Positions 1-64,000 of a DNA stretch of 64,000 nucleotides are shown here, piece by piece (within the stretch, counting starts at the first letter, position 1; each line of letters starts with the position of its first letter). Both the position numbers and the translations under genes were made by a program. The notes under the pieces are model-generated. The model was given only the letters and a program-made list of their open reading frames with translations. It had not been told where the DNA came from and did not search any database. The DNA is from Hydrogenophaga sp. NFH-34 (GTDB lineage Bacteria; Pseudomonadota; Gammaproteobacteria; Burkholderiales; Burkholderiaceae_C). The stretch lies in contig NZ_JACBGE010000026.1 in NCBI RefSeq assembly GCF_021401345.1, forward strand, positions 1 through 64,000, given 5' to 3'.

Positions 1-116
1 ACTCCTGCATCGCGTCTGAACCTCGCATCGTCTGGACTCCTTGTTGAGCGAGCAGTCAGTATCTACAACGATGCTCCTGAATGCCAGGTTTTATGGGAGC
101 GAAATTCAACAGCCTG

Positions 117-1427
117 CTAAGACGCTGGCGCGTCCTGTTCCAGCGGTTCGGTCAGCCCCCCATCCGGCAGCAGCCCCGCAATGTCCAGCGTGCCGATGAC
201 GACCGCCGGATCGAGGGGAACAAAGGCCCGAAAGCCACTGCCCTCCGGCGCCTGGGGATTCAGGTACTTCTGTGGACCCTTGAGGGCGGGCGCAGGCTGG
301 TGCGCCGCCAGCAAGGGGGCCGGCTCGAACAACGGCACCCGATGCACCTGGCCATTGACCACGGCCACCAACCCCTGGACGTGCGCGTGGTGCCAGGCCT
401 GGCACCAGCCACGAAGGTGCAAGCCGGCATCCGTGCGGATCACACGGCCCACCCGCCCACCGAACGGAGGGCGCAGGGACTCACACGCCCCGGCATCCCG
501 ATCCCCGTCCACCCAGCCGGCGGCCGTCAGCGCCGCCTCGATGCGGGCCATTTCCGCACGCAAACGTTCCAGGTGACCGGGCGCCACAGGCGTGTGCTGA
601 TCGTTGTTGTCGTGCCAGAGGAAATAGCTCTGGCCCAGAGGCCGGGGCACGAACACGCGCCCCTTGCGGCGCTTGCGTTGCGCAAACTCCTGGTAGGACT
701 TGATCACGTAGTGGTTGATGCGAAAGCCCTCCCAGCACACCCGTTCACTCCGGATGTAGCGCTTTTCCGGAATGTCGAGATAGTCGGGATGGGTCTGGCG
801 CGGCTGGCCGTCTGCATGGAGGTGGCTGCGTCCCGGTGCCAGTTGCACGTTGTGCGAACACGTGAACCCTTCGAAGTCGCCTGGACGAAAGACCGTCTTG
901 ACCGGCACATTGGCGAAATGGTCGCGAGGGGCATGCCGGGTGAAGCGCTCGACCACCAACCCCGGCGCCTGGTGCAGCTGGCCGTCGGAACCGTACGACG
1001 CCCAGTTCAGCACCAGGGCGCCCATCTGGGGCCGGCGCTCGGCCAGTTGCTGCAGAAACGCCGGCAACGAGTCTTCTTCTCCCATGGGCCAGATGAATTC
1101 GTCGGCATCGATGAAGGCCAGCCACTCCACCTCGTGCCCGTGCGTCTCCAACAGCATCCGGTAGGCCGGCAACTGGGGCCCACGCCCCTCCGGACTGGGA
1201 AATCGGTGACAAGCCAGAAAACCACAGGCCTGCAGGGCCTCCAGCAATTCGGTGGTGCCGTCAGTGCTCTGGTTATCGGCCACAAAAAACCGCTCGACAC
1301 CCAGCAGACGGTGGTGCGCGAGCCATTCGATCACGTAGGGTTTTTCGTCCTTGAAGATCGCCCCGACACCCAGTCTCGGCAAGCGCTTCCCAGTTTCGGG
1401 CGAAATCGCCTCGATGCGCTGCCTCAT
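117..1427 (-). CDS. GT2/GT92-like glycosyltransferase
   Basis: The 436-residue product opens with a nucleotide-sugar fold typical of family 2/92 glycosyltransferases: GVGAIFKDEKPYVIEWLAHH, then ADNQSTDGT, and a DxD-type metal site FIDADEF near residue 115. The C-terminal 100 residues are a separate, unassigned domain. The ATG at 1427 overlaps the stop of the upstream gene (ATGA), so the two are translationally coupled; an in-frame extension to 1667 is only an open frame running through the neighbour. It probably adds sugars to a surface polysaccharide or glycoprotein, but donor and acceptor cannot be told. Family assignment is good; substrate unknown. Confidence 0.8.
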   Translation of the reverse strand: MRQRIEAISPETGKRLPRLGVGAIFKDEKPYVIEWLAHHRLLGVERFFVADNQSTDGTTELLEALQACGFLACHRFPSPEGRGPQLPAYRMLLETHGHEVEWLAFIDADEFIWPMGEEDSLPAFLQQLAERRPQMGALVLNWASYGSDGQLHQAPGLVVERFTRHAPRDHFANVPVKTVFRPGDFEGFTCSHNVQLAPGRSHLHADGQPRQTHPDYLDIPEKRYIRSERVCWEGFRINHYVIKSYQEFAQRKRRKGRVFVPRPLGQSYFLWHDNNDQHTPVAPGHLERLRAEMARIEAALTAAGWVDGDRDAGACESLRPPFGGRVGRVIRTDAGLHLRGWCQAWHHAHVQGLVAVVNGQVHRVPLFEPAPLLAAHQPAPALKGPQKYLNPQAPEGSGFRAFVPLDPAVVIGTLDIAGLLPDGGLTEPLEQDAPAS

Positions 1428-2281
1428 CCCGTAGCGCCCTCCACAGGCGGAGCGGCAGGCACCTCGCAGCCGGATGGCGGCATCTCTTCTGGCACCAGAT
1501 GCGGGTGGCTGTGCAGCTGGAAATGCAGGTGGTGGTACATCGTCGACAGCTTGGAGAACAGGGCCTGCTCCCGGATCAGCGATTCGGGAAAATGATTCGC
1601 CGCATCGGCCTCGTCCACACGCGCGCGCAGGTGCTGCACCACCTCCCGCCGGAAGGCGCTGCTGCAATTCGCCAAGGGGTCATGACCCACCGGGTGAAAC
1701 GGCGCCGTCCGGATATCGGGGCGGCGGGACACGAAGGTCGAAAAAAGCCGCTCCGCAATGAAGGGCAGGAAGGGCGCCTCCACAAAGTAGGGCGCGGACT
1801 CGAACACCGCCCGCGCCTCGGGAGCCTGCGGGCAGGTTTCGAGAAACCGTGCCACCGGGTCCAGCACCTCACCCACGTATGCCTGCCAGAAGGCTGGCGT
1901 GCCGACCCAGAAGTTGGCGTAACACAGGTGCCCACGGTGGTGGCGAGGCGTCTTCGACAGGTCCCAGTCCAGCCCGGCGGCGGCCAGCAGGCGCTGGGCC
2001 CGCTGCACCAGCCCCGGATGCGCTGCCTCGCCTTGCATCCAGACGTTGTAGGAGTAGTAAGGCATGGTCGGGAACACGTTGACGAAGCACACATCGGCGT
2101 CCGGATGCGAGCGTGCAAACGCCAGAAACTGGTCACCGGACAGGTTGGACTTGAGCCGGAACTTGGGCGAAAAGATGCCCGTCTTCTCGGCGACCTGATG
2201 CCCTCCGCGGCGAAAGAAATCGACCTGGATGCGCAGCTCGCGCCACGATGCATGGCGGTTGTCCGGCAGCGGCAGCGGCAA
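1424..2281 (-). CDS. Unrecognised protein upstream of the glycosyltransferase, start disrupted
   Basis: I do not recognise this 285-residue protein. It is rich in aromatic residues (PYYSYNVW, CYANFWVG, FVEAPFLPFIAERLF) and shows no signal peptide or membrane segment. Its stop overlaps the start of the glycosyltransferase gene, so a shared role in surface-glycan making is likely. The start is a problem: the frame here begins with TTG at 2281 and has no good ribosome site. An ATG at 2342-2344, preceded by AAGGAGG, is in the same frame but is separated by a TGA at 2315-2317. The gene may therefore be inactivated, misread, or reinitiated after a nine-codon leader. Confidence 0.6.
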   Translation of the reverse strand: MPLPLPDNRHASWRELRIQVDFFRRGGHQVAEKTGIFSPKFRLKSNLSGDQFLAFARSHPDADVCFVNVFPTMPYYSYNVWMQGEAAHPGLVQRAQRLLAAAGLDWDLSKTPRHHRGHLCYANFWVGTPAFWQAYVGEVLDPVARFLETCPQAPEARAVFESAPYFVEAPFLPFIAERLFSTFVSRRPDIRTAPFHPVGHDPLANCSSAFRREVVQHLRARVDEADAANHFPESLIREQALFSKLSTMYHHLHFQLHSHPHLVPEEMPPSGCEVPAAPPVEGATG

Positions 2282-2564
2282 AAACGCAGGCTCTTTCAGA
2301 GTCTGCCCGATGCGTCAGAGAGGCTCGTAGATGTCAACCCGCATCGACCTCCTTGATGAACCGTGTTTTTTTCATGGGTTTTGCGTGAGAAATCACACTT
2401 TTTCATTTTAGACACGACCGGAAGTGGTTGGAACCCACCGAACAGCCTACGCCGCCAGGGGGCTCCACCCTGCCCCGACCAAGCCACGTCTCCGAACCAG
2501 AGGGCAACCCAAGCCTCCGCAAGGGTTTGCCCCTATCGATCTCCCAACACTGGGTACACATAAT

Positions 2565-2586
2565 TTGTATACAGATCTGCATGCAA
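2565..2586. promoter_or_regulatory. Near-palindromic operator candidate before the purine permease gene
   Basis: A 22-bp imperfect palindrome, two TTGYATRCA half-sites joined by GATC, ends 13 bases before the permease start and overlaps its ribosome-site region. A similar sequence lies at 4240-4262 before the ABC operon. The TGTATACA-like core is of the kind bound by GntR-family repressors (inference). A GGGCAACCC / GGGTTTGCCC hairpin at 2502-2532 lies upstream; I see no poly-T after it and no other feature in 2345-2560. Confidence 0.45.
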
Positions 2587-2599
2587 AAAAGGAGATCCC

Positions 2600-4087
2600 A
2601 TGACAGCGTCGGTTCATCCCGTGGACGAGAAACTGCCCAACGGCAAACTGGCTGCGCTGGGCCTGCAGCATGTGCTGGTGATGTACGCGGGTGCGGTGGC
2701 GGTGCCGCTGATCGTGGGCCGCGCTCTCAAGCTCAGCCCGCAGGAAGTCGCGATGCTGATCTCGGCCGACCTGTTCTGCTGCGGCATCGCCACCCTGATC
2801 CAGGCGCTGGGCGTCACGCAGTGGTTCGGCATCAAGCTGCCGGTGATGATGGGCGTGACCTTCGCCGCCGTCGGCCCCATGGTGGCCATCGCCAACACCA
2901 CGCCGGGCACCGACGGGGCGCGCATGCTGTTCGGCGCCATCATCGGCGCGGGCGTGATCTCCGTCGTGATCGCGCCCATGGTCAGCCGCCTGCTGCGCTT
3001 CTTCCCGCCGGTGGTCACCGGCACCATCATCGCCGTGATCGGCATCAACCTGATGCGCGTGGGCATCAACTGGATTTTCGGCAATCCCGTGGGGCCCACG
3101 GCCCCGCTGGTGGTGCCACCGGAGCACAGCGAGTGGCTGAGCACGCTGCGCAGCGCCGCCGCCGCGGGCACACCCGGCTACCCCACTGTGCCGCAGGGCC
3201 TGACGCTGGCCCCCACCGACCCCAACCCGCGCTATGCTGCGCTGCCCGGCGTGGCCGTGTCGGCCGTGGTGCTGGCCACCATCCTGCTGGTGGCCAAGTT
3301 CGCCAAGGGTTTTCTCGCCAACATCTCGGTGCTGCTGGGCATCGTGGTCGGCGGTGTGCTGGCGACCGCGCTGGGCATGATGCACTTCGACAAGGTCGGC
3401 CAGGCCAAGTGGGTGGACGTGGTGCTGCCGTTTCACTTTGGTGTCCCGATCTTCGACCCGATCATGGTGCTGACCATGACCTTGGTGATGATCGTGGTGA
3501 TGATCGAGTCCACCGGCATGTTCCTGGCTCTGGGCGAGATGACCGACCGCAAGATCGACCAGCCGGCCCTGGCTCGCGGCCTGCGCACCGACGGTCTGGG
3601 CACCCTCATCGGCGGCATCTTCAACACCTTCCCGTACACCAGCTTCTCGCAGAACGTGGGCCTGGTCGCCGTCACGGGTGTCAAGAGCCGCTATGTCTGC
3701 GTGGCTGCGGGCGTGATCCTGCTGGTGCTCGGCCTGCTGCCGAAGATGGCGGCGCTGGTCGAGTCGCTGCCCACCGTGGTGCTGGGCGGCGCCGGGCTGG
3801 TGATGTTCGGCATGGTGGCGGCCACCGGCATCCGCATCCTGGGCGGCGTGGACTTCAAGACCCACCGCCACAACGCGCTGATCGTGGCGGTCTCGATCGG
3901 CTTCGGCATGATCCCGCTGGTGGCGCCCAAGTACTCGCAGTGGATGCCGCACGCGATCCATCCGCTGATCGAGTCGGGCATCCTGCTGGCCTCGATCAGC
4001 GCGGTGTTGCTGAATCTGTATTTCAACGGCGCCCGCGGTGACAGCCAGGCCGCCGTGGCAGCCGCCAAGCAGGCCGACGCCCACTGA
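2600..4087 (+). CDS. NCS2 family purine (xanthine/uric acid) permease
   Basis: This 495-residue membrane protein is a nucleobase:cation symporter of the NCS2 family, close in pattern to the UacT/XanP group that imports xanthine or uric acid with protons. It shows LQHVLVMYAGAVAVPLIVG at the N-terminus, about 12-14 hydrophobic segments, and the family signature QNVGLVAVTGV near residue 355. AAGGAG before the ATG fixes the start. It lies just upstream of the NMT1-type importer operon and is separated from it by a strong terminator at 4112-4135, so it is its own transcription unit. Purine rather than uracil specificity is inferred from context and sequence style. Confidence 0.88.
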   Translation: MTASVHPVDEKLPNGKLAALGLQHVLVMYAGAVAVPLIVGRALKLSPQEVAMLISADLFCCGIATLIQALGVTQWFGIKLPVMMGVTFAAVGPMVAIANTTPGTDGARMLFGAIIGAGVISVVIAPMVSRLLRFFPPVVTGTIIAVIGINLMRVGINWIFGNPVGPTAPLVVPPEHSEWLSTLRSAAAAGTPGYPTVPQGLTLAPTDPNPRYAALPGVAVSAVVLATILLVAKFAKGFLANISVLLGIVVGGVLATALGMMHFDKVGQAKWVDVVLPFHFGVPIFDPIMVLTMTLVMIVVMIESTGMFLALGEMTDRKIDQPALARGLRTDGLGTLIGGIFNTFPYTSFSQNVGLVAVTGVKSRYVCVAAGVILLVLGLLPKMAALVESLPTVVLGGAGLVMFGMVAATGIRILGGVDFKTHRHNALIVAVSIGFGMIPLVAPKYSQWMPHAIHPLIESGILLASISAVLLNLYFNGARGDSQAAVAAAKQADAH

Positions 4088-4111
4088 GGCGCACCCTCAC
4101 CACCACCTCCC

Positions 4112-4135
4112 AAGGGCCCTCGCGGCCCTTTTTTC
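4112..4135 (+). terminator. Intrinsic terminator after the NCS2 permease gene
   Basis: AAGGGCC and GGCCCTT form a 7-bp stem with a 5-base loop, followed directly by four more T. It ends the permease transcript before the NtrC and sigma-54 sites of the next operon. Confidence 0.85.
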
Positions 4136-4156
4136 TTGCCTTGACCCGCCTCAGCC

Positions 4157-4173
4157 TGCACAGTAGCGGTGCA
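4157..4173. promoter_or_regulatory. NtrC-type enhancer site
   Basis: TGCACAGTAGCGGTGCA has perfect outer arms of the NtrC consensus (TGCAC-N7-GTGCA). Its centre is about 146 bp upstream of the start predicted from the sigma-54 promoter at 4285. A half-site GCACCA at 4188-4193 lies about three helical turns further on. The paired spacing resembles the glnA enhancer. Binding is inferred, not shown. Confidence 0.6.
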
Positions 4174-4239
4174 CGCGCCGCGCTTTCGCACCAATACAGG
4201 GTTGTTTCGGATGGTCGGTTGGGGCCGTCTGCGCAGAAT

Positions 4240-4262
4240 CTGCATACACATTCTGTATTCAA
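4240..4262. promoter_or_regulatory. Operator candidate similar to the one at 2565-2586
   Basis: CTGCATACA and TGTATTCAA arms around a short spacer resemble the palindrome before the NCS2 permease gene. It lies between the NtrC site and the sigma-54 promoter, which would suit a local purine-responsive repressor. No such regulator gene is in the window. Confidence 0.35.
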
Positions 4263-4284
4263 TACCCCTTCCCCACCCGTCTGC

Positions 4285-4300
4285 TGGCACCGAAATTGCT
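4285..4300 (+). promoter_or_regulatory. Sigma-54 (-24/-12) promoter of the NMT1-type ABC operon
   Basis: TGGCACCGAAATTGCT matches the sigma-54 consensus TGGCAC-N5-TTGC exactly, with the GG and GC dinucleotides correctly spaced. Transcription would start near 4311, giving a 35-base leader to the ATG at 4346. With the NtrC-type site upstream this predicts nitrogen-limitation control. Confidence 0.7.
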
Positions 4301-4345
4301 GGTAGGCGTCACCCTCCTGCAACCGATCCTTACAACGGAGCCCTC

Positions 4346-5371
4346 ATGAACAAGCGTCAAGCCCTCCAGTTCGCCGCCGCCCTGGCTGCCACCACGGTAT
4401 TCGGGACCGCCCATGCCCAGACCCCGATCAAGTTCCAGCTGGACTGGCGCTTCGAAGGTCCGGCCGCGTTCTTCCTGCAATCCGAAGCCAAGGGCTACTA
4501 CAAGGCAGCGGGCCTGGATGTGAGCATTGACGCCGGCAACGGCTCCGGCGGCACGGTCACCCGCGTGGCCTCGGGCACCTACGACCTGGGCTTCGCCGAC
4601 ATGGCGGCGTTGATGGAGTTCCATGCCAACAACCCCGACGCACCGAACAAGCCGGTGGCCGTCATGATGGTCTACAACAACACCCCCGCTGCCGTGCTGA
4701 CGCTCAAGAAGAGCGGCATCACCAAGGTGGCCGACCTCAATGGCAAGAAGCTGGGCGCCCCGGTGTTCGACGCCGGCCGCAAGGCGTTCCCGATCTTCCA
4801 GAAGGCCAACGGCATCGGCAACGTGGCCTGGACCGCCATGGACCCGCCGCTGCGCGAGACCATGCTGGTGCGTGGTGACATCGACGCCATCACCGGCTTC
4901 TCGTTCACCTCGCTGCTCAACCTCGAAGCGCGTGGCGTCAAGCCGGCCGACGTGGTGGTGTTCCCCTATGCCGACTACGGCGTGAAGCTGTATGGCAACG
5001 CCATCATCGCCAGCCCCAAGCTGATCAAGGAGAACCCGGCTGCGGTGAAGGCCTTCCTGTCCGCCTTCACCAAGGGCGCCAAGGAGGTGATCGCCAACCC
5101 CGCCGCCGCCATCGACACGGTCAAGGCGCGCGACGGCATCATCAACGTGGCGCTGGAAACGCGCCGCCTGAAGATGGCCATCGACGCGGTGGTCGCCAGC
5201 CCCGACGCCTACAAGGAAGGTTTTGGCCAGGCCGTGCCCGGCCGCATGGCGCTGATGGCTTCGCAGGTGTCCGACGCCTTCGGCACCAAGACCCGGATCG
5301 ACCCGACCGCCGTCTGGACGGCCACGCTGCTGCCGCCGGCCGCCGAACTGAACATCCTGCCCAAGAAATAA
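4346..5371 (+). CDS. NMT1/THI5-family ABC substrate-binding protein (copy 1)
   Basis: The 341-residue periplasmic binding protein begins with a signal peptide (MNKRQALQFAAALAATTVFG, cleavage after AHA) and continues IKFQLDWRFEGPAAFFLQSE and AKGYYKAAGLDVSID, the opening of the NMT1/THI5-like fold. Members of this fold bind thiamine precursors, taurine, nitrate-like anions or purines. It is the first gene of an operon with ATPase, permease and deaminase genes. A stem-loop with seven T follows it, which would favour excess binding protein over the core. Purine or related ligand is inferred from the deaminase and oxygenase neighbours. A second binding protein is at 9093. Confidence 0.85.
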   Translation: MNKRQALQFAAALAATTVFGTAHAQTPIKFQLDWRFEGPAAFFLQSEAKGYYKAAGLDVSIDAGNGSGGTVTRVASGTYDLGFADMAALMEFHANNPDAPNKPVAVMMVYNNTPAAVLTLKKSGITKVADLNGKKLGAPVFDAGRKAFPIFQKANGIGNVAWTAMDPPLRETMLVRGDIDAITGFSFTSLLNLEARGVKPADVVVFPYADYGVKLYGNAIIASPKLIKENPAAVKAFLSAFTKGAKEVIANPAAAIDTVKARDGIINVALETRRLKMAIDAVVASPDAYKEGFGQAVPGRMALMASQVSDAFGTKTRIDPTAVWTATLLPPAAELNILPKK

Positions 5372-5394
5372 ATCCCGGCGACATTTTTGACCTG

Positions 5395-5428
5395 GGCCAG
5401 TTCTGCGAAAGCCGGCTGGCCTTTTTTT
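5395..5428 (+). terminator. Attenuator between binding-protein and ATPase genes
   Basis: GGCCAG and CTGGCC pair across a 15-base loop and are followed by seven T. It lies inside the operon, 12 bases before the ATPase start, so it probably stops only part of the transcripts. Confidence 0.55.
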
Positions 5429-5440
5429 CAGGAGCGCTCC

Positions 5441-6277
5441 ATGCAAGAAGCCCCCGGAGGCAGCGACGCCCCCTTCGTCGACTTCGACCAGGTCTGGCTG
5501 GCCTACAACGACGACCTGCTGGCCAAGAACATCTTCGCGGTCGAAGACATCAACCTCAAAGTGAAGAAGGGCGAGTTCATCGCCATCGTCGGCCCATCGG
5601 GTTGTGGCAAGTCCACCTTCATGAAGCTGACCACCGGACTGCGCATGCCCAGCATGGGCAAGATCCGCATCGACGGCCAGCCCGTCACCGGTCCGCTGAA
5701 GATTTCGGGCATGGCCTTCCAGTCGCCTTCGCTGCTGCCCTGGCGCACCACCATCGACAACGTGCTGCTGCCGCTGGAGATCGTGGAACCGTTCCGCAGC
5801 CAGTTCCGCGACCGGCGCAAGGAGTTCGAGGAACGCGCCCTCAAGCTGCTGGAGAGCGTGGGGCTGGGCGGCATGGGCAAGAAGTACCCGTGGGAACTGT
5901 CGGGCGGCATGCAGCAACGCGCCAGCATCTGCCGCGCGCTGATCCACGAACCCAAGATGCTGCTGCTGGACGAACCCTTCGGCGCGCTGGATGCGTTCAC
6001 GCGCGAAGAACTCTGGTGCACGCTGCGCGACCTGTGGGAAGCGCAGAAATTCAACGTCATCCTGGTCACGCACGATCTGCGCGAAAGCGTCTTCCTGGCC
6101 GACACGGTGTACTGCATGAGCCGCAGCCCGGGTCGCTTCGTCGTGCAGCGCGACATTCCGATTCCGCGCACCCGCGACCTGGAGGTGACCTACACCCCCG
6201 AATTCACCGACATCGTGCACGAACTGCGCGGCCATATCGGCGCCATGCGAAAAGCCGGCACCGTGATCAACCAGTAA
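5441..6277 (+). CDS. ABC importer ATPase (SsuB/TauB type)
   Basis: This 278-residue cytoplasmic ATPase powers the importer. It has Walker A GPSGCGKST near residue 50, Q-loop region AFQSPSLLPWRTT, signature LSGGMQQR near 157, Walker B LLLDEPFGALD and the switch histidine in VTHDLRES, all in the order of the nitrate/taurine/pyrimidine importer ATPases. The ATG at 5441 follows CAGGAG with good spacing; an in-frame TTG at 5387 falls in the attenuator and was not used. It lies 10 bases before the permease gene. It probably serves both the binding protein at 4346 and that at 9093. Confidence 0.9.
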   Translation: MQEAPGGSDAPFVDFDQVWLAYNDDLLAKNIFAVEDINLKVKKGEFIAIVGPSGCGKSTFMKLTTGLRMPSMGKIRIDGQPVTGPLKISGMAFQSPSLLPWRTTIDNVLLPLEIVEPFRSQFRDRRKEFEERALKLLESVGLGGMGKKYPWELSGGMQQRASICRALIHEPKMLLLDEPFGALDAFTREELWCTLRDLWEAQKFNVILVTHDLRESVFLADTVYCMSRSPGRFVVQRDIPIPRTRDLEVTYTPEFTDIVHELRGHIGAMRKAGTVINQ

Positions 6278-6287
6278 GGAGCGAGCG

Positions 6288-7058
6288 ATGAGCACGAAAC
6301 AGAAACACGTCGAACGCTGGTCGCCCTGGATCCTTCTCCTGGCCATCATCATCGTCTGGGAAGTCATCTGCAGCGGCTTCGGGGTCTCCGAATTCATCTT
6401 CCCCAGCCCTTCGCGCATCTGGGAACAGACGCTGGAGCACAAGACCGTCATCCTGGGTCACGCGTGGCGCACCTACTGGGTGACGATGGCCGGCTTCGGC
6501 GTCGCCATCGTGGTGGGGGTGCTGCTGGGTTTCCTGATCGGTTCCTCGCGCCTGGCCTACGCGGCCATCTACCCGCTGATGACCGCCTTCAACGCCCTGC
6601 CCAAAGCCGCTTTCGTGCCCATCCTCGTGGTGTGGTTCGGCATCGGCGTCGGCCCGGCCATCCTCACCGCCTTCCTGATCAGCTTCTTCCCCATCATGGT
6701 CAACATCGCCACCGGCCTGGCGACGCTGGAGCCCGAGCTGGAAGACGTGCTGCGCGTGCTCGGCGCCAAGCGATGGGACGTGCTGATGAAGGTCGGCCTG
6801 CCGCGCTCGCTGCCCTACTTCTTCGGCTCGCTCAAGGTCGCCATCACGCTGGCCTTCGTCGGCACCACGGTGTCGGAGATGACCGCCGCCAACGAAGGCA
6901 TCGGCTACCTGCTGATCTCGGCCGGCAGCTCCATGCAGATGGGCCTGGCCTTCAGCGGCCTGCTGGTCGTCGGCGTGATGGCCATGGTGATGTACGAACT
7001 GTTCAGCTGGGTCGAAAAGCACACCACCGGCTGGGCGCACCGCGGAAGTCAGGGATGA
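6288..7058 (+). CDS. ABC importer inner-membrane permease
   Basis: The 256-residue protein has about six membrane helices and the coupling EAA loop (LEDVLRVLGAKRWDVLMKVGLP) of binding-protein-dependent permeases in the SsuC/TauC branch. AAGGAG precedes the ATG. It is the only permease for two binding proteins in the locus, so the core is probably a homodimer. Its stop overlaps the start of the deaminase gene (ATGATG), indicating coupled translation. The substrate is not visible in the sequence; context favours a purine. Confidence 0.9.
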   Translation: MSTKQKHVERWSPWILLLAIIIVWEVICSGFGVSEFIFPSPSRIWEQTLEHKTVILGHAWRTYWVTMAGFGVAIVVGVLLGFLIGSSRLAYAAIYPLMTAFNALPKAAFVPILVVWFGIGVGPAILTAFLISFFPIMVNIATGLATLEPELEDVLRVLGAKRWDVLMKVGLPRSLPYFFGSLKVAITLAFVGTTVSEMTAANEGIGYLLISAGSSMQMGLAFSGLLVVGVMAMVMYELFSWVEKHTTGWAHRGSQG

Positions 7059-7534
7059 TGACCGGCGAGCAGGTCGCGCGCCATCTGCGGCGCGCCAACG
7101 AGGTGGCCCTGCGTGCCATGCGCATGGGCCGCCACCCTTTCGGCGCGCTGCTGGTGGCGCCCGACGGCGAAACCGTGCTGGCCGAGCAGGGCAACATCGA
7201 CACGGTGAACCACGCCGAGTCGACACTGGCGCGAACCGCCGCCGCCAACTACCCCGGCGAATACCTCGCCCGCTGCACGCTGGTCACCACGTTCGAGCCC
7301 TGCGCCATGTGTGCCGGCACCGTCTACTGGGCCGGCATCGGGCGCGTGGTCTACGGCGCCGAAGAAACGGCCCTGCTCGCCCTCACGGGCAACCACCCCG
7401 AAAACCCCACGCTCAGTCTGCCCTGCCGCGAGGTGTTCGCGCGCGGACAGCGCCCCACGGAAGTGGTCGGCCCGGTGCCGGCGGTGGCGGCCGAGATGCT
7501 CGCCACACACGCCGGGTTCTGGGCGGCTCGCTGA
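7055..7534 (+). CDS. Zinc nucleobase/nucleoside deaminase, GuaD-like
   Basis: This 159-residue enzyme is of the cytidine/guanine deaminase superfamily. The zinc and proton-shuttle residues are present: HAE at 53-55 and PCAMC with Cys83 and Cys86. The sequence EPCAMCAGTVYWAGIGRVVYG and the length fit guanine deaminase-like enzymes better than tRNA adenosine deaminase TadA. It would hydrolyse an exocyclic amino group, for example guanine to xanthine. It is translationally coupled to the ABC permease, linking uptake with deamination. The exact substrate is inferred. Confidence 0.82.
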   Translation: MMTGEQVARHLRRANEVALRAMRMGRHPFGALLVAPDGETVLAEQGNIDTVNHAESTLARTAAANYPGEYLARCTLVTTFEPCAMCAGTVYWAGIGRVVYGAEETALLALTGNHPENPTLSLPCREVFARGQRPTEVVGPVPAVAAEMLATHAGFWAAR

Positions 7535-7558
7535 CCGCGCTCGCCGCCCATCCGCCCG

Positions 7559-8551
7559 TCAGTCCTTGCGGCGGTAGTTGGCCTTCATGCGTTCGGCCAG
7601 ATAGTCGCCGGCGGTCATGGCCGGGTACTTGCCCGATGGCGAGGTGATCAGCGCGTCGGTGTTGGCCTGGCAGAAGAAAGCGATGCTGTAGCGCCCGCCC
7701 ATGTATTCGCCGGGCAGCGGGTTGCGCACACGGTGAAAGTTGGACAGCAGGCGGTCGTCGCTCCAGCGCATGAGCATGTCGCCAATATTGCAGGTGATGA
7801 GGTCTTCGCGCGGCGGCACCGTCGTCCATTCCTGGGCTTCGAACTCCTTGCCCGGGCACACCTGCAGGCCGCCCTGGCCATCGCGCTGATAGAGGATGGT
7901 CAGGCAATTGAAGTCGGTGTGCGCGCCGCCGCGCACATAGTCCAGCTTGTCCTGCACGTCTTCCGGGATCGGGTAGTAGTGCAGCAGGCGCAACGTGCTC
8001 TGGTAGGTGTCGGCGGCGGGATCGTGCGCACGCGCGAAGAAGTCGCGCTCGAAACCCAGTTTCTCGGCAAAACACGACAGCACCTTCATGCCCACCGCCC
8101 AGCTCGCCTGCTCGAAGGCCAGCATCGTGGCCTGGAAGCCCGGCAGATCGGCTTCGGCCGGATACAGACCGGCCATGCGCGGTCGCGTGATCTGGTAGCT
8201 CTCTTTCTGATCGGGCACGCCCGTGGAAGGCCGCACCTGGGCCAGACTTTCCCAACCGGCATTGCGCGCCAGCGGCCACTGCGCCTTCGTCGCCTGGGGC
8301 AGTGCGAAGAAACGTTCGCTCATCGCAAACGCTTCACGCACCTGGGCCACCGGCACGCCGTGGTTGACGAGCTGGAAGAAGCCGACATCGACGGCCGCGC
8401 GCCACAGCTGTTCGGTGATCTCGTCGCGGCGGCGATCGAAGTCCGACAGGTCGATCAAAGGCACCGCACGCGCGGTGGTTTCCGAACCCTGGGCGCCCAT
8501 GCGCGCCTCTTTCTGCAGTTCGGCCAGTTCAAAAGGGGTGGATGTGTTCAT
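7559..8551 (-). CDS. Fe(II)/2-oxoglutarate oxygenase, isopenicillin-N-synthase-like (copy A)
   Basis: The 330-residue enzyme has the iron triad His211, Asp213 (AHTDFN) and His273 (NFHRVRNP) and the 2-oxoglutarate or substrate pair Arg287-x-Ser289 (RYSIAFF). The N-terminal DIOX_N region reads PLIDLSDF and VGFFQLVNHGVP. The ATG at 8551 follows AGGAG. Family members oxidise small molecules; fungal thymine 7-hydroxylase is a related nucleobase enzyme. It is transcribed away from the second binding protein behind a putative xanthine riboswitch, so a purine or its breakdown product is the likely substrate. It is only distantly similar to the copy at 10126. Confidence 0.85.
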   Translation of the reverse strand: MNTSTPFELAELQKEARMGAQGSETTARAVPLIDLSDFDRRRDEITEQLWRAAVDVGFFQLVNHGVPVAQVREAFAMSERFFALPQATKAQWPLARNAGWESLAQVRPSTGVPDQKESYQITRPRMAGLYPAEADLPGFQATMLAFEQASWAVGMKVLSCFAEKLGFERDFFARAHDPAADTYQSTLRLLHYYPIPEDVQDKLDYVRGGAHTDFNCLTILYQRDGQGGLQVCPGKEFEAQEWTTVPPREDLITCNIGDMLMRWSDDRLLSNFHRVRNPLPGEYMGGRYSIAFFCQANTDALITSPSGKYPAMTAGDYLAERMKANYRRKD

Positions 8552-8629
8552 GACGGAATCGCTCCTGAAAACAGGCCAGAGGCCTCGAAAAGGTTTCAGG
8601 ACCATCCGGCATGGCGATCGGTCAGGGAG

Positions 8630-8654
8630 AAAAACCCGGGCGCTGGGGTCAGCG
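8630..8654 (-). terminator. Possible attenuator in the leader of oxygenase copy A
   Basis: On the minus strand CGCTG and CAGCG form a short stem, then CCCGGG and five T. It lies about 40 bases after the putative riboswitch fold and could be its expression platform. The stem is short and separated from the T run, so confidence is low. Confidence 0.3.
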
Positions 8655-8692
8655 TGACTCCTGAAGACCGTCTGCCCTGCCGGGCTGGACCT

Positions 8693-8755
8693 CAAGAGCA
8701 ATTCCCGGCCAGGACAGCCGACGAAATCGGCCGCTGGTGAACGCTTCTACTCTCG
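8693..8755 (-). promoter_or_regulatory. Putative NMT1-motif (xanthine) riboswitch, copy A
   Basis: The minus-strand RNA reads GAGAGTAGAAGCGTTCA, an extended hairpin (GCCGA/UCGGC with an outer CCA/UGG), then GGGAATTGCTCTTGA. GAGAG pairs with CUCUU to close the fold. The same blocks occur before the gene at 9093 (8962-9012), with different hairpin bases but conserved internal loops. The pattern and the location before NMT1-type and purine genes match the NMT1 motif, reported as a xanthine/uric acid riboswitch class. Assignment is from memory of that motif and not checked by a covariance search. Confidence 0.72.
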
Positions 8756-8766
8756 CCAAACAGGCT

Positions 8767-8782
8767 AGCAGGTTTCAGGCCA
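8767..8782 (-). promoter_or_regulatory. Sigma-54-like promoter for oxygenase copy A
   Basis: The minus strand reads TGGCCTGAAACCTGCT, with GG and GC spaced as in sigma-54 promoters. Start would be near 8756, two bases before the riboswitch fold. The plus-strand promoter at 8935 has the identical spacing to its own riboswitch copy, which supports both. Confidence 0.5.
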
Positions 8783-8823
8783 GCGCTTTGCCCCGGTGAT
8801 GAGGAGAGGATCCCCCTGCCTGC

Positions 8824-8838
8824 ACACCAAGCTGGTGC
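8824..8838. promoter_or_regulatory. NtrC-type site in the divergent region
   Basis: ACACCAAGCTGGTGC differs from the NtrC core GCACYA-N3-TGGTGC at one position. It lies about 75 bp upstream of the minus-strand start and 130 bp upstream of the plus-strand start, so it could serve both sigma-54-like promoters. Confidence 0.5.
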
Positions 8839-8934
8839 CCCATGCCTCATCTTGGACACGCTCGCGACCCTGACACGCCTTGCCCCTCCACCTGGCGGGC
8901 GGTCTGCACAGGATCGGCACCGACACCGGGTGCG

Positions 8935-8950
8935 TGGCATGGATTCTGCG
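8935..8950 (+). promoter_or_regulatory. Sigma-54-like promoter for the second binding-protein operon
   Basis: TGGCATGGATTCTGCG has the -24 GG and -12 GC pairs at the required distance, with two departures from consensus. Predicted start is near 8961, two bases before the riboswitch copy at 8962-9012. Confidence 0.5.
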
Positions 8951-8961
8951 TCTACGGACAA

Positions 8962-9012
8962 CGAGAGTAGAAGCGTTCAGCGGCCGAAACAGCCGCCCGG
9001 AAATTGCTCTTG
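8962..9012 (+). promoter_or_regulatory. Putative NMT1-motif (xanthine) riboswitch, copy B
   Basis: GAGAGTAGAAGCGTTCA is followed by the hairpin GCGGC/GCCGC and then CCGGAAATTGCTCTTGA; GAGAG at 8963 pairs with CTCTT at 9007-9011. It shares both loop blocks with copy A on the other strand, while the apical stem differs in sequence and length. It lies about 80 bases before the binding-protein start. No clear terminator follows, so control at the ribosome site is possible. Confidence 0.75.
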
Positions 9013-9092
9013 AAAGTCGTGCGGCCCAAGCCGTCCTTCGCACCTTCAGGAACGGGTCCCTCTGCGTGCCCGCTTGTTTTCGGAGTCCTTAC

Positions 9093-10118
9093 ATGCAACG
9101 TCGTTCTCTCCTGCGCGCCGCCGGCGCAGCCTCTCTCCTGTCCGCCACACCTTTCGTGCGCGCCCAGGGTTCCCTGCAGAAATTCAAGTTCAACCTCGGC
9201 TGGAAGGTGGAGGCCTCGGGTGCCGGCTTCCTGCTGGCCCTGCAGCGCGGCTACTACAAGGACGCCGGCCTGGACGTGACCATCGACACCGGCAACGGCT
9301 CGGCCGCCGCCATCGGCCTGGTGGCCAGCGGGGCCTACGAGGCCGCGTCGGCCGACCTCTCGACCATGATCGAGTTCAACCTGGCCAACCCGCAGGCCGC
9401 GCTCAAGGCGGTGGCCATGCAGTACGACCTGAACCCCAACGCGGTCATCGTGCGCAAGGACGGACCGATCAAGAAGCCGGCCGACCTCGCCGGCAAGACC
9501 ATTCTCGGCCAACCCTTCAACGCCTCGCGCAAGCTGTTCCCGGTGTTCGCCAAGGCACAGGGCTTCGACCCCAGCGGGGTCAAGTGGGAAAACGTCGCGC
9601 CCGATATCGGCGACACCCGCTTCGTCAAGGGCGACTTCGATGCCGTGGCCTATTTCTTCTTCACCGGCCTGCTCAACCTCAAGGCCCGCGGCGTCACCGC
9701 CGACCAGCTCACCGTGTTCCGCTTCTCCGACCACGGCATGAAGTCGTATGGCAACGGCCTGGTGGCCAACGCCAAGAGCATGGAGCAGGCCGACACCATG
9801 AAGGCCTTCGTCAAGGCCTCCACGCGCGGCTGGCTCGACTGCATCGCCGACCCCAAGGCCGGTGGCGCGGCGGTCAAGACCCGCGAACCCCTGGCCAACG
9901 AAACGCTGGAATTCGAGCGGCTCAAGCTCATCGTCGACGGCACGATGAACACCCCCGACACCCGCGCCAACGGCTGGGGCGCAGCCACGCCGGCGCGCCT
10001 GCAGGCGACCATCGACGAAACCGTGGCGGCCTTCGGCCTGAAGAGCGCGCCCACGCTGTCCGACTTCTGGACCGACAAGTTCCTGCCCGCCATGGCCGAC
10101 CGCCAGCTCAAGGCCTGA
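9093..10118 (+). CDS. NMT1/THI5-family ABC substrate-binding protein (copy 2)
   Basis: The 341-residue protein has an arginine-led signal peptide (MQRRSLLRAAGAASLLSATP, cleavage after VRA) and the same fold opening as the protein at 4346 (FKFNLGWKVEASGAGFLLAL, YYKDAGLDVTIDTGNGS). GGAG precedes the ATG at 9093. No ATPase or permease lies beside it, so it most likely docks on the importer encoded at 5441-7058. The upstream riboswitch candidate points to xanthine, uric acid or a related purine as the sensed and perhaps transported compound. It is 7 bases before an oxygenase gene. Confidence 0.85.
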   Translation: MQRRSLLRAAGAASLLSATPFVRAQGSLQKFKFNLGWKVEASGAGFLLALQRGYYKDAGLDVTIDTGNGSAAAIGLVASGAYEAASADLSTMIEFNLANPQAALKAVAMQYDLNPNAVIVRKDGPIKKPADLAGKTILGQPFNASRKLFPVFAKAQGFDPSGVKWENVAPDIGDTRFVKGDFDAVAYFFFTGLLNLKARGVTADQLTVFRFSDHGMKSYGNGLVANAKSMEQADTMKAFVKASTRGWLDCIADPKAGGAAVKTREPLANETLEFERLKLIVDGTMNTPDTRANGWGAATPARLQATIDETVAAFGLKSAPTLSDFWTDKFLPAMADRQLKA

Positions 10119-10125
10119 GGCGGCC

Positions 10126-11106
10126 ATGGGCATCCCTGTCATCGACCTCGCGGACGCCCTGGCGCCCGGGAGCCGCCGCAGCCTGGCGGTGGCCCGCCAG
10201 CTGCGCGAGGCGGCCACCACGTCCGGCTTCTTCTACGTCCGCAACCACGGGGTGGACCCCGCCATGGTGGCGTCCCAGTTCGCGCTCGCAAAAGCGCTGC
10301 TGGAGCTGCCCGCCGAGCGGCGCGCGGCGCTGTCCATGAAACACTCGCCCATCATGCGCGGCTACGAAAGTCTGGGCGAACAGACGCTGGACGCAGAGAT
10401 GAAGCCCGACCTCAAGGAGAGCTTCTACTGCGGCATGGACTGGCCCGACGACCACCCCTTTGTCCAGGCCGGCTACCAGACCTACGGCCCCAGCCAGTGG
10501 CCCGAAGAGCTGCCGCAGGCGCGGCCCACCTGCCAGCGCTACATCGCGGCAATGAACCGGCTCTCCGAGCGGATCATGCAGCTGATGGCGCTGTCACTGG
10601 ACCTGCCCGAGCACCACTTCGACGCGTCCTGCCGCGACCCCATGGTCACGCTGCGCATGATCCGCTACCCGGCCCACCCGGCCGACGCGGACGACCGCAC
10701 CTTCGGCGCCGGAGCCCACACCGACTGGGGCGCGATCACCATCCTCGCGCAGGACGCCCACGGCGGGCTGGAAGTGCAGATGCCCGACGGCCAGTGGGTG
10801 GCGGCCACCCCCATCGAAGGCTGCTTCGTGGTCAACCTCGGCGACATGATCCCGCGCTGGACCAACGGGCTGTACCACTCCAACCCGCACCGCGTGCGCA
10901 ACGTGTTCTCGGGCGGCGCGCCGCGCTTCTCGGTCCCGTTCTTCTACGAACCCAACTACCTGGCCCGCATTGAAGCCGTGCCCGGCACGGTCACGGCCGA
11001 CAGGCCGTCGCGGTTCGTGGCGTGCACCGCCGGTGAACACCTGCGCGAGATGTACGAAAAAACCTACGGTCTTCAGAAAGCCGCCGGCGAGACCACCCCC
11101 GCCTGA
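10126..11106 (+). CDS. Fe(II)/2-oxoglutarate oxygenase, isopenicillin-N-synthase-like (copy B)
   Basis: The 326-residue enzyme starts with VIDLAD and SGFFYVRNHGVD of the DIOX_N region. It carries His198, Asp200 (GAHTDWG), His255 (NPHRVRN) and Arg267-x-Ser269 (RFSVPFFYEPN), so all catalytic residues are there. It follows the second binding-protein gene by 7 bases in the putative xanthine-riboswitch operon. An oxygenase acting on a purine, as fungal xanthine dioxygenase or thymine hydroxylase do, is a reasonable inference; the reaction is not known. A strong terminator at 11112 ends the unit. Confidence 0.85.
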   Translation: MGIPVIDLADALAPGSRRSLAVARQLREAATTSGFFYVRNHGVDPAMVASQFALAKALLELPAERRAALSMKHSPIMRGYESLGEQTLDAEMKPDLKESFYCGMDWPDDHPFVQAGYQTYGPSQWPEELPQARPTCQRYIAAMNRLSERIMQLMALSLDLPEHHFDASCRDPMVTLRMIRYPAHPADADDRTFGAGAHTDWGAITILAQDAHGGLEVQMPDGQWVAATPIEGCFVVNLGDMIPRWTNGLYHSNPHRVRNVFSGGAPRFSVPFFYEPNYLARIEAVPGTVTADRPSRFVACTAGEHLREMYEKTYGLQKAAGETTPA

Positions 11107-11111
11107 CCTCC

Positions 11112-11145
11112 GGCCGGGCACAGCCCGCGTGCCCGGCCTGTTTTC
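11112..11145 (+). terminator. Strong intrinsic terminator after oxygenase copy B
   Basis: GGCCGGGCAC and GTGCCCGGCC form a perfect 10-bp stem with a 7-base loop, followed by TGTTTT. It lies 5 bases after the oxygenase stop. Confidence 0.85.
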
Positions 11146-11154
11146 GCTCCCCGC

Positions 11155-11598
11155 ATGAAACTCTTCGTCAACCTTTTCTGTACCGACATCGCCGCCCAGC
11201 TGGCGTTCTACCAGGCCCTGCTCGGCCTGCCCGAAGACAGCCACAGCCGTTCGCCGATCTACCGCGCGGTGGAAACCGAACATTTCCAGTTCGGCTTTCA
11301 CGCGCCCCCCGCCTACGGCGTGCTGCAACTGGCCGACCGCCAGCCGGCCGACCCGGCGTCGGCCCCCGTTACCGCCTACGCGACCTTCATGCTCGACAAC
11401 CCGGCCGAGGTCAATGCCGCCGCCGACCGCACTGCGGCGCTCGGTGGGCGCATCGTCAAGGGGCCCTACGCCACCTACTACGGCCAATGGCAGGCCGTGC
11501 TGGCCGACCCCGAAGGCCATGTGTTCCGCGTCAGCACCGGCACGCTCCCCGCAGGCGTCGAAGCGCCCGCGCTGACGCTGCCCGCCACGGCGTCCTGA
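11155..11598 (+). CDS. VOC (glyoxalase/bleomycin-resistance fold) family protein
   Basis: The 147-residue protein has the paired beta-alpha-beta-beta-beta layout of VOC proteins: FVNLFCTDIAAQLAFYQALLGL at the start and LADPEGHVFRVSTG near residue 118. The ATG at 11155 sits just after the terminator of the preceding operon, and there is no clear ribosome site. VOC proteins include metal enzymes acting on small diketones, thiols or ring systems; the metal ligands cannot be assigned with confidence here. Placement between the purine-oxygenase and urease genes is suggestive only. Confidence 0.75.
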   Translation: MKLFVNLFCTDIAAQLAFYQALLGLPEDSHSRSPIYRAVETEHFQFGFHAPPAYGVLQLADRQPADPASAPVTAYATFMLDNPAEVNAAADRTAALGGRIVKGPYATYYGQWQAVLADPEGHVFRVSTGTLPAGVEAPALTLPATAS

Positions 11599-11688
11599 AC
11601 CGCGCACCACCACGCCGATCCCGCGCCGCCTGATGGCCCTGGCCGCCAGAGCATTGGCCGCGGGCGGCAACCCCTACACTTGGCGCCC

Positions 11689-12519
11689 ATGCCCTGGCAA
11701 GCCCATCTCTCGCTCGACTACCGGCTGCAAGGCCAGCGCACGGTGTTGCAACACCAGCACGACGGCCCGCTGCGCATCTTCAAAAGCCTCTATCCCGAAG
11801 GCGACGCCATCTGCCACAACGTCGTGGTGCACCCACCCGGCGGACTGGTCGGCGGCGACACGCTGGAGCTGCAGGTGCACGCCGCCGCCGGCACGCACGC
11901 GCTGATCTCCACCCCCGGCGCCACGCGCTTCTACGCCGCCGACGACCTGCCCGCCACCCAGCGCGTGGCGCTCCATCTGGACAGCGGCGCGCGCCTGGAA
12001 TGGCTGCCCCTCGAAGCCATCGCCTACCCCGGCTGCGAAGCCGTCAACCACTGGACCGCCGAACTCGCGGGCAACGCCGAGCTGATCGCCTGGGACGTCA
12101 CGGCCCTGGGCCTGCCCTCGACCGGCCAGGCCTTCGACCGCGGGCGCTTTCGGCAGCGTCTGGAGATTCCGGGCCTGTGGCTGGAACAGGCCACGCTGGA
12201 CGCACACGATCAGCGCCTGCTCGACGCCCCCCTGGGCCTGGCCGGCCAACGCTGCCTGGGCACGCTGCTGCTGGCCTCGGGCACGCCGCTGGGGCGGCAG
12301 CGCCAGGAGCACCTGCTCGAAGCCGTGCGACAGGTGCTCGACCCCCTGCCGCCCGGTGTGCAGGCTGGCGCCACCTGCCCGAACCCGCAGATGCTGGTGG
12401 TGCGGGCGCTGGCACCGCTGGTCGAACCGCTGATGGCCACGCTGCAGGCCGCCTGGGCCGCCTTGCGCCCTGCCGCCTGGGGCGTGCCGGGCACGCCACC
12501 GCGCATCTGGCGAGTTTGA
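11689..12519 (+). CDS. ureD: Urease accessory protein UreD
   Basis: The 276-residue product is UreD (UreH), the scaffold that joins UreF and UreG on apo-urease for nickel loading. Diagnostic stretches are GGLVGGDTLEL near residue 50, TPGATRFY near 77 and LEWLPLEAIAYPG near 107. I chose the ATG at 11689 over a TTG at 11680; no strong ribosome site is visible and a TACACT -10-like element lies at 11675. In most relatives ureD sits directly before ureA. Here it is 13 kb away, separated by the oppositely directed urt and regulator genes. Confidence 0.93.
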   Translation: MPWQAHLSLDYRLQGQRTVLQHQHDGPLRIFKSLYPEGDAICHNVVVHPPGGLVGGDTLELQVHAAAGTHALISTPGATRFYAADDLPATQRVALHLDSGARLEWLPLEAIAYPGCEAVNHWTAELAGNAELIAWDVTALGLPSTGQAFDRGRFRQRLEIPGLWLEQATLDAHDQRLLDAPLGLAGQRCLGTLLLASGTPLGRQRQEHLLEAVRQVLDPLPPGVQAGATCPNPQMLVVRALAPLVEPLMATLQAAWAALRPAAWGVPGTPPRIWRV

Positions 12520-12643
12520 CCTTGCACCGCACCCGGGCGCAAACTGAGCGGTCTTTGCGGGCTTGTTCCTGCCGCCGGTCCAGGTCGGTTTGTGCACAAT
12601 GGGGCATGCCGTCCCGGAACCCGCTCCTTCGCCCGATCTGCCC

Positions 12644-14338
12644 ATGAGTGCCGAAAAGAGCGATCTGCAAGACGCGCGCGCCCTCGTCATCGACGGCAAC
12701 CCGCAGTCGCGCTCGATCATCGTCAACCAGTTGCGCGAAGCCGGCGTGGGCACCATCGTGCAATGCGCACGGCTGGTCGATGCGCGCAGCAAGCTCGAAA
12801 TGTCGAGCTACGACGTGGTGATCTCCGAACAGTATTTCGAGCGCGAGGAAATCACCGGCCAGGATCTGCTGGACGACCTGCGCCGCCACCAGTTGCTGCC
12901 GTTCTACACGGTGTTCGTGATGGTCACGGCCGAGTCCTCCTACAGCAAGGTCGCCGAAGCCGCCGAATCCGCGCTCGACGCTTACCTGATCAAACCCCAC
13001 ACCGCCGCCGGGCTGATCGAACGCATCCGGCAAGCACGCGAGCGCAAGGGCGCGCTCAAAGAGATTTTTGCCGCCATCGACCACGAAGACTTCGACGGCG
13101 CCGCCCAGATGTGCAAGGCCCACTTCGACGAGCGGCGCCCCTACTGGCTCTACGCGGCCCGCATCGGCGCCGAACTGATGCTGCGCGGCGGTCTGCTCAG
13201 CGAAGCCGAAAAGCTGTACGAAGCGGTGGTGGAGGCCAAAACCCTGCCCTGGGCCAAACTGGGCGTGGCCCGTGCGCAGCTCGAAGCCGGCTATCCGCAG
13301 CGCGCCACGACCACGCTCGAAAGCCTGATCGAAACCGAGCCCGGCTATTCCGACGCCTACGACGTGATGGGCCGGGCACAGTTCGAGCTGGGCAACTTCC
13401 AGAACGCCCTGGCCACCTTCCGCATGGCCACGCGGCTGACGCCCTCGTCGGTGAACCGCCTGCTCAAGCACGGCATGCTGGCCTACTACGCTGGCGAGCG
13501 CACCGAAGGGGTCGAGCTGCTGGACCGCGCCACGCGCGTCGGCCTGGACTCCAAGCTCTACGACCCGCAGGCGCTGGTGCTGCTGGCCTTCGCCCGGCTC
13601 GACGCCAACGACCACCGGGGCCTGATGCGCTGCGCCGACCAGCTCATGCACCTGCGCAGCCGCCACCCCGACAGGCCCCGGCCGCAGCGATTGCTCGACG
13701 TGGTGCACGCGCTGATCTACATCCACGAACTGCAGCATGCTCGGGCCCTGGAAGAAGTCCGGCGGCTGGCCAAGGACGTGCTGGAGCCGGCCTTCGATTT
13801 CGAGTCGGCCAGCAACCTCCTGGGGCTCATGACCCGCCTGGCGCTGCGTTCGATCCAGCTTTACGAAGTCGATGCCACGGTCGACCTGCTGGGTCTGCGC
13901 TTTTGCACCAGCCGTGCGCTCACCGAGCTGCTCGCCTGTGCCGCCGTCGGCCGCAACGACTTCATCAACCGCATCCGCGCCGGCCATGGCGAAATCCTGC
14001 GCCTGACCGAACAGGCCATGAGCCTGAGCCTCAAGGGCGACCCGCAAGGCGCCGTGATCAAGCTGCTCGAAGACGGCCAGCGCACACTCAACGCCAAGGT
14101 CATCGAGTCGGCCCACCTGGTGCTGCACCGCTACCAGCAGCGCATCCCCGACCACACGGCCTTGCTCGAACAGGCCCAGGCCCTGCGGGTGCGGTACCGG
14201 ACCACCGATGTGCATGCAGGGCTGGGGGAACAGAGCCACACCGGCCGCGCTGCGGGCGGCATCTCGCTGCCCACCGCCTACCGGCCACCCGCCCGCAACG
14301 AAGGCCTGCTCGCCAGCGTCAACGCCGTGGGCGCCTGA
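12644..14338 (+). CDS. Degenerate receiver domain fused to TPR repeats
   Basis: Residues 12-130 of this 564-residue protein form a response-regulator receiver fold and the rest is built of TPR-like helices (for example WAKLGVARAQLEAGYPQRA, DAYDVMGRAQFELGNFQNAL). The phosphoacceptor position is Glu62 (YDVVISEQYF) instead of Asp, and the second acidic residue near the N-terminus is Gly18, while the lysine of LIKP is kept. It therefore probably cannot be phosphorylated normally and may be locked in one state. An upstream in-frame ATG at 12599 is possible. Role unknown; it follows ureD on the same strand. Confidence 0.75.
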   Translation: MSAEKSDLQDARALVIDGNPQSRSIIVNQLREAGVGTIVQCARLVDARSKLEMSSYDVVISEQYFEREEITGQDLLDDLRRHQLLPFYTVFVMVTAESSYSKVAEAAESALDAYLIKPHTAAGLIERIRQARERKGALKEIFAAIDHEDFDGAAQMCKAHFDERRPYWLYAARIGAELMLRGGLLSEAEKLYEAVVEAKTLPWAKLGVARAQLEAGYPQRATTTLESLIETEPGYSDAYDVMGRAQFELGNFQNALATFRMATRLTPSSVNRLLKHGMLAYYAGERTEGVELLDRATRVGLDSKLYDPQALVLLAFARLDANDHRGLMRCADQLMHLRSRHPDRPRPQRLLDVVHALIYIHELQHARALEEVRRLAKDVLEPAFDFESASNLLGLMTRLALRSIQLYEVDATVDLLGLRFCTSRALTELLACAAVGRNDFINRIRAGHGEILRLTEQAMSLSLKGDPQGAVIKLLEDGQRTLNAKVIESAHLVLHRYQQRIPDHTALLEQAQALRVRYRTTDVHAGLGEQSHTGRAAGGISLPTAYRPPARNEGLLASVNAVGA

Positions 14339-14447
14339 ACGCGCCCCGTTGCACCCATGCCAGCCACCTGGATGCCCGCCTGCGCGGGCATGACGGGTAC
14401 GGCATGCCTGGCGCCTGCGAAGGCACGGAGCGTGAGGGGCAACGACC

Positions 14448-14477
14448 CGCGCCAGCGGCGGAGCGTGGGGGCTCAGA
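14448..14477 (+). repeat. 30-base direct repeat, unit 1
   Basis: This 30-base unit (CGCGCCAGCGGCGGAGCGTG then GGGGCTCAGA) recurs exactly at 14534-14563, with 56 bases between. Between them lies a CCCCCTCGGGGGG hairpin. Confidence 0.9.
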
Positions 14478-14533
14478 CGATGCGGCGCCGGGCCGCCCCC
14501 CAGCCGGATCAGCCCCCTCGGGGGGCAGCGACA

Positions 14534-14563
14534 CGCGCCAGCGGCGGAGCGTGGGGGCTCAGA
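14534..14563 (+). repeat. 30-base direct repeat, unit 2
   Basis: Exact second copy of the unit at 14448-14477. It overlaps the stop codon of urtE, so the end of that gene is embedded in the repeat. Confidence 0.9.
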
Positions 14564-15257
14564 TCGCCACCAGTTGCCGGATGCCCTTGGCCTGCATCTC
14601 GCTGCCCGGGCCGCTGGCGATCACTTCGCCGCGCTCCATCACCACGTACTGGTCGGCCAGTTCTTCGGCAAAGTCGTAGTACTGCTCCACCAGCACGATG
14701 CCCATGTTGCCGCGGTCGGCCAGCATGCGGATGACCTTGCCGATGTCCTTGATGATGTTGGGCTGGATGCCCTCGGTGGGTTCGTCCAGGATGAGCAGCT
14801 TGGGGCCAGCAGCCAGTGCGCGCGCGATCGCCAGCTGCTGCTGCTGCCCGCCCGAGAGGTCGCCGCCCCGCCGGCCCAGCATCTGCTTGAGCACCGGAAA
14901 CAGCTCGAACAGTTCGGCCGGAATGGGCGTGCCGCCCTTCTTGTAGGCCAGCCCCATCTGCAGGTTTTCCTGCACTGTCAGTCGGGCAAAGATCTCGCGC
15001 CCCTGCGGCACGAAACCCACGCCCATGCGGGCGCGCTCGTACGGCGTGGCCTTGTCGATCGCCTTGCCGTCAAGCGCGATGTTCCCGCTCTTGATCGGCA
15101 CCAGGCCCATCAGCGACTTGAGCAGCGTGGTCTTGCCCACGCCGTTGCGGCCCAGCACCACCGTCACCTGGCCCAGCTCGGCCTTGAGACCGACGTTGCG
15201 CAGGATGTGGCTGCCGCCGTAGTACTGGTTGACGCCCTTGACTTCAAGCAGGCTCAT
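14559..15257 (-). CDS. urtE: Urea ABC importer ATPase UrtE
   Basis: The 232-residue LivF-type ATPase powers urea import with UrtD. It has Walker A GRNGVGKTT near residue 36, FVPQGREIFARLTVQENL, signature LSGGQQQQLAIARAL and Walker B LLILDEPTEGIQPN; EGIQPN is characteristic of UrtE. It is the last gene of urtABCDE, 10 bases after urtD, and its stop codon lies within a 30-base repeat. Confidence 0.95.
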   Translation of the reverse strand: MSLLEVKGVNQYYGGSHILRNVGLKAELGQVTVVLGRNGVGKTTLLKSLMGLVPIKSGNIALDGKAIDKATPYERARMGVGFVPQGREIFARLTVQENLQMGLAYKKGGTPIPAELFELFPVLKQMLGRRGGDLSGGQQQQLAIARALAAGPKLLILDEPTEGIQPNIIKDIGKVIRMLADRGNMGIVLVEQYYDFAEELADQYVVMERGEVIASGPGSEMQAKGIRQLVAI

Positions 15258-15267
15258 GCGTGTCTCC

Positions 15268-16143
15268 TCAGCGCCCCAGATAGACTTCGATCACACGCTC
15301 GTCGGCCTGCACCTCATCGAGCGTGCCTTCGGCCAGCACCGAGCCGTCGCACAGCACCGTGACCTTTTCGCTGATGGTGCGGATGAAGCTCATGTCGTGT
15401 TCGACCACCATCAGCGAATGTTTGCCCTTGAGGCTGAGAAACAGCTGCGCCGTGCGCTCGGTTTCTTCGTCGGTCATGCCCGCCACCGGCTCGTCGAGCA
15501 GCAGCAGCTTCGGGTTCTGCATCAGCAGCATGCCAATCTCCAGCCACTGCTTCTGCCCGTGGCTGAGCGTGCCGGCCAGGCGCGCCGCGCTGTCGGCCAG
15601 GTGGATGGTCTGCAGCACCTCGCCCAGGCGGTCCTTCTGCTCGCCGTTGAGCTGAAACGTCAGCGAATGCGCGACGCGCTTGTCGGTCGCCAGCGCCAGC
15701 TCCAGGTTCTCGAACACCGTGAGCTGCTCGAACACCGTGGGCTTCTGGAACTTGCGCCCGATACCCATGGCCGCGATGTCGGCTTCGCGGTGGCGCAGCA
15801 GGTCGATGGTGCTGCCGAAGAACACCGTGCCGCTGTCGGGCCGGGTCTTGCCGGTGATGATGTCCATCATGGTGGTCTTTCCCGCGCCGTTGGGGCCGAT
15901 GATGCAACGCAGCTCGCCGGGGGCGATGTCCAGGTTCAGGCCGTTGATGGCCTTGAAGCCGTCGAAGGCCACGTGCACATCCTCCAGATAGAGAATGCGG
16001 CCGTGGGTCACGTCGACCTCGCCGGTGGTCACCGGGCGGCCATAACCGGCGGTGCGCCCGCCGGATTCGGTGGCACCGGCCACCCGGACTGTGTGCAGCG
16101 ACTGCAGGCGCTGGGCGCCCGCTTCCATCAGATCGGGCGTCAT
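15268..16143 (-). CDS. urtD: Urea ABC importer ATPase UrtD
   Basis: The 291-residue LivG-type ATPase carries Walker A GPNGAGKTT, RKFQKPTVFEQLTVFENLEL, a variant signature LSHGQKQWLEIGM and Walker B LLLLDEPVAGMTDEET. LSHGQKQW and GMTDEE are typical of UrtD. An N-terminal stretch of about 45 residues before the ATPase fold is longer than usual. Its start overlaps the urtC stop by four bases (ATGA). Confidence 0.95.
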   Translation of the reverse strand: MTPDLMEAGAQRLQSLHTVRVAGATESGGRTAGYGRPVTTGEVDVTHGRILYLEDVHVAFDGFKAINGLNLDIAPGELRCIIGPNGAGKTTMMDIITGKTRPDSGTVFFGSTIDLLRHREADIAAMGIGRKFQKPTVFEQLTVFENLELALATDKRVAHSLTFQLNGEQKDRLGEVLQTIHLADSAARLAGTLSHGQKQWLEIGMLLMQNPKLLLLDEPVAGMTDEETERTAQLFLSLKGKHSLMVVEHDMSFIRTISEKVTVLCDGSVLAEGTLDEVQADERVIEVYLGR

Positions 16144-17273
16144 GCCGACTCTCCTTGCCCGGCCGCAGCCGGTGGGCGCCGAAGCTTGCGGACCAGCCCC
16201 ACGATGCCCTGCGGCATGAACAGCGTGACGGCGATGAACAGCGCCCCCAGGAAGTAGAGCCAGAACTCGGGAAAGGTCACGGTGAGCCAGCTCTTGGCGC
16301 CGTTGACCAGGAAGGCGCCCACGATGGGACCGACCAGCGTGGCACGCCCGCCCACGGCAGCCCAGACCGCGATCTCGATGCTGCCCGCCGTGCTCATTTC
16401 ACCGGGGTTGATGATGCCCACCTGCGGCACGTACAGGGCGCCGGCGATGCCGCACATGACGGCCGAGATGGTCCAGATGGTGAGCTTGTAGGGCAGCGGG
16501 TTGTAGCCGCAGAACATGACCCGGTTCTCGGCGTCGCGCACCGCCTGCAGCACGCGCCCGAACTTGGAGTTGACCAGCCAGCGGGCCCACAGGAAGAAGC
16601 CCAGCAGCGTCAGGCTCGTGAGCACGAACAGCGTCATGCGCATGCCCTGCGTGGCGATGGGCAGACCCAGGATGCGCTTGAAGTCGGTAAAGCCGTTGTT
16701 GCCGCCCATGCCGGTTTCGTTGCGGAAGAACAGCAGCAGCGCGGCGAAGGTCAGCGCCTGCGTGATGATGGAGAAGTACACGCCCTTGATGCGCGAGCGG
16801 AAGGCGAAGTAGCCGAACACGAAGGCCACCAGCCCCGGCACCAGCACGATCAGCAGCAGCGTGGCGATGAAGCTGTCGCTCAGCGCCCAGTGCCACGGCA
16901 ACTCCTTCCAGTCGAGGAACACCATGAAGTCGGGCAGCTCGCTCTTGTAGTTGCCGTCGGTGCCGATCTGGCGCATGAGGTACATGCCCATCACATAACC
17001 GCCCAGCGCGAAGAACAGGCCGTGGCCCAGGCTGAGGATGCCGGTGTAGCCCCAGATCAGGTCCATGGCCAGCGCACAGATGGCGTAGCACATGATCTTG
17101 CCCAGCAGGCCGACCATGTAGTCCGACAGGTGCAACGGGCTGTCGGCCGGCACCAGCAGGTTGAGCATGGGCGCCACGGCGCAGACCACCAGCAGGGCGA
17201 CGATGAAGGCGCTCCAGCCTTTGCGGGTGAGCAACGGGCCAGGCGCGGGGAGAGAAACAGAAACAGCGGTCAT
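16140..17273 (-). CDS. urtC: Urea ABC importer permease UrtC
   Basis: The 377-residue LivM-type permease has about ten membrane segments and conserved blocks GYTGILSLGHGLFFALGGYV near residue 92 and AVRDAENRVMFCGYNP near 245. The ATG at 17273 was chosen because the longer frame runs into an intergenic hairpin repeat. It is the second permease of the urea importer and overlaps urtD. The 124-base gap from urtB contains a REP-like hairpin. Confidence 0.95.
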   Translation of the reverse strand: MTAVSVSLPAPGPLLTRKGWSAFIVALLVVCAVAPMLNLLVPADSPLHLSDYMVGLLGKIMCYAICALAMDLIWGYTGILSLGHGLFFALGGYVMGMYLMRQIGTDGNYKSELPDFMVFLDWKELPWHWALSDSFIATLLLIVLVPGLVAFVFGYFAFRSRIKGVYFSIITQALTFAALLLFFRNETGMGGNNGFTDFKRILGLPIATQGMRMTLFVLTSLTLLGFFLWARWLVNSKFGRVLQAVRDAENRVMFCGYNPLPYKLTIWTISAVMCGIAGALYVPQVGIINPGEMSTAGSIEIAVWAAVGGRATLVGPIVGAFLVNGAKSWLTVTFPEFWLYFLGALFIAVTLFMPQGIVGLVRKLRRPPAAAGQGESA

Positions 17274-17309
17274 GAACAGTGCCCCTCGCGAGCGAAGTGA
17301 ATGGTCCAG

Positions 17310-17346
17310 AGCGCCGCGGAACCGGCTCCGCCGGGCCGCAGGCGCT
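17310..17346. repeat. REP-like hairpin, copy 1
   Basis: AGCGCC and GGCGCT close a fold with an inner CCGGC/GCCGG stem (GCGGAACCGGCTCCGCCGGG). It lies between urtB and urtC and is followed by a CCCCTTGAGGGG hairpin. Two relatives in this window share the inner part but have different, still complementary outer stems. Confidence 0.85.
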
Positions 17347-17397
17347 GCCCCTTGAGGGGCGGAGCGGCCACACGCAGTGGGCAAGCGATGGGGGTGG

Positions 17398-19014
17398 TCA
17401 TACTTCCCGGCCCTTGAAAGCGAAGATGCCCTGCGGCCGCTTCTGGATGAAGACGATGATGAACACCAGCACGGCAATCTTGGCCAGCACGGCGCCAGCC
17501 CAGCCTTCGAGGAATTTGTTGACCAGGCCCAGCCCCAGCGCGGCATACACCGTGCCCGCGATCTGCCCGACACCGCCCAGCACCACGACCATGAACGAGT
17601 CGACGATGTAGCCTTGGCCCAGGTCGGGGCCGACGTTGCCGACCTGGCTGAGCGCGCAGCCCGCCAGCCCGGCGATGCCCGAGCCCAGCGCGAAGGCATA
17701 GGTGTCGATGCGGGCGGTGTTCACGCCCATGCACGACGCGATGGGCCGGTTCTGCGTGACACCCCGCACGAACAACCCCAGCCGCGTGCGGCCGATGAGC
17801 AGCACCACGCCCAGCAACACGCCGGCCGCGAAGACGATGATCAGGATGCGGTTCCAGGGCAGCGTGACCAGGCCGTTCATGAAGGTGAGGCTGCCACTCA
17901 TCCACGACGGGTTTTCCACGCCCACGTTCTGCGCGCCGAACAGGCTGCGCACCGACTGCATCAGCACCAGACTGATGCCCCAGGTCGCCAGCAGCGTCTC
18001 CAGCGGCCGGCCGTAGAGAAAGCGGATCACCGTGCGCTCCATCACCGCGCCCACCAGGGCCGAAGTGATGAAGGCCACCGGCACCGCGGCCAGCAGGTAC
18101 CAGTCGAACCACCCGGGCAGTGCGCTGCGAAAGAACGATTGCACCAGCCAGGTGGCGTAGGCGCCGATCATGATCAGCTCGCCATGGGCCATGTTGATCA
18201 CACCCATGAGCCCGTAGGTGATGGCCAGGCCCAGCGCCGCCAGCAGCAGGATGGAGCCCAGGCTGATGCCGGTGAAGGCCTGCGAGACACCGCTGGCCAG
18301 AGCACGGGCGCTGTCCAGCGCCGCGATGGCGTCGGACAGGGCCTTCTTCACATCGGGGTTGCTTTCGGCGTCAAGGCGCTCGGCCAGCATCGGCCGCAGG
18401 CTGGGTGGGGCCTTGTCGGCCAGCACACGCGCCGCGCTCAGGCGCACCGCGTCGTCGTCGCTGGCCAGTTGCAGGATGGACCGCGCCTGCTCCAGGCTGG
18501 CCCGCGCTGCAGCCGCCAGCGTGGGCTGGGCCAACGCCTTTTCCAGCAGCGGCAGGCCCGAATCGTCGGCGTCTTCCACCGCACCCCGCAGCACCACCTG
18601 GGCCGCAGCCACCTGGCGGGCGGCATCGTCTTCGAACAAATCGTGCCCGGCCTTGGCCGTCGCCAAGGCACCGCGCATGCGGTTGTTGAGCAGGGCGTCT
18701 TCGGCCTCTTCCCTGACCGGAGCGGGCTCGCCCGTCACTGCGTCGATGGCCGAACCGTCGGCCTGCACGATGAGCACCTGCTCGCCCTGGAACTTGACCG
18801 CGTCGTCGGCCAGGGCGTTGATGAGCGCCAGCGCCCGGGGATCGTCCTCGGCCGCCAGCCGATTGAGCGCATCGATGCGCTCGTCGCTGGCACCCGAAGC
18901 CAGCACCAGCGCGTCTTCCGGCGTCAGCGCGTGCGCGGCGGTCGCACCGAGCACGCCACTCACGGCCACAGCCCCGGCAACCACAAAAGAACGCAACAGC
19001 CCGCGCATGGTCAT
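17398..19014 (-). CDS. urtB: Urea ABC importer permease UrtB
   Basis: This 538-residue protein has a signal peptide and a roughly 230-residue helical extracytoplasmic domain rich in Ala/Asp. A LivH-type permease follows, with GLAITYGLMGVINMAHGELI near residue 280 and VVVLGGVGQIAGTVYAALGL near 480. The long N-terminal domain is usual for UrtB in proteobacteria. ATG codons at 19014 and 19008 are both possible starts. It is the first membrane component of urtABCDE; the 204-base gap from urtA holds a hairpin repeat. Confidence 0.94.
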   Translation of the reverse strand: MTMRGLLRSFVVAGAVAVSGVLGATAAHALTPEDALVLASGASDERIDALNRLAAEDDPRALALINALADDAVKFQGEQVLIVQADGSAIDAVTGEPAPVREEAEDALLNNRMRGALATAKAGHDLFEDDAARQVAAAQVVLRGAVEDADDSGLPLLEKALAQPTLAAAARASLEQARSILQLASDDDAVRLSAARVLADKAPPSLRPMLAERLDAESNPDVKKALSDAIAALDSARALASGVSQAFTGISLGSILLLAALGLAITYGLMGVINMAHGELIMIGAYATWLVQSFFRSALPGWFDWYLLAAVPVAFITSALVGAVMERTVIRFLYGRPLETLLATWGISLVLMQSVRSLFGAQNVGVENPSWMSGSLTFMNGLVTLPWNRILIIVFAAGVLLGVVLLIGRTRLGLFVRGVTQNRPIASCMGVNTARIDTYAFALGSGIAGLAGCALSQVGNVGPDLGQGYIVDSFMVVVLGGVGQIAGTVYAALGLGLVNKFLEGWAGAVLAKIAVLVFIIVFIQKRPQGIFAFKGREV

Positions 19015-19111
19015 AAATGTCTTTTCAATGTGGGACCCAACCATCACCCCGAACCTCTCCCACCGGGAGAGGGAGCAAAAAACGCCGCAAACCGCGTGCC
19101 TTCACCCAGCA

Positions 19112-19148
19112 GGCACCGCGGAACCGGCTTTGCCGGGCCGCAGGTGCC
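19112..19148. repeat. REP-like hairpin, copy 2
   Basis: GGCACC and GGTGCC form the outer stem around GCGGAACCGGCTTTGCCGGG. It lies between urtA and urtB. A further imperfect CCCCCCTC/GAGGGGGG inverted repeat follows at about 19150-19188. Confidence 0.85.
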
Positions 19149-19218
19149 GTCCCCCCTCGAAGCGCCGAAGGCCCGCCACAGAGGGGGGAAGCCGCGAAAG
19201 CGGCGCAGGGGGGAGCCC

Positions 19219-20481
19219 TTATTTCGTCGGCTCGTCCTTTTTGCCCTTGTTTTCAGGAATGAACGGGCTCCACGGCTGGGCCTTGACGGGGCCCTTGGTC
19301 TTCCACACCACGTTGAACTGGCCGTCGGCCTTGATCTCGCCGATGAACACCGGCTTGTGCAGGTGGTGGTTCTTCGGGTCCATGGTGGAAGTGAAGCCCC
19401 CTGGTGCCGGGAAGGTCTGGCCGGCCATGGCGGCGATCACCTTGTCGGTATCGGTCGACTTGGCCTTCTCGACCGCCTGCTTCCACATGTGGATGCCGAT
19501 GTAGGTGGCTTCCATCGGGTCGTTGGTCAGCGGCTTGTCCATGTGGCCCGGAATCTTCTTGGCCTTGGCGTAGTCGCTCCAGGCCTTCACGAACGCGGTG
19601 TTGGCCGGGCTCTTGATGCTCATGAAGTAGTTCCAGGCGGCCAGGTGGCCCACCAGCGGCTTGGTGTCCACGCCACGCAGCTCTTCTTCACCCACGGAGA
19701 AAGCCACCACCGGCACATCCGTCGCCTTCAGGCCCTGGTTGCCCAGTTCCTTGTAGAAGGGCACGTTGGAGTCGCCGTTGATGGTCGAGACCACGGCCGT
19801 CTTCTTTCCGGCCGAAGCGAAGGTCTTGATCTTGCCGATGATGGTCTGGTAGTCGGCATGGCCGAAGGGCGTGTACTCCTCCATGATGTCCTCGTCCTTG
19901 ATGCCCTTGCTGTGCAGGAAGGCGCGCAGGATCTTGTTGGTGGTGCGCGGGTACACGTAGTCGGTGCCCAGCAGCACGAAGCGCTTGGCCGAGCCGCCGT
20001 CCTTGCTCATCAGGTATTCCACGGCGGGAATGGCCTGCTGGTTGGGCGCGGCACCGGTGTAGAACACGTTCTTGGACAGCTCTTCGCCTTCGTACTGCAC
20101 GGGGTAGAACAGCAGGGCGTTCTTTTCTTCGTAGACCGGCAGCACCGACTTGCGCGACACCGAGGTCCAGCAACCGAAGGTCACGGCCACCTTGTCCTGA
20201 TCGATCAGCTGCTTGGCCTTTTCGGCGAACAGCGGCCAGTTGGAGGCCGGGTCGACCACCACGGGTTCGAGCTTCTTGCCCAGCACGCCGCCCTTGGCAT
20301 TGATCTCGTCGATGGCCATCAGGGCCACGTCCTTGAGCACGGTTTCGGAAATGGCCATCGTGCCCGACAGCGAGTGCAGGATGCCGACCTTGATGGTGTC
20401 GGCGGCGTGGGCCGAGAGGCCGAAGGCGCCCAGCGCGGCGGCGGCCGACAGGGCTTTGAGGGTAAATCGACGTTGCATCAT
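19219..20481 (-). CDS. urtA: Urea-binding periplasmic protein UrtA
   Basis: The 420-residue Leu/Ile/Val-type binding protein captures urea or short amides in the periplasm. It has a signal peptide ending AHA and the UrtA hallmarks IKVGILHSLSGTMAISETVL, KAVAVTFGCWTSVSRKSVLP-like core and FYPVQYEGEE. GGAGAAG precedes two adjacent ATG codons (20481, 20478). It is the first gene of urtABCDE. The 221 bases upstream carry two matching palindromes that may bind the response regulator encoded just before it. Confidence 0.95.
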   Translation of the reverse strand: MMQRRFTLKALSAAAALGAFGLSAHAADTIKVGILHSLSGTMAISETVLKDVALMAIDEINAKGGVLGKKLEPVVVDPASNWPLFAEKAKQLIDQDKVAVTFGCWTSVSRKSVLPVYEEKNALLFYPVQYEGEELSKNVFYTGAAPNQQAIPAVEYLMSKDGGSAKRFVLLGTDYVYPRTTNKILRAFLHSKGIKDEDIMEEYTPFGHADYQTIIGKIKTFASAGKKTAVVSTINGDSNVPFYKELGNQGLKATDVPVVAFSVGEEELRGVDTKPLVGHLAAWNYFMSIKSPANTAFVKAWSDYAKAKKIPGHMDKPLTNDPMEATYIGIHMWKQAVEKAKSTDTDKVIAAMAGQTFPAPGGFTSTMDPKNHHLHKPVFIGEIKADGQFNVVWKTKGPVKAQPWSPFIPENKGKKDEPTK

Positions 20482-20602
20482 GGCGCTTCTCCAGGGTTCG
20501 GGAACATCCGTTGGGGGGGGGTCTGACTTTCGCCACCGCCCGGCCTGCACGGCTGTTCGATGGGGTCAGACGGATGCTAGGGAGGCCCCTGGAAAGCGTC
20601 TG

Positions 20603-20618
20603 TACGCCGGGTGGCGTA
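20603..20618. promoter_or_regulatory. Response-regulator operator candidate 1 upstream of urtA
   Basis: TACGCCGGGTGGCGTA is a 6-bp perfect inverted repeat with a 4-base spacer. A twin at 20664-20679 has the same arms. The arrangement and size fit LuxR-type dimers; the LuxR-type regulator gene ends at 20703. Confidence 0.6.
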
Positions 20619-20663
20619 TGGGCGGCGGAACGGGCACGGAATCGGCCCGCCGGCGCCTCGGCG

Positions 20664-20679
20664 TACGCCATGTGGCGTA
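20664..20679. promoter_or_regulatory. Response-regulator operator candidate 2 upstream of urtA
   Basis: TACGCCATGTGGCGTA matches the site at 20603 in both arms and lies 61 bp from it, near six helical turns. I saw no further copies in the window. Confidence 0.6.
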
Positions 20680-20702
20680 TGCCGGGACCGGCGCACGCCG
20701 GA

Positions 20703-21773
20703 TCAGCCGCCGTGTTGCGGCCGCAGCAGCGGCACGCGGTTGATCGCCATCGCCGCGGCGGCGGTGCGCGTTTCCACCCCCAGTTTGGCGTGGATGCGCT
20801 CCAGGTGCTTCTTCACCGTGGCGGGGCTGGCGCCGAGGATGTCGCCGATGTCGCGGTTGATCTTGCCTTTGACGACCCAGTACAGCACCTCGGCCTCGCG
20901 CGCGGTGAGGCCGAAGGCCTGGGCCAGGGCTTCGAGCACGCTGGCGTCCGACGTTTCCTGCATGACGATGAGCCAATCACCGGGCTCGCCGACCCCGAGT
21001 TCGTCGGCCTCTTCGTCGCCCACGCGCTGGTGCAGCCGAAAGGTCAGGCGCCGTGGGCCCTGGTCGAGCGTGAGTCGCGGCGGTTCGGGGCGCTGGGCCG
21101 CATCGGCCGCCTGCAGCTCGGGCAGCAGGCGCGCCAGCCACTGCAGCACCACGTCGGGCGTGGCCGGGGCCTCGGTGCCGCAGTAGCGCAGCAGCAGGTC
21201 GCGCGCCAGCGGGGTCTGCCACATCAGGCGGCCGTCGCGTGCGCGCACGGTGATGGTGGCGTAGCCGAAGGCGTCGAGCGCGTTGCGCGCCTGGCTGCGT
21301 TCGACCGCGCCCTGGCGCAGGTGGCGCGCCTGCGCCAGGTGCACGCCCATGCGCGCGATCACTTCGCGCGGCTTGATGGGTTTGGTCACGTAGTCCACAC
21401 CGCCGGCGCCGAGTGCGGCCACCAGGTGTTCGGTCTCGGTGAGCCCGGTCATGAAGATGATGGGGATGGGCGCGGTGCGCGGGTCGGCCTTGAGCCGGCG
21501 CGCGACCTCGAAGCCGTCGATGCCGGGCATGACGGCGTCGAGCAGGATGACGTCGGGCCGCGCCTGCTGCGCACGCCGCACGGCGGCTTCGCCGTCGAGC
21601 GCGACCAGCACCGCAAAACCCGCGTCATCGAGCGCGTCGTGCAGCGGCGCGACGTTGTCGGGCACGTCGTCGACGATGAGCACCACCAGGCGGGATTCCG
21701 GCACCAGCACCACAGGCGGTGTCAGCGGATCGGGCGGGGACATGTCGGGGGAAGGAAGGTCGCTCGCGGCCAT
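20703..21773 (-). CDS. LuxR-type response regulator paired with the NCS1-kinase
   Basis: This 356-residue regulator has a receiver at about 30-150 with phosphoacceptor Asp79 (VILLDAVMPGIDGFEV) and Lys131 (VTKPIKP). A 130-residue middle region of PAS-like pattern follows (RNALDAFGYATITVRARDGR), then a C-terminal LuxR helix-turn-helix at 288-345 (LTAREAEVLYWVVKGKINRD). The ATG at 21773 is 4 bases after the kinase stop, so the two form one unit. It lies directly upstream of urtA and the twin palindromes there, which makes the urt operon its likely target. Confidence 0.88.
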   Translation of the reverse strand: MAASDLPSPDMSPPDPLTPPVVLVPESRLVVLIVDDVPDNVAPLHDALDDAGFAVLVALDGEAAVRRAQQARPDVILLDAVMPGIDGFEVARRLKADPRTAPIPIIFMTGLTETEHLVAALGAGGVDYVTKPIKPREVIARMGVHLAQARHLRQGAVERSQARNALDAFGYATITVRARDGRLMWQTPLARDLLLRYCGTEAPATPDVVLQWLARLLPELQAADAAQRPEPPRLTLDQGPRRLTFRLHQRVGDEEADELGVGEPGDWLIVMQETSDASVLEALAQAFGLTAREAEVLYWVVKGKINRDIGDILGASPATVKKHLERIHAKLGVETRTAAAAMAINRVPLLRPQHGG

Positions 21774-21777
21774 GGGG

Positions 21778-24700
21778 TCAGCTCGGTTCGTTCGGCAGGC
21801 GCGATGGTACGCCCGCCTGCAGCAGGCGCTGCTCGATGGCTTCGAAGCGGAATTCGCGCGCCATGGTGCGGATGCCCTGCGCGAAATCGGCCTGCTCGGG
21901 GTGCTGGCGCACCCAGTCGTCCAGCCATTGCACGATGCCTTTGTAGTAGCCCAGGCGCACCAGATCGAGCAGCGGCAGCAGGGCCTGGGCGTCGCCTGCG
22001 GCCCAGGCCGGCGCTTCGGACGCCAGCGGCGCGCGGGCGGGAACGGGTGTGGGCGCAGGCGCCTCGGCGTGCACCAGGTGCTGCCATTCCAGCCGCAACT
22101 GCTGGCCCAGCCAGAGCAGCAGGTCGTCGCGCCGCACGGGTTTGACGAAAAAGTCGGTGGGTGCCGCCTCTTCGGTTTCGGCCTGCAGACCTTTGTCGAA
22201 GGCGTTGGCCGACACGATGGCGGTGGGCACCGCACCCCAGCCACCGGCGCGCAGACGGCGCAGCGTTTCCCAGCCGTCGATGCCGGGCATGGCCAGATCC
22301 ATGAAGATCGCGTCGGGCGCCTGGGCACCGCCGGGCTGCACGCCCTCCAGCAGGGCCAGTGCGTCGTGGCCGTTGGTGGCCAGCATCACCTCGAACCCGA
22401 GCGGGCGCAACCAGTTGGCCAGCAGTTCGCGGTCGCTTTCTTCGTTGTCGACCACCAGCACCCGGCGGCGCGCGCCGGCATACCCGGTGACCGGCAGCGT
22501 GGGGCGCACGCGCCGCGCCGCCACGCCCTGCAGCGCCGGCAGGAACAGTCGCACGGTGAACACGGTGCCCGCGCCGGGTTGGCTGCGCACCGTCATCTCG
22601 CCGCCCATGAGGTCGGTGAGCATCTTGGCGATGGTCAGGCCCAGCCCGGTCCCGCCTTCGGGCCCGGCCGCAGCCACCGCGCCCTGCCCGCGCGCGAAGG
22701 GCTCGAAGATGCGTTCCATGTCGGCCGCGCTCATGCCCGGGCCGGTGTCGTGCACCTCGAAATGCGCCATCTCGCGCGCATGGCGCACGCGCAGGCGCAC
22801 CTCGCCCTGGCCGGTGAACTTCACCGCGTTGCCCAGCAGGTTGATGAGGATCTGGCGCAGGCGCTTTTCGTCGGCCCGCACCGCCAGCGGCAGGTCGGCC
22901 GGCGCGTCGAACACGAAGCGCAAGCCCTTGGCGGCAGCCTGCAGCTCGAACATGCTGGCCACCTCGCGAACCACGTCGGCAAAGGCCATGGGGCGCACGT
23001 CCAGCGCCAGCCGGCCCGACTCGATGCGGGCGATGTCGAGCGTGCCGTCGATGAGCGAGAGCAGGTGCTCGCCCCCGCGGTGGATGACACGGATGGCCTG
23101 TGCCTGGTGCTGCGGCAGATCGGTGTCTTCCTGCAGCAACTGGGCGTAGCCAAGGATGCTGTTGAGCGGCGTGCGCAACTCGTGGCTGATGGTGCTGATG
23201 TAGCGACTCTTGGCCTGGTTGGCCTGCTCGGCGGCGCGGCGCGCCTGCTGCAGGGCCTCGTCGGTGCGGCGGTGCGACTCGATCTCCTGCATCAGCAATC
23301 GGGTCTGGCGGTTCGACTCTTCCTGCGCCACCTCGCGGCTCTTGTGCGCCAGCACCAGCCACCAGGCCACGATGCCCGCGATCAGCAGCAGCACCGCGTA
23401 CACATGCAGAAAGCCGGCGCGCAGCGCGGCGTCGACCAGGCCGGCCACCGCCTGGGTCTCCAGCGCCTGCGTCTGCTGGCGGTACAGCAGGGCCAGCACG
23501 GCCGCCAGCAGCGGCGCCATCACCAGCATGATCAGCAGGTAGTGCGCCAGCCCGGCGCGCAGGTACGGCCACACGCGCTGCGGCAGCAGCATGCGCAGCG
23601 CCCCCTGCCACTGCACCGAGAGGCGCGCGTGGGGTTTGCACAGGTCGCCGCAGCGCGCGTCGAGCGAGCAGCACAGCGAGCAGATGGCGCCCTGGTAGGC
23701 CGGGCAGTGCGCCATGTCGGGGCCTTCGTAGTCCCGTTCACAAATCACGCACTTCAGCACGCCCAGCCGCCGATAGCCGCCCTCCTCGATGGAGGTCGGA
23801 GCGTGGGGGCCCTCTCCTCTGGCGATGTAGTAGCGCCCCTTCGTCGCCCACGCGATCAGCGGCGCCGTCACCAGCGCGGTCACCATCGCGATCACCGCCG
23901 AAAACGCCTGCGCCATCGCCCCCATCAACCCCAGGTAGGCCGCCACCGACAGCAGCGAGGCCAGCACCATCGCCCCGACGCCCACGGGGTTGATGTCGTA
24001 GAGGTAGGCGCGCTTGAACTCGATGCCCTTGGGGCTCCAGCCCAGCGGCTTGTTGATGACCAGGTCGGCCACCACGGCCATGATCCAGGCGATGGCGAGG
24101 TTGCTGTAGAGCCCGAGCACCTCGCCCAGCGCCTGGAACACGTTCATCTCCATCAGCATGAAGGCGATCAGCGTGTTGAACACCACCCAGACCACCCGGC
24201 CCGGGTGGCTGTGCGTCAGGCGCGAAAAGAAGTTGCTCCAGGCCAGCGAGCCGGCGTAGGCGTTGGTGACGTTGATCTTGAGCTGCGAGACCACCACGAA
24301 CAGCGCCGTGGCCGCCACCGCCCAGCCGTAGGGCAGCACGTATTCGTAGGCCGCCAGGTACATCTGGTTCGGGTCCACCGCGTGTTCGGGCGAGACCATG
24401 TGCGACAGCGCCAGCCAGGCCAGCAGCGCGCCTCCCAGCATCTTGAGCACGCCCAGGATCACCCAGCCCGGCCCGCCGGCCAGCACCCCGGCCCACCAGC
24501 GCCAGTGCTGGCCCGGCCGGGGGGCCGGCATGAAACGCAGGTAGTCGGCCTGTTCGCCCATCTGCGTGATGAGCGCGATACCGACGGTGAGCGCCGCACC
24601 AAAAAGGTTCCAACGGAAATCTTCACCCACCCCGGATTCACCACCGTAGTGCACGATGCCGGCAAAAGCCCCCGGGTCCATGATCAGCACGGCCGCGAAC

Positions 24701-25284
24701 GGCACGGTCATCATCACCAGCCACAGCGGCTGCGTCCACACCTGGAAGCGGCTGATGGCCGACACCCCGTGCGTGACCAGCGGAATCACCACCACGGCGC
24801 AGATCAGGTAACCCCAGGCGGGCGGAATGTCCAGCGCCAGCTCCAGCGCGTAGGCCATGACCGCCGCCTCCAGCGCGAAGAAGATGAAAGTGAAGGTGGC
24901 GTAGATCAGCGAGGTGATCGTCGAGCCGATGTACCCGAAGCCCGCGCCACGCGTGAGCAGATCCATGTCGACCCCGTAGCGCGCGGCGTACACACTGATG
25001 GGCAGGCCGGCCAGGAAGATGATGAGCCCCGTGGCCAGAATGGCCCAGAAGGCGTTGATGAAGCCGTACTGCACCAGCAGCGTGGCGCCCACCGCTTCGA
25101 GGATGAGGAACGAGGCCACGCCGAAAGCCGTGTTCGCCACGCGCCATTCGCTCCACTTGCGGAAACGCTGCGGCGTGTAGCGCAGCGCGTAGTCCTCCAT
25201 GGTTTCGCTGGCCACCCAACTGTTGTAGTCGCGGCGCACCTTGATGATGCGCTGCGGCGCGTCCACCGGCGCGGGCAAAGGCAT
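21778..25284 (-). CDS. NCS1 permease - Cys-rich module - hybrid histidine kinase fusion
   Basis: The 1168-residue protein joins four parts. Residues 40-480 are an NCS1-family transporter (purine/cytosine/allantoin/hydantoin type) with about 12 membrane helices and [15 protein letters not shown]. Residues 512-552 hold eight cysteines and a histidine ([31 protein letters not shown]). After two more membrane helices come a HisKA domain with His701 ([11 protein letters not shown]), an HATPase domain ([25 protein letters not shown]) and a receiver with Asp996 (IFMDLAMPG). The ATG at 25284 lies 28 bases after a predicted sigma-54 start. It is probably a transporter-like sensor of urea or a ureide, acting on the adjacent regulator. 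The ligand is inferred. Confidence 0.9.
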
Positions 25285-25322
25285 ATGGGCGTTTTCAGCA
25301 GAGGTGTTCACCTCGAAAATGC

Positions 25323-25338
25323 TGCAGATTTTGTGCCA
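25323..25338 (-). promoter_or_regulatory. Sigma-54 promoter for the NCS1-kinase gene
   Basis: The minus strand reads TGGCACAAAATCTGCA, one base from TGGCAC-N5-TTGCA with correct GG/GC spacing. Start is predicted near 25312. Confidence 0.65.
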
Positions 25339-25339
25339 C

Positions 25340-25354
25340 GCACCAACAAGGTGC
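25340..25354. promoter_or_regulatory. NtrC-type site between divergent sigma-54 promoters
   Basis: GCACCAACAAGGTGC is a near-exact NtrC core (GCACYA-N3-TGGTGC, one mismatch). It sits in the 21 bases between the two -24 elements. This is much closer than usual enhancers, so it may work at both promoters in an unusual way. Confidence 0.6.
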
Positions 25355-25359
25355 TTTGC

Positions 25360-25375
25360 AGGCACAGTATTTGCT
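25360..25375 (+). promoter_or_regulatory. Sigma-54 promoter for the urease operon
   Basis: AGGCACAGTATTTGCT matches TGGCAC-N5-TTGCT at all but the first base. Start is predicted near 25386, 38 bases before ureA. Confidence 0.7.
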
Positions 25376-25423
25376 GAATCGACAGCCTTTGGTCACCCGA
25401 CGCCCTTTTCCCCGCCGACCGCC

Positions 25424-25726
25424 ATGGAACTGACCCCTCGCGAAAAAGACAAGCTGCTGATCTTCACCGCCGCCCTGCTGGCCGAGCGCCGCCAGGCCCG
25501 CGGCCTCAAGCTCAACTACCCCGAAGCCATCGCGCTGATCACCGCCGCCGTGATGGAAGGCGCCCGCGACGGCAAGACCGTGGCCCAGCTCATGAGCGAG
25601 GGCCGCACCGTGCTGACGCGCGACGACGTGATGGAGGGCGTGCCCGAAATGATCCCGGACATCCAGGTCGAAGCCACCTTCCCCGACGGCACCAAGCTCG
25701 TCACTGTCCACACGCCGATCAGTTGA
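25424..25726 (+). CDS. ureA: Urease gamma subunit
   Basis: The 100-residue product is a full-length UreA ([50 protein letters not shown]). It packs with UreB and UreC in the cytoplasmic urease. It is the first gene of the plus-strand urease operon behind a sigma-54/NtrC-type promoter. It is followed by 125 bases containing a REP-like hairpin before hupE. Confidence 0.97.
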
Positions 25727-25767
25727 CCCCCCCGCGCCGGGCTTCGCCCGTCACCCCCCAAGGGGGC

Positions 25768-25804
25768 GATGCGAGTGGCCCGGCAAAGCCGGTTCCACCG
25801 CATC
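25768..25804. repeat. REP-like hairpin, copy 3
   Basis: GATGCG and CGCATC enclose GGCCCGGCAAAGCCGGTTCC, the reverse orientation of the copies at 17310 and 19112. It lies between ureA and hupE; a CCCCCCAAGGGGG hairpin precedes it. Confidence 0.85.
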
Positions 25805-25851
25805 CTTGACCCGGACACTTCGTGCCACCGCCTTCTCTGCCGAGGACCTTC

Positions 25852-26454
25852 ATGAAACACACAACACTCGTCAAAACCCTCCTATCCACCGCGCTCGGCA
25901 CCACCGCCCTCGCCGCCCAGGCCCACACCGGCCACGGCACCAGCAGCCTCATGGAAGGCCTGGTCCACCCCTTCGGCCCCGACCACCTGCTGGCCATGGT
26001 CGCCGTGGGCATCTGGTCCGTCTCGGCCCTGCCCGCGAACAAGTCCTGGCAGGGCCCGGCCACCTTCCTGCTGGCCCTGGTGGCCAGCGCCGTGCTGGGC
26101 ATGATGGGCCTGACCGTGCCCTACCTGGAACACGCCATCTCGCTGAGCGTGGTGATGTTCGGCGCCATGCTGATCCTGGCGGCCAGGCCCCTGCCACCCG
26201 CCCTGGGTCTGGGCCTGATCGCCTCAGCCGCGTCGCTGCACGGCCTGGCCCACGGTGCCGAAACGTCCGAGACCGGCTTTGCCGGCTACGCGCTCGGTTT
26301 CCTGCTGACCACGGCCGTGCTGCACATCGGCGGCGTGGGCATCGGCCTGGCGATCAAGCGCTGGCTGGGCCGGCGCAGCGGTCTGGCGCTGGGCAGCCTG
26401 GGCGCCGCGCTCAGCGCCGCCGGCGTCTACCTGTTCAGCCAGCTGGCCGCCTGA
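25852..26454 (+). CDS. HupE/UreJ family membrane protein
   Basis: The 200-residue protein has a signal peptide ([20 protein letters not shown], cleavage after AQA), then HTGHG and the HupE/UreJ signature [15 protein letters not shown] near residue 50, with about six membrane helices. HupE/UreJ proteins are thought to bring nickel into the cell for hydrogenase or urease. Its position between ureA and ureB is common in Comamonadaceae and supports a nickel role in urease maturation. The ATG at 25852 is favoured over a start 10 codons earlier because of the signal peptide. Confidence 0.9.
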
Positions 26455-26464
26455 GGACATCCCC

Positions 26465-26770
26465 ATGATTCCCGGCGAACTCCTTGTTGACGACGGCGAC
26501 CATGCCCTCAACCCCGGCCGTGCCGGGCTGACACTGGTGGTGAAGAACACCGCAGACCGCCCGGTGCAGGTCGGCTCGCACTACCACTTTGCCGAGACCA
26601 ATGCTGCGCTGGCCTTCGACCGCGTCGCCGCGCAGGGCAAGCGGCTGAACATCGCCAGCGGCACCGCGGTGCGCTTCGAGCCCGGGCAACAGCGCACCGT
26701 CGAACTGGTGGACTTCGCGGGCGACCGCATCGTGTACGGCTTCCGTGGCCTGACGCAAGGCAAGCTCTGA
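26465..26770 (+). CDS. ureB: Urease beta subunit
   Basis: The 101-residue product is a complete UreB with the family blocks [27 protein letters not shown] and [17 protein letters not shown]. It forms the beta part of the (UreABC)3 enzyme. It lies 10 bases after hupE and 20 before ureC. Confidence 0.97.
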
Positions 26771-26790
26771 TTCCCAAGGAAAGCCCTGAC

Positions 26791-28509
<1,719 letters not shown>

Positions 28510-28528
28510 TAGCAAAACAGGGACATCC

Positions 28529-29131
28529 ATGCAACAAGTCTCCAAGCTCATCCCTCAGGCTCAAGGCCTCGCGGCCGTGCTCGTGCGCCGCGCAGCCACG
28601 GTCACGCTGGACTGGGATGTGCGCCAGAAAAGCCGCTTCGACGCCGAATCGTCCGAGGGGCGCCGTGTCGGCGTGTTCCTGCCGCGCGGCACCGTGGTGC
28701 GCGGCGGCGACGTGCTGGTCACGCAGGACGGATCGCTGCTGCGCGTGGTCGCGGCGCCGCAACCGGTGCTGCGCATCACCGCCTGCACCGACCACCACCA
28801 CGGACACGATCACGACCCGGCGTTCGACCTCATGCGTGCGGCCTACCACCTGGGCAACCGCCATGTGCCCATCGAACTGCGGCCCGATCATCTGAAGATC
28901 GAGCCCGACCATGTGCTGGCCGACATGCTGCGCGCCATGCACCTGAACGTGGTCGAGGTGCGCGAGCCGTTCGAACCCGAAGGCGGCGCCTATGCCGCCG
29001 GGCATGGCGGCCACGCAGGCCACAGCCATGGGCATGACCACGGGCACGCGCACGACCACCACCATGGGCATGAGCACAGCCACGGACAGGGTCACGGCCC
29101 TGGGCATTCCCACGATCATGACCACGGCTGA
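28529..29131 (+). CDS. ureE: Urease nickel metallochaperone UreE
   Basis: The 200-residue protein has the UreE peptide-binding and metal-binding domains ([35 protein letters not shown]) and a long His-rich tail from about residue 165 to the end, with repeated HGHDHGH-type units. The tail should hold several nickel ions. The Asp/Gly/His repeat DNA overlaps the ureF start by 14 bases. It delivers nickel to the UreDFG-urease complex. Confidence 0.96.
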
Positions 29132-29843
29132 GTCCACCAGCGCCATCGCTCCCGTTCCCCCGCCCGCAGGGCTGCTGCACACCCTCTGGCTGGCCTCGCC
29201 GGCGCTGCCGGTGGGCGGGTTCTCGTATTCCGAGGGCCTCGAAGCGGCCATCGACGCGGGCCTGGTGACCGACGAGCACAGCGCGGCCCAATGGCTGGTC
29301 GACCAGCTCCACCTGGGCCAGGCACGCAGCGACCTGCCCGTCTTTGCCCAGGCTTTCGCCGCCTGGCAGGCGCACGATCTGGAGCGCATTCGCGCGCTCA
29401 ACGACTGGGTGCTGACCACGCGCGAAACGCAGGAGCTGCGCCTGCAGACCGAACAGATGGGCCGGTCGCTGCTGGAATGGGCCCGCTCGCTGGGCGCGCT
29501 GGGCCAGGGCATCACGGACAGCCTGCTGCAGGCCCGTCTGGCGCCGCCCACCTACCCGGTGGCCATGGCCTGCGCCGCCGCAGCCTCGGGCGCCCCCCTG
29601 CCCCAGAGCCTCACCGGCTTCGCCTTCGGCTGGGCAGAGAACATGGTCCAGGCGGCCATCAAGTCGGTCCCGCTCGGCCAGGGGGCCGGCCAACGCATGC
29701 TGGCCCGTCTGGTGGGCGAGATCCCGGCTGCCGTCGAGCACGCCATCGCCCTGCCCGACGAACAACGCCAGGCCTTCACCCCCATGCTGGCCGTCCTCTC
29801 GGCCCGCCACGAAACCCAATACTCCCGACTGTTCCGGTCCTGA
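29118..29843 (+). CDS. ureF: Urease accessory protein UreF
   Basis: UreF activates the UreG GTPase cycle on the UreD-urease complex. The product is 241 residues from ATG 29118 and shows [42 protein letters not shown] and [21 protein letters not shown]. Earlier in-frame ATG codons fall in the His-rich ureE tail and give a threonine-rich low-complexity stretch, so they were rejected. It overlaps ureE and precedes ureG by 6 bases. Confidence 0.95.
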
Positions 29844-29849
29844 CCTGCC

Positions 29850-30524
29850 ATGAACGCGCTGCACCACATCCCGAACCGCACCAAGAACCTGCCCCCCCTG
29901 CGCGTGGGCATCGGCGGCCCCGTCGGCTCCGGCAAGACCACCCTGCTCGAAGTGCTGTGCAAGACCATGCGCGAGCGCTACGACCTGGTCGCCATCACCA
30001 ACGACATCTACACCAAGGAAGACCAGCGCCTGCTCACCGTGAGCGGCGCGCTGCCAGCCGAACGCATCATGGGCGTGGAAACCGGCGGCTGCCCGCACAC
30101 CGCCATCCGCGAGGACTGCTCGATCAATCTCGAAGCCATCGACCGCATGCTGGGCGACTTCCCCGATGCCGACATCGTCTTCGTCGAAAGCGGGGGCGAC
30201 AACCTCGCCGCCACCTTCAGCCCGGAGTTGAGCGACCTCACCATCTACGTGATCGACGTCGCGGCCGGCGAAAAGATTCCGCGCAAAGGCGGCCCCGGCA
30301 TCACCAAGAGCGATCTGTTCGTCATCAACAAGACCGACCTGGCCCCGCACGTCGGCGCCAATCTGGACGTGATGAAACAGGACACGGCGCGCATGCGCCC
30401 GGACACCGAGCGCCGCCCCTGGGTGATGACCAACCTCAAGACCCTGGCCGGCGTCGACGAGGTGGTGCGCTTCATCGAAAAGCGCGGCATGCTCACCGCC
30501 GCCCCGCAGAACGCGTCAAGCTAG
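29850..30524 (+). CDS. ureG: Urease accessory GTPase UreG
   Basis: The 224-residue SIMIBI GTPase supplies energy for nickel insertion. It has the P-loop GPVGSGKTT at 23-31, [28 protein letters not shown] with the CPH nickel motif, [17 protein letters not shown] and NKTDLA. It is the last gene of the urease operon; tRNA-Ser follows 25 bases after its stop. Confidence 0.97.
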
Positions 30525-30549
30525 AATCCCCGCTCGACAGATGCGCTCA

Positions 30550-30637
30550 GGAAGGGTGGCAGAGTGGTCGATTGCACCGGTCTTGAAAACCGGCGACGGG
30601 CAACCGTCCGTGGGTTCGAATCCCACCCCTTCCGCCA
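30550..30637 (+). tRNA. tRNA-Ser (anticodon UGA)
   Basis: GGAAGGG pairs with CCCTTCC to close the acceptor stem, with encoded CCA at 30635-30637. The anticodon stem CCGGT/ACCGG holds loop CTTGAAA (anticodon TGA). A long variable arm (CGACGGGCAACCGTCCG) and T-arm GGGTTCGAATCCC identify a class II serine tRNA. Confidence 0.97.
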
Positions 30638-30652
30638 GAACAGCAGGAAACC

Positions 30653-30675
30653 AGCGGCCTCCAGGCCGCTTTTTC
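30653..30675 (+). terminator. Intrinsic terminator after tRNA-Ser
   Basis: AGCGGCC and GGCCGCT pair around TCCA and are followed by a T run. Confidence 0.85.
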
Positions 30676-30789
30676 GTTTCTGCCCGCCGTCCCTCCCGCC
30701 CCAAAATATCGATGGCCTGAAGGCCCCCAGGGCGGCAACCACCGTTCCCTGAGCCGGTGCAGCGCCATCGACCCCGTCCCTGATCATGT

Positions 30790-31953
30790 TCATTGGGCCG
30801 GCCTCGCCACGAGCGCATCGGGCGGTGCAGGCCGCTCGGGTGACACGACCATTTGACGCTTGCCGGAAAACCGGCGCATGAGCGGGCGCTCCACCGCGTG
30901 ATAGCTCACCGAGGCCAGCAACAGCGTCACGACCGTGGTCAACAGCAGGCCACCCACGCTGGCCAGCGGTGTGGTCCACATGTCGGGCCACAGCTTGGCG
31001 GTGACGGTCTGCACAGGCAGGTGCCACAGGTAGATGCCGTAGCTGATGTCCCCCAGCCAGACCATGGGCCGCGAGGCCAGCCAGCCCGTGCCGCGCATGG
31101 GCGCCAGCAGGGTCCAGAGAATGGCCGCGATGATCAGGGCCATCACCATCCGCCAGACCAGCGGCGACCAGTGCCCCCGGGGAATCGCACTGTGAAAATG
31201 GTTCAGTCCCCACAGCATCGCGAGGTAGACCAGCACCAGCACCGCCAGGAGCATCTGCCGCTGCCGTTCGGGCCACGGCTTTGCCAGCAAGTGCAGCGAA
31301 ACGCCGGCAATGAAGGCCACTTGCAAACCCGCCAGGAATGGAAACACATACCGCAGGAACTGGTACAGATACTCCACATGCGGCACCAAGGCGCGCCCGA
31401 ACTGGCCCAGCAGTTGGGCCCCCACCACCAAGGCCAGCAACAGCAGGATGTGGGTGCGGCGCAGCAGCATCAGCAACCAGGGCAGCAGCAGGTAGAACGA
31501 GAACTCGACCACCAGCGTCCAATACACCCCGTTCAGACTGCGGTATCCCCACGGCAAGGGGCGAAGCCACAGGACGGCGTTGCCGAAAACCTGGGCCCAG
31601 TCGATACTGGCCATGAGCCCGAGGGCATACAGCAGGGGAACCAGGGTCAGCAACTGCAGCCACAGCGCCGGGAAAATGCGCACGCTCCGGCGCCACCAGA
31701 AGCGCAACACTTCGCCCGGGCTCAGGGACTTTGCCCACAAAGTGCCAGCGAGCACGAAACCCGACAGCACAAAGAACCAGTCCACACCGATCCAGCCCGT
31801 GCGAACGAGAAACGAAAGATCCCAGCGGGCGCCGAACACCGGCACATCACTCAGGAACTGGACCAGGCCCGGAAATGGACTGGCCGAATGAAACAGCAGC
31901 ACCAGGATGGCGGCAATGCCCCTGACGCCATGCAACGCGAAATTGAATGCCAT
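30790..31953 (-). CDS. Membrane acyltransferase, family 3 (OafA/NodX type)
   Basis: The 387-residue protein has about ten membrane helices and the family start NFALHGVRGIAAILVLLFH, including the catalytic-type histidine in the first helix, then GVDWFFVLSGFVLAG near residue 55, RRSVRIFPALW near 88 and GDISYGIYLWHLPVQ near 305. Such enzymes transfer acetyl or other acyl groups to sugars of lipopolysaccharide, capsule or exported glycans. It is monocistronic and faces tRNA-Ser. The acceptor is not known. Confidence 0.88.
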   Translation of the reverse strand: MAFNFALHGVRGIAAILVLLFHSASPFPGLVQFLSDVPVFGARWDLSFLVRTGWIGVDWFFVLSGFVLAGTLWAKSLSPGEVLRFWWRRSVRIFPALWLQLLTLVPLLYALGLMASIDWAQVFGNAVLWLRPLPWGYRSLNGVYWTLVVEFSFYLLLPWLLMLLRRTHILLLLALVVGAQLLGQFGRALVPHVEYLYQFLRYVFPFLAGLQVAFIAGVSLHLLAKPWPERQRQMLLAVLVLVYLAMLWGLNHFHSAIPRGHWSPLVWRMVMALIIAAILWTLLAPMRGTGWLASRPMVWLGDISYGIYLWHLPVQTVTAKLWPDMWTTPLASVGGLLLTTVVTLLLASVSYHAVERPLMRRFSGKRQMVVSPERPAPPDALVARPAQ

Positions 31954-32292
31954 ACCACGCGGGCATCACCACTGCATCGGCCTGCCCTGATTGCTTATGA
32001 ATATAAGAAATCGCGCAATCTAACACGCCGAATGGCTTCAAACGGGAAAGAGGAATCCCAGGCAAGCCCCGTGTGCGACAGCCTGCCGCTGGCGACTGAT
32101 AACTTACCTACCGCAGGCCATCTGCCAAGCTGTCGCATGGACTCCACCACCCTCGCCCGGCTTCAGGTCGGGAGCACCCCATCATCACTGCCACGGCAAA
32201 CAATCCATGAAACGGCCTGTGCCAACACATCATTTGCTGGAGCCGTTTCAAGAAACGCCTCTCTGGGCCGATGCAAGCTGTTCAAATCAAGG
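31954..32292. other. 339-base gap without a recognised gene
   Basis: No convincing coding frame, RNA or strong hairpin was seen. An AT-rich patch at 31990-32025 may hold the acyltransferase promoter. The gap borders the lower-GC toxin island. Confidence 0.6.
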
Positions 32293-32628
32293 TTAGACAG
32301 CAGGCCAGGTAAGCACGCGTGATGGCTCAGAAGGCGTGGCAGCCAGTTGGTGAACGACTTGACCTGAAAACACCTGCGTGCGCAGTTCTTCCATCAGCTT
32401 CGGCACACCCCCAAAAGGCGCCACCACATCAATCAGCCAGACCTCACTGCCGCTCTTCCAGTCATTGAAGGAAAGCTGGTGCGGTACCTGACGGTAGCGT
32501 TGGCCCACCGCATCCGACATCTTTGCCCAGGATACATAGGCCAGCGGCGCATCACCTCGCATGTAGAGCTTGGCCTGTTCCAGCATCAGCGCAGGAACGA
32601 CTCGCCACTCCAGCTCCGGGGTTGAGTG
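32293..32628 (-). pseudogene. 5'-truncated HlyC-type toxin lysine acyltransferase
   Basis: About 112 codons match the C-terminal two-thirds of HlyC-type acyltransferases, which use acyl-ACP to fatty-acylate lysines of RTX toxins: TPELEWRVVPALMLEQAKLY, APLAYVSWAKMSDAVGQRY and DWKSGSEVWLIDVVAPFGG. The upstream quarter that normally carries the catalytic histidine is missing. The homology begins right after a TGA at 32629-32631, inside the 3' end of the neighbouring gene in another frame. A 97-codon frame from ATG 32586 could still be translated but would lack the active site. It looks like a remnant left by a deletion. Confidence 0.7.
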
Positions 32629-33841
32629 TCACCGTGTGAGCACTGGTGTCGTTGACAAAGGCGCTGGAAGCCGGTCGAGGAGGCGCAGCATCGCTCGGCA
32701 GCCCATCGGCGCCCACTCCTGCACCAGACGGACTACGCACTTGCTCCATTTCTCCGGTGGCGCGGTTGAGCGCCCAGGCCGAGCCGCCCTGCGTATCTGC
32801 CACCGCCACCAACTTGCCATCTTCGTACACATGCTCGGCCACCACCTCGCCAGTGCGACGGTCCACCGTTTGAACGATACGTGTGACGCTGCCCGAGCCG
32901 TTGGTGATCTCCACGGTATTGGTCGCTACCGTCGAGCTGGTGGTCATCTGCCATAACTGCGTGGCGTTGGGCGCGATCGGGTTGGCCGTGCCCCAGGGCT
33001 GGCCGTCCGGCCCCAGGCTGTTGGCGTAGTCGGCTTCGCTGCGGTTGAACATCTCCCGCAACTCAGTCCGATGCTGTTCGGCCACCTGGGCGTTGTGCTG
33101 CTCCACCTGCGGGCCATAACCGGCCGCCTCCAGGTAATTCCCCGTCAACTCCGCCACCTTGGCGCCGCTGACCACTTCTATATAGCGATTGGGCAGCGTC
33201 GGGTTGTCGTTGATGGCAAACCATGTGTATTTACCTCCTACGTTAACCAGGGCGTACTGATCTCCGGAGGCCGTGGTAACTGTCGACTGCAGGTTCAAAT
33301 CACTAGGCAAAATCTCTGGTGGGCCGATTTTGTCGGGAGTCGCTCCTCCGGTCAGGACGGCGGCAATGTCGCCTGCAGTATCCCCTCCCAAGACAGATCC
33401 AACCATCGCGCCAATAATCGCAAATCCACCAGAAACGTAAGGCCCCAGAAAAACCGATGCACCGCCCAGAATCTGGGCACCTGCATAAGCACCGCCAGCC
33501 CCACCTGCAACAGTAGCGCCCGCCACGGCAGCTTCTGCACCATCGCCTTGCACCACATGCTGTCCAACGCTGTAGATGTCATCAGCAACGCCGATGACTT
33601 TGGTGCCATAGATGATGTACCGGCCCGTAGTGGAAGGAATCTGTCCGCCCGCTTCCTCTGCTCCCGCCAACGCTCCTGACGCCAAGTCATTCAGCGGACT
33701 GGATGTTTCACTACGGGGACGAGGAGTGGCCATTACCCAAATAGCCGTGTTTGTCTCGAAGCTGCCTATGCTTGCCACCGTCAAGGCGGCGCCATCACCA
33801 TAGACGAATACATTTCCTGTCTGGACAGTGGGATTCGGCAT
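32552..33841 (-). CDS. Glycine-rich putative toxin/effector protein
   Basis: I do not recognise this 429-residue protein. Residues 95-170 are Gly/Ala-rich and hydrophobic (AVAGATVAGGAGGAYAGAQI, VSGGFAIIGAMVGSVLGGD), like membrane-inserting segments of secreted toxins. The rest is polar, with TGEVVAEHVYEDGKLVAVAD. The ATG at 33841 replaces a GTG four codons earlier. Its last 25 codons or so run over the HlyC-like remnant in a different frame, so the natural C-terminus is probably lost. It is the last large gene of the island operon. Confidence 0.6.
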   Translation of the reverse strand: MPNPTVQTGNVFVYGDGAALTVASIGSFETNTAIWVMATPRPRSETSSPLNDLASGALAGAEEAGGQIPSTTGRYIIYGTKVIGVADDIYSVGQHVVQGDGAEAAVAGATVAGGAGGAYAGAQILGGASVFLGPYVSGGFAIIGAMVGSVLGGDTAGDIAAVLTGGATPDKIGPPEILPSDLNLQSTVTTASGDQYALVNVGGKYTWFAINDNPTLPNRYIEVVSGAKVAELTGNYLEAAGYGPQVEQHNAQVAEQHRTELREMFNRSEADYANSLGPDGQPWGTANPIAPNATQLWQMTTSSTVATNTVEITNGSGSVTRIVQTVDRRTGEVVAEHVYEDGKLVAVADTQGGSAWALNRATGEMEQVRSPSGAGVGADGLPSDAAPPRPASSAFVNDTSAHTVTLNPGAGVASRSCADAGTGQALHAR

Positions 33842-33861
33842 CTTGTTACCCACTGGAAAAT

Positions 33862-34449
33862 TTAGGCATTCTTACGGATTTCTTGCTCATGGATGTTTTT
33901 TGGAATGTAGCCACTCAACCAGCCGTAGGAAATAGCTGACACCCCTCCAATCACACCGACTGGAGAAGCAACAAACAGAAGATTCCCCATGAAAGATCGA
34001 CCCCAAATAGAATTCAAAATCCTGCACACCATTTTAGAATCGATATCCAACAATCCATAGCCCCACAAAGACAAAGCAAAAATAAAAATACCAAACAAAA
34101 TCGGGAGAATCGTCTTATTCAAAGGTGCCGACCACACTGGATAGCCTCTCTTTCGCTCACTCCAAACAACAAGCGCAGACATCACAAACAAGAATGGGCT
34201 CAATCCCCATAACAATGAAAAATAAAATCTATTGATATCAGACTTGATACCCAATGACGTAACTCTATCAATTTGCGGAACAATGGAGGCCATGAAATCA
34301 CTGAATTCCCGCGCCCAAGCATTGGCCGTGAGAATATCCGATGGAATGAACATCCCAATGAGCACCGTCAACACAAAGTAGATGATCAGCGCCATGCCTG
34401 TGGGCGTGCTGTACATCGCCTTGTAATCTTGTGCGGTCAATCGCTTCAT
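33862..34449 (-). CDS. Four-helix membrane protein, possible immunity protein
   Basis: The 195-residue protein has four hydrophobic helices (ALIIYFVLTVLIGMFI, SPFLFVMSALVVW, ILPILFGIFIFALSLWGYGL, LLFVASPVGVIGGVSAISYG). GAGG before the ATG at 34449 supports the start. Base composition is clearly more AT-rich than the flanks, a sign of transfer. It sits between two putative effector genes 9 and 20 bases away; a membrane protein in such a place may protect against a membrane-active toxin, but this is inference only. Confidence 0.6.
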   Translation of the reverse strand: MKRLTAQDYKAMYSTPTGMALIIYFVLTVLIGMFIPSDILTANAWAREFSDFMASIVPQIDRVTSLGIKSDINRFYFSLLWGLSPFLFVMSALVVWSERKRGYPVWSAPLNKTILPILFGIFIFALSLWGYGLLDIDSKMVCRILNSIWGRSFMGNLLFVASPVGVIGGVSAISYGWLSGYIPKNIHEQEIRKNA

Positions 34450-34457
34450 TTCAAACC

Positions 34458-35690
34458 TCACATCGTCCAAGCAGAAGCTCCGGAGTCCACACAACTCGAC
34501 GCTAGTGCCGTCAACTGCCCATCGGCGAACAAACTGCCCTGCCCCAGGCTGGCCACCATACCCGCCGTGACCTCCTGCACAGCGCCCGGCAGTTGCGCCT
34601 GCAAGGGCACGAACACGATCGGGTCCTTGCCCATCGGAATGCGCGGGCCATTGGCACTGGCATTGGCCCCCGTGGTTGCTTCGCGCTGGAGCACGCCACC
34701 GACCACCTGCCCGTACATCACAGCCAGCCACCTGAGCGCCAGTTGCCCATCACTGTCTTCGACGCTGAAGCCGCCCAGGCCGAAGTAGTAGCCCACCCGG
34801 GGCAGGCCGTTGACCGAGGCTGCCCCAACCGTGCCCGCCCATTCACCAAAGCTTTGGCCCGAACTTGCGCTGCCTCCCGGCCCATACCCGTTGATGAGCC
34901 CGCCATCGGTCATCGTGCCGTTGCCTCCGTCAGCGATCTCCGCAATGGGGATGCCAGGCGTGGGTACTTGGCCGATGTCGGGCAGTACACCCCACTGAGG
35001 GTTAGCAACCAGCGGATCGAGCGCCGAAGCCTGCAGTTGAGCATCAACCCCATCCACAAACGGCACCCAATCGTTACCCATCATCGATTGAGTAACTTCG
35101 GCGGCTTGTTCACTGCTCCAAAGGGCTTGCACCTGGGGATCGTCGAAGGCACCGAGCAGGGCAATTTCGGCCAGCCTTTCGGGATCGACCAACACAGCGA
35201 CAAATTCGCCCCCCAGCGGGTCAATGCCTTCGATCACTTCCCCAAGAAGATAGAGTTCCCGAGGGCTTTGGCCCTTGGGGTAGACCATGCGGCACATCTG
35301 CGCTGCCGGATCCGCCACATCCAGCGCCTTGCCCACACTTTCGCTCCAAAACACGTCCGCATGACCGCCGACAGGGGCAGAAAGAATCTTCCCGGCCTTG
35401 TCGTTCACGAGCGCGCTGAGCGCAGACTGGCAGATGGCGTAGTTCTCCTCCGATGTGAACGGCCCTTGCAACAAAGCATCCTTGACGCCCGAGGCAAACC
35501 CCTGGATGCCGTCGATGGCTTGACCCAGCAGACCTCCAGCGGTGTCGTTCCACTCGACGCGGCCATCGGGGTAATACGTCTTGGGGCCGATGTCCACCTT
35601 GCTCAGCAAGAGCAGTTGCGCATCGTTCTGGGTCTTGAAACTGGTGAACTCGCCAGCCAAGCTATACATGTTGTCTCGGGTCGTCTCCAA
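34458..35690 (-). CDS. Unrecognised island protein, 3' part of a frameshifted gene
   Basis: This 410-codon frame (TTG at 35690) has no independent start signal. It continues, in another frame, the coiled-coil segment encoded at 35603-35980; five A instead of four at 35722-35725 would join them into about 508 residues. The product is rich in Gly and acidic residues and ends with GPRIPMGKDPIVFVPLQAQL. That end is repeated in a fragment at 40156-40347. Function unknown; placement next to a DUF2235-type lipase suggests an effector or adaptor. Confidence 0.55.
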   Translation of the reverse strand: METTRDNMYSLAGEFTSFKTQNDAQLLLLSKVDIGPKTYYPDGRVEWNDTAGGLLGQAIDGIQGFASGVKDALLQGPFTSEENYAICQSALSALVNDKAGKILSAPVGGHADVFWSESVGKALDVADPAAQMCRMVYPKGQSPRELYLLGEVIEGIDPLGGEFVAVLVDPERLAEIALLGAFDDPQVQALWSSEQAAEVTQSMMGNDWVPFVDGVDAQLQASALDPLVANPQWGVLPDIGQVPTPGIPIAEIADGGNGTMTDGGLINGYGPGGSASSGQSFGEWAGTVGAASVNGLPRVGYYFGLGGFSVEDSDGQLALRWLAVMYGQVVGGVLQREATTGANASANGPRIPMGKDPIVFVPLQAQLPGAVQEVTAGMVASLGQGSLFADGQLTALASSCVDSGASAWTM

Positions 35691-35980
35691 CTGGAACGCT
35701 CCAACGTCGACAGATTGGGGCTTTTGAGGCGCGTTTCCGCGTCTTGTGCCACCTTGATCAGCTGACTGCCGCTTTCGATGAAGCTGTTGTACGCCTGCGC
35801 CGCTTGGATTTGCGCAAGCTGCGCTTGGTCAAGCTGGGGTTGGAGGGAGTCGTCTTTAACAACGTATTTCGCAAGCTCAGTTACTCGATCCTGGGCCGAT
35901 TTGTTTTCTGCTCGCAAAGTACTCAATTGACTTTGCCATTGAGCCTGGAGTTCAGGTAGATAGCTTGGTGCGCTTCCCAT
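35603..35980 (-). CDS. 5' part of the frameshifted island gene, coiled coil
   Basis: From ATG 35980, after a GGGGGG ribosome site, about 85 codons encode a helical, Gln-rich segment (LQAQWQSQLSTLRAENKSAQ, LDQAQLAQIQAAQAYNSF). The sequence then leaves its natural frame at the A4 run 35722-35725 and stops at 35603. The downstream frame carries on the protein. Either the strain has a broken gene or the base run was miscounted. Confidence 0.55.
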   Translation of the reverse strand: MGSAPSYLPELQAQWQSQLSTLRAENKSAQDRVTELAKYVVKDDSLQPQLDQAQLAQIQAAQAYNSFIESGSQLIKVAQDAETRLKSPNLSTLERSSWRRPETTCIAWLASSPVSRPRTMRNCSC

Positions 35981-35982
35981 AT

Positions 35983-36900
35983 TCACCCCCCTAAAATACT
36001 CTTTGTTAATTCAATACACTCATCAATACTAGGGTGCCACTGACGTAGCCGATCCAACTCTTGAGTCAAAATGGCCTGCTGCTCAGGAAAAAATTTGTCC
36101 TTGTACACGTCGATGGACAAACCAGGATCAAAGAAACTATTTTTAGCATCCTGATACTGCCAGCAATATATCAATTTACGATTAGCTCTGTCTTCAAGCC
36201 CGCGGCGCTCAAAATCCACCCACAACGATCCTGCACCATGCAAATAGCCTTTACGAATCGCATCAAAGATCATCTCCGATCCGCGCTTGACCTCTTTTGG
36301 ATAGCCATCGGTGCCCGCAGTCAATCTCCCTCCCAATGCAATCAAGCACTGCGGATGTCTCAGTTGAGCACCTTTCTCCATCCATTCCCGGGCTTTCTTC
36401 TTCTGCGGGGTCCAATCCACCGCCCAGATGGGCAGTTGAAAGGCAATGCCTCCGTAGAGGCACATGGCCCCCGCATCGCCTTGCTCGGCCAGTTCTTCCA
36501 GCCGCTTGAAGATGGGCAGCGGGTTGTGTGAAGGCGCCGGCTCACCCGGCTCCAGAACTTGCAGCGTCAGATAGGCCAGCTCGTAGCCTTCGCTCGCCAT
36601 TTCCAGCCAGCGCTGTCTGCGCTTTTCCAGCGAACCCGGCTCTTGGTAACGACGGCTCTGGGTGTTCCACATCCATAACTCGCTGAAGAGCTCTCGCTCA
36701 AGCTCTGCGCGGCGCTGAGTGCTCAGACTCTTTGCCTTGCCTACATCGAACTGGGGAATGGGGTTCTGATGTCGCAACGGTATGGACCACCAAATGGTCA
36801 GCAACTGCCAGTTCGCAGAAGCAAGGAATACCGCGAGCAGCAAGGCAATACCCGTGATCTTCCACTTCCTATGCTTGTGAAGGCGTTTTTGAGCCGTCAT
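35983..36900 (-). CDS. Sel1-like repeat protein with N-terminal membrane anchor
   Basis: The 305-residue protein has a basic start and one membrane helix (ITGIALLLAVFLASANWQLL), then Sel1/TPR-like helices with the spaced Gly/Ala pattern GDAGAMCLYGGIAFQL and WMEKGAQLRHPQCLIALGG. Sel1-like proteins often accompany type VI secretion effectors as immunity or accessory proteins. It starts on an ATGA overlap with the DUF2235-like effector gene and ends 2 bases before the next start, so it belongs to that operon. GC falls towards its end. Confidence 0.65.
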   Translation of the reverse strand: MTAQKRLHKHRKWKITGIALLLAVFLASANWQLLTIWWSIPLRHQNPIPQFDVGKAKSLSTQRRAELERELFSELWMWNTQSRRYQEPGSLEKRRQRWLEMASEGYELAYLTLQVLEPGEPAPSHNPLPIFKRLEELAEQGDAGAMCLYGGIAFQLPIWAVDWTPQKKKAREWMEKGAQLRHPQCLIALGGRLTAGTDGYPKEVKRGSEMIFDAIRKGYLHGAGSLWVDFERRGLEDRANRKLIYCWQYQDAKNSFFDPGLSIDVYKDKFFPEQQAILTQELDRLRQWHPSIDECIELTKSILGG

Positions 36901-39143
36901 GCGGCTTGTCTCCACGGGTATTCATTCGCGCTTGGAGCGAAACCGTCACGGGTAGCGAGACGCTTAAGTTCCGCTTGCTCCCAGCACATGTCGCTGCTGT
37001 CGTACAGGCGCTGATGAGCCACTCCGGCTTCGAGGTTGTCCAGCGCCATCAGCAAGTTGAGCACCGGCACCACCTGACCCACCGGCAGGTTCACGCCCAT
37101 CTCGGCCAGTCCGCTGGCGATCATGCCGCTGGCCCAGTCCCCGCTCAACGCATCGACCAGTTGCACCCCTCCCGTCAAGGCCTGCAAGGCGTTGTCGTTT
37201 TCCAACCCGTTGACCAGGCCCAGCAGGCCGCTGAAGCTGGCACTGGCTCCACCGATATCTCCCGGCAGCCCTCCGGCGCTGGCCACATCCAGCCGGTTGT
37301 ACAGGCTGGCCACTGCACTCAGCCGCTGCACGTCGTTGAGTTCGCTCCAGTTCTGCAGGCCCAGTACCGCGCTCATCAGGCTCAGCCCGCTCTCTAGCTG
37401 CTGCGCCTGCTCCAGCTCCTGGCGGCTCCAACGCTGGCCCAGGCTGTCGGTGATGCTCTCTTGTCCGTCCAGCCCGGTGAACACCCGGGTGTTCCCATAG
37501 CCTTCGCTGAGCGTACCCACCACTTCACCGTCTATGTTGGCCACCAGATAGCTGCCATCGGGTTGCCGGTACACGCTCAGGCCAGAGGCCTGCAGCCCTG
37601 AGCCCTGCAGGCCCCAGCCCTGATCCAGCGCCGCCATCTGTGCCTGGCTGAGCACACTCGACAAGCTCGGACCCGATGGTGTGGCCGCAGGGTCGCCAAG
37701 GGTTTGGGCGGTAGTCGCCGAGCCTGAAGTCGATGGCGCCTCAATACTGGGCACCCCCAGGTCAGGCATGGCAGGCTCGGTCACGGTGCCTATCGAAGAC
37801 CCCCAAACCACCGCCTCCTGCAATGAAGACTGGCTGCCTGTCTGTTGCCCTTGCAAATGACCTTCGGCATCCAGATCAAACTGCTGCACGATGTAACTGC
37901 CGTCATCGTTCAGCACGCGGCTGTAGACCAGATAGCCCAGCCCATCCTCCTTGGGCACATGCATGTTGTATTCGCCGTTGGCTTCGTTGTAGGCCACGTG
38001 CGTACCGTTGTCGTAGTGCAATAGGGTGGAGCCATCGGGCAGGTTTTCCACCAAATACACCCCTTCGGGCAGCGGCTGAGGCACAGCAGGAATCACCGGC
38101 TTGCCGAATGGCGGCGTGGCACCGTGGTTGACCACGTCTTGGACCGAGGGATCGAGTCGGCCAGCACCTTCATACACCCGATCGCCTTCATTGACCGACC
38201 AGATTCGGTTCCCGTAATTGTCCAGCGACGAATCGTGCACATGCATCTCGTCCCAATTGGGCTGGAGATCCTCGGAAGCATCTGATATGCCCAGACCGCT
38301 GGCCTGCTGGAACTTCAAACCCAAGCCTATTGTTACCGCCTGAATGCCTTGCTCATTGAACGACCCACCAATGTTCGCATGCGCACCGGGCACCCCCACG
38401 ATATTGGCATCCAGCCCCAGTTGCATGGCCGGCATGATGTAGCGGCCTTCATCCATCGCCACCACCAGGTTGTTCTGGACGTTGGTTGGCCAATTCGTAT
38501 TGAGCGCCCCGTTGGTCATGTCCACCGGGTCGTAGAGCAGCAGGGTGTCAATGGGCACCTGCCCGGGTGAATACAAGCCCGGGATGCCTTGTTCGTTCAG
38601 GTAGTTGGCGAAGGCCACCGCTTCGGCCGCACCCCGACTGAACCCCGTGAGGTTCAAAGAAATCGTGGCATCCGGGTTGGCTTGCAGGGTCGCCGTTACT
38701 TGACGGGTCAACCGATCATATGCATCAACCAGAATTCCGTTGGCCACCGCCCCCGCATGGCCCGGCAGCGAATCCCAATTGCTGGCTGGCACATTGGGCT
38801 GGGTTGCGCCGGGCTCACCTTGGGGAGCGCCTACGCCGGGGAGGTAGATGGAGTTATTCCTCCCATAAGTGTTCGCAAATTGTTCAGATAATTGAAACAC
38901 ATTGGTCGGACTTTCTCCCGCTGCAGGGAACCAGCCATTGTTCTGCGTGCCATCGAAATGAACACTGATGACCGTGGCACCCTCAGACACCACGGGCTGC
39001 ACGCTCTGCAAAGGCGGATTGCCATGCAGGTCTTGCAGCACCTGCAACTGCTGCGCATCCACTGGCCGATAGGGTGTGGTGCCGGTGGCACCCGTATAGC
39101 CCTGCTCAACCAGCGATGGGGCGATGTAGCCATTTGATGCCAT
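36897..39143 (-). CDS. DUF2235/Tle-type lipase effector with extra C-terminal region
   Basis: Residues 55-330 of this 748-residue protein resemble DUF2235 alpha/beta hydrolases, which include type VI phospholipase effectors. It shows VHFDGTQNNG at 61-70, the nucleophile elbow GFSRG with Ser169, LLLYDPVD with Asp205 and GAHANIGGSF with His255. There is no signal peptide. The remaining 400 residues include VYLVENLPDGSTLLHYDNGT-type short strands and a helical end. A target of membrane phospholipids is inferred from the family. It is coupled to the Sel1-like gene downstream and a lipoprotein gene upstream. Its first 50 codons are partly duplicated at 39823-39942. Confidence 0.75.
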   Translation of the reverse strand: MASNGYIAPSLVEQGYTGATGTTPYRPVDAQQLQVLQDLHGNPPLQSVQPVVSEGATVISVHFDGTQNNGWFPAAGESPTNVFQLSEQFANTYGRNNSIYLPGVGAPQGEPGATQPNVPASNWDSLPGHAGAVANGILVDAYDRLTRQVTATLQANPDATISLNLTGFSRGAAEAVAFANYLNEQGIPGLYSPGQVPIDTLLLYDPVDMTNGALNTNWPTNVQNNLVVAMDEGRYIMPAMQLGLDANIVGVPGAHANIGGSFNEQGIQAVTIGLGLKFQQASGLGISDASEDLQPNWDEMHVHDSSLDNYGNRIWSVNEGDRVYEGAGRLDPSVQDVVNHGATPPFGKPVIPAVPQPLPEGVYLVENLPDGSTLLHYDNGTHVAYNEANGEYNMHVPKEDGLGYLVYSRVLNDDGSYIVQQFDLDAEGHLQGQQTGSQSSLQEAVVWGSSIGTVTEPAMPDLGVPSIEAPSTSGSATTAQTLGDPAATPSGPSLSSVLSQAQMAALDQGWGLQGSGLQASGLSVYRQPDGSYLVANIDGEVVGTLSEGYGNTRVFTGLDGQESITDSLGQRWSRQELEQAQQLESGLSLMSAVLGLQNWSELNDVQRLSAVASLYNRLDVASAGGLPGDIGGASASFSGLLGLVNGLENDNALQALTGGVQLVDALSGDWASGMIASGLAEMGVNLPVGQVVPVLNLLMALDNLEAGVAHQRLYDSSDMCWEQAELKRLATRDGFAPSANEYPWRQAA
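38931..39050 (+). repeat. 120-bp duplication inside the lipase gene (full-gene copy)
   Basis: This part of the lipase gene (codons for LHGNPPLQSVQPVVS and SVHFDGTQNNGWF) recurs at 39823-39942 at about 90 percent identity by eye, in the same direction. Confidence 0.85.
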
Positions 39144-39144
39144 G

Positions 39145-39813
39145 TCATTGCTCCCTGTTTATGTTCCTCCCGACTTCCCGCTTCTGATCGAAATCAATTC
39201 CGGAGGTGGGCTGACCAGGAATTTCGGTGACGAGGTGCTCCTCTTCCTCAAACTGCCAAAATCCCCGATTACCACTGGCATAACTTCGTTTATCGGGCGG
39301 CGTATGATTCAATGTAATTACCCACTTAATACGCACAAAATTATCTTTGACCTCATATGCCAACGAGGGATTGTAATCCCCCATTTCCGCCTTCGGCCTG
39401 CTCTCTCTTTGCCACTGAAGCTTGATGTCGTGATTCTTGAAATACTCCTTCATGATCGGCCGTACATCAATGCTCTCCAAGATGAACTGGCGACCATCCT
39501 TGAGCTCCCAACGAATAGAGAATGGGAAATACCATTGCACCATGCTGACCGTGCCCAATGCATAACCAGGCTTGAAATCGGCCCAGCTTCTTTCATCAGG
39601 ATAAATTCCGTAAGCCGATTGAACCCTTTTCAAATTCTCGAAATTCTCTTTGCTTTGAGCGATTCCAAAACTGTAGTAAGGTGAACCCCCAGGAAAATAG
39701 TCTCTTTCTTGAAATGCCTTTCCAGAAGCACATGCCGTCAACAGCAACGGCAAGAGCAGGGCACAAAAAAGACGTTGAGTTGTTTTCGCCAAGCTGAGCA
39801 ACCGTTCTCTCAT
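39145..39813 (-). CDS. Lipoprotein next to the DUF2235-type effector, putative immunity
   Basis: The 222-residue product begins with a lipoprotein signal (LFCALLLPLLLTACASG), with lipidation expected at the Cys of TACAS. The mature part is rich in aromatic and charged residues and has no family I recognise. It lies one base from the lipase-like effector gene. Outer-membrane or periplasmic lipoproteins next to Tle-type lipases are often their immunity proteins, which would fit, but this is inference. The frame continues upstream into a duplicated effector fragment, so the true start is ATG 39813. Confidence 0.68.
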   Translation of the reverse strand: MRERLLSLAKTTQRLFCALLLPLLLTACASGKAFQERDYFPGGSPYYSFGIAQSKENFENLKRVQSAYGIYPDERSWADFKPGYALGTVSMVQWYFPFSIRWELKDGRQFILESIDVRPIMKEYFKNHDIKLQWQRESRPKAEMGDYNPSLAYEVKDNFVRIKWVITLNHTPPDKRSYASGNRGFWQFEEEEHLVTEIPGQPTSGIDFDQKREVGRNINREQ

Positions 39814-39822
39814 CGTAGGAAA

Positions 39823-39942
39823 CCAGCCATTGTTCTGGGTGCCATCGAAATGCACGCTGATGACCGTGGCACCCGAAGACACCACAGGCTGCACGCTCTG
39901 CAAGGGCGGATTGCCATGCAGGTCCTGCAGTGTCTGCAACTG
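39823..39942 (+). repeat. 120-bp duplicated fragment of the lipase gene 5' region
   Basis: A stranded copy of 38931-39050. It is still open in frame on the minus strand (LQDLHGNPPLQSVQPVVSSG) but is cut off at both ends, and joins the lipoprotein gene. It is a remnant of a former tandem effector. Confidence 0.85.
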
Positions 39943-40155
39943 CTTCTGCACATTCCCATGCGAATGACGTACGCTGACGAAAGCAACTTGTCCAAGCGAA
40001 CAACACTTGGTGCGATCGTTCTGCCTTGGTTCTGCTTGGGTAGGCATGTGTTTTCTCCCTGCGCCGATCCTCACACCACTTGACGTTTCAGACCAGCCTC
40101 TCCAAAAGAATGAAAAGTATCCAAATACTCCGGCTGCCTATCGTCGAACACCCTG

Positions 40156-40347
40156 TCAGGGCTGACAGGCCCAGCAAGGGCGTTTTGTGACTTTCCACAC
40201 GAAGCCTTTGACTCCTTGCCGTTTTGCCTGCGTGGGCACGAACACGATCGGATCTTTGCCCTGAGGAATGCGCGGCCCTTGCGTGCTCGCGCTCAGGTTC
40301 TGGATAAAGAATTCTTGGATCGTCCCAAACAAGGAGCGCCTGCACAT
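40156..40347 (-). pseudogene. C-terminal remnant of a paralogue of the gene at 34458
   Basis: The minus-strand frame encodes GPRIPQGKDPIVFVPTQAK, nearly the same as GPRIPMGKDPIVFVPLQAQ near the end of the protein at 34458-35690. At base level 40234-40275 matches 34605-34647. Nothing upstream resembles the rest of that gene. It marks the far edge of the duplicated, decaying island. Confidence 0.65.
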
Positions 40348-40475
40348 CCCCCATTTGGTAGAGGTGTCGCCCCTATCGCCTCAAAGCGTGATTTCGTCCG
40401 CGCATGCAGGGTCACTCTTGACCCTGAGCTTTGCGCACCAAAACCTTGACGCTTGGCGCAACTCAGGTCGGCGAC

Positions 40476-40883
40476 CTACTTCGACCGGTGGCAGCGCTTC
40501 TCGGCCTCTATCTGCTGCCGCAGTGTTTTGCGCTCTTTGTCCGACAGCGTAACGCTGCTGGCCGAGGTTTCCAGGTTGCGGATCTGGTGCCAGGGCATGC
40601 AGTTTCGGGCATGGCCCTGGGTCGTTCGGCGGTAATGCGCATTGCTCTGGGCGGCCTGGAGCGCCGTCTTGCGACGTTCCTGCTCCCGTTGCGGGCCGGC
40701 GGCTTGCTGGGCCTGGGCCTGCCGCGCCTCAGCGGCCCGCAGGCTCTCGGGCGAGGGACGGCCGTCGCAGGTGAAATCCTGGAAGACCACGGTGCCGTCG
40801 GCTTGCGCACAACGGTGGACCTGGGCCCAGGTTGCCGTGCCTCCCAGCAAAGCGACCACGGTGATGAAGATTCTGGTTTTCAT
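40476..40883 (-). CDS. DUF4124-type secreted protein
   Basis: The 135-residue protein has a signal peptide (MKTRIFITVVALLGGTATWA) followed by VHRCAQADGTVVFQDFTCDG, the short DUF4124 module of cell-envelope proteins. A Gln/Ala/Arg-rich helix and a basic C-terminus with HARNCMPWHQIRNLE follow. Function unknown. Its start overlaps the stop of the next gene upstream (ATGA). GC returns to the chromosome average here, so the toxin island ends just before it. Confidence 0.75.
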   Translation of the reverse strand: MKTRIFITVVALLGGTATWAQVHRCAQADGTVVFQDFTCDGRPSPESLRAAEARQAQAQQAAGPQREQERRKTALQAAQSNAHYRRTTQGHARNCMPWHQIRNLETSASSVTLSDKERKTLRQQIEAEKRCHRSK

Positions 40884-41182
40884 GGCCCATTCTGGCCCGC
40901 CAGAAAACACCGCGGTGGAGAGCCCTGCCGATCGTGCGCAGCCACCCGAGCAGCCTCCAGAACCTGTGCGGCCCGCGCAACGTCCAGCAACGTCACCAAC
41001 TCCGCAGACAACACCCGCGCCGCAAACTTCTGCGCGTCGGGCTCATCGGCGTTACCCATCGCGTCGCTCGCCACCGCCCCGTCGTGCAACAACAAGGCCA
41101 ACCGGTAAGCGCGCTCAAGACATTCGGCGAGTTCGATAGCCGGCGTGGAAACGCCCGGGCTCGCCGGCTTCAACGCCACCAC
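40880..41182 (-). CDS. Small hypothetical protein
   Basis: This 100-residue frame starts at GTG 41182 inside the 3' end of the TSUP gene and ends on an ATGA overlap with the DUF4124 gene. It is mostly helical (PAIELAECLERAYRLALLLH, AARVLSAELVTLLDVARAAQ) with no recognised domain. The overlaps on both sides support a real, coupled gene. Confidence 0.5.
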   Translation of the reverse strand: MVALKPASPGVSTPAIELAECLERAYRLALLLHDGAVASDAMGNADEPDAQKFAARVLSAELVTLLDVARAAQVLEAARVAAHDRQGSPPRCFLAGQNGP

Positions 41183-41892
41183 AGATTGATCGCCCCAAGC
41201 AACACGAAGCTGAGAAACACGCCCCGCTGAAAGGCCCTACCGTTCAACCGCGCGCGCAGACGGGCGCCGCACCAAAGCCCCGTCCATGCCGCGAACAGCG
41301 CCCAGACACTGGGCCATTGCCAGGCACCGGCAGCGGCCAGGCCGTGCAGGCGCCAAGCCAGCGCCAGCGTGGCCACCGTGAAAGACATGCCCAGCGCCTG
41401 CACAAGCGCCTCCTTGTCCAGCTTGAGCGCCTGCAGATAGGGCACCAGGGGCATCACAAACACCCCGGTCCAGGCCGTCACGGCACCGGTCAGCGCCCCG
41501 GCGGCCATGCCCCAAAACCAGGGGCGGCGCGACAGGTCAGGCAGTGCCGGCCGCACCAGCCCCCAGAGCCCGTAGGCCAGCAACACCCCGCCCAGAATCC
41601 CACGCCCCGACGCCCCGGTGGCGGGCAACGGCGGCGTCACCACCGCGGCCGCCACCAGCAGCAGCCCCATCGGCCACAGCAGACGCAACAGCCGATGTGC
41701 ATCGCGGCCCCGGCATTGCGCCAGATTGGTGACCAGCGATGGCCATACCAACAACGCAGCGGCCTGCCCAAGCGGCATCCACAGCCCCAGCAGGCTGATG
41801 GCCACAGTGGGCAGCCCCATGCCCGTCACCCCTTTGACACTGCCGGCCAACCCAAAGACCGCGCCGATGGCGATGAACTCCCAGGTAATCAT
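41170..41892 (-). CDS. TSUP (TauE/SafE) family membrane exporter
   Basis: The 240-residue protein has about eight membrane helices and the TSUP pattern FGLAGSVKGVTGMGLPTVAI at the start and a second half repeating GALTGAVTAWTGVFVMPLVP. TSUP members move sulfite, sulfoacetate or other organic anions across the inner membrane. ATG 41892 was chosen over a start 13 codons earlier. It diverges from the LysR-type gene at 41973, which probably controls it. Confidence 0.85.
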   Translation of the reverse strand: MITWEFIAIGAVFGLAGSVKGVTGMGLPTVAISLLGLWMPLGQAAALLVWPSLVTNLAQCRGRDAHRLLRLLWPMGLLLVAAAVVTPPLPATGASGRGILGGVLLAYGLWGLVRPALPDLSRRPWFWGMAAGALTGAVTAWTGVFVMPLVPYLQALKLDKEALVQALGMSFTVATLALAWRLHGLAAAGAWQWPSVWALFAAWTGLWCGARLRARLNGRAFQRGVFLSFVLLGAINLWWR

Positions 41893-41972
41893 GCCGACAT
41901 GGTCGGTTGCGACGGCCGGGTTGTGAATCACAAAGACCTGCGCATATCCTTCGGCTTTCCCGAAGGAACGAG

Positions 41973-42884
41973 ATGCCCACCCCCATGCGACCGGTCGACT
42001 TCCGCCTGGACCCGTTTGATCTGCGCCTGTTCGTCGCCGTGATCGACACCGGCACCATCACCGCCGCCGCCCAGACCCTGGGCCTTTCGCTGGCGGCCGC
42101 GAGCACCCGGCTCAAGGGCCTGGAAGCGCGTGTGGGCACGCCCTTGCTGGTGCGCACCAAGTCGGGCGCAGCGCTCACCGACGCGGGCCTGGCACTGACC
42201 GAGCATGCGCACCGCATCCTCTCGGGCATGGCCGCTTTGCATGCCGACATGAGCCGCTTTGCGGACGGCCTGCGCGGCACCCTCAAGCTGTACGGCAACA
42301 CCTCGGCCGTCACGCAGGTGCTGCCGCCCCTGCTGGGCGATTTCCTGACGCGGCACCGCGCGATCGACCTGGACCTGCAGGACATGCCCAGCGAAGCGGT
42401 GCTGGAGGCGCTGCGCCGCGGCGCCTGCGATGTGGGCATCGTCGCCAGCCATGTCGACACCCAGGGCCTGCCCAGCCATCGCTGGGTCGACGACGATCTG
42501 GTCGCCCTGCTTCCCGGGCGCCAGCGTTCTGCCAAAGCCTTGTCGCTTCACCAGTTGTTGGAGCGGCCCTGGGTCGGCCTGCCCGAAGACAGTGGCTTGA
42601 GCCGTTTTCTCGCCCAGCAGGCGCGGCGCGGTGGCCGGTTGCCACACTACCGCGTGCGGGTCGGCTCCCTGGAGGCCGTGGTCGAACTGGTCGCGGCCGG
42701 CGCCGGTGTGGCCATCCTGCCGCAACGGGCGGTGCTGCGCAGCCCCCACACCGCCACACACCTGCGCGTGCAACCCCTGCAGGACGCCTGGGCACGCCGC
42801 CATCTGTGTGTGTGCACGACGCCGGCGTCGGCGGAACGACCGGCCGTGAGCGCGCTGGTGAACGCGCTGCGCCAGGCCCGCTGA
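41973..42884 (+). CDS. LysR-family transcriptional regulator
   Basis: The 303-residue regulator has an N-terminal winged helix-turn-helix (DLRLFVAVIDTGTITAAAQT, LGLSLAAASTRLKGLEARVG) and a periplasmic-binding-like effector domain (LKLYGNTSAVTQVLPPLLGD, VVELVAAGAGVAILPQRAV). AAGGAACGAG precedes the ATG. It is divergent from the TSUP exporter gene with 80 bases between, the usual layout for a LysR regulator and its target. The effector is unknown. Confidence 0.9.
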   Translation: MPTPMRPVDFRLDPFDLRLFVAVIDTGTITAAAQTLGLSLAAASTRLKGLEARVGTPLLVRTKSGAALTDAGLALTEHAHRILSGMAALHADMSRFADGLRGTLKLYGNTSAVTQVLPPLLGDFLTRHRAIDLDLQDMPSEAVLEALRRGACDVGIVASHVDTQGLPSHRWVDDDLVALLPGRQRSAKALSLHQLLERPWVGLPEDSGLSRFLAQQARRGGRLPHYRVRVGSLEAVVELVAAGAGVAILPQRAVLRSPHTATHLRVQPLQDAWARRHLCVCTTPASAERPAVSALVNALRQAR

Positions 42885-42926
42885 AACGCTCCCCGGTTTG
42901 TATGCGCGGTGCTGCGCGCTCGCGTG

Positions 42927-43901
42927 TCAGCGATCCGATGTGGGCATGCGGCGCTGCAGCCAGTCCAGCAGCAGCCGGTTGACCGCTTCCGGCCGCTCTT
43001 GCTGCATCCAGTGCCCACAGTCGCTCACCGTGTGGCGCTCCAGGTCGGGCACGATGTGCTCCATGCCTCGGGTCGTGGAGGGCGGCAGGAAGCAGTCCCG
43101 GTCTGCGCACAGCATGAGCGCTGGCACCGTCACCTGATCGGGCCGTCCCTCGGTGTCGGCCCAGTTGCGCGGCAGATTGCGGTACCAGTTCAACGGTCCG
43201 GTGAAACCGGTGCGCCGAAAGGCCTGTGTGTAGTGAGCAATGGCGGCCTCGTCCAGAAAGCGCTCCCCCATGAGTTCGGGCACGCCGAGAAACAGATCGG
43301 CCGGCAACGCACGCGCGTGCACAGAACGCTGGTTGAATTCGTCGATGCTCATCGCAGGCCGGCGCATCAGGCGGTCGAACAGCGTGTCGAGGTTCGCTGT
43401 CAACAAGGCCTCACCGGCGCCCGGGGTCTGGAAGAACACCATGTAGTTGTCCGGTCCGCGCGTGCGGCGCATGGTTTCGGCCAGGTCGGTGTCGGTGCGC
43501 CGGGTGTAGGGCGTGCACAGAGACACCACGCCGTGCAGACGGTCAGCGTGATCGCGCGCCAAGGTCCAGGCCAGTGCGCCGCCGAAGTCGTGCCCAACCA
43601 CCACGGCCTTGGCGATACCCAGTGCATCGAGCAGCCCCAGCACGTCCTGCGCCAGATTCGCCATGCGGTAGTCGGCCACCTCGCCATGTGCGCCGGTGTC
43701 GCCATAGCCGCGCAGATCCGGCGCGATGGCGCGGTAGCCGGCTGCCGCGAGCGCATGCATCTGGTGTCGCCAGGAATGGGCCAATTCCGGAAAGCCGTGC
43801 AACAGCAGCACAGCAGGCCTGTCCGTCAATGGACCTACAGGCTCAGCCACCTGTACCGCCATCTGTAATCCATTGGTGGATACAAAGACCAAAGGGGTCA
43901 T
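42927..43901 (-). CDS. Alpha/beta hydrolase, epoxide-hydrolase-like
   Basis: The 324-residue enzyme shows LLLHGFPELAHSWRHQM with the oxyanion HGFP, DLRGYGDT, nucleophile Asp in VVGHDFGGALAW, a cap region with tyrosines (HYTQAF, NWYRNLPRNW) and catalytic His in DCGHWMQQERPEAVN. This set is typical of soluble epoxide hydrolases, which open epoxides through an aspartyl ester; haloalkane dehalogenase activity is an alternative. It stands alone, facing the LysR gene. Confidence 0.85.
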   Translation of the reverse strand: MTPLVFVSTNGLQMAVQVAEPVGPLTDRPAVLLLHGFPELAHSWRHQMHALAAAGYRAIAPDLRGYGDTGAHGEVADYRMANLAQDVLGLLDALGIAKAVVVGHDFGGALAWTLARDHADRLHGVVSLCTPYTRRTDTDLAETMRRTRGPDNYMVFFQTPGAGEALLTANLDTLFDRLMRRPAMSIDEFNQRSVHARALPADLFLGVPELMGERFLDEAAIAHYTQAFRRTGFTGPLNWYRNLPRNWADTEGRPDQVTVPALMLCADRDCFLPPSTTRGMEHIVPDLERHTVSDCGHWMQQERPEAVNRLLLDWLQRRMPTSDR

Positions 43902-44025
43902 CTGAAAGCTCTCCAGTGCTTCAAAAATAAGGGCAGCGCATGCTGCGCTGCAGCGTTTCAAGGAAGGACAAAACCGCTCAAGATGGATGGATAAACGTCG
44001 ATATCGCTGCTTTGCGAAGTGCGCC

Positions 44026-45186
44026 ATGACTGTCAGCCCTGCGCCCTCCAGCAATCCTTTGCTGGCCCTCCTGGACCTCATTTCCAGCGCGCTTGTCCTG
44101 TTCACGCCTGAAGGACGGGTGGCCTTCGCCAACCGTGCGGCCAAAAAGATACCGGCACGCCCGATTCTGAGTTTGCCCAGCGATCCGCAGATCAAGAATC
44201 TCATTCGCGACATCAGCCTGGGCGCGGGCCAACGCCAGGTCGAAGTCGATATCGACGTGAACTCGGATGAGGGCATGGTGCCGTTGCGCTGCACTTTTGC
44301 TCCGCGCCCCATTGCTGGCCTGGTGGCCATGGCGCTGACCGAGCGGCTGGTACTGCAGACGCCTGCCCCAGCGGACGAGCTGTCCACACCCGCACCCGCA
44401 CCGCCTCCACGGATGAGCCTGCAGCAGATCATGGACCTGCTGGAAGACGAACTCATGGGCCCCCTGGACAGCACAGCTTCTGCCCTGCGCGACCTGAATC
44501 TGCTGGATGACCACCCGGCGGCCCTGGCCGTGCAGGTCTTGCGTGAGCGGCTCGACCGGCTCTCCGACCTGATCGGTATTTTTGGCGACGATGTGCTGAT
44601 CGGCGACGACCGCATGGTCATGCCGGACATGGTGCGCGACATCTGCCAGGAACTGGCCCCGCTGGCCCGTGCGTCCGGTACCGGCTTCGTGCTCGAAGGC
44701 GACAAGGTCGATCTGCCCCCGGTCTATGGCAGCCAGCGGCTCATCCGGCGCGCGCTGATGGAATGCCTGCGCAACGCCATCGAGCACGCCGGCAAACCCA
44801 GCACCATCGACGAGAAAGCCTTGGTGCGTGTGCGCTTCCACTCGGCGGGGCATCACCTGCTGATCAACATCCGCAATCTGGGTGTGTTGCCCGGTGTCGC
44901 TCTCGAGCGCTACGCCCACGGCCTGTTCCGTCCGGTGGACGAGCCGGCATCGGCTGCCGAGGAACCCACCCTGCGCATCGGGCTGCCCATGAGTCACCGC
45001 ATCCTGCAGTTGCACGGGGGGCGGTTGCGCTACGACGGCACACCCGGAGAGATCGACGTGCGGCTGGAGATTCCCACGGGTGCCCGCCACCAGGACACAC
45101 AGCAGCTGGATCTGTTGCAGGCCCAGCTCTACGCGCAGGACCTGTCCCGCCTGATCGCCCGTTCACGCCCCCGGAGCCCCACATGA
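44026..45186 (+). CDS. Histidine-kinase-like protein lacking the phosphoacceptor histidine
   Basis: The 386-residue protein has a PAS-like front (LLDLISSALVLFTPEGRVAF), a helical region where a HisKA box would be but reading LLEDELMGPLDSTASALRDL (Asp instead of His before Glu), and an HATPase-like end (RRALMECLRNAIEHAG, LRIGLPMSHRILQLHGGRL). It may act as a phosphatase, an ATP-binding scaffold or a partner of the full kinase two genes on. ATG 43987 is an alternative start. Its stop overlaps the next start (ATGA). Confidence 0.7.
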   Translation: MTVSPAPSSNPLLALLDLISSALVLFTPEGRVAFANRAAKKIPARPILSLPSDPQIKNLIRDISLGAGQRQVEVDIDVNSDEGMVPLRCTFAPRPIAGLVAMALTERLVLQTPAPADELSTPAPAPPPRMSLQQIMDLLEDELMGPLDSTASALRDLNLLDDHPAALAVQVLRERLDRLSDLIGIFGDDVLIGDDRMVMPDMVRDICQELAPLARASGTGFVLEGDKVDLPPVYGSQRLIRRALMECLRNAIEHAGKPSTIDEKALVRVRFHSAGHHLLINIRNLGVLPGVALERYAHGLFRPVDEPASAAEEPTLRIGLPMSHRILQLHGGRLRYDGTPGEIDVRLEIPTGARHQDTQQLDLLQAQLYAQDLSRLIARSRPRSPT

Positions 45187-45563
45187 GCACCCGCATCCTG
45201 ATCGTCGATGACCACCCCGACATCCGCAAACTGATCCAGTTGACCCTGGAGCACCTGGAAGACGCCGAGCTGCACGAGACGGACAACGGCGGTGATGGCT
45301 GGCGCCTGGCGCAGAGCATCAAGCCCCACCTGATCCTCCTGGACGTGATGATGCCCGGCGAGCTCGATGGTTTCCAGGTGTGCCAGAAGATCAAGGCGGA
45401 CCCCGCGCTGTCGCACACCAAAGTCATCCTGCTGACGGCCCGCGCCCAGCAGACCGACCGTGCCCTGGGTGAGCAGGTGCAGTGCGACGCCTACCTCGCC
45501 AAGGCCTTCAGCCCCCTGAAGCTGCTGGAAACGGTCGACACCTTGCTCGGGCGATGCCGCTGA
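45183..45563 (+). CDS. Single-domain response regulator (CheY-like)
   Basis: The 126-residue receiver has the acidic pair VDDHPD, phosphoacceptor Asp54 (LILLDVMMPGELDGFQV), Thr in LLTARA and a Lys in YLAKAFSP. It has no output domain and probably passes phosphate or binds a partner. It is overlapped on both sides, with the kinase-like gene (ATGA) and the hybrid-size sensor kinase gene (TGATG), so all three are one coupled unit. Confidence 0.88.
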   Translation: MSTRILIVDDHPDIRKLIQLTLEHLEDAELHETDNGGDGWRLAQSIKPHLILLDVMMPGELDGFQVCQKIKADPALSHTKVILLTARAQQTDRALGEQVQCDAYLAKAFSPLKLLETVDTLLGRCR

Positions 45564-48208
45564 TGCCTGCATCGAAAACCGCCATTCCCAGCCCCCGGCA
45601 TGTGGCCATCCGAAAGCTTCAGTGCCTGGGCCACTGGTTGTCTCGCCAAAGCCTGCGCACGCAGGTCGACATTCTGGTCATCACGTGCACTCTGGCTTGC
45701 ACCCTCCTGCTCAGTCTCTACGCCTACCAGCGCCTGAGCGTCAACATCCAGCAGGACGCGCGTGCCTGGGCGACCTCTGCGTCGCGCCTGGCGGCGCACC
45801 TGGCCACCAGCACCGATCCGAACCGGCCTGAGGACATCTCTTTCGCCGCCCTGACCGGTGTGCTCGAAGAGACCGCGTCGCTCCCCGGTGTTCGCGAAGT
45901 CCGTCTGGTACGTCCGGACGGCTGGCTCCAGGTCCAGTCCGAACGACGCGACAACGCCACCGTGCGCAGCCTCTTCCCGCGCGGCCAGCGTGTGTCCCCT
46001 CCTGCCTCACCCCAGATCAACGGCCACAACACCATATCGGTTTACACGCTGTTGGCGGTTCCCGATATGCCCGACAGCATCCCAACGGCCACTGACTACC
46101 TGGAGCACGGCTGGATCGAAGTGCACGTGTCCACCCAGGGCGCGCTGCTGGGCGCTGCCTCCGAGTGGTTCACCAGTTGGCTGCTGACCATGGGGGCCCT
46201 GACCGCAGCGCTGTTCATCCTTCGGCGCTGCCTCATGAAGTCGATCGGGCCGATCATGGCCTTGGCCAAGCTCTCGACACAGATCGCTCAGTCGCCCGGC
46301 CTCACCGCCCACGTGCCCTGGAGCAGCCGCGAGGTGCGGCGGCTGGGTCTGGCACTCAATGCCGCGTCGCGTGAACTGGGGTTCCAGATCGGCCACACAC
46401 AACGGCAACTGTCGCGCCTGCGAGCGGTGCTGGACACGGCCGCCGACGCCATCATCAGCGTCACGCCCCAGGGCCTGATCGACAACGCCAACCGTGCCAG
46501 CGAACACATCTTCGGCCCCACGTCAGGGGCCTTGCATGGGGCGCCACTGACGCTGATCCTGCCCAGCCTGAGGATTCAGGAACTGGAGCAACTGATGCGC
46601 AACGGCACGCTCATTCACAGCACCAAGAGCCGTACCTGCCGGATCGAATGCCAGGCCCTGCGCGGCAACGGCACAGCGTTTCCGGTGGATGTGCTGATCA
46701 GCGAAGTCAACAACGATCCGGACATCCGCTACACCTGCATCGTGCGTGACCTGACCGACCGCAAGCTCGATCACGAGAACCTGACGCTCTACAGCCGCGC
46801 GGTCGACTGCGCGCTCAATGGCATCGTGATCAGCGACGCCCGCAAGCTGGCCCATCCCATCGTCTACGCCAATCGCGCCTTCAGCCGGATCACCGGCTAT
46901 GCACCGCAAGATGTACTGGGGCAGGACCTGTCCATCCTTGACGGCGCAGCCACCAATCCGGAAGACCTGGCGCTGCTGGCGGAGACCATGCACCGCGGCG
47001 GATCGCTCACGACCACGCTCGTCCACCACCGCCGGGAGGGCGCCCCTTTCCACAACAAACTGTCGATTTCACCGGTCCGCAATGACGCCGGAGTCATCAC
47101 CCACTACATCCATGTGATGGAGGACGTCACAGGCCAGATCGAGGTCAAGCAGCGCCTGATCGAGCGCACCGCACGTCTCAACGCGGCCTTTCACCTCAGT
47201 CCCGACGGTTTTGCGGTGTTCGACAAGGACGGCGAACTCACCTCCACCAATCCTTCCATGCGGGCGATGATCGGCATTCCCCCGGAACAGTGCAATGGCC
47301 AGGAATTCGACGCGTGGTTCCGTTCGCTGTGCGAAAACCCCGAGACCTACCGGCCCGTCGAGCAGGTGGGCACCGCCAATCTGCGCGACGTCATGATCCT
47401 CACGCACCCCTACCCCCGCGTGGTGCAACGCGAAGTGCGGCGCAATCTGGCCGGCAGTGGCGAAACCATTCTGTACTTCCAGGACATCACGCAGCAAACG
47501 GAACTCGATCGCATCAAGAGCGACTTCCTGGCCACCGCAGCGCATGAACTGAGAACGCCGCTGGCCAGCATCCTCGGCTTCACCGAGCTGATGCTGCATC
47601 GCGAATACCCCGAGCACAAGCGGCGCGAACTCCTGCAAACGGTGCACCGCCAGAGCGAATTGCTGTCGCACCTGATTCAGGAACTGCTCGACCTTTCACG
47701 CATCGAAGCGCGGCAAGGTAAAGACTTTCACATCGTTCCAACGCGGCTGGGTGACATCATCGACAACGCGGTGGCCGACATGGGTCACCAAGAAGCCGGT
47801 CGCACCATTCACGTTGAAGGGGCGCTGGCACTTCAGGTCATGGCTGACACCGAAAAAATCGAACGTGCGTTGCTCAACCTGCTGAGCAACGCGTTCAAGT
47901 ACTCGCCCCCGGGCAGCCAGATCCGCCTGACGGTGGACACCGATGCCAGCGAGGGGGCGGCCTGTGCACGCATCCGGATCAGCGATGAAGGTCTGGGCAT
48001 GACGCCAGCGCAAATGGCGCGCGCGTTCGAGCGCTTCTATCGCGCCGACACCTCGGGCAGGGTTCCAGGCACCGGCCTGGGCCTGTCCATCGTCAAGGAA
48101 ATCGCCGAGCTGCACGGTGGATCGGTTGGCCTCAGCAGCAAGCCGGGACAGGGCACCACCGCCACGCTGCGGCTGCGCCTGAGCCCCACCCCGCCCCAGG
48201 CCGACTGA
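45563..48208 (+). CDS. Multi-PAS membrane sensor histidine kinase
   Basis: The 881-residue kinase has two membrane helices (about 35-55 and 205-226) flanking an extracytoplasmic domain, a HAMP-like linker, three PAS regions (RAVLDTAADAIISVTPQGLI, RAVDCALNGIVISDARKLAH, LNAAFHLSPDGFAVFDKDGE), HisKA with His near 661 (TAAHELRTPLASILGF) and an HATPase domain (NLLSNAFKYSP, DEGLGM, GTGLGLSIVKEIAELHGG). The TGATG junction with the receiver gene fixes the start. Signal unknown. It is the likely phosphodonor of the neighbouring receiver. Confidence 0.88.
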   Translation: MPASKTAIPSPRHVAIRKLQCLGHWLSRQSLRTQVDILVITCTLACTLLLSLYAYQRLSVNIQQDARAWATSASRLAAHLATSTDPNRPEDISFAALTGVLEETASLPGVREVRLVRPDGWLQVQSERRDNATVRSLFPRGQRVSPPASPQINGHNTISVYTLLAVPDMPDSIPTATDYLEHGWIEVHVSTQGALLGAASEWFTSWLLTMGALTAALFILRRCLMKSIGPIMALAKLSTQIAQSPGLTAHVPWSSREVRRLGLALNAASRELGFQIGHTQRQLSRLRAVLDTAADAIISVTPQGLIDNANRASEHIFGPTSGALHGAPLTLILPSLRIQELEQLMRNGTLIHSTKSRTCRIECQALRGNGTAFPVDVLISEVNNDPDIRYTCIVRDLTDRKLDHENLTLYSRAVDCALNGIVISDARKLAHPIVYANRAFSRITGYAPQDVLGQDLSILDGAATNPEDLALLAETMHRGGSLTTTLVHHRREGAPFHNKLSISPVRNDAGVITHYIHVMEDVTGQIEVKQRLIERTARLNAAFHLSPDGFAVFDKDGELTSTNPSMRAMIGIPPEQCNGQEFDAWFRSLCENPETYRPVEQVGTANLRDVMILTHPYPRVVQREVRRNLAGSGETILYFQDITQQTELDRIKSDFLATAAHELRTPLASILGFTELMLHREYPEHKRRELLQTVHRQSELLSHLIQELLDLSRIEARQGKDFHIVPTRLGDIIDNAVADMGHQEAGRTIHVEGALALQVMADTEKIERALLNLLSNAFKYSPPGSQIRLTVDTDASEGAACARIRISDEGLGMTPAQMARAFERFYRADTSGRVPGTGLGLSIVKEIAELHGGSVGLSSKPGQGTTATLRLRLSPTPPQAD

Positions 48209-48220
48209 CCCAGCACTGTC

Positions 48221-49441
48221 TCAATCAGGCAGGAACAGTGCCTGCACGTCGCTCAGAAAATCGAAGCCGAGGGCGGTGGGCATGACCTCGTCGCCCCGTA
48301 CGGTGAGCCAGCCACGCTGTTCGGCCTCGCGCAGGCGGGCAGCCAGGCTCGACAGCGGCAGGCCGGTGCGGGCCGCGAAATCGGTGAGCAGAAACCCTTC
48401 ACGCAGACGCAGGGCATTGAGCATGTACTCAAAAGGCAGGTCGCGCCGCGCCACCTCGTCGACGCTCACCACCGGATCGCCCGCCAGAGCCTTTTCCATG
48501 TAGAGCCGCGGCTCGCGCGCCCGCACCTGCCGCACCACGCGGTGCGCAAAACTGAGCTTGCTGTGCGCTCCGGCGCCCAGCCCCAGGTAGTCGCCGAACT
48601 GCCAGTAGTTCAGGTTGTGGCGGCTGCGATGCCCCGGCCGGGCGTAGGCCGAGACTTCGTAGCGCTGCAACCCGGCTTCGCCGGTGCGCTCGGTGATGCG
48701 GTCCAGCATCGCGTAGGCGTCGTCCTCCTCCGGTACGGCAGGCGGAAACTTGGCGAACACCGTATTCGGTTCGATGGTCAGGTGGTAGATGGAAATGTGC
48801 GGCGGCTGGAAATCCAGCGCGGTGCGGATGTCCTGCTCGCATTCGGCCAGCGACTGCCCGGGCAGCGCATACATCACGTCGAGGTTGAAGGTGTCGAAAG
48901 CCTGGGCCGCCTCTTCGACGGCAGCCAGCGCCTGGGCCCGGTCGTGCACGCGGCCCAGGGCCTTCAGGTGCCGGTCGTTGAAGCTCTGCACCCCGATCGA
49001 CAGGCGCGTGACGCCGGCCTGGCGGAAGGCGCGGAAACGGTCGCGCTCGAACGTGCCGGGGTTGGCTTCGAGCGTGATTTCGGCGTCGGCGTCGAGCCGT
49101 ACCCGCGCCCGCAGATCGGCCAAGAGGCGATCGATCGCCTCGGGCGAAAACAGGCTGGGCGTGCCGCCTCCGATGAACACGCTGTGGACCGGACGACCCC
49201 AGATCAGCGGCAGCGCGGCTTCCAGATCGGCGCGCAGGGCATCCAGGTAGGCCTGCTCGGGCAGCGGTGCCCCGGCGGCGGCCGTCGCCGACCACTCGTG
49301 GGAATTGAAGTCGCAGTACGGGCACTTCTTCAGGCACCACGGCAGGTGCACATACAGCGACAGGGGAGGCAGGCCTTGCAGTTGCAAGGTGCCGGGGCGC
49401 ATCCAGTGGCGGACGTCGCTCCAGTGGGGCGTTTCGCTCAT
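48221..49441 (-). CDS. hemW: Radical SAM heme chaperone HemW
   Basis: The 406-residue protein has the radical SAM cluster motif CLKKCPYC (CxxxCxxC) after LSLYVHLPW, then FIGGGTPSLFSPE, LEANPGTFERDRFRAFRQAG and the HemW C-terminal domain. HemW binds heme and S-adenosylmethionine and is now viewed as a heme-insertion chaperone, although often labelled oxygen-independent coproporphyrinogen oxidase. It follows rdgB on an ATGA overlap in the rph-rdgB-hemW unit. Confidence 0.93.
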   Translation of the reverse strand: MSETPHWSDVRHWMRPGTLQLQGLPPLSLYVHLPWCLKKCPYCDFNSHEWSATAAAGAPLPEQAYLDALRADLEAALPLIWGRPVHSVFIGGGTPSLFSPEAIDRLLADLRARVRLDADAEITLEANPGTFERDRFRAFRQAGVTRLSIGVQSFNDRHLKALGRVHDRAQALAAVEEAAQAFDTFNLDVMYALPGQSLAECEQDIRTALDFQPPHISIYHLTIEPNTVFAKFPPAVPEEDDAYAMLDRITERTGEAGLQRYEVSAYARPGHRSRHNLNYWQFGDYLGLGAGAHSKLSFAHRVVRQVRAREPRLYMEKALAGDPVVSVDEVARRDLPFEYMLNALRLREGFLLTDFAARTGLPLSSLAARLREAEQRGWLTVRGDEVMPTALGFDFLSDVQALFLPD

Positions 49442-50046
49442 GGCTGAGCAAACCAGCGGGTGCGCATCAGCTCAAGCATCTGCCGGGCGGCTTTGCCCCG
49501 GTGGCTGTGGGCGTTCTTGACCGCTGGCGGCAATTGCGCGAACGTCTGGCCGAATTCGGGCAGGAACATGACCGGGTCGAACCCGAAACCCTGCTCACCC
49601 ACGGGAGCCTGCGTGATCAGGCCGGGCGCCCGGCCCGTGGCCACCAGCGGCTCCGGGTCGTCGGCACTGCGCAGCGCCACCAGGGTGCTGACCAGCGCGG
49701 CACGCCGGTCGCTCACACCCTGCATCTGTTCAAGCAAGGCCCGCACATTGTTGGTGTCACCCTTCTCGTAGCCGAAGCGCGTGGCGTAGTAGGCGGTGTC
49801 GACACCGGGTTGCCCACCGAAAGCCTCCACGCACAGACCGGCATCGTCGGCCAGCGCCGGCAGACCGCTCACTTGTGCGGCGTGCCGGGCCTTGGCCAGC
49901 GCGTTTTCGATGAAGGTGTGGTGGGGCTCGGGGGCTTCGGGAATCCCCAGTTCGGCCTGCCGCACCAGTTCCACGCCCAGCGGCGCAAACAGCGCCTGCA
50001 ACTCGGCCAGCTTGCCCGGGTTGTTGGATGCAAGGACCAGCTTCAT
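49438..50046 (-). CDS. rdgB: XTP/dITP pyrophosphatase
   Basis: The 202-residue HAM1/RdgB enzyme removes non-canonical purine triphosphates such as dITP and XTP. It starts with [20 protein letters not shown] and has [31 protein letters not shown] and the [12 protein letters not shown] and [10 protein letters not shown] blocks. It overlaps rph and hemW by four bases at each end. Confidence 0.95.
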
Positions 50047-50771
50047 GCGCCCAATGCCGCCTTCTGGGCACCGATCAGTTCGCCAATGCCTTTTTCGGCC
50101 AGCGCCAGCAGCGCGTCCATTTCCTTGCGGGTGAAGGCCACGCCCTCGGCCGTGCCCTGCACCTCCACGTAGTGACCGGCGCCGGTCATGACCACGTTCA
50201 TGTCGGTATCGCAGGCCGAGTCTTCCACGTACTCCAGGTCCAGCAACGGTTGCCCGTCCAGGATACCGACCGAGATCGCGGCCACGTGGTCCTTGATCGG
50301 CGACGCTGCCAGCTTGCCTTCGGCGATGAGTTTGTTCACCGCGTCCTGGGCCGCCACGAAAGCGCCGGTGATGCTGGCGGTGCGCGTACCGCCGTCGGCC
50401 TGCAGCACGTCACAGTCGAGCGAAATCGTGCGCTCGCCCAAGGCTTTGAGGTCGAACACCGCGCGCAGCGAACGCCCGATCAGGCGCTGGATTTCCTGTG
50501 TGCGCCCGGTCTGCTTGCCCTTGGCGGCTTCGCGGCTGCTGCGGGTGTGGGTGGCGCGCGGCAGCATGCCGTATTCGGCCGTCACCCAGCCTTCGCCGCT
50601 GCCTTTTTTGTGGGGCGGCACTTTTTCTTCCACCGACGCGGTACACAGCACCTTGGTGTGGCCGAATTCGATCAGCACCGAGCCCTCGGCGTGCATCGTG
50701 TAGCCGCGGGTGATGCGCACGGGGCGCAAGGCATCGGCGGCCCGTTGGCCAGGCCGGGAGGAAACAGTCAT
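50043..50771 (-). CDS. rph: Ribonuclease PH
   Basis: The 242-residue phosphorolytic exonuclease trims tRNA 3' ends. It shows [40 protein letters not shown] with the RNA-binding arginines, [20 protein letters not shown] and [19 protein letters not shown]. Length is normal. It starts a chain of overlapping genes with rdgB and hemW; 135 bases separate it from the PP2C gene upstream. Confidence 0.95.
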
Positions 50772-50906
50772 GGGAAAACCTCGAAATCAGTGATGAACTG
50801 GGTGATGAGCCGTCAGGCCGACAGGCCGGACGCTCAGCCCGGAATGCGGCAACACCGGCTCGACCGCGCCACCCCTGGGGTGCGGTGGTCACAGAGGTGA
50901 CGAGCG

Positions 50907-51806
50907 CTACGCATTTTTTTCCGCTGTGCGCCGGATCGCCTCGTTGATTTCGGCAATCGAACGCTCGATCGCCTCGTCATCCAGATCCTCGACCGACGGA
51001 TCGGGCACGCCCGACTGGATGGTCGAGGCGAAAACGCCTTCTTCGATGTCTTCGGTCGACACCCGGGTGGTCTGGAATTCGTCGGGCGTCTCCCATTCCA
51101 TCGCCAGCACGGTGACGTTGTCGCAACGTGGACCGCCCCGTTTGAGGGCCATTTCGACCAGCTCAGGCACGGCGTGTTCGAGCGGATGCCGGGCCAGTTG
51201 GTCCGCAATCTCGAAATCCTTGACGGTGCTCCACAGCCCGTCCGAACACAGCAGCACCCGGTCGCCCTGTTGCAGTTGCACCGGGCCGGAAACGTCGTAC
51301 ACCGGCTTGGCGGGCGAGCCCAGGCACGTGAAGAGGATGTTGCGGTTGATGTGCTCGGTGGAGCGGCCCAGGTGGGCCTGTTGCTCGATGTAGGAATGGT
51401 CGCGCGTGCGGGTCAGCAACTCCCCTTCGCGCACCAGGTACAGACGGGAATCACCGCAGTGAATCCAGTGCACGTGGTTGCGTTCCATCACCGCCGCCAC
51501 CAGCGTGGTGCGCGGGGTGTCCAGCATGCCTTTTTCCGCAGCGTACCGGATGATCTGGTGGTGGGCAGCCATCAGCGCGCTGGAGAGGAAGTCCGGCACC
51601 TCGCGCACGGTCGGGCTGGCCGCCTTCTGGAAATAGGCCGAAAAGGTCTGCAGGGCCAACTGGGCCGCCATGGCACCCTCGGGATGGCCCCCCATGCCAT
51701 CGGCCAGCACGAACAGCCCGGACTCGCGGGTATATGCATACCCCATGCGGTCCTCGTTGCGTTCGCGCCCTCCCTGCCGACTGATCTGATAGACCGAAAA
51801 CTTCAT
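50907..51806 (-). CDS. PP2C-family Ser/Thr protein phosphatase
   Basis: The 299-residue phosphatase has the metal-binding blocks GRERNEDRMGYAY, VLADGMGGHPEGAMAAQLAL, HCGDSRLYLVREGELLTRT and LLCSDGLWSTV and a C-terminal acidic tail (VEDLDDEAIERSIAEINEAI). It removes phosphate from Ser/Thr. Its start overlaps the kinase gene upstream (ATGA), so it is the cognate antagonist of that kinase. Confidence 0.92.
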   Translation of the reverse strand: MKFSVYQISRQGGRERNEDRMGYAYTRESGLFVLADGMGGHPEGAMAAQLALQTFSAYFQKAASPTVREVPDFLSSALMAAHHQIIRYAAEKGMLDTPRTTLVAAVMERNHVHWIHCGDSRLYLVREGELLTRTRDHSYIEQQAHLGRSTEHINRNILFTCLGSPAKPVYDVSGPVQLQQGDRVLLCSDGLWSTVKDFEIADQLARHPLEHAVPELVEMALKRGGPRCDNVTVLAMEWETPDEFQTTRVSTEDIEEGVFASTIQSGVPDPSVEDLDDEAIERSIAEINEAIRRTAEKNA

Positions 51807-52810
51807 TTGAAGCGGGTCCCTGCGGCGGTGGTCTTGCGGGCCGCCCGTTTGTTGTCGGAAACGATGTTGTCGAACTGCAGACGCATCTTTTCAGCCACTG
51901 TCAGCTTGGTGTAGCTGCGTTCCGTCTCCCGACTGAGTTCCTTCTGCAAGGCAAACACCGACTGCGGGCGGGACAGCGGATCGAGCGACATGCACCATTC
52001 GACCACCTCGATCAGGTTGTCGGAATAAACACCGCGCAGACGCGACAGTGCCAGCGACAGACGGTCTTTTTCCAGCCGCTGAGGCGCATCGTTGGGCGGG
52101 TAGCCCTGCATGCTGGCGTAGATGCAGGCGCCGATGGCGTAGATGTCGGTCCACGGCCCCATGCTCGAGTCGCGCCGGTACATCTCGGGCGCGGCAAAAC
52201 CGGGCGTGTACATCGGACGGATGAAGTTGCCTTCCTTGCTCAGCACTTCGCGGGCAGCACCGAAGTCGATCAGCACCGCGCGGTTGTCGTCGGTGATGAA
52301 GATGTTGGCCGGCTTGATGTCCAGGTGCAGCATCTTGTGCTGGTGCACGATGCGCAGGCCACGCAGCACCTCGTCGTAGAGCGAACGGATGGTCGACTCG
52401 CGAAACACCTTCTGCTTCTTGAGCTCGCGCGCGGTGATGATGAATTCCTGCAGGGAAGCCCCCTCCAGGTAGTTCATCACCATGTAGACGGTCTCGTTCT
52501 CGCGAAAGAAGTTGAGCACGCTCACCACCGACTGGTGGGAGATCTGCGCCAGCGCGCGCCCTTCTTCAAAAAAGCTCTTGAGCCCCAGCCGGTAGAGTGA
52601 GAGCTTTTCCGGCTGCACCTGGGGCAGCAGTTCACCAGGCCCGCGGGAAGCCAGCGACGATGGCAGGTATTCCTTGATGGCGACCTGCTGGCCCTCGGTG
52701 TCCACGGCCAGATAAACCACCCCGAATCCGCCCGCCGCCAGTTTCTTGACAATGCGGTAGCCGCCGATCACGGTGTCCGGCGGCAAGGGGGCGGGCTTGA
52801 CCTTTGACAT
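51803..52810 (-). CDS. Hanks-type Ser/Thr protein kinase
   Basis: The 335-residue cytoplasmic kinase has the glycine loop KLAAGGFGVVYLA, ATP lysine in VAIKEYLPSSLASR, catalytic HLDIKPANI, metal-binding DFGAARE and APEMY. There is no membrane segment or extracellular sensor domain. ATG 52810 was preferred to a start 14 codons earlier. It is coupled to the PP2C gene and diverges from yicC across 61 bases. Confidence 0.92.
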   Translation of the reverse strand: MSKVKPAPLPPDTVIGGYRIVKKLAAGGFGVVYLAVDTEGQQVAIKEYLPSSLASRGPGELLPQVQPEKLSLYRLGLKSFFEEGRALAQISHQSVVSVLNFFRENETVYMVMNYLEGASLQEFIITARELKKQKVFRESTIRSLYDEVLRGLRIVHQHKMLHLDIKPANIFITDDNRAVLIDFGAAREVLSKEGNFIRPMYTPGFAAPEMYRRDSSMGPWTDIYAIGACIYASMQGYPPNDAPQRLEKDRLSLALSRLRGVYSDNLIEVVEWCMSLDPLSRPQSVFALQKELSRETERSYTKLTVAEKMRLQFDNIVSDNKRAARKTTAAGTRFK

Positions 52811-52871
52811 AATTTGAACGGCTTCCGGAACGCCTCGTTTTGGACCACTCAACTTCAGGGCCCCATATTCG

Positions 52872-53777
52872 ATGGCAGTTTACAGCATGACCGGCTACGC
52901 CACAGCCCAAACTGGCGGGCCTGCGCAAGGCAGTTCCGACACTCCCCAGGCCGCGCTCGGTCTGGAAATCCGCTCGGTCAACAGCCGCTTTCTCGATCTG
53001 GTTTTCAAGTTGCCGGAAGACCTGCGCGGCACCGAACCCGCTCTGCGCGAGCTGCTGTCCAGCCGGCTCAAGCGCGGCAAAGTGGAGGTGCGCGCCTGGA
53101 TCGAAGGCCGCAGCGACAGCGGCCCGCCAGCCCCCAACCCCTCGGATCTGCAGCGCCTGGTGAACCTGCAGGACGGCATCCAGGCCTGGTGCCCCAAAGC
53201 CGCTCCGCTGTCGGTGGCCGAGATCCTGCAACTGACCTCGCGCCAGCAGGCCCAGCCCGGCCGCTGGAACGACAGCCTGCTGACACTGGCCCAGACCACC
53301 CTGGGCGGCCTGATCGAGGCCCGCGAGCGCGAAGGCCAGAAGCTGGCCGCCATGCTCAAAGACCGGCTCGGGCAACTGCGCAAGCTCGCCAAAGAGGCCC
53401 AGCCCCTGGTGCCCGAACTGGTGGCCCAGCAGCGGCAGCGCTTTCTGGACCGCTGGAACGAGGCCCTGGGCAATGCCGGCGCCGATGCCGCCAGCGCCAG
53501 TGCCCAGGACCGGGCACTCGCCGAGGCCACGGCCTTTGCCATCCGCATCGACGTGGCGGAAGAACTGACCCGCCTGGCCGCTCACCTGGACGAAATTGAA
53601 CGCCTGCTCAAAAAGGGCGGCGAAACCGGCAAACGGCTGGACTTCCTGATCCAGGAGTTGCACCGGGAAGCCAACACCCTGGGCGCCAAATCCTCCAGCC
53701 TGGAGCTCACCCGCATCTCGGTGGACATGAAAGTCCTGATCGAGCAGATGCGTGAGCAAGTGCAGAACATCGAATGA
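52872..53777 (+). CDS. yicC: YicC-family endoribonuclease
   Basis: The 301-residue protein has the YicC start [11 protein letters not shown] and [20 protein letters not shown], and the C-terminal DUF1732 block [20 protein letters not shown]. YicC has been described as an RNA-degrading enzyme. It overlaps gmk by four bases, and yicC-gmk-rpoZ is a typical order in betaproteobacteria. Confidence 0.93.
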
Positions 53778-54406
53778 CCAAGGCCATGGACTACCCTGGA
53801 AACCTGTTTGTCGTGGCGGCCCCCAGCGGTGCCGGCAAGTCCAGCCTCGTGAAAGCCCTGATGGAGCTGGACAAGCGGGTCTCGCCCTCCGTGTCCCACA
53901 CCACCCGCGCGCCGCGTGGCCAGGAGGTGCACGGCCGCGAATACTATTTCGTCAGCCACGAGACCTTCGACCAGATGGTCACGCAGAACGCTTTCCTGGA
54001 ATGGGCCAGCGTGCACGGCAACCGCTACGGCACCTCCAAGACCGCCATCGAGCAGCGCATGTCCCAGGGGGTTGATGTGGTGCTGGAGATCGACTTCCAG
54101 GGGGCCATCCAGGTCAAGCGGATCTTTCCCAACGCGGTCCTGGTCTTCATCCTCCCCCCCAGCTGGGAGGAACTGCGCTCGCGGCTGGAGCGCCGCAACG
54201 AGGACAGTGCCGAAACCATCGAGCTGCGCCTGCAGAACGCGGCCCAGGAAATGGCCCACGCCCGGGAATTCGATTTCGTTATAATCAACGAGTTGTTCGA
54301 GCGTGCGCTTTTCGACCTGAAAGCCATCGTCCACGCTCAGCGCCTGCGTTATGGAGCGCAGCGCATCGCCCGCGCCGACACCTTTGGCGCCCTCAACATT
54401 CACTGA
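53774..54406 (+). CDS. gmk: Guanylate kinase
   Basis: The 210-residue enzyme phosphorylates GMP to GDP. It has P-loop APSGAGKSS, the GMP-binding [28 protein letters not shown] and [14 protein letters not shown]. It starts at the ATGA overlap with yicC and lies 17 bases before rpoZ. Confidence 0.96.
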
Positions 54407-54423
54407 CTTTCCGAGAGAACGCC

Positions 54424-54627
54424 ATGGCACGCATCACCGTCGAAGACTGCCTGGAGAAAATCCCCAACCGTTTCCAGCTCGTGCTGGCCGCCACCTACCG
54501 CGCCCGCATGCTCAGCCAGGGCCACGCCCCCAAGATCGAGAGCAAGAACAAGCCGGCCGTGACCGCTCTGCGCGAAATCGCTGACGGCAAGGTGGGCCTG
54601 GAAATGCTCAAGAAGGTTCCGACCTGA
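54424..54627 (+). CDS. rpoZ: RNA polymerase omega subunit
   Basis: The 67-residue product is a complete omega subunit: [48 protein letters not shown]. It stabilises the beta' subunit and is part of the ppGpp site. A strong two-way terminator follows at 54671. Confidence 0.97.
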
Positions 54628-54670
54628 GCACTCTCTTCCGGCAGTGCGCCGCCCCAGACGGGCTGCCCCG

Positions 54671-54712
54671 CCCCAACAAAAAGGCCCGCAACCGCGGGCC
54701 TTTTTGTTGGGG
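54671..54712. terminator. Two-way intrinsic terminator between rpoZ and nadA
   Basis: A 19-bp perfect inverted repeat (CCCCAACAAAAAGGCCCGC and its complement) with loop AACC. It has T runs on both strands, so it can end both convergent units. Confidence 0.93.
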
Positions 54713-54739
54713 TCTCCATGCGGACAGTGCCCCTGCCAA

Positions 54740-55849
54740 TCAGGCCGCGCCGATGTTCGGCACCAGTGCACCCGCGTCGTGCCCGGCCTTGTACGCGGCC
54801 GTGAAAGCCAGCATGCGGTCGATCGGCTGCCGGGCACGCGGGATCAGCGCCGGATCCACCTCGATGGCGTTCAGCCCCCGCTCCAGCACCTGCGCAACCC
54901 CTTCCAGGCCGTTCATCGCCATCCAGGGACAGTGAGCGCAACTCTTGCAGGTGGCGCTGTTGCCGGCCGTGGGCGCCTCGAAGAACACCTTGTCGGGATT
55001 CTGCTGGCGCAGCACATGCATCATGCCGTTGTCGGTGGCAACGATGAACTCGCGGGCAGCCATTTCGCGGGCAGCCTTGAGAATGGCCGACGTGGAACCC
55101 ACCGCATCGGCCAGCGCGATCACATCGGCCGGGCTTTCGGGGTGCACCAGCACCTTGGCCTGGGGATGCTCCTGCTTGAGCGCCTCCAGCTCGAAGCCCT
55201 TGAACTCGTCGTGCACGATGCACGAACCCGACCACATCACCATGTCGGCCCCGGTTTCGCGCTGGATGTAGGCCCCCAGGTGCTTGTCGGGCGCCCACAG
55301 AATCTTGTGCCCCTTGTCCTTGAGGGCCTGCACGATCTCCAGCGCACAGCTGGAGGTCACCAGCCAGTCGGCCCGGGCTTTCACCGCGGCGCTGGTGTTG
55401 GCGTAAACAACGACCGTGCGGTCCGGATGAGCATCACAGAACGCGCTGAATTCGTCGATCGGGCAGCCCAGATCCAGCGAGCAATTGGCGTCGAGATCGG
55501 GCATGAGCACGGTTTTCTCCGGGCTCAGGATCTTGGCCGTCTCGCCCATGAACCGCACCCCCGAAACCACCAGGGTGGTGGCAGCGTGGTCGCGCCCGAA
55601 ACGGGCCATCTCCAGCGAATCGCTGACGATGCCCCCGGTTTCCATGGCCAGGTCCTGCAAGTCCGGGTGCACGTAATAATGCGACACCATGACCGCGTTG
55701 CGTTCCTGGAGCAGGCGGCGAATGCGGTCCTTGAGCTCGGCACGCCGTTTGGGACCGGGCTCGACCGGCACGCGCGCCCAGGCATGCTGGGTCGGGCAGG
55801 CAGGCTGCTCGTACTCGACGTCAATGACGGCGGAATCGGAACTGTTCAT
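54740..55849 (-). CDS. nadA: Quinolinate synthase A
   Basis: The 369-residue [4Fe-4S] enzyme condenses iminoaspartate with dihydroxyacetone phosphate to quinolinate. It shows [80 protein letters not shown] and [10 protein letters not shown] carrying cluster cysteines. ATG 55849 was chosen; a GTG at 55867 is possible. It follows nadC by 37 bases. Confidence 0.95.
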
Positions 55850-55886
55850 GGCGGGGGCGACTGTCACGAAAACGCGGTATCAGGAA

Positions 55887-56750
55887 TCAAAGAGCGTCGA
55901 AACGCATCGAAAAATCAATGGCCTTGACGTCCTTGGTCAAGGCACCGATGGAGATGCGGTCAACCCCGGTTTCTGCAAGGCCGCGCACGGTCTGAAAACT
56001 CACGCCGCCCGAGATTTCGAGGATGGCGCGACCGGCATTGAGGCGCACCGCTTCGCGCAGGGTCGGCAGGTCCATATTGTCCAGCAGGATCATGGTCGCA
56101 CCGCAGCGGAGGGCTTCTTCGAGCTGCGGCAGGGTCTCCACCTCGATCTCCACAAACCGGGCCTGGGGCGCGTCGGTCTGCACCTTCTGCAGCACGGCCG
56201 CCACCCCGCCTGCGGCGGCGATGTGGTTTTCCTTGATCAGGACCGCGTCGTACAGGCCGATGCGGTGGTTCACCCCGCCGCCGGTCTTGACCGCGTACTT
56301 CTGCGCGAGGCGCAGCCCCGGCAGCGTCTTGCGCGTGTCGACAATGGCCGCGCGGGTGCCAGCGACCGCCTCGACGAATGCCCCTGTCTTGGTCGCCACG
56401 GCCGACAACAGTTGCAGGAAGTTCAGCGCCGTGCGCTCGGCGGTCAGCAGGGACTGGGCCCGGCCCTCGATCTCCAGCACCACCTGATCGGCACCGCAGC
56501 GCTGGCCCTCGGCCACGTGCCAGTGCAGGCGCGCCTGGGCATCGCAGGCCAGCACCGCCGCTTCCACCCAGGGGCCGCCGCAGATCACCGCCGGCTCGCG
56601 CGCCAGGATGCGGGCCCGCGCGGTCCGGCCGTTGTCCACCAGGGCAGCGGTCAGGTCACCGGTGCCGACATCTTCGGCCAGCGCGCGCGCCACATCGGCA
56701 CGCGCCAGCGCGGCAAGGTCTTCGGCTGTGAAGTCAGACAAATGTTTCAT
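55887..56750 (-). CDS. nadC: Nicotinate-nucleotide pyrophosphorylase (carboxylating)
   Basis: The 287-residue enzyme turns quinolinate and PRPP into nicotinate mononucleotide. It has ALAEDVGTGDLTAALV, TALNFLQLLSAVATKT, DTRKTLPGLRLAQKYAVKTG with substrate-binding residues, NHRIGLYDAVLIKENH and ILEISGGV. It is the first gene of nadC-nadA and diverges from panB. Confidence 0.96.
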   Translation of the reverse strand: MKHLSDFTAEDLAALARADVARALAEDVGTGDLTAALVDNGRTARARILAREPAVICGGPWVEAAVLACDAQARLHWHVAEGQRCGADQVVLEIEGRAQSLLTAERTALNFLQLLSAVATKTGAFVEAVAGTRAAIVDTRKTLPGLRLAQKYAVKTGGGVNHRIGLYDAVLIKENHIAAAGGVAAVLQKVQTDAPQARFVEIEVETLPQLEEALRCGATMILLDNMDLPTLREAVRLNAGRAILEISGGVSFQTVRGLAETGVDRISIGALTKDVKAIDFSMRFDAL

Positions 56751-56830
56751 GGGGGTCGAGCATACCGGGATCGAAATGACCAGATGGAATATAGTGCGCC
56801 CCACTGTGACCACCTCATGAGGAACAAACC

Positions 56831-58635
<1,805 letters not shown>

Positions 58636-58670
58636 GCCGGGCCCGATGGGTGCCAGGGCGGCACTCGCCT

Positions 58671-59690
58671 TCAGAGCGCTTCGTCTTTCGGATCACGTCC
58701 CATGAGAGCCGCCACGGCTTCAGCGGGCTTGAGACGCCCTTCGAGCAAGGCCACCACGCCTTCGCTGATGGGCATTTCCACCCCGAGGGCACGGGCCCGC
58801 TGCACCACTGTGCGCGCGCTGTAAACCCCTTCGGCCACATGGCCCAAGGAGTCGACCGCCTGCCGCAAGCTCAACCCCTGGGCGAGCAGTTGGCCCACCT
58901 TGCGGTTGCGCGACAGATCTCCCGTGGCGGTGAGCACCAGATCGCCCAGGCCCGACAGCCCCATGAAGGTGTCCGCGCGCGCCCCCAGCGCCAGTCCAAG
59001 CCGTGTCATTTCGGCCAGCCCGCGGGTGACCAGCGCGGCCCGCGCGTTGAGCCCCAGCGCCAGTCCGTCGCAAAGGCCGGTGGCAATGGCCAGCACGTTC
59101 TTGACCGCACCGCCCACCTCGACGCCCACGATGTCTTCGTTGGCATAGACCCGCAGCGTGGGGCCATGGAATGCCGCGACCAGCGCCTCTCGAACACTGG
59201 CGTGTTCGCTGGCGGCAACCAGCGCTGTCGGCTGGCCCCGGGCCACTTCCTGGGCAAAACTCGGGCCGCTGAGCACGCCGGCCCGCAATTGCGGGGCCAC
59301 GGCCGCCGCCACTTCATGCCCCATCAGACCCGCCGCGCCCGGCTCTTGCGAAGACTCGAAACCTTTGCACAGCCACGCGACGGGCACGTGCAGCGTGCGC
59401 AAATGGGTCAGCATGCCCCGCAGGGCGGCCATGGGCGAGCCGATGATGATCAGATCCGCCCGGGCCAGCAACCCGGCATCGGGCGACAACGGCTCGTGGC
59501 TGACCTGCAGCACCGGCGGAAACGGATGCCCGGGCAGATAGCGCGTGTTTTCGCGCGCCGCCTGCATCTGGACCGCCTGGGCCGCATCGCGGGCCCAGAG
59601 CGTGACCTCATGGCAAGCGCCCGCATGCCCGGCGGCATTGATGGCCAGCGCCGTTCCCCAGGCACCTGCACCGAGGACGACGATCTTCAT
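58671..59690 (-). CDS. gpsA: Glycerol-3-phosphate dehydrogenase (NAD(P)+)
   Basis: The 339-residue enzyme reduces dihydroxyacetone phosphate for phospholipid synthesis. It has the Rossmann start [60 protein letters not shown] with the catalytic Lys, and [18 protein letters not shown]. It ends the rhodanese-grxC-secB-gpsA unit, 13 bases after secB. Confidence 0.95.
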
Positions 59691-59703
59691 CCCCGGGTCC
59701 CGC

Positions 59704-60147
59704 TTATTGGGTGGCGCCGTTGGTCCCAGCCGCCTGTTGCTGCTCGTACATGGCCTGGAAGTTGATCTCGGCCAGGTGCACCGGCGGGAAGCCGCCGCGC
59801 TGGATCAGGTCGGCGACGTTGCCGCGCAGGTAGGGATAGACGATCTGCGGACAGGCAATGCCCATGATCGGCCCCATCTGTTCTTGCGGCAGGTTGCGGA
59901 TCTCGAAAATGCCGGCTTGCTTGGCCTCGACCAGGAACACGGTCTTGTCCTTGATCTTGGTCTGCACCGTGGCGGTCACCGTGATCTCGTAGACGCCATC
60001 GGCCGCCGGGCTGGCTTCCACGCCCAGTTGGATATCGACCGACGGCTGTTCCTGCTCCAGCAGGATGGCGGGCGAATTGGGCTGCTCCAGAGAGGCTTCC
60101 TTCAGGTAGATGCGCTGGATCTGGAACACGGGATCTTGGTCGGCCAT
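59704..60147 (-). CDS. secB: Protein-export chaperone SecB
   Basis: The 147-residue tetrameric chaperone keeps preproteins unfolded for SecA. It shows [58 protein letters not shown] and [20 protein letters not shown]. It lies between grxC and gpsA, 111 bases after grxC. Confidence 0.96.
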
Positions 60148-60258
60148 GATGTGCTTTCAAACGTCGGACAAAACAAAGCCCGCCGGGGAGGCGTCCCGCA
60201 GCGGGCACTGGGCGATTATCGCCTTTGCGCCAGAGGCCCCGGCAAGCGGGCCACCAGC

Positions 60259-60522
60259 TCAGCCCTGTTGCAACAGGGGAACCAGTCCGCCCTGGGCGTC
60301 CAGGGCGTGCAGGTCGTCACTGCCACCGACGTGGGTGGTTCCGATGAAGATCTGCGGCACGCTGGTGCGACCGGTGATGCGTGTCATCTCGGCACGCACA
60401 TCCGGGCGGCCGTCGACCACGATCTCTTCGTAATCGGTCACCCCCCGGCGCTGCAGTAGGGCCTTGGCGCGGACGCAGTAGGGGCAGTAGTCGCTGGAAT
60501 AGATGCGAACGTGCTGGGCCAT
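60259..60522 (-). CDS. grxC: Glutaredoxin 3
   Basis: The 87-residue glutaredoxin has the active site SSDYCPYCVRAKALL (CPYC) and the glutathione-binding TSVPQIFIGTTHVGGSDDLH. It reduces disulfides with glutathione. It starts 3 bases after the rhodanese gene and is followed by secB. Confidence 0.95.
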   Translation of the reverse strand: MAQHVRIYSSDYCPYCVRAKALLQRRGVTDYEEIVVDGRPDVRAEMTRITGRTSVPQIFIGTTHVGGSDDLHALDAQGGLVPLLQQG

Positions 60523-60525
60523 GGC

Positions 60526-60936
60526 TCAGGCCTTCTCGACCGGTAGGCTCGCGCCGCGCCAGGCCGCCAGGCCGCCAGACAGGCTCTGCGCCTTCTCGTA
60601 GCCCAGCTTGCGTGCGACGGCCACCGCGCGCTTGGAACGCACGCCAGAGGCACAGACCAGAATCACGGGCAATGCCTTGTTCTTGACCACGGCAGGCAGG
60701 CGGCTTTCCAGGTCGGCCAGGGGCACGTTTTTGGCGCCAGCCACGTGGCCCGCCGCATATTCTTCGGGGCTGCAGACATCGACCACCACCGCTTTTTCAC
60801 GGTTGATCAGTTGCACCGCGTCGGTCGGGTTGAGCGCACCGCTGCCCGCACCACTGCGCAGCACCGGCCACAACAACATGCCTCCGGAAACCACGGCCAC
60901 GGCGATCAGGGTCCAGTTTTCGACAAAGAAACTCAC
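60526..60936 (-). CDS. Membrane-anchored rhodanese-like protein
   Basis: From GTG 60936, after AAGGTG, the 136-residue product has one N-terminal membrane helix (LIAVAVVSGGMLLWPVL) and a rhodanese domain with AVVVDVCSPEEYAAGHVAGA and the active-site loop CASGVRSKRA. Such proteins move sulfane sulfur or bind thiols. It is the first gene of the grxC-secB-gpsA unit, a layout seen widely in proteobacteria. Confidence 0.88.
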   Translation of the reverse strand: MSFFVENWTLIAVAVVSGGMLLWPVLRSGAGSGALNPTDAVQLINREKAVVVDVCSPEEYAAGHVAGAKNVPLADLESRLPAVVKNKALPVILVCASGVRSKRAVAVARKLGYEKAQSLSGGLAAWRGASLPVEKA

Positions 60937-61076
60937 AGGGTTCACCTTTCTGGGACAAGGCAGGGATTCTAAAATGTCTGGTTTACCAAGGCGCGGGCAT
61001 GGCCGTTCTTTCTCTCCCCATGCGCTGACGACCCGCCCTCTCCGCCCAGAAACCGATCCGCTCACTGCCGCACACC

Positions 61077-61823
61077 ATGTACAAACTCGTCCTGATCCGC
61101 CACGGCGAATCCACCTGGAACCTCGAAAACCGTTTCACCGGCTGGACCGATGTCGAGCTGACCCCCACCGGCGTGGCGCAGGCCCTGGAAGCCGGCCGGC
61201 TGCTCAAGGCAGAAGGCTGGGACTTCGACGTGGCCTACACCTCCGTGCTCAAGCGCGCCACCCACACCCTCTGGCATGTGCTGGACGCCATGGACCGCAC
61301 CTGGCTGCCCGTGGTCAAGAGCTGGCGCCTCAACGAGCGCCACTACGGCGCGCTGCAGGGATTGAACAAAGCCGACATGGCCAAGCAATACGGTGAAGCG
61401 CAGGTGCTGGTCTGGCGCCGCAGCTACGACACCCCGCCGCCGGCGCTGGAACCGACCGATCCGCGTTGCGAACGCAGCGACCGCCGCTACGAAAAGCTCA
61501 CGCCTTCCGACGTGCCCCTGACCGAATGCCTCAAGGACACCGTGGCCCGGGTCATCCCGTTCTGGAACGAGGCCCTGGCGCCGGCCATCAAGAGTGGCAA
61601 GCGCGTGGTCGTGGCCGCCCACGGCAACTCGATCCGCGCGCTGGTGAAATACCTGGACGGCATCTCCGACGCCAACATCGTGAACCTGAACATCCCGAAC
61701 GGCATTCCGCTCGTGTACGAGCTGGACGCCGAGCTCAAACCCATCCGCCACTACTACCTGGGCGATGCGGAAGCAGCAGCCAAGGCCGCCGCCGCCGTGG
61801 CGGCCCAGGGCCAGAAAGGCTGA
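61077..61823 (+). CDS. gpmA: Phosphoglycerate mutase (2,3-bisphosphoglycerate-dependent)
   Basis: The 248-residue glycolytic enzyme has [20 protein letters not shown] with the catalytic His, [35 protein letters not shown] and [18 protein letters not shown] with the second His. The C-terminus carries an extra Ala-rich tail. It diverges from the rhodanese operon. Confidence 0.96.
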
Positions 61824-61951
61824 GCCCGCGCGGCAAGGCGCTACAGCCTGCCGGGTTTTGGTGGAACCGCCAAGGCCTCGCAGCACTCCAAGGTGTATAT
61901 TGATCCGGAATGGGCGCCTAAGCGCCCGGCCCGAGCTTGCGGGGAATGTTC

Positions 61952-63439
61952 ATGGCGAAACAGATGAGTCCCAAACTCAAGATTGCCGGCTGGATTGCCG
62001 TCGGCGCAGTGGCAGGTGCCCTCACCACGGTGCAGTTGCAGGCAGTGGCGCGCAGCACCCTGGCGCCCCTGCCTCTGGAGGAATTGCAGCAATTGGCGGC
62101 CGTCTTCGGCATGGTCAAGACCGACTATGTGGAGCCGGTGGACGAGAAAAAGCTGATCTCCGACGCCATCGCCGGCATGGTGGCCAGCCTCGACCCCCAC
62201 TCGCAGTATTTCGACAAGAAGTCGTTCAAGGAATTCCGCGAAGGCACTTCCGGGCGTTTCGTCGGCGTGGGCATCGAGATCACGATGGAAGACGGCCTGG
62301 TGAAGGTGGTGTCCCCCATCGAAGACTCCCCCGCTTTCCGCGCCGGCCTCAAGTCGGGTGACCTGATCACCAAGATCGACGACACCGCCGTCAAAGGCCT
62401 GACGATCAACGATGCGGTCAAGCTGATGCGCGGCGAGCCCCGCACCAAGGTGCTGCTGACCATCTTCCGCAAGGACGAGAACCGCAGCTTCCCGGTGACC
62501 ATCGTGCGCGAAGAGATCAAGACCCAGAGCGTCAAGACGCGCGTGATCGCACCGGGCTACGCCTGGGTGCGCGTGTCCCAGTTCCAGGAGCGCACGGTCG
62601 ACGACTTCGCGCGCAAGCTGGAAGACATCTACAAGGCCGACCCCCAACTCAAGGGCCTGGTGCTGGATCTGCGCAACGATCCGGGCGGACTGCTCGACGC
62701 TGCCGTGGCCCTGTCGGCCGCGTTCCTGCCCGAAAACGTGACCGTCGTGTCCACCAACGGGCAACTGGAAGACAGCAAGTTCGTCTACAAGGCCGTGCCC
62801 CAGCACTACCTGCGCCGCGGCGGTACCGACCCGATCGCCCGCCTGACCCGCAACACCAACGGCTCGTTCAAGACCTTGCCGCTCGTGGTGCTGGTCAATG
62901 AGGGATCGGCCTCGGCCAGCGAAATCGTGGCTGGCGCCCTGCAGGACCACAAGCGCGCCACCCTGCTGGGCAGCCAGACCTTCGGCAAGGGTTCGGTGCA
63001 GACCGTGCGGCCGCTGGGGCCCGATACCGCCCTCAAGCTCACCACCGCGCGCTACTACACCCCCAACGGCACCTCGATCCAGGCCCGCGGCATCATTCCC
63101 GACCTGTTGGTCGACGAAACCGCCGAGGGCAATGTGTTCGCCGCCTTCCGCACCCGCGAAGCCGACCTGCAAAAGCACCTGATCGGCAAAGAAGAGGTCA
63201 CCAACGGCCCCATGACGGATACCCAGCGCGCCGCCGAACAGCAACGCGAAGAAGCCCGCGAGCAGGCCCGCAAGCGCCTGGAGGAAGAAGCCAAGAAGAA
63301 TCCGGGGCAGCGCCTGATCCCCGAGTTCGGCAGCGAGAAGGACTTCCAGCTCCAGCAGGCCCTGAATCGCCTCAAGGGGCAGCCGGTGGTGCTGAGCCAG
63401 TCACAGACACCCCGGGAAGAAGAGAAGAAAGAAAACTGA
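61952..63439 (+). CDS. Carboxyl-terminal processing protease (S41)
   Basis: The 495-residue periplasmic protease has an N-terminal signal or anchor helix (LKIAGWIAVGAVAGALTTVQ), a PDZ domain at about 85-170 (GRFVGVGIEITMEDGLVKVV, GDLITKIDDTAVKG) and the S41 catalytic core with Ser in NEGSASASEIVAGAL and Lys in GSQTFGKGSVQTV. The last 70 residues are a charged Glu/Arg/Lys helix. It trims exposed C-termini in the envelope. ATG 61952 follows GGGGA; TTG 61937 and ATG 61946 are alternatives. Confidence 0.93.
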   Translation: MAKQMSPKLKIAGWIAVGAVAGALTTVQLQAVARSTLAPLPLEELQQLAAVFGMVKTDYVEPVDEKKLISDAIAGMVASLDPHSQYFDKKSFKEFREGTSGRFVGVGIEITMEDGLVKVVSPIEDSPAFRAGLKSGDLITKIDDTAVKGLTINDAVKLMRGEPRTKVLLTIFRKDENRSFPVTIVREEIKTQSVKTRVIAPGYAWVRVSQFQERTVDDFARKLEDIYKADPQLKGLVLDLRNDPGGLLDAAVALSAAFLPENVTVVSTNGQLEDSKFVYKAVPQHYLRRGGTDPIARLTRNTNGSFKTLPLVVLVNEGSASASEIVAGALQDHKRATLLGSQTFGKGSVQTVRPLGPDTALKLTTARYYTPNGTSIQARGIIPDLLVDETAEGNVFAAFRTREADLQKHLIGKEEVTNGPMTDTQRAAEQQREEAREQARKRLEEEAKKNPGQRLIPEFGSEKDFQLQQALNRLKGQPVVLSQSQTPREEEKKEN

Positions 63440-63445
63440 TCCCAC

Positions 63446-63469
63446 AGCCCGCCTCCCCGGCGGGCTTTT
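63446..63469 (+). terminator. Intrinsic terminator after the protease gene
   Basis: AGCCCGCC and GGCGGGCT pair around TCCCC, followed by TTT. It ends 4 bases before the TTG start of the next gene. Confidence 0.75.
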
Positions 63470-63473
63470 CACT

Positions 63474-64000
63474 TTGGACGACCCACAACTCCTGCGCTAT
63501 GCGCGCCACCTGTTGCTCGACGAGATCGGCGTCGAAGGGCAAGAGCGCCTGCTGGCTTCGCACGCGCTGATCATCGGCGCCGGCGGCCTGGGATCGCCCG
63601 TTGCGCTCTATCTGGGCAGCGCGGGTGTGGGACACCTCACGGTGGTGGATGCCGACACCGTCGATGCCACCAACCTGCAGCGTCAGATCGCGCACACCCT
63701 GGCCCGCATCGGCCATGCCAAGGTCGACTCCGTGCGCGAAGCCGTGGCCGCCATCAACCCCGACCCGGTGGTCACGGCACACGCCGCACACGCCGACGAC
63801 GCCCTGCTCGCGCGACTGGTACCCACTGCGGACGTGGTGATCGACTGCACCGACAACTTTGCCACCCGCCAGGCCATCAACCGCGCCTGTGTCGAACATG
63901 GCAAACCGCTGGTCTCGGGAGCAGCCCTTCGCCTGGACGGCCAACTGAGCGTTTTCGACCCGCGCGATGCGGCGTCGCCCTGTTATGCCTGCGTGTTTCC
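63474..64000 (+). CDS. ThiF/MoeB/HesA-type adenylyltransferase, cut by window edge
   Basis: 175 codons are present, without a stop. The frame from TTG 63474 reads LLRYARHLLLDEIGVEGQER, the nucleotide-binding ALIIGAGGLGSPVALYLGSA, VVDADTVDATNLQRQIAHT with the conserved Asp, Asn and Arg, DCTDNFATRQAINRAC and the start of the CYACVF cysteine motif. It adenylates the C-terminus of a ThiS- or MoaD-like sulfur carrier. No ATG is available at the usual start, and a terminator lies just upstream. Confidence 0.88.
   Translation, partial: MDDPQLLRYARHLLLDEIGVEGQERLLASHALIIGAGGLGSPVALYLGSAGVGHLTVVDADTVDATNLQRQIAHTLARIGHAKVDSVREAVAAINPDPVVTAHAAHADDALLARLVPTADVVIDCTDNFATRQAINRACVEHGKPLVSGAALRLDGQLSVFDPRDAASPCYACVF

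What the first reader, a model, noticed from the sequence alone, without database searches (positions are those of the whole stretch)
21778..25284. A transporter-shaped sensor kinase: NCS1 permease fused to a Cys-rich module and hybrid histidine kinase
One 1168-residue frame holds a complete-looking NCS1 purine/allantoin-type permease, an 8-Cys/1-His module (512-552) and an intact hybrid kinase (His701, Asp996). Its response regulator is coupled 4 bases later and urtABCDE follows on the same strand, while urease diverges. This suggests a receptor that reads a nitrogen compound through its transport domain and switches urea uptake. CbrA-type SLC5 kinases are a known parallel, but the NCS1 plus Cys-rich combination beside urt/ure is, to my knowledge, little studied. 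The Cys module could add metal or redox sensing.
Basis: partly seen in the sequence, partly recalled or inferred. Interest (0 to 1): 0.85.

Follow-up and report, generated by a model that had tools for sequence, protein, structure and literature searches.

The report
Transporter-built sensor for urea and amides
A bacterial sensor protein that looks like a nutrient transporter joined to a signalling enzyme very probably detects urea or small amides and switches on the matching uptake genes through a short palindromic DNA site found in front of those genes in many bacteria.

Summary
Window 21778-25284, minus strand, encodes a 1168-aa protein: divergent NCS1-type permease, 8-Cys module, TM hairpin, hybrid histidine kinase (His701, Asp996). 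A LuxR-type response regulator (RR) starts 4 bases later, urtABCDE follows, ureABC diverges. The permease escapes Pfam and PDB sequence searches; profile comparison and a standalone relative place it near NCS1, not SLC5.

It is a family across Pseudomonadota. Where 8 kb or more was held on both sides, 129 of 140 members lie beside urea genes (urt/ure) or a formamide operon (Urt-like ABC transporter, FmdA); 0 of 20 other kinase loci of this genome do. Standalone permeases of the family sit in urease and formamidase operons.

A palindrome, TACG-N8-CGTA, lies upstream of urtA in 33 of 34 kinase-linked cases against 4 of 29 in kinase-less genomes, and between kinase and amide transporter in 39 of 47. 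Two of this genome's seven copies lie upstream of urtA. Sigma54-type promoters serve kinase and ureA.

Best reading: a transceptor-like urea/amide sensor whose RR activates urt, under nitrogen control. The ligand is inferred; purine/allantoin ligands gain no support. Eleven members with full flanks lack such neighbours.

The parts
21778..25284 (-). Sensor kinase, 1168 aa: permease / Cys module / TM hairpin / HisKA / HATPase_c / REC
   Evidence: translation without stop; Pfam; one copy of the permease part in this genome
23785..25284 (-). N-terminal permease-like domain (residues 1-500), 11 hydropathy peaks between residues 53 and 478; NCS1-like
   Evidence: no Pfam/NCBIfam/PDB sequence match; hhalign against four PF02133 proteins Prob 98, E 2e-13, 382 columns; against three SSS/SLC5 proteins Prob 14; hydropathy
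23638..23751 (-). Eight-Cys module (residues 512-549), C-x2-C-x11-C-x7-C-x2-CC-x5-C-x3-C
   Evidence: pattern kept in 183 of 183 kinases of the family
23347..23541 (-). Two hydrophobic segments (residues 582-600 and 628-646) between Cys module and kinase
   Evidence: hydropathy only
23014..23214 (-). HisKA, phospho-acceptor His701
   Evidence: Pfam
22540..22872 (-). HATPase_c
   Evidence: Pfam
22117..22461 (-). Receiver domain, Asp996
   Evidence: Pfam
20703..21773 (-). LuxR-type response regulator, 356 aa
   Evidence: Response_reg and GerE; 4-base gap to the kinase stop
20664..20679 (.). Palindrome TACGCC-N4-GGCGTA, 183 bases upstream of the urtA ATG
20603..20618 (.). Palindrome TACGCC-N4-GGCGTA, 122 bases upstream of the urtA ATG
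19219..20481 (-). urtA, urea ABC transporter binding protein
   Evidence: TIGR03407 598 bits, cut-off 493
17398..19047 (-). urtB with a long N-terminal extension (start codon not settled)
   Evidence: TIGR03409 above cut-off over residues 255-547; weak HEAT_2
16140..17273 (-). urtC (start taken at the internal Met of the open frame)
   Evidence: BPD_transp_2; urtC by position and by use as a query
15268..16143 (-). urtD (start codon not settled)
   Evidence: TIGR03411 above cut-off
14559..15257 (-). urtE
   Evidence: TIGR03410 above cut-off
25323..25338 (-). Candidate sigma54 promoter of the kinase gene, TGGCACAAAATCTGCA
   Evidence: 8 of 8 scored positions plus GG/GC; such sites in the kinase direction in 54 of 71 loci with divergent ureA, background 0.02 per 300-nt strand
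25360..25375 (+). Candidate sigma54 promoter of ureA, AGGCACAGTATTTGCT
   Evidence: 7 of 8 scored positions plus GG/GC; such sites in the ureA direction in 54 of 71 loci
25424..25726 (+). ureA
   Evidence: Urease_gamma; ATG position
26465..28509 (+). ureB (26465-26770) and ureC (26791-28509)
   Evidence: Pfam
28529..30524 (+). ureE (28529-29131), ureF (within 28992-29843), ureG (29850-30524)
   Evidence: Pfam and NCBIfam

Best explanation
It is a transporter-derived sensor kinase for urea (in relatives, formamide or other short-chain amides). Inferred mechanism: ligand binding in the NCS1-like permease domain changes its conformation; the cytoplasmic eight-Cys module, which belongs to the permease, and the TM hairpin pass this to the hybrid kinase; the kinase phosphorylates the LuxR-type RR encoded 4 bases later; the RR binds the palindrome TACGCC-N4-GGCGTA, present twice upstream of urtA, and activates urtABCDE. 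The kinase gene and urease have divergent sigma54-type promoters, so general nitrogen limitation sets the background on which the specific signal acts. Shown here: domain order, conservation, gene neighbourhood, the palindrome and its tie to the RR, the enrichment of sigma54-type sites. Inferred: ligand identity, direct binding, the direction of signalling, activation rather than repression, any transport by the domain.
For: Neighbourhood: 129 of 140 full-flank members beside urt/ure or the fmd operon, control 0 of 20. Formamide type: FmdA at 763 bits, cut-off 500, with annotated operons on named plasmids. Permease replaces transporter: in L296 the kinase diverges from standalone permease + FmdA + FmdB, where most amide-type relatives have the ABC transporter; standalone permeases lie in urease clusters in Acinetobacter johnsonii and L295, and one diverges from the kinase in A. 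baumannii. Palindrome: in 179 loci (3.43 Mb) 103 of 113 TACG-N8-CGTA sites lie upstream of the kinase, urtA, the amide binding-protein gene or fmdA; the other eight spacers tried give 0 or 1 site upstream of the kinase. urtA upstream 33 of 34 with linked kinase against 4 of 29 in kinase-less genomes, Fisher p 2e-12 without correction for kinship; two of those 4 genomes keep an RR relative divergent from ureABC without a kinase. Sigma54-type sites: 54 of 71 in each direction. [quoted passage not shown]
Against: No ligand, binding, transport or phosphotransfer is shown. 11 of 140 full-flank loci have no such neighbours (8 of 57 in the GTDB draw, mostly Zoogloea, Denitromonas and Azonexus relatives; 3 of 8 in the class draw), although the kinase-RR pair persists in most of them. 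The palindrome is absent from the ureA-kinase gap of the window. Two kinase-less genomes (G112, G027) have it upstream of urtA without an RR at E<=1e-60, and G084 has an RR relative without it. No permease column tells urea-type from amide-type sensors beyond inheritance, so the ligand may be one shared signal. No fold could be predicted. Kinship was not modelled in the counts.
Confidence: 0.7

Rival explanations
1. The permease domain senses not the free ligand but an internal or indirect nitrogen signal, or the working state of the Urt/Fmd ABC transporter, as transporter-coupled kinases such as BceS or DcuS do.
For: Urea- and amide-type sensors do not differ at clear specificity columns; the label switches at least 8 times on the tree, as a shared signal would allow. 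Such couplings are mentioned in PMC11109136 (passages).
Against: In L296 and A. baumannii no ABC transporter lies beside the kinase; a standalone permease of the same family takes its place. Many members sit apart from urt altogether.
Confidence: 0.15
2. The protein is mainly a transporter whose kinase part reports flux: uptake of urea or amide through the NCS1 domain is the signal (a working transceptor).
For: Standalone members occur in urease and formamidase operons in the place of a transporter; CbrA's SLC5 domain transports histidine (PMC13022988, passages).
Against: Transport residues could not be tested; a dedicated urea or amide transporter is encoded nearby in most loci; CbrA's transporter part alone did not support growth on histidine (PMC13022988, passages).
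Confidence: 0.2
3. The palindrome belongs to a different regulator, and the kinase-RR pair acts elsewhere.
For: Two kinase-less genomes carry it upstream of urtA without a detected RR; DNA binding was not tested.
Against: It occurs upstream of two different operons that share this kinase-RR pair, in several classes, and stays with the RR where the kinase is gone. CrbR, a LuxR-type RR of an SLC5-STAC kinase, uses an inverted repeat of similar look (PMC5715377, passages).
Confidence: 0.12
4. Chance or inherited neighbourhood: the kinase merely travels with urea genes.
For: Loci are related; most named loci are Burkholderiales or near kin.
Against: The link recurs with two non-orthologous operons, in both orders, on chromosomes and plasmids, across Pseudomonadota, with at least 8 switches on the tree.
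Confidence: 0.05

Closest known systems
SLC5-STAC histidine kinases: CbrA, CrbS, RpuS (PMC13022988, PMC5715377, PMC9100948, passages)
   Same: Transporter domain N-terminal to a histidine kinase; CrbS is a hybrid kinase with a LuxR-type RR that acts through an inverted repeat.
   Different: Transporter family is NCS1-like, not SLC5; an eight-Cys module and a TM hairpin stand where STAC would be; signals are urea/amides rather than histidine, acetate or pyruvate.
Ks-Amt5, ammonium transporter fused to a histidine kinase (PMC5764959, abstract in a listing)
   Same: A nitrogen-compound transporter turned into a sensor kinase.
   Different: Amt/Rh fold, ammonium as ligand, anammox bacterium.
NCS1 permeases (PF02133, TIGR00800; Mhp1 and PucI recalled)
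   Same: Profile comparison is collinear over 382 columns; a standalone relative, 29% identical, passes the PF02133 cut-off.
   Different: The sensor domain itself and the 45%-identical Acinetobacter permease match no NCS1 model; canonical NCS1 substrates are nucleobases, allantoin and hydantoins (recalled).
fmdCABDEF of Methylophilus methylotrophus (cited in PMC10781810, passages)
   Different: No sensor kinase is mentioned in the passages seen; whether that organism has this kinase was not tested.

Membership tests
NCS1 permease family | Score above the PF02133 gathering cut-off | tested here: not met
   No match at E<=10 for residues 1-500; none at E<=1 for the Acinetobacter standalone
NCS1 permease family | Homology by profile to bona fide members | tested here: met
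   hhalign Prob 98, E 2.3e-13, 382 columns against 4 PF02133 proteins; intermediate L126 passes PF02133 and is 29% identical to the sensor domain
NCS1 permease family | 12-TM LeuT-type fold | not testable with these tools
   Structure prediction switched off; hydropathy gives 11 peaks in the domain
NCS1 permease family | Transport of a solute | not testable with these tools
   needs uptake assays
SLC5-STAC sensor kinases | SLC5/SSS transporter domain | tested here: not met
   hhalign against 3 SSS proteins Prob 14; PF00474 not matched
SLC5-STAC sensor kinases | STAC domain between transporter and kinase | not tested
   no STAC model was compared; the linker holds an eight-Cys module and two hydrophobic segments
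Hybrid histidine kinase | HisKA with His, HATPase_c, C-terminal receiver with Asp | tested here: met
   Pfam above cut-offs; His701, Asp996
NarL/FixJ-type response regulator | Receiver plus GerE DNA-binding domain | tested here: met
   PF00072 and PF00196 above cut-offs
Zinc-binding Cys module | Bound metal | not testable with these tools
   Cys pattern conserved; no Pfam match; one PDB zinc finger at E 6.6, chance level

The most novel reading that the evidence does not exclude
An NCS1-type urea/amide permease carrying a cytoplasmic Cys8 module was captured by a histidine kinase and became a transceptor family across Pseudomonadota, with its own DNA code (TACG-N8-CGTA) that controls uptake of urea or formamide; standalone permeases of the same family are a so far unnamed route of urea/formamide uptake.
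Probability: 0.5. Interest if true: 0.82.

Novelty: new variant of a known kind. Interest (0 to 1): 0.74.

Why it matters
Substrate induction of urea and formamide uptake has been known for decades without, in the papers found here, a dedicated sensor. This family offers one, with a predicted operator that can be tested at once. It would extend transporter-derived sensor kinases to a third transporter family and give a natural set of paired transporters and sensors of one fold. It also occurs on many conjugative Klebsiella plasmids, so the trait moves between bacteria.

Tried and rejected
Looked for and not found: direct Pfam, NCBIfam and PDB sequence matches of residues 1-500. Specificity residues: 64 labelled rows, about five independent pairs per sampled pairing, no convincing column; the best by eye was residue A448 in the script's own numbering. 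SLC5/CbrA membership was rejected. Redox sensing by the Cys module: neither supported nor excluded. RR control of ureA in this window: no palindrome with up to 2 mismatches in the ureA-kinase gap; several relatives do have one with 1 or 2 mismatches upstream of the kinase. Own-genome regulon: with 1 mismatch allowed, 9 places in all, fewer than the reversed-pattern control (43), so no further targets are claimed.

Literature: ten searches listed no paper on an NCS1-type sensor kinase or a urea/formamide sensor kinase of this type; the library holds open-licence papers only and I read passages, not whole texts, so absence from print is not claimed beyond these searches.
Full report
What is there. 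The minus strand of 21778-25284 encodes 1168 residues without a stop. Pfam finds HisKA, HATPase_c and a receiver; His701 and Asp996 are in place. A LuxR-type RR begins four bases after the stop. urtA-E follow; ureA, B, C, E, F, G run the other way. The best named match of the permease part is Hydrogenophaga flava, 87%, so the window is probably from that genus or near it. The genome has one copy.

What the N-terminal domain is. Residues 1-500 match nothing in Pfam (E<=10), NCBIfam (E<=1) or PDB sequences. A 56-row family alignment aligned collinearly with four PF02133 proteins from related genomes (hhalign Prob 98, E 2.3e-13, 382 columns, 17% identity), but not convincingly with three SSS/SLC5 proteins (Prob 14). 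Both comparison sets are small. A standalone relative, L126, 29% identical over 480 residues, passes the PF02133 cut-off (36.4 against 23.5 bits) and matches TIGR00800 below its cut-off (59.4 against 353.1). A closer standalone, 45% identical, from Acinetobacter johnsonii, does not match PF02133. I call the domain NCS1-like. No structure could be predicted.

The Cys module. C-x2-C-x11-C-x7-C-x2-CC-x5-C is present in 183 of 183 kinase frames collected, each with an eighth Cys shortly after. Of seven frames under 700 aa, two (L255, L271) are cut by contig ends. Of the five real standalones, L296 keeps all eight Cys, L190, L194 and L295 keep the two outer CxxC pairs, and L126 lacks the module. 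So the module goes with the permease and is not a kinase add-on; zinc binding is my guess from the pattern.

How widespread. In the family draw 114 of 200 genomes match (four of these only weakly, E 1e-5 to 1e-9); in the phylum draw 56 of 398 (a few weak or partial); in the class draw 18 of 369 with the Acinetobacter standalone as query (one weak). In plasmids 534 records match, 342 of them Klebsiella.

Neighbourhood. I fetched 40 loci chosen by me for long contigs and to cover three identity bands, 39 kinase loci and one standalone out of 62 places, the 80, and 14 kinase loci and one standalone. By a fixed rule, urea or formamide genes lie nearby in 40 of 40, 38 of 39, 67 of 80 and 6 of 14; among loci with at least 8 kb on both sides in 39 of 39, 36 of 36, 49 of 57 and 5 of 8, together 129 of 140. 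In two loci (L044, L207) the amide genes found belong to a neighbouring second kinase of the family. Control: 20 of the other kinase places in the same genome, 13-19.8 kb each, gave 0 of 20. Misses with full flanks: L217, L241, L244, L250, L253, L254, L267, L270 in the GTDB draw and L298, L299, L301 in the class draw; L301 does hold an amide binding-protein gene beside a second kinase. Kinases about 57-66% identical to this one mostly diverge from an operon of Urt-like ABC transporter, FmdA and FmdB; FmdA passes the NCBIfam formamidase cut-off. A third group (about 51%) lacks the receiver-length tail and lies near FmdA; its partner in L077 is a receiver-EAL protein.

Transporter and sensor of one family. 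L296: kinase divergent from standalone permease, FmdA, FmdB. L194 (A. baumannii record): kinase divergent from a standalone permease. L190 (A. johnsonii plasmid): standalone permease, annotated as allantoin permease, in front of ureEFG, ureD, ureABC. L295: standalone after ureABC and ureEFG. This is the strongest hint that the permease family handles urea and formamide.

Tree. On 75 rows at most 80% alike, urea and amide labels need at least 8 changes; the labels are clustered against shuffles (0 of 500 as low for either). L296, L190 and L295 fall outside the kinases (SH-aLRT 97), but the root hangs on one very long branch (L126), so the order of events is tentative. No specificity column emerged.

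The palindrome. TACGCC-N4-GGCGTA occurs at two places in 5.18 Mb, both upstream of urtA (reversed-pattern control 1); TACG-N8-CGTA at seven (reversed-pattern control 82). Over 179 of 181 loci (3.43 Mb) TACG-N8-CGTA has 113 sites: 46 upstream of the kinase, 46 of urtA, 7 of fmdA, 4 of the amide binding-protein gene, 1 of ureC, 9 elsewhere; spacers 4-7 and 9-12 give 5-13 sites in all and 0, once 1, upstream of the kinase. Upstream of urtA: 33 of 34 in kinase-linked loci, 4 of 29 in kinase-less genomes (the 30 best UrtA loci from 80 of 86 such genomes, one with too little upstream). Of those four, G062 and G174 have an RR relative (46-47%) divergent from ureABC with no kinase match in the held 1.5 kb: the site stays where the RR stays. 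G112 (76% complete) and G027 have the site without a detected RR; G084 has an RR relative (50%) and no site. Between kinase and divergent amide transporter: 39 of 47 exact, 44 of 47 with one mismatch in the eight fixed bases; random 450-base pieces of the same loci 58 of 3580. Inner bases differ by type (GCC/GGC for urea, GTC/GAC for many amide loci), always close to a palindrome. These counts ignore kinship.

Nitrogen control. In 71 loci with divergent ureA, a sigma54-type site (at least 7 of 8 scored positions plus GG-N10-GC) lies in the kinase direction in 54 and in the ureA direction in 54; background 0.02 per 300-nt strand; other loci 27 of 106 and 2 of 106. The consensus is recalled. NtrC sites were not searched.

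Mechanism and comparison. Kinase and RR genes are made under nitrogen limitation (inferred from sigma54-type sites); ligand on the permease domain drives the kinase; the RR acts on urt. CbrA, CrbS and RpuS are the closest in kind, with SLC5 and STAC (PMC13022988, PMC5715377, PMC9100948, passages); Ks-Amt5 is the ammonium counterpart (PMC5764959, abstract in listings). CrbR's repeat, as printed in the passage seen, has a similar TAC...GTC-like look. fmd induction by formamide and urea with ammonia repression (cited in PMC10781810, passages) is the physiology this family would explain. PMC13209695 (passages) notes urtABCDE with fmdA, fmdB and amiE in Pseudomonas veronii and suggests formamide uptake; the passages seen do not mention this kinase.

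Verdict. A real, conserved and coherent sensory system; ligand inferred. Interest 0.74; new variant of transporter-fused sensor kinases.

Noticed in passing
L189 (Klebsiella pneumoniae plasmid pGN4549-1), about 4897-14369: A formamidase, Urt-like ABC genes and a family kinase lie on a conjugative IncF plasmid near clpK and fec genes; 342 Klebsiella plasmid records hold the permease part.
   Followed up: partly
L077:11770-13101: In the third kinase group the partner is a receiver-EAL protein (c-di-GMP phosphodiesterase type), so the same sensor may feed a different output (one locus tested).
   Followed up: partly
window 17398-19047: UrtB carries about 250 residues before its permease part, with a weak HEAT_2 match.
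   Followed up: no
window 20703-21773, residues about 145-285: The RR has a long unassigned stretch between receiver and GerE domain.
   Followed up: no
L301: Two family kinases about 9.5 kb apart in one genome; similar pairs in L044, L052 and L207.
   Followed up: no
window 36897-39143: A 748-aa minus-strand frame matches the Tle1-like phospholipase domain just above its cut-off (34.1 against 27 bits).
   Followed up: no
window 45482-48208: A separate 908-aa PAS-rich histidine kinase on the plus strand.
   Followed up: no
L126:7949-12373: A distant standalone NCS1 permease lies beside a carbon-nitrogen hydrolase and an AmiC/UrtA-like binding protein.
   Followed up: partly
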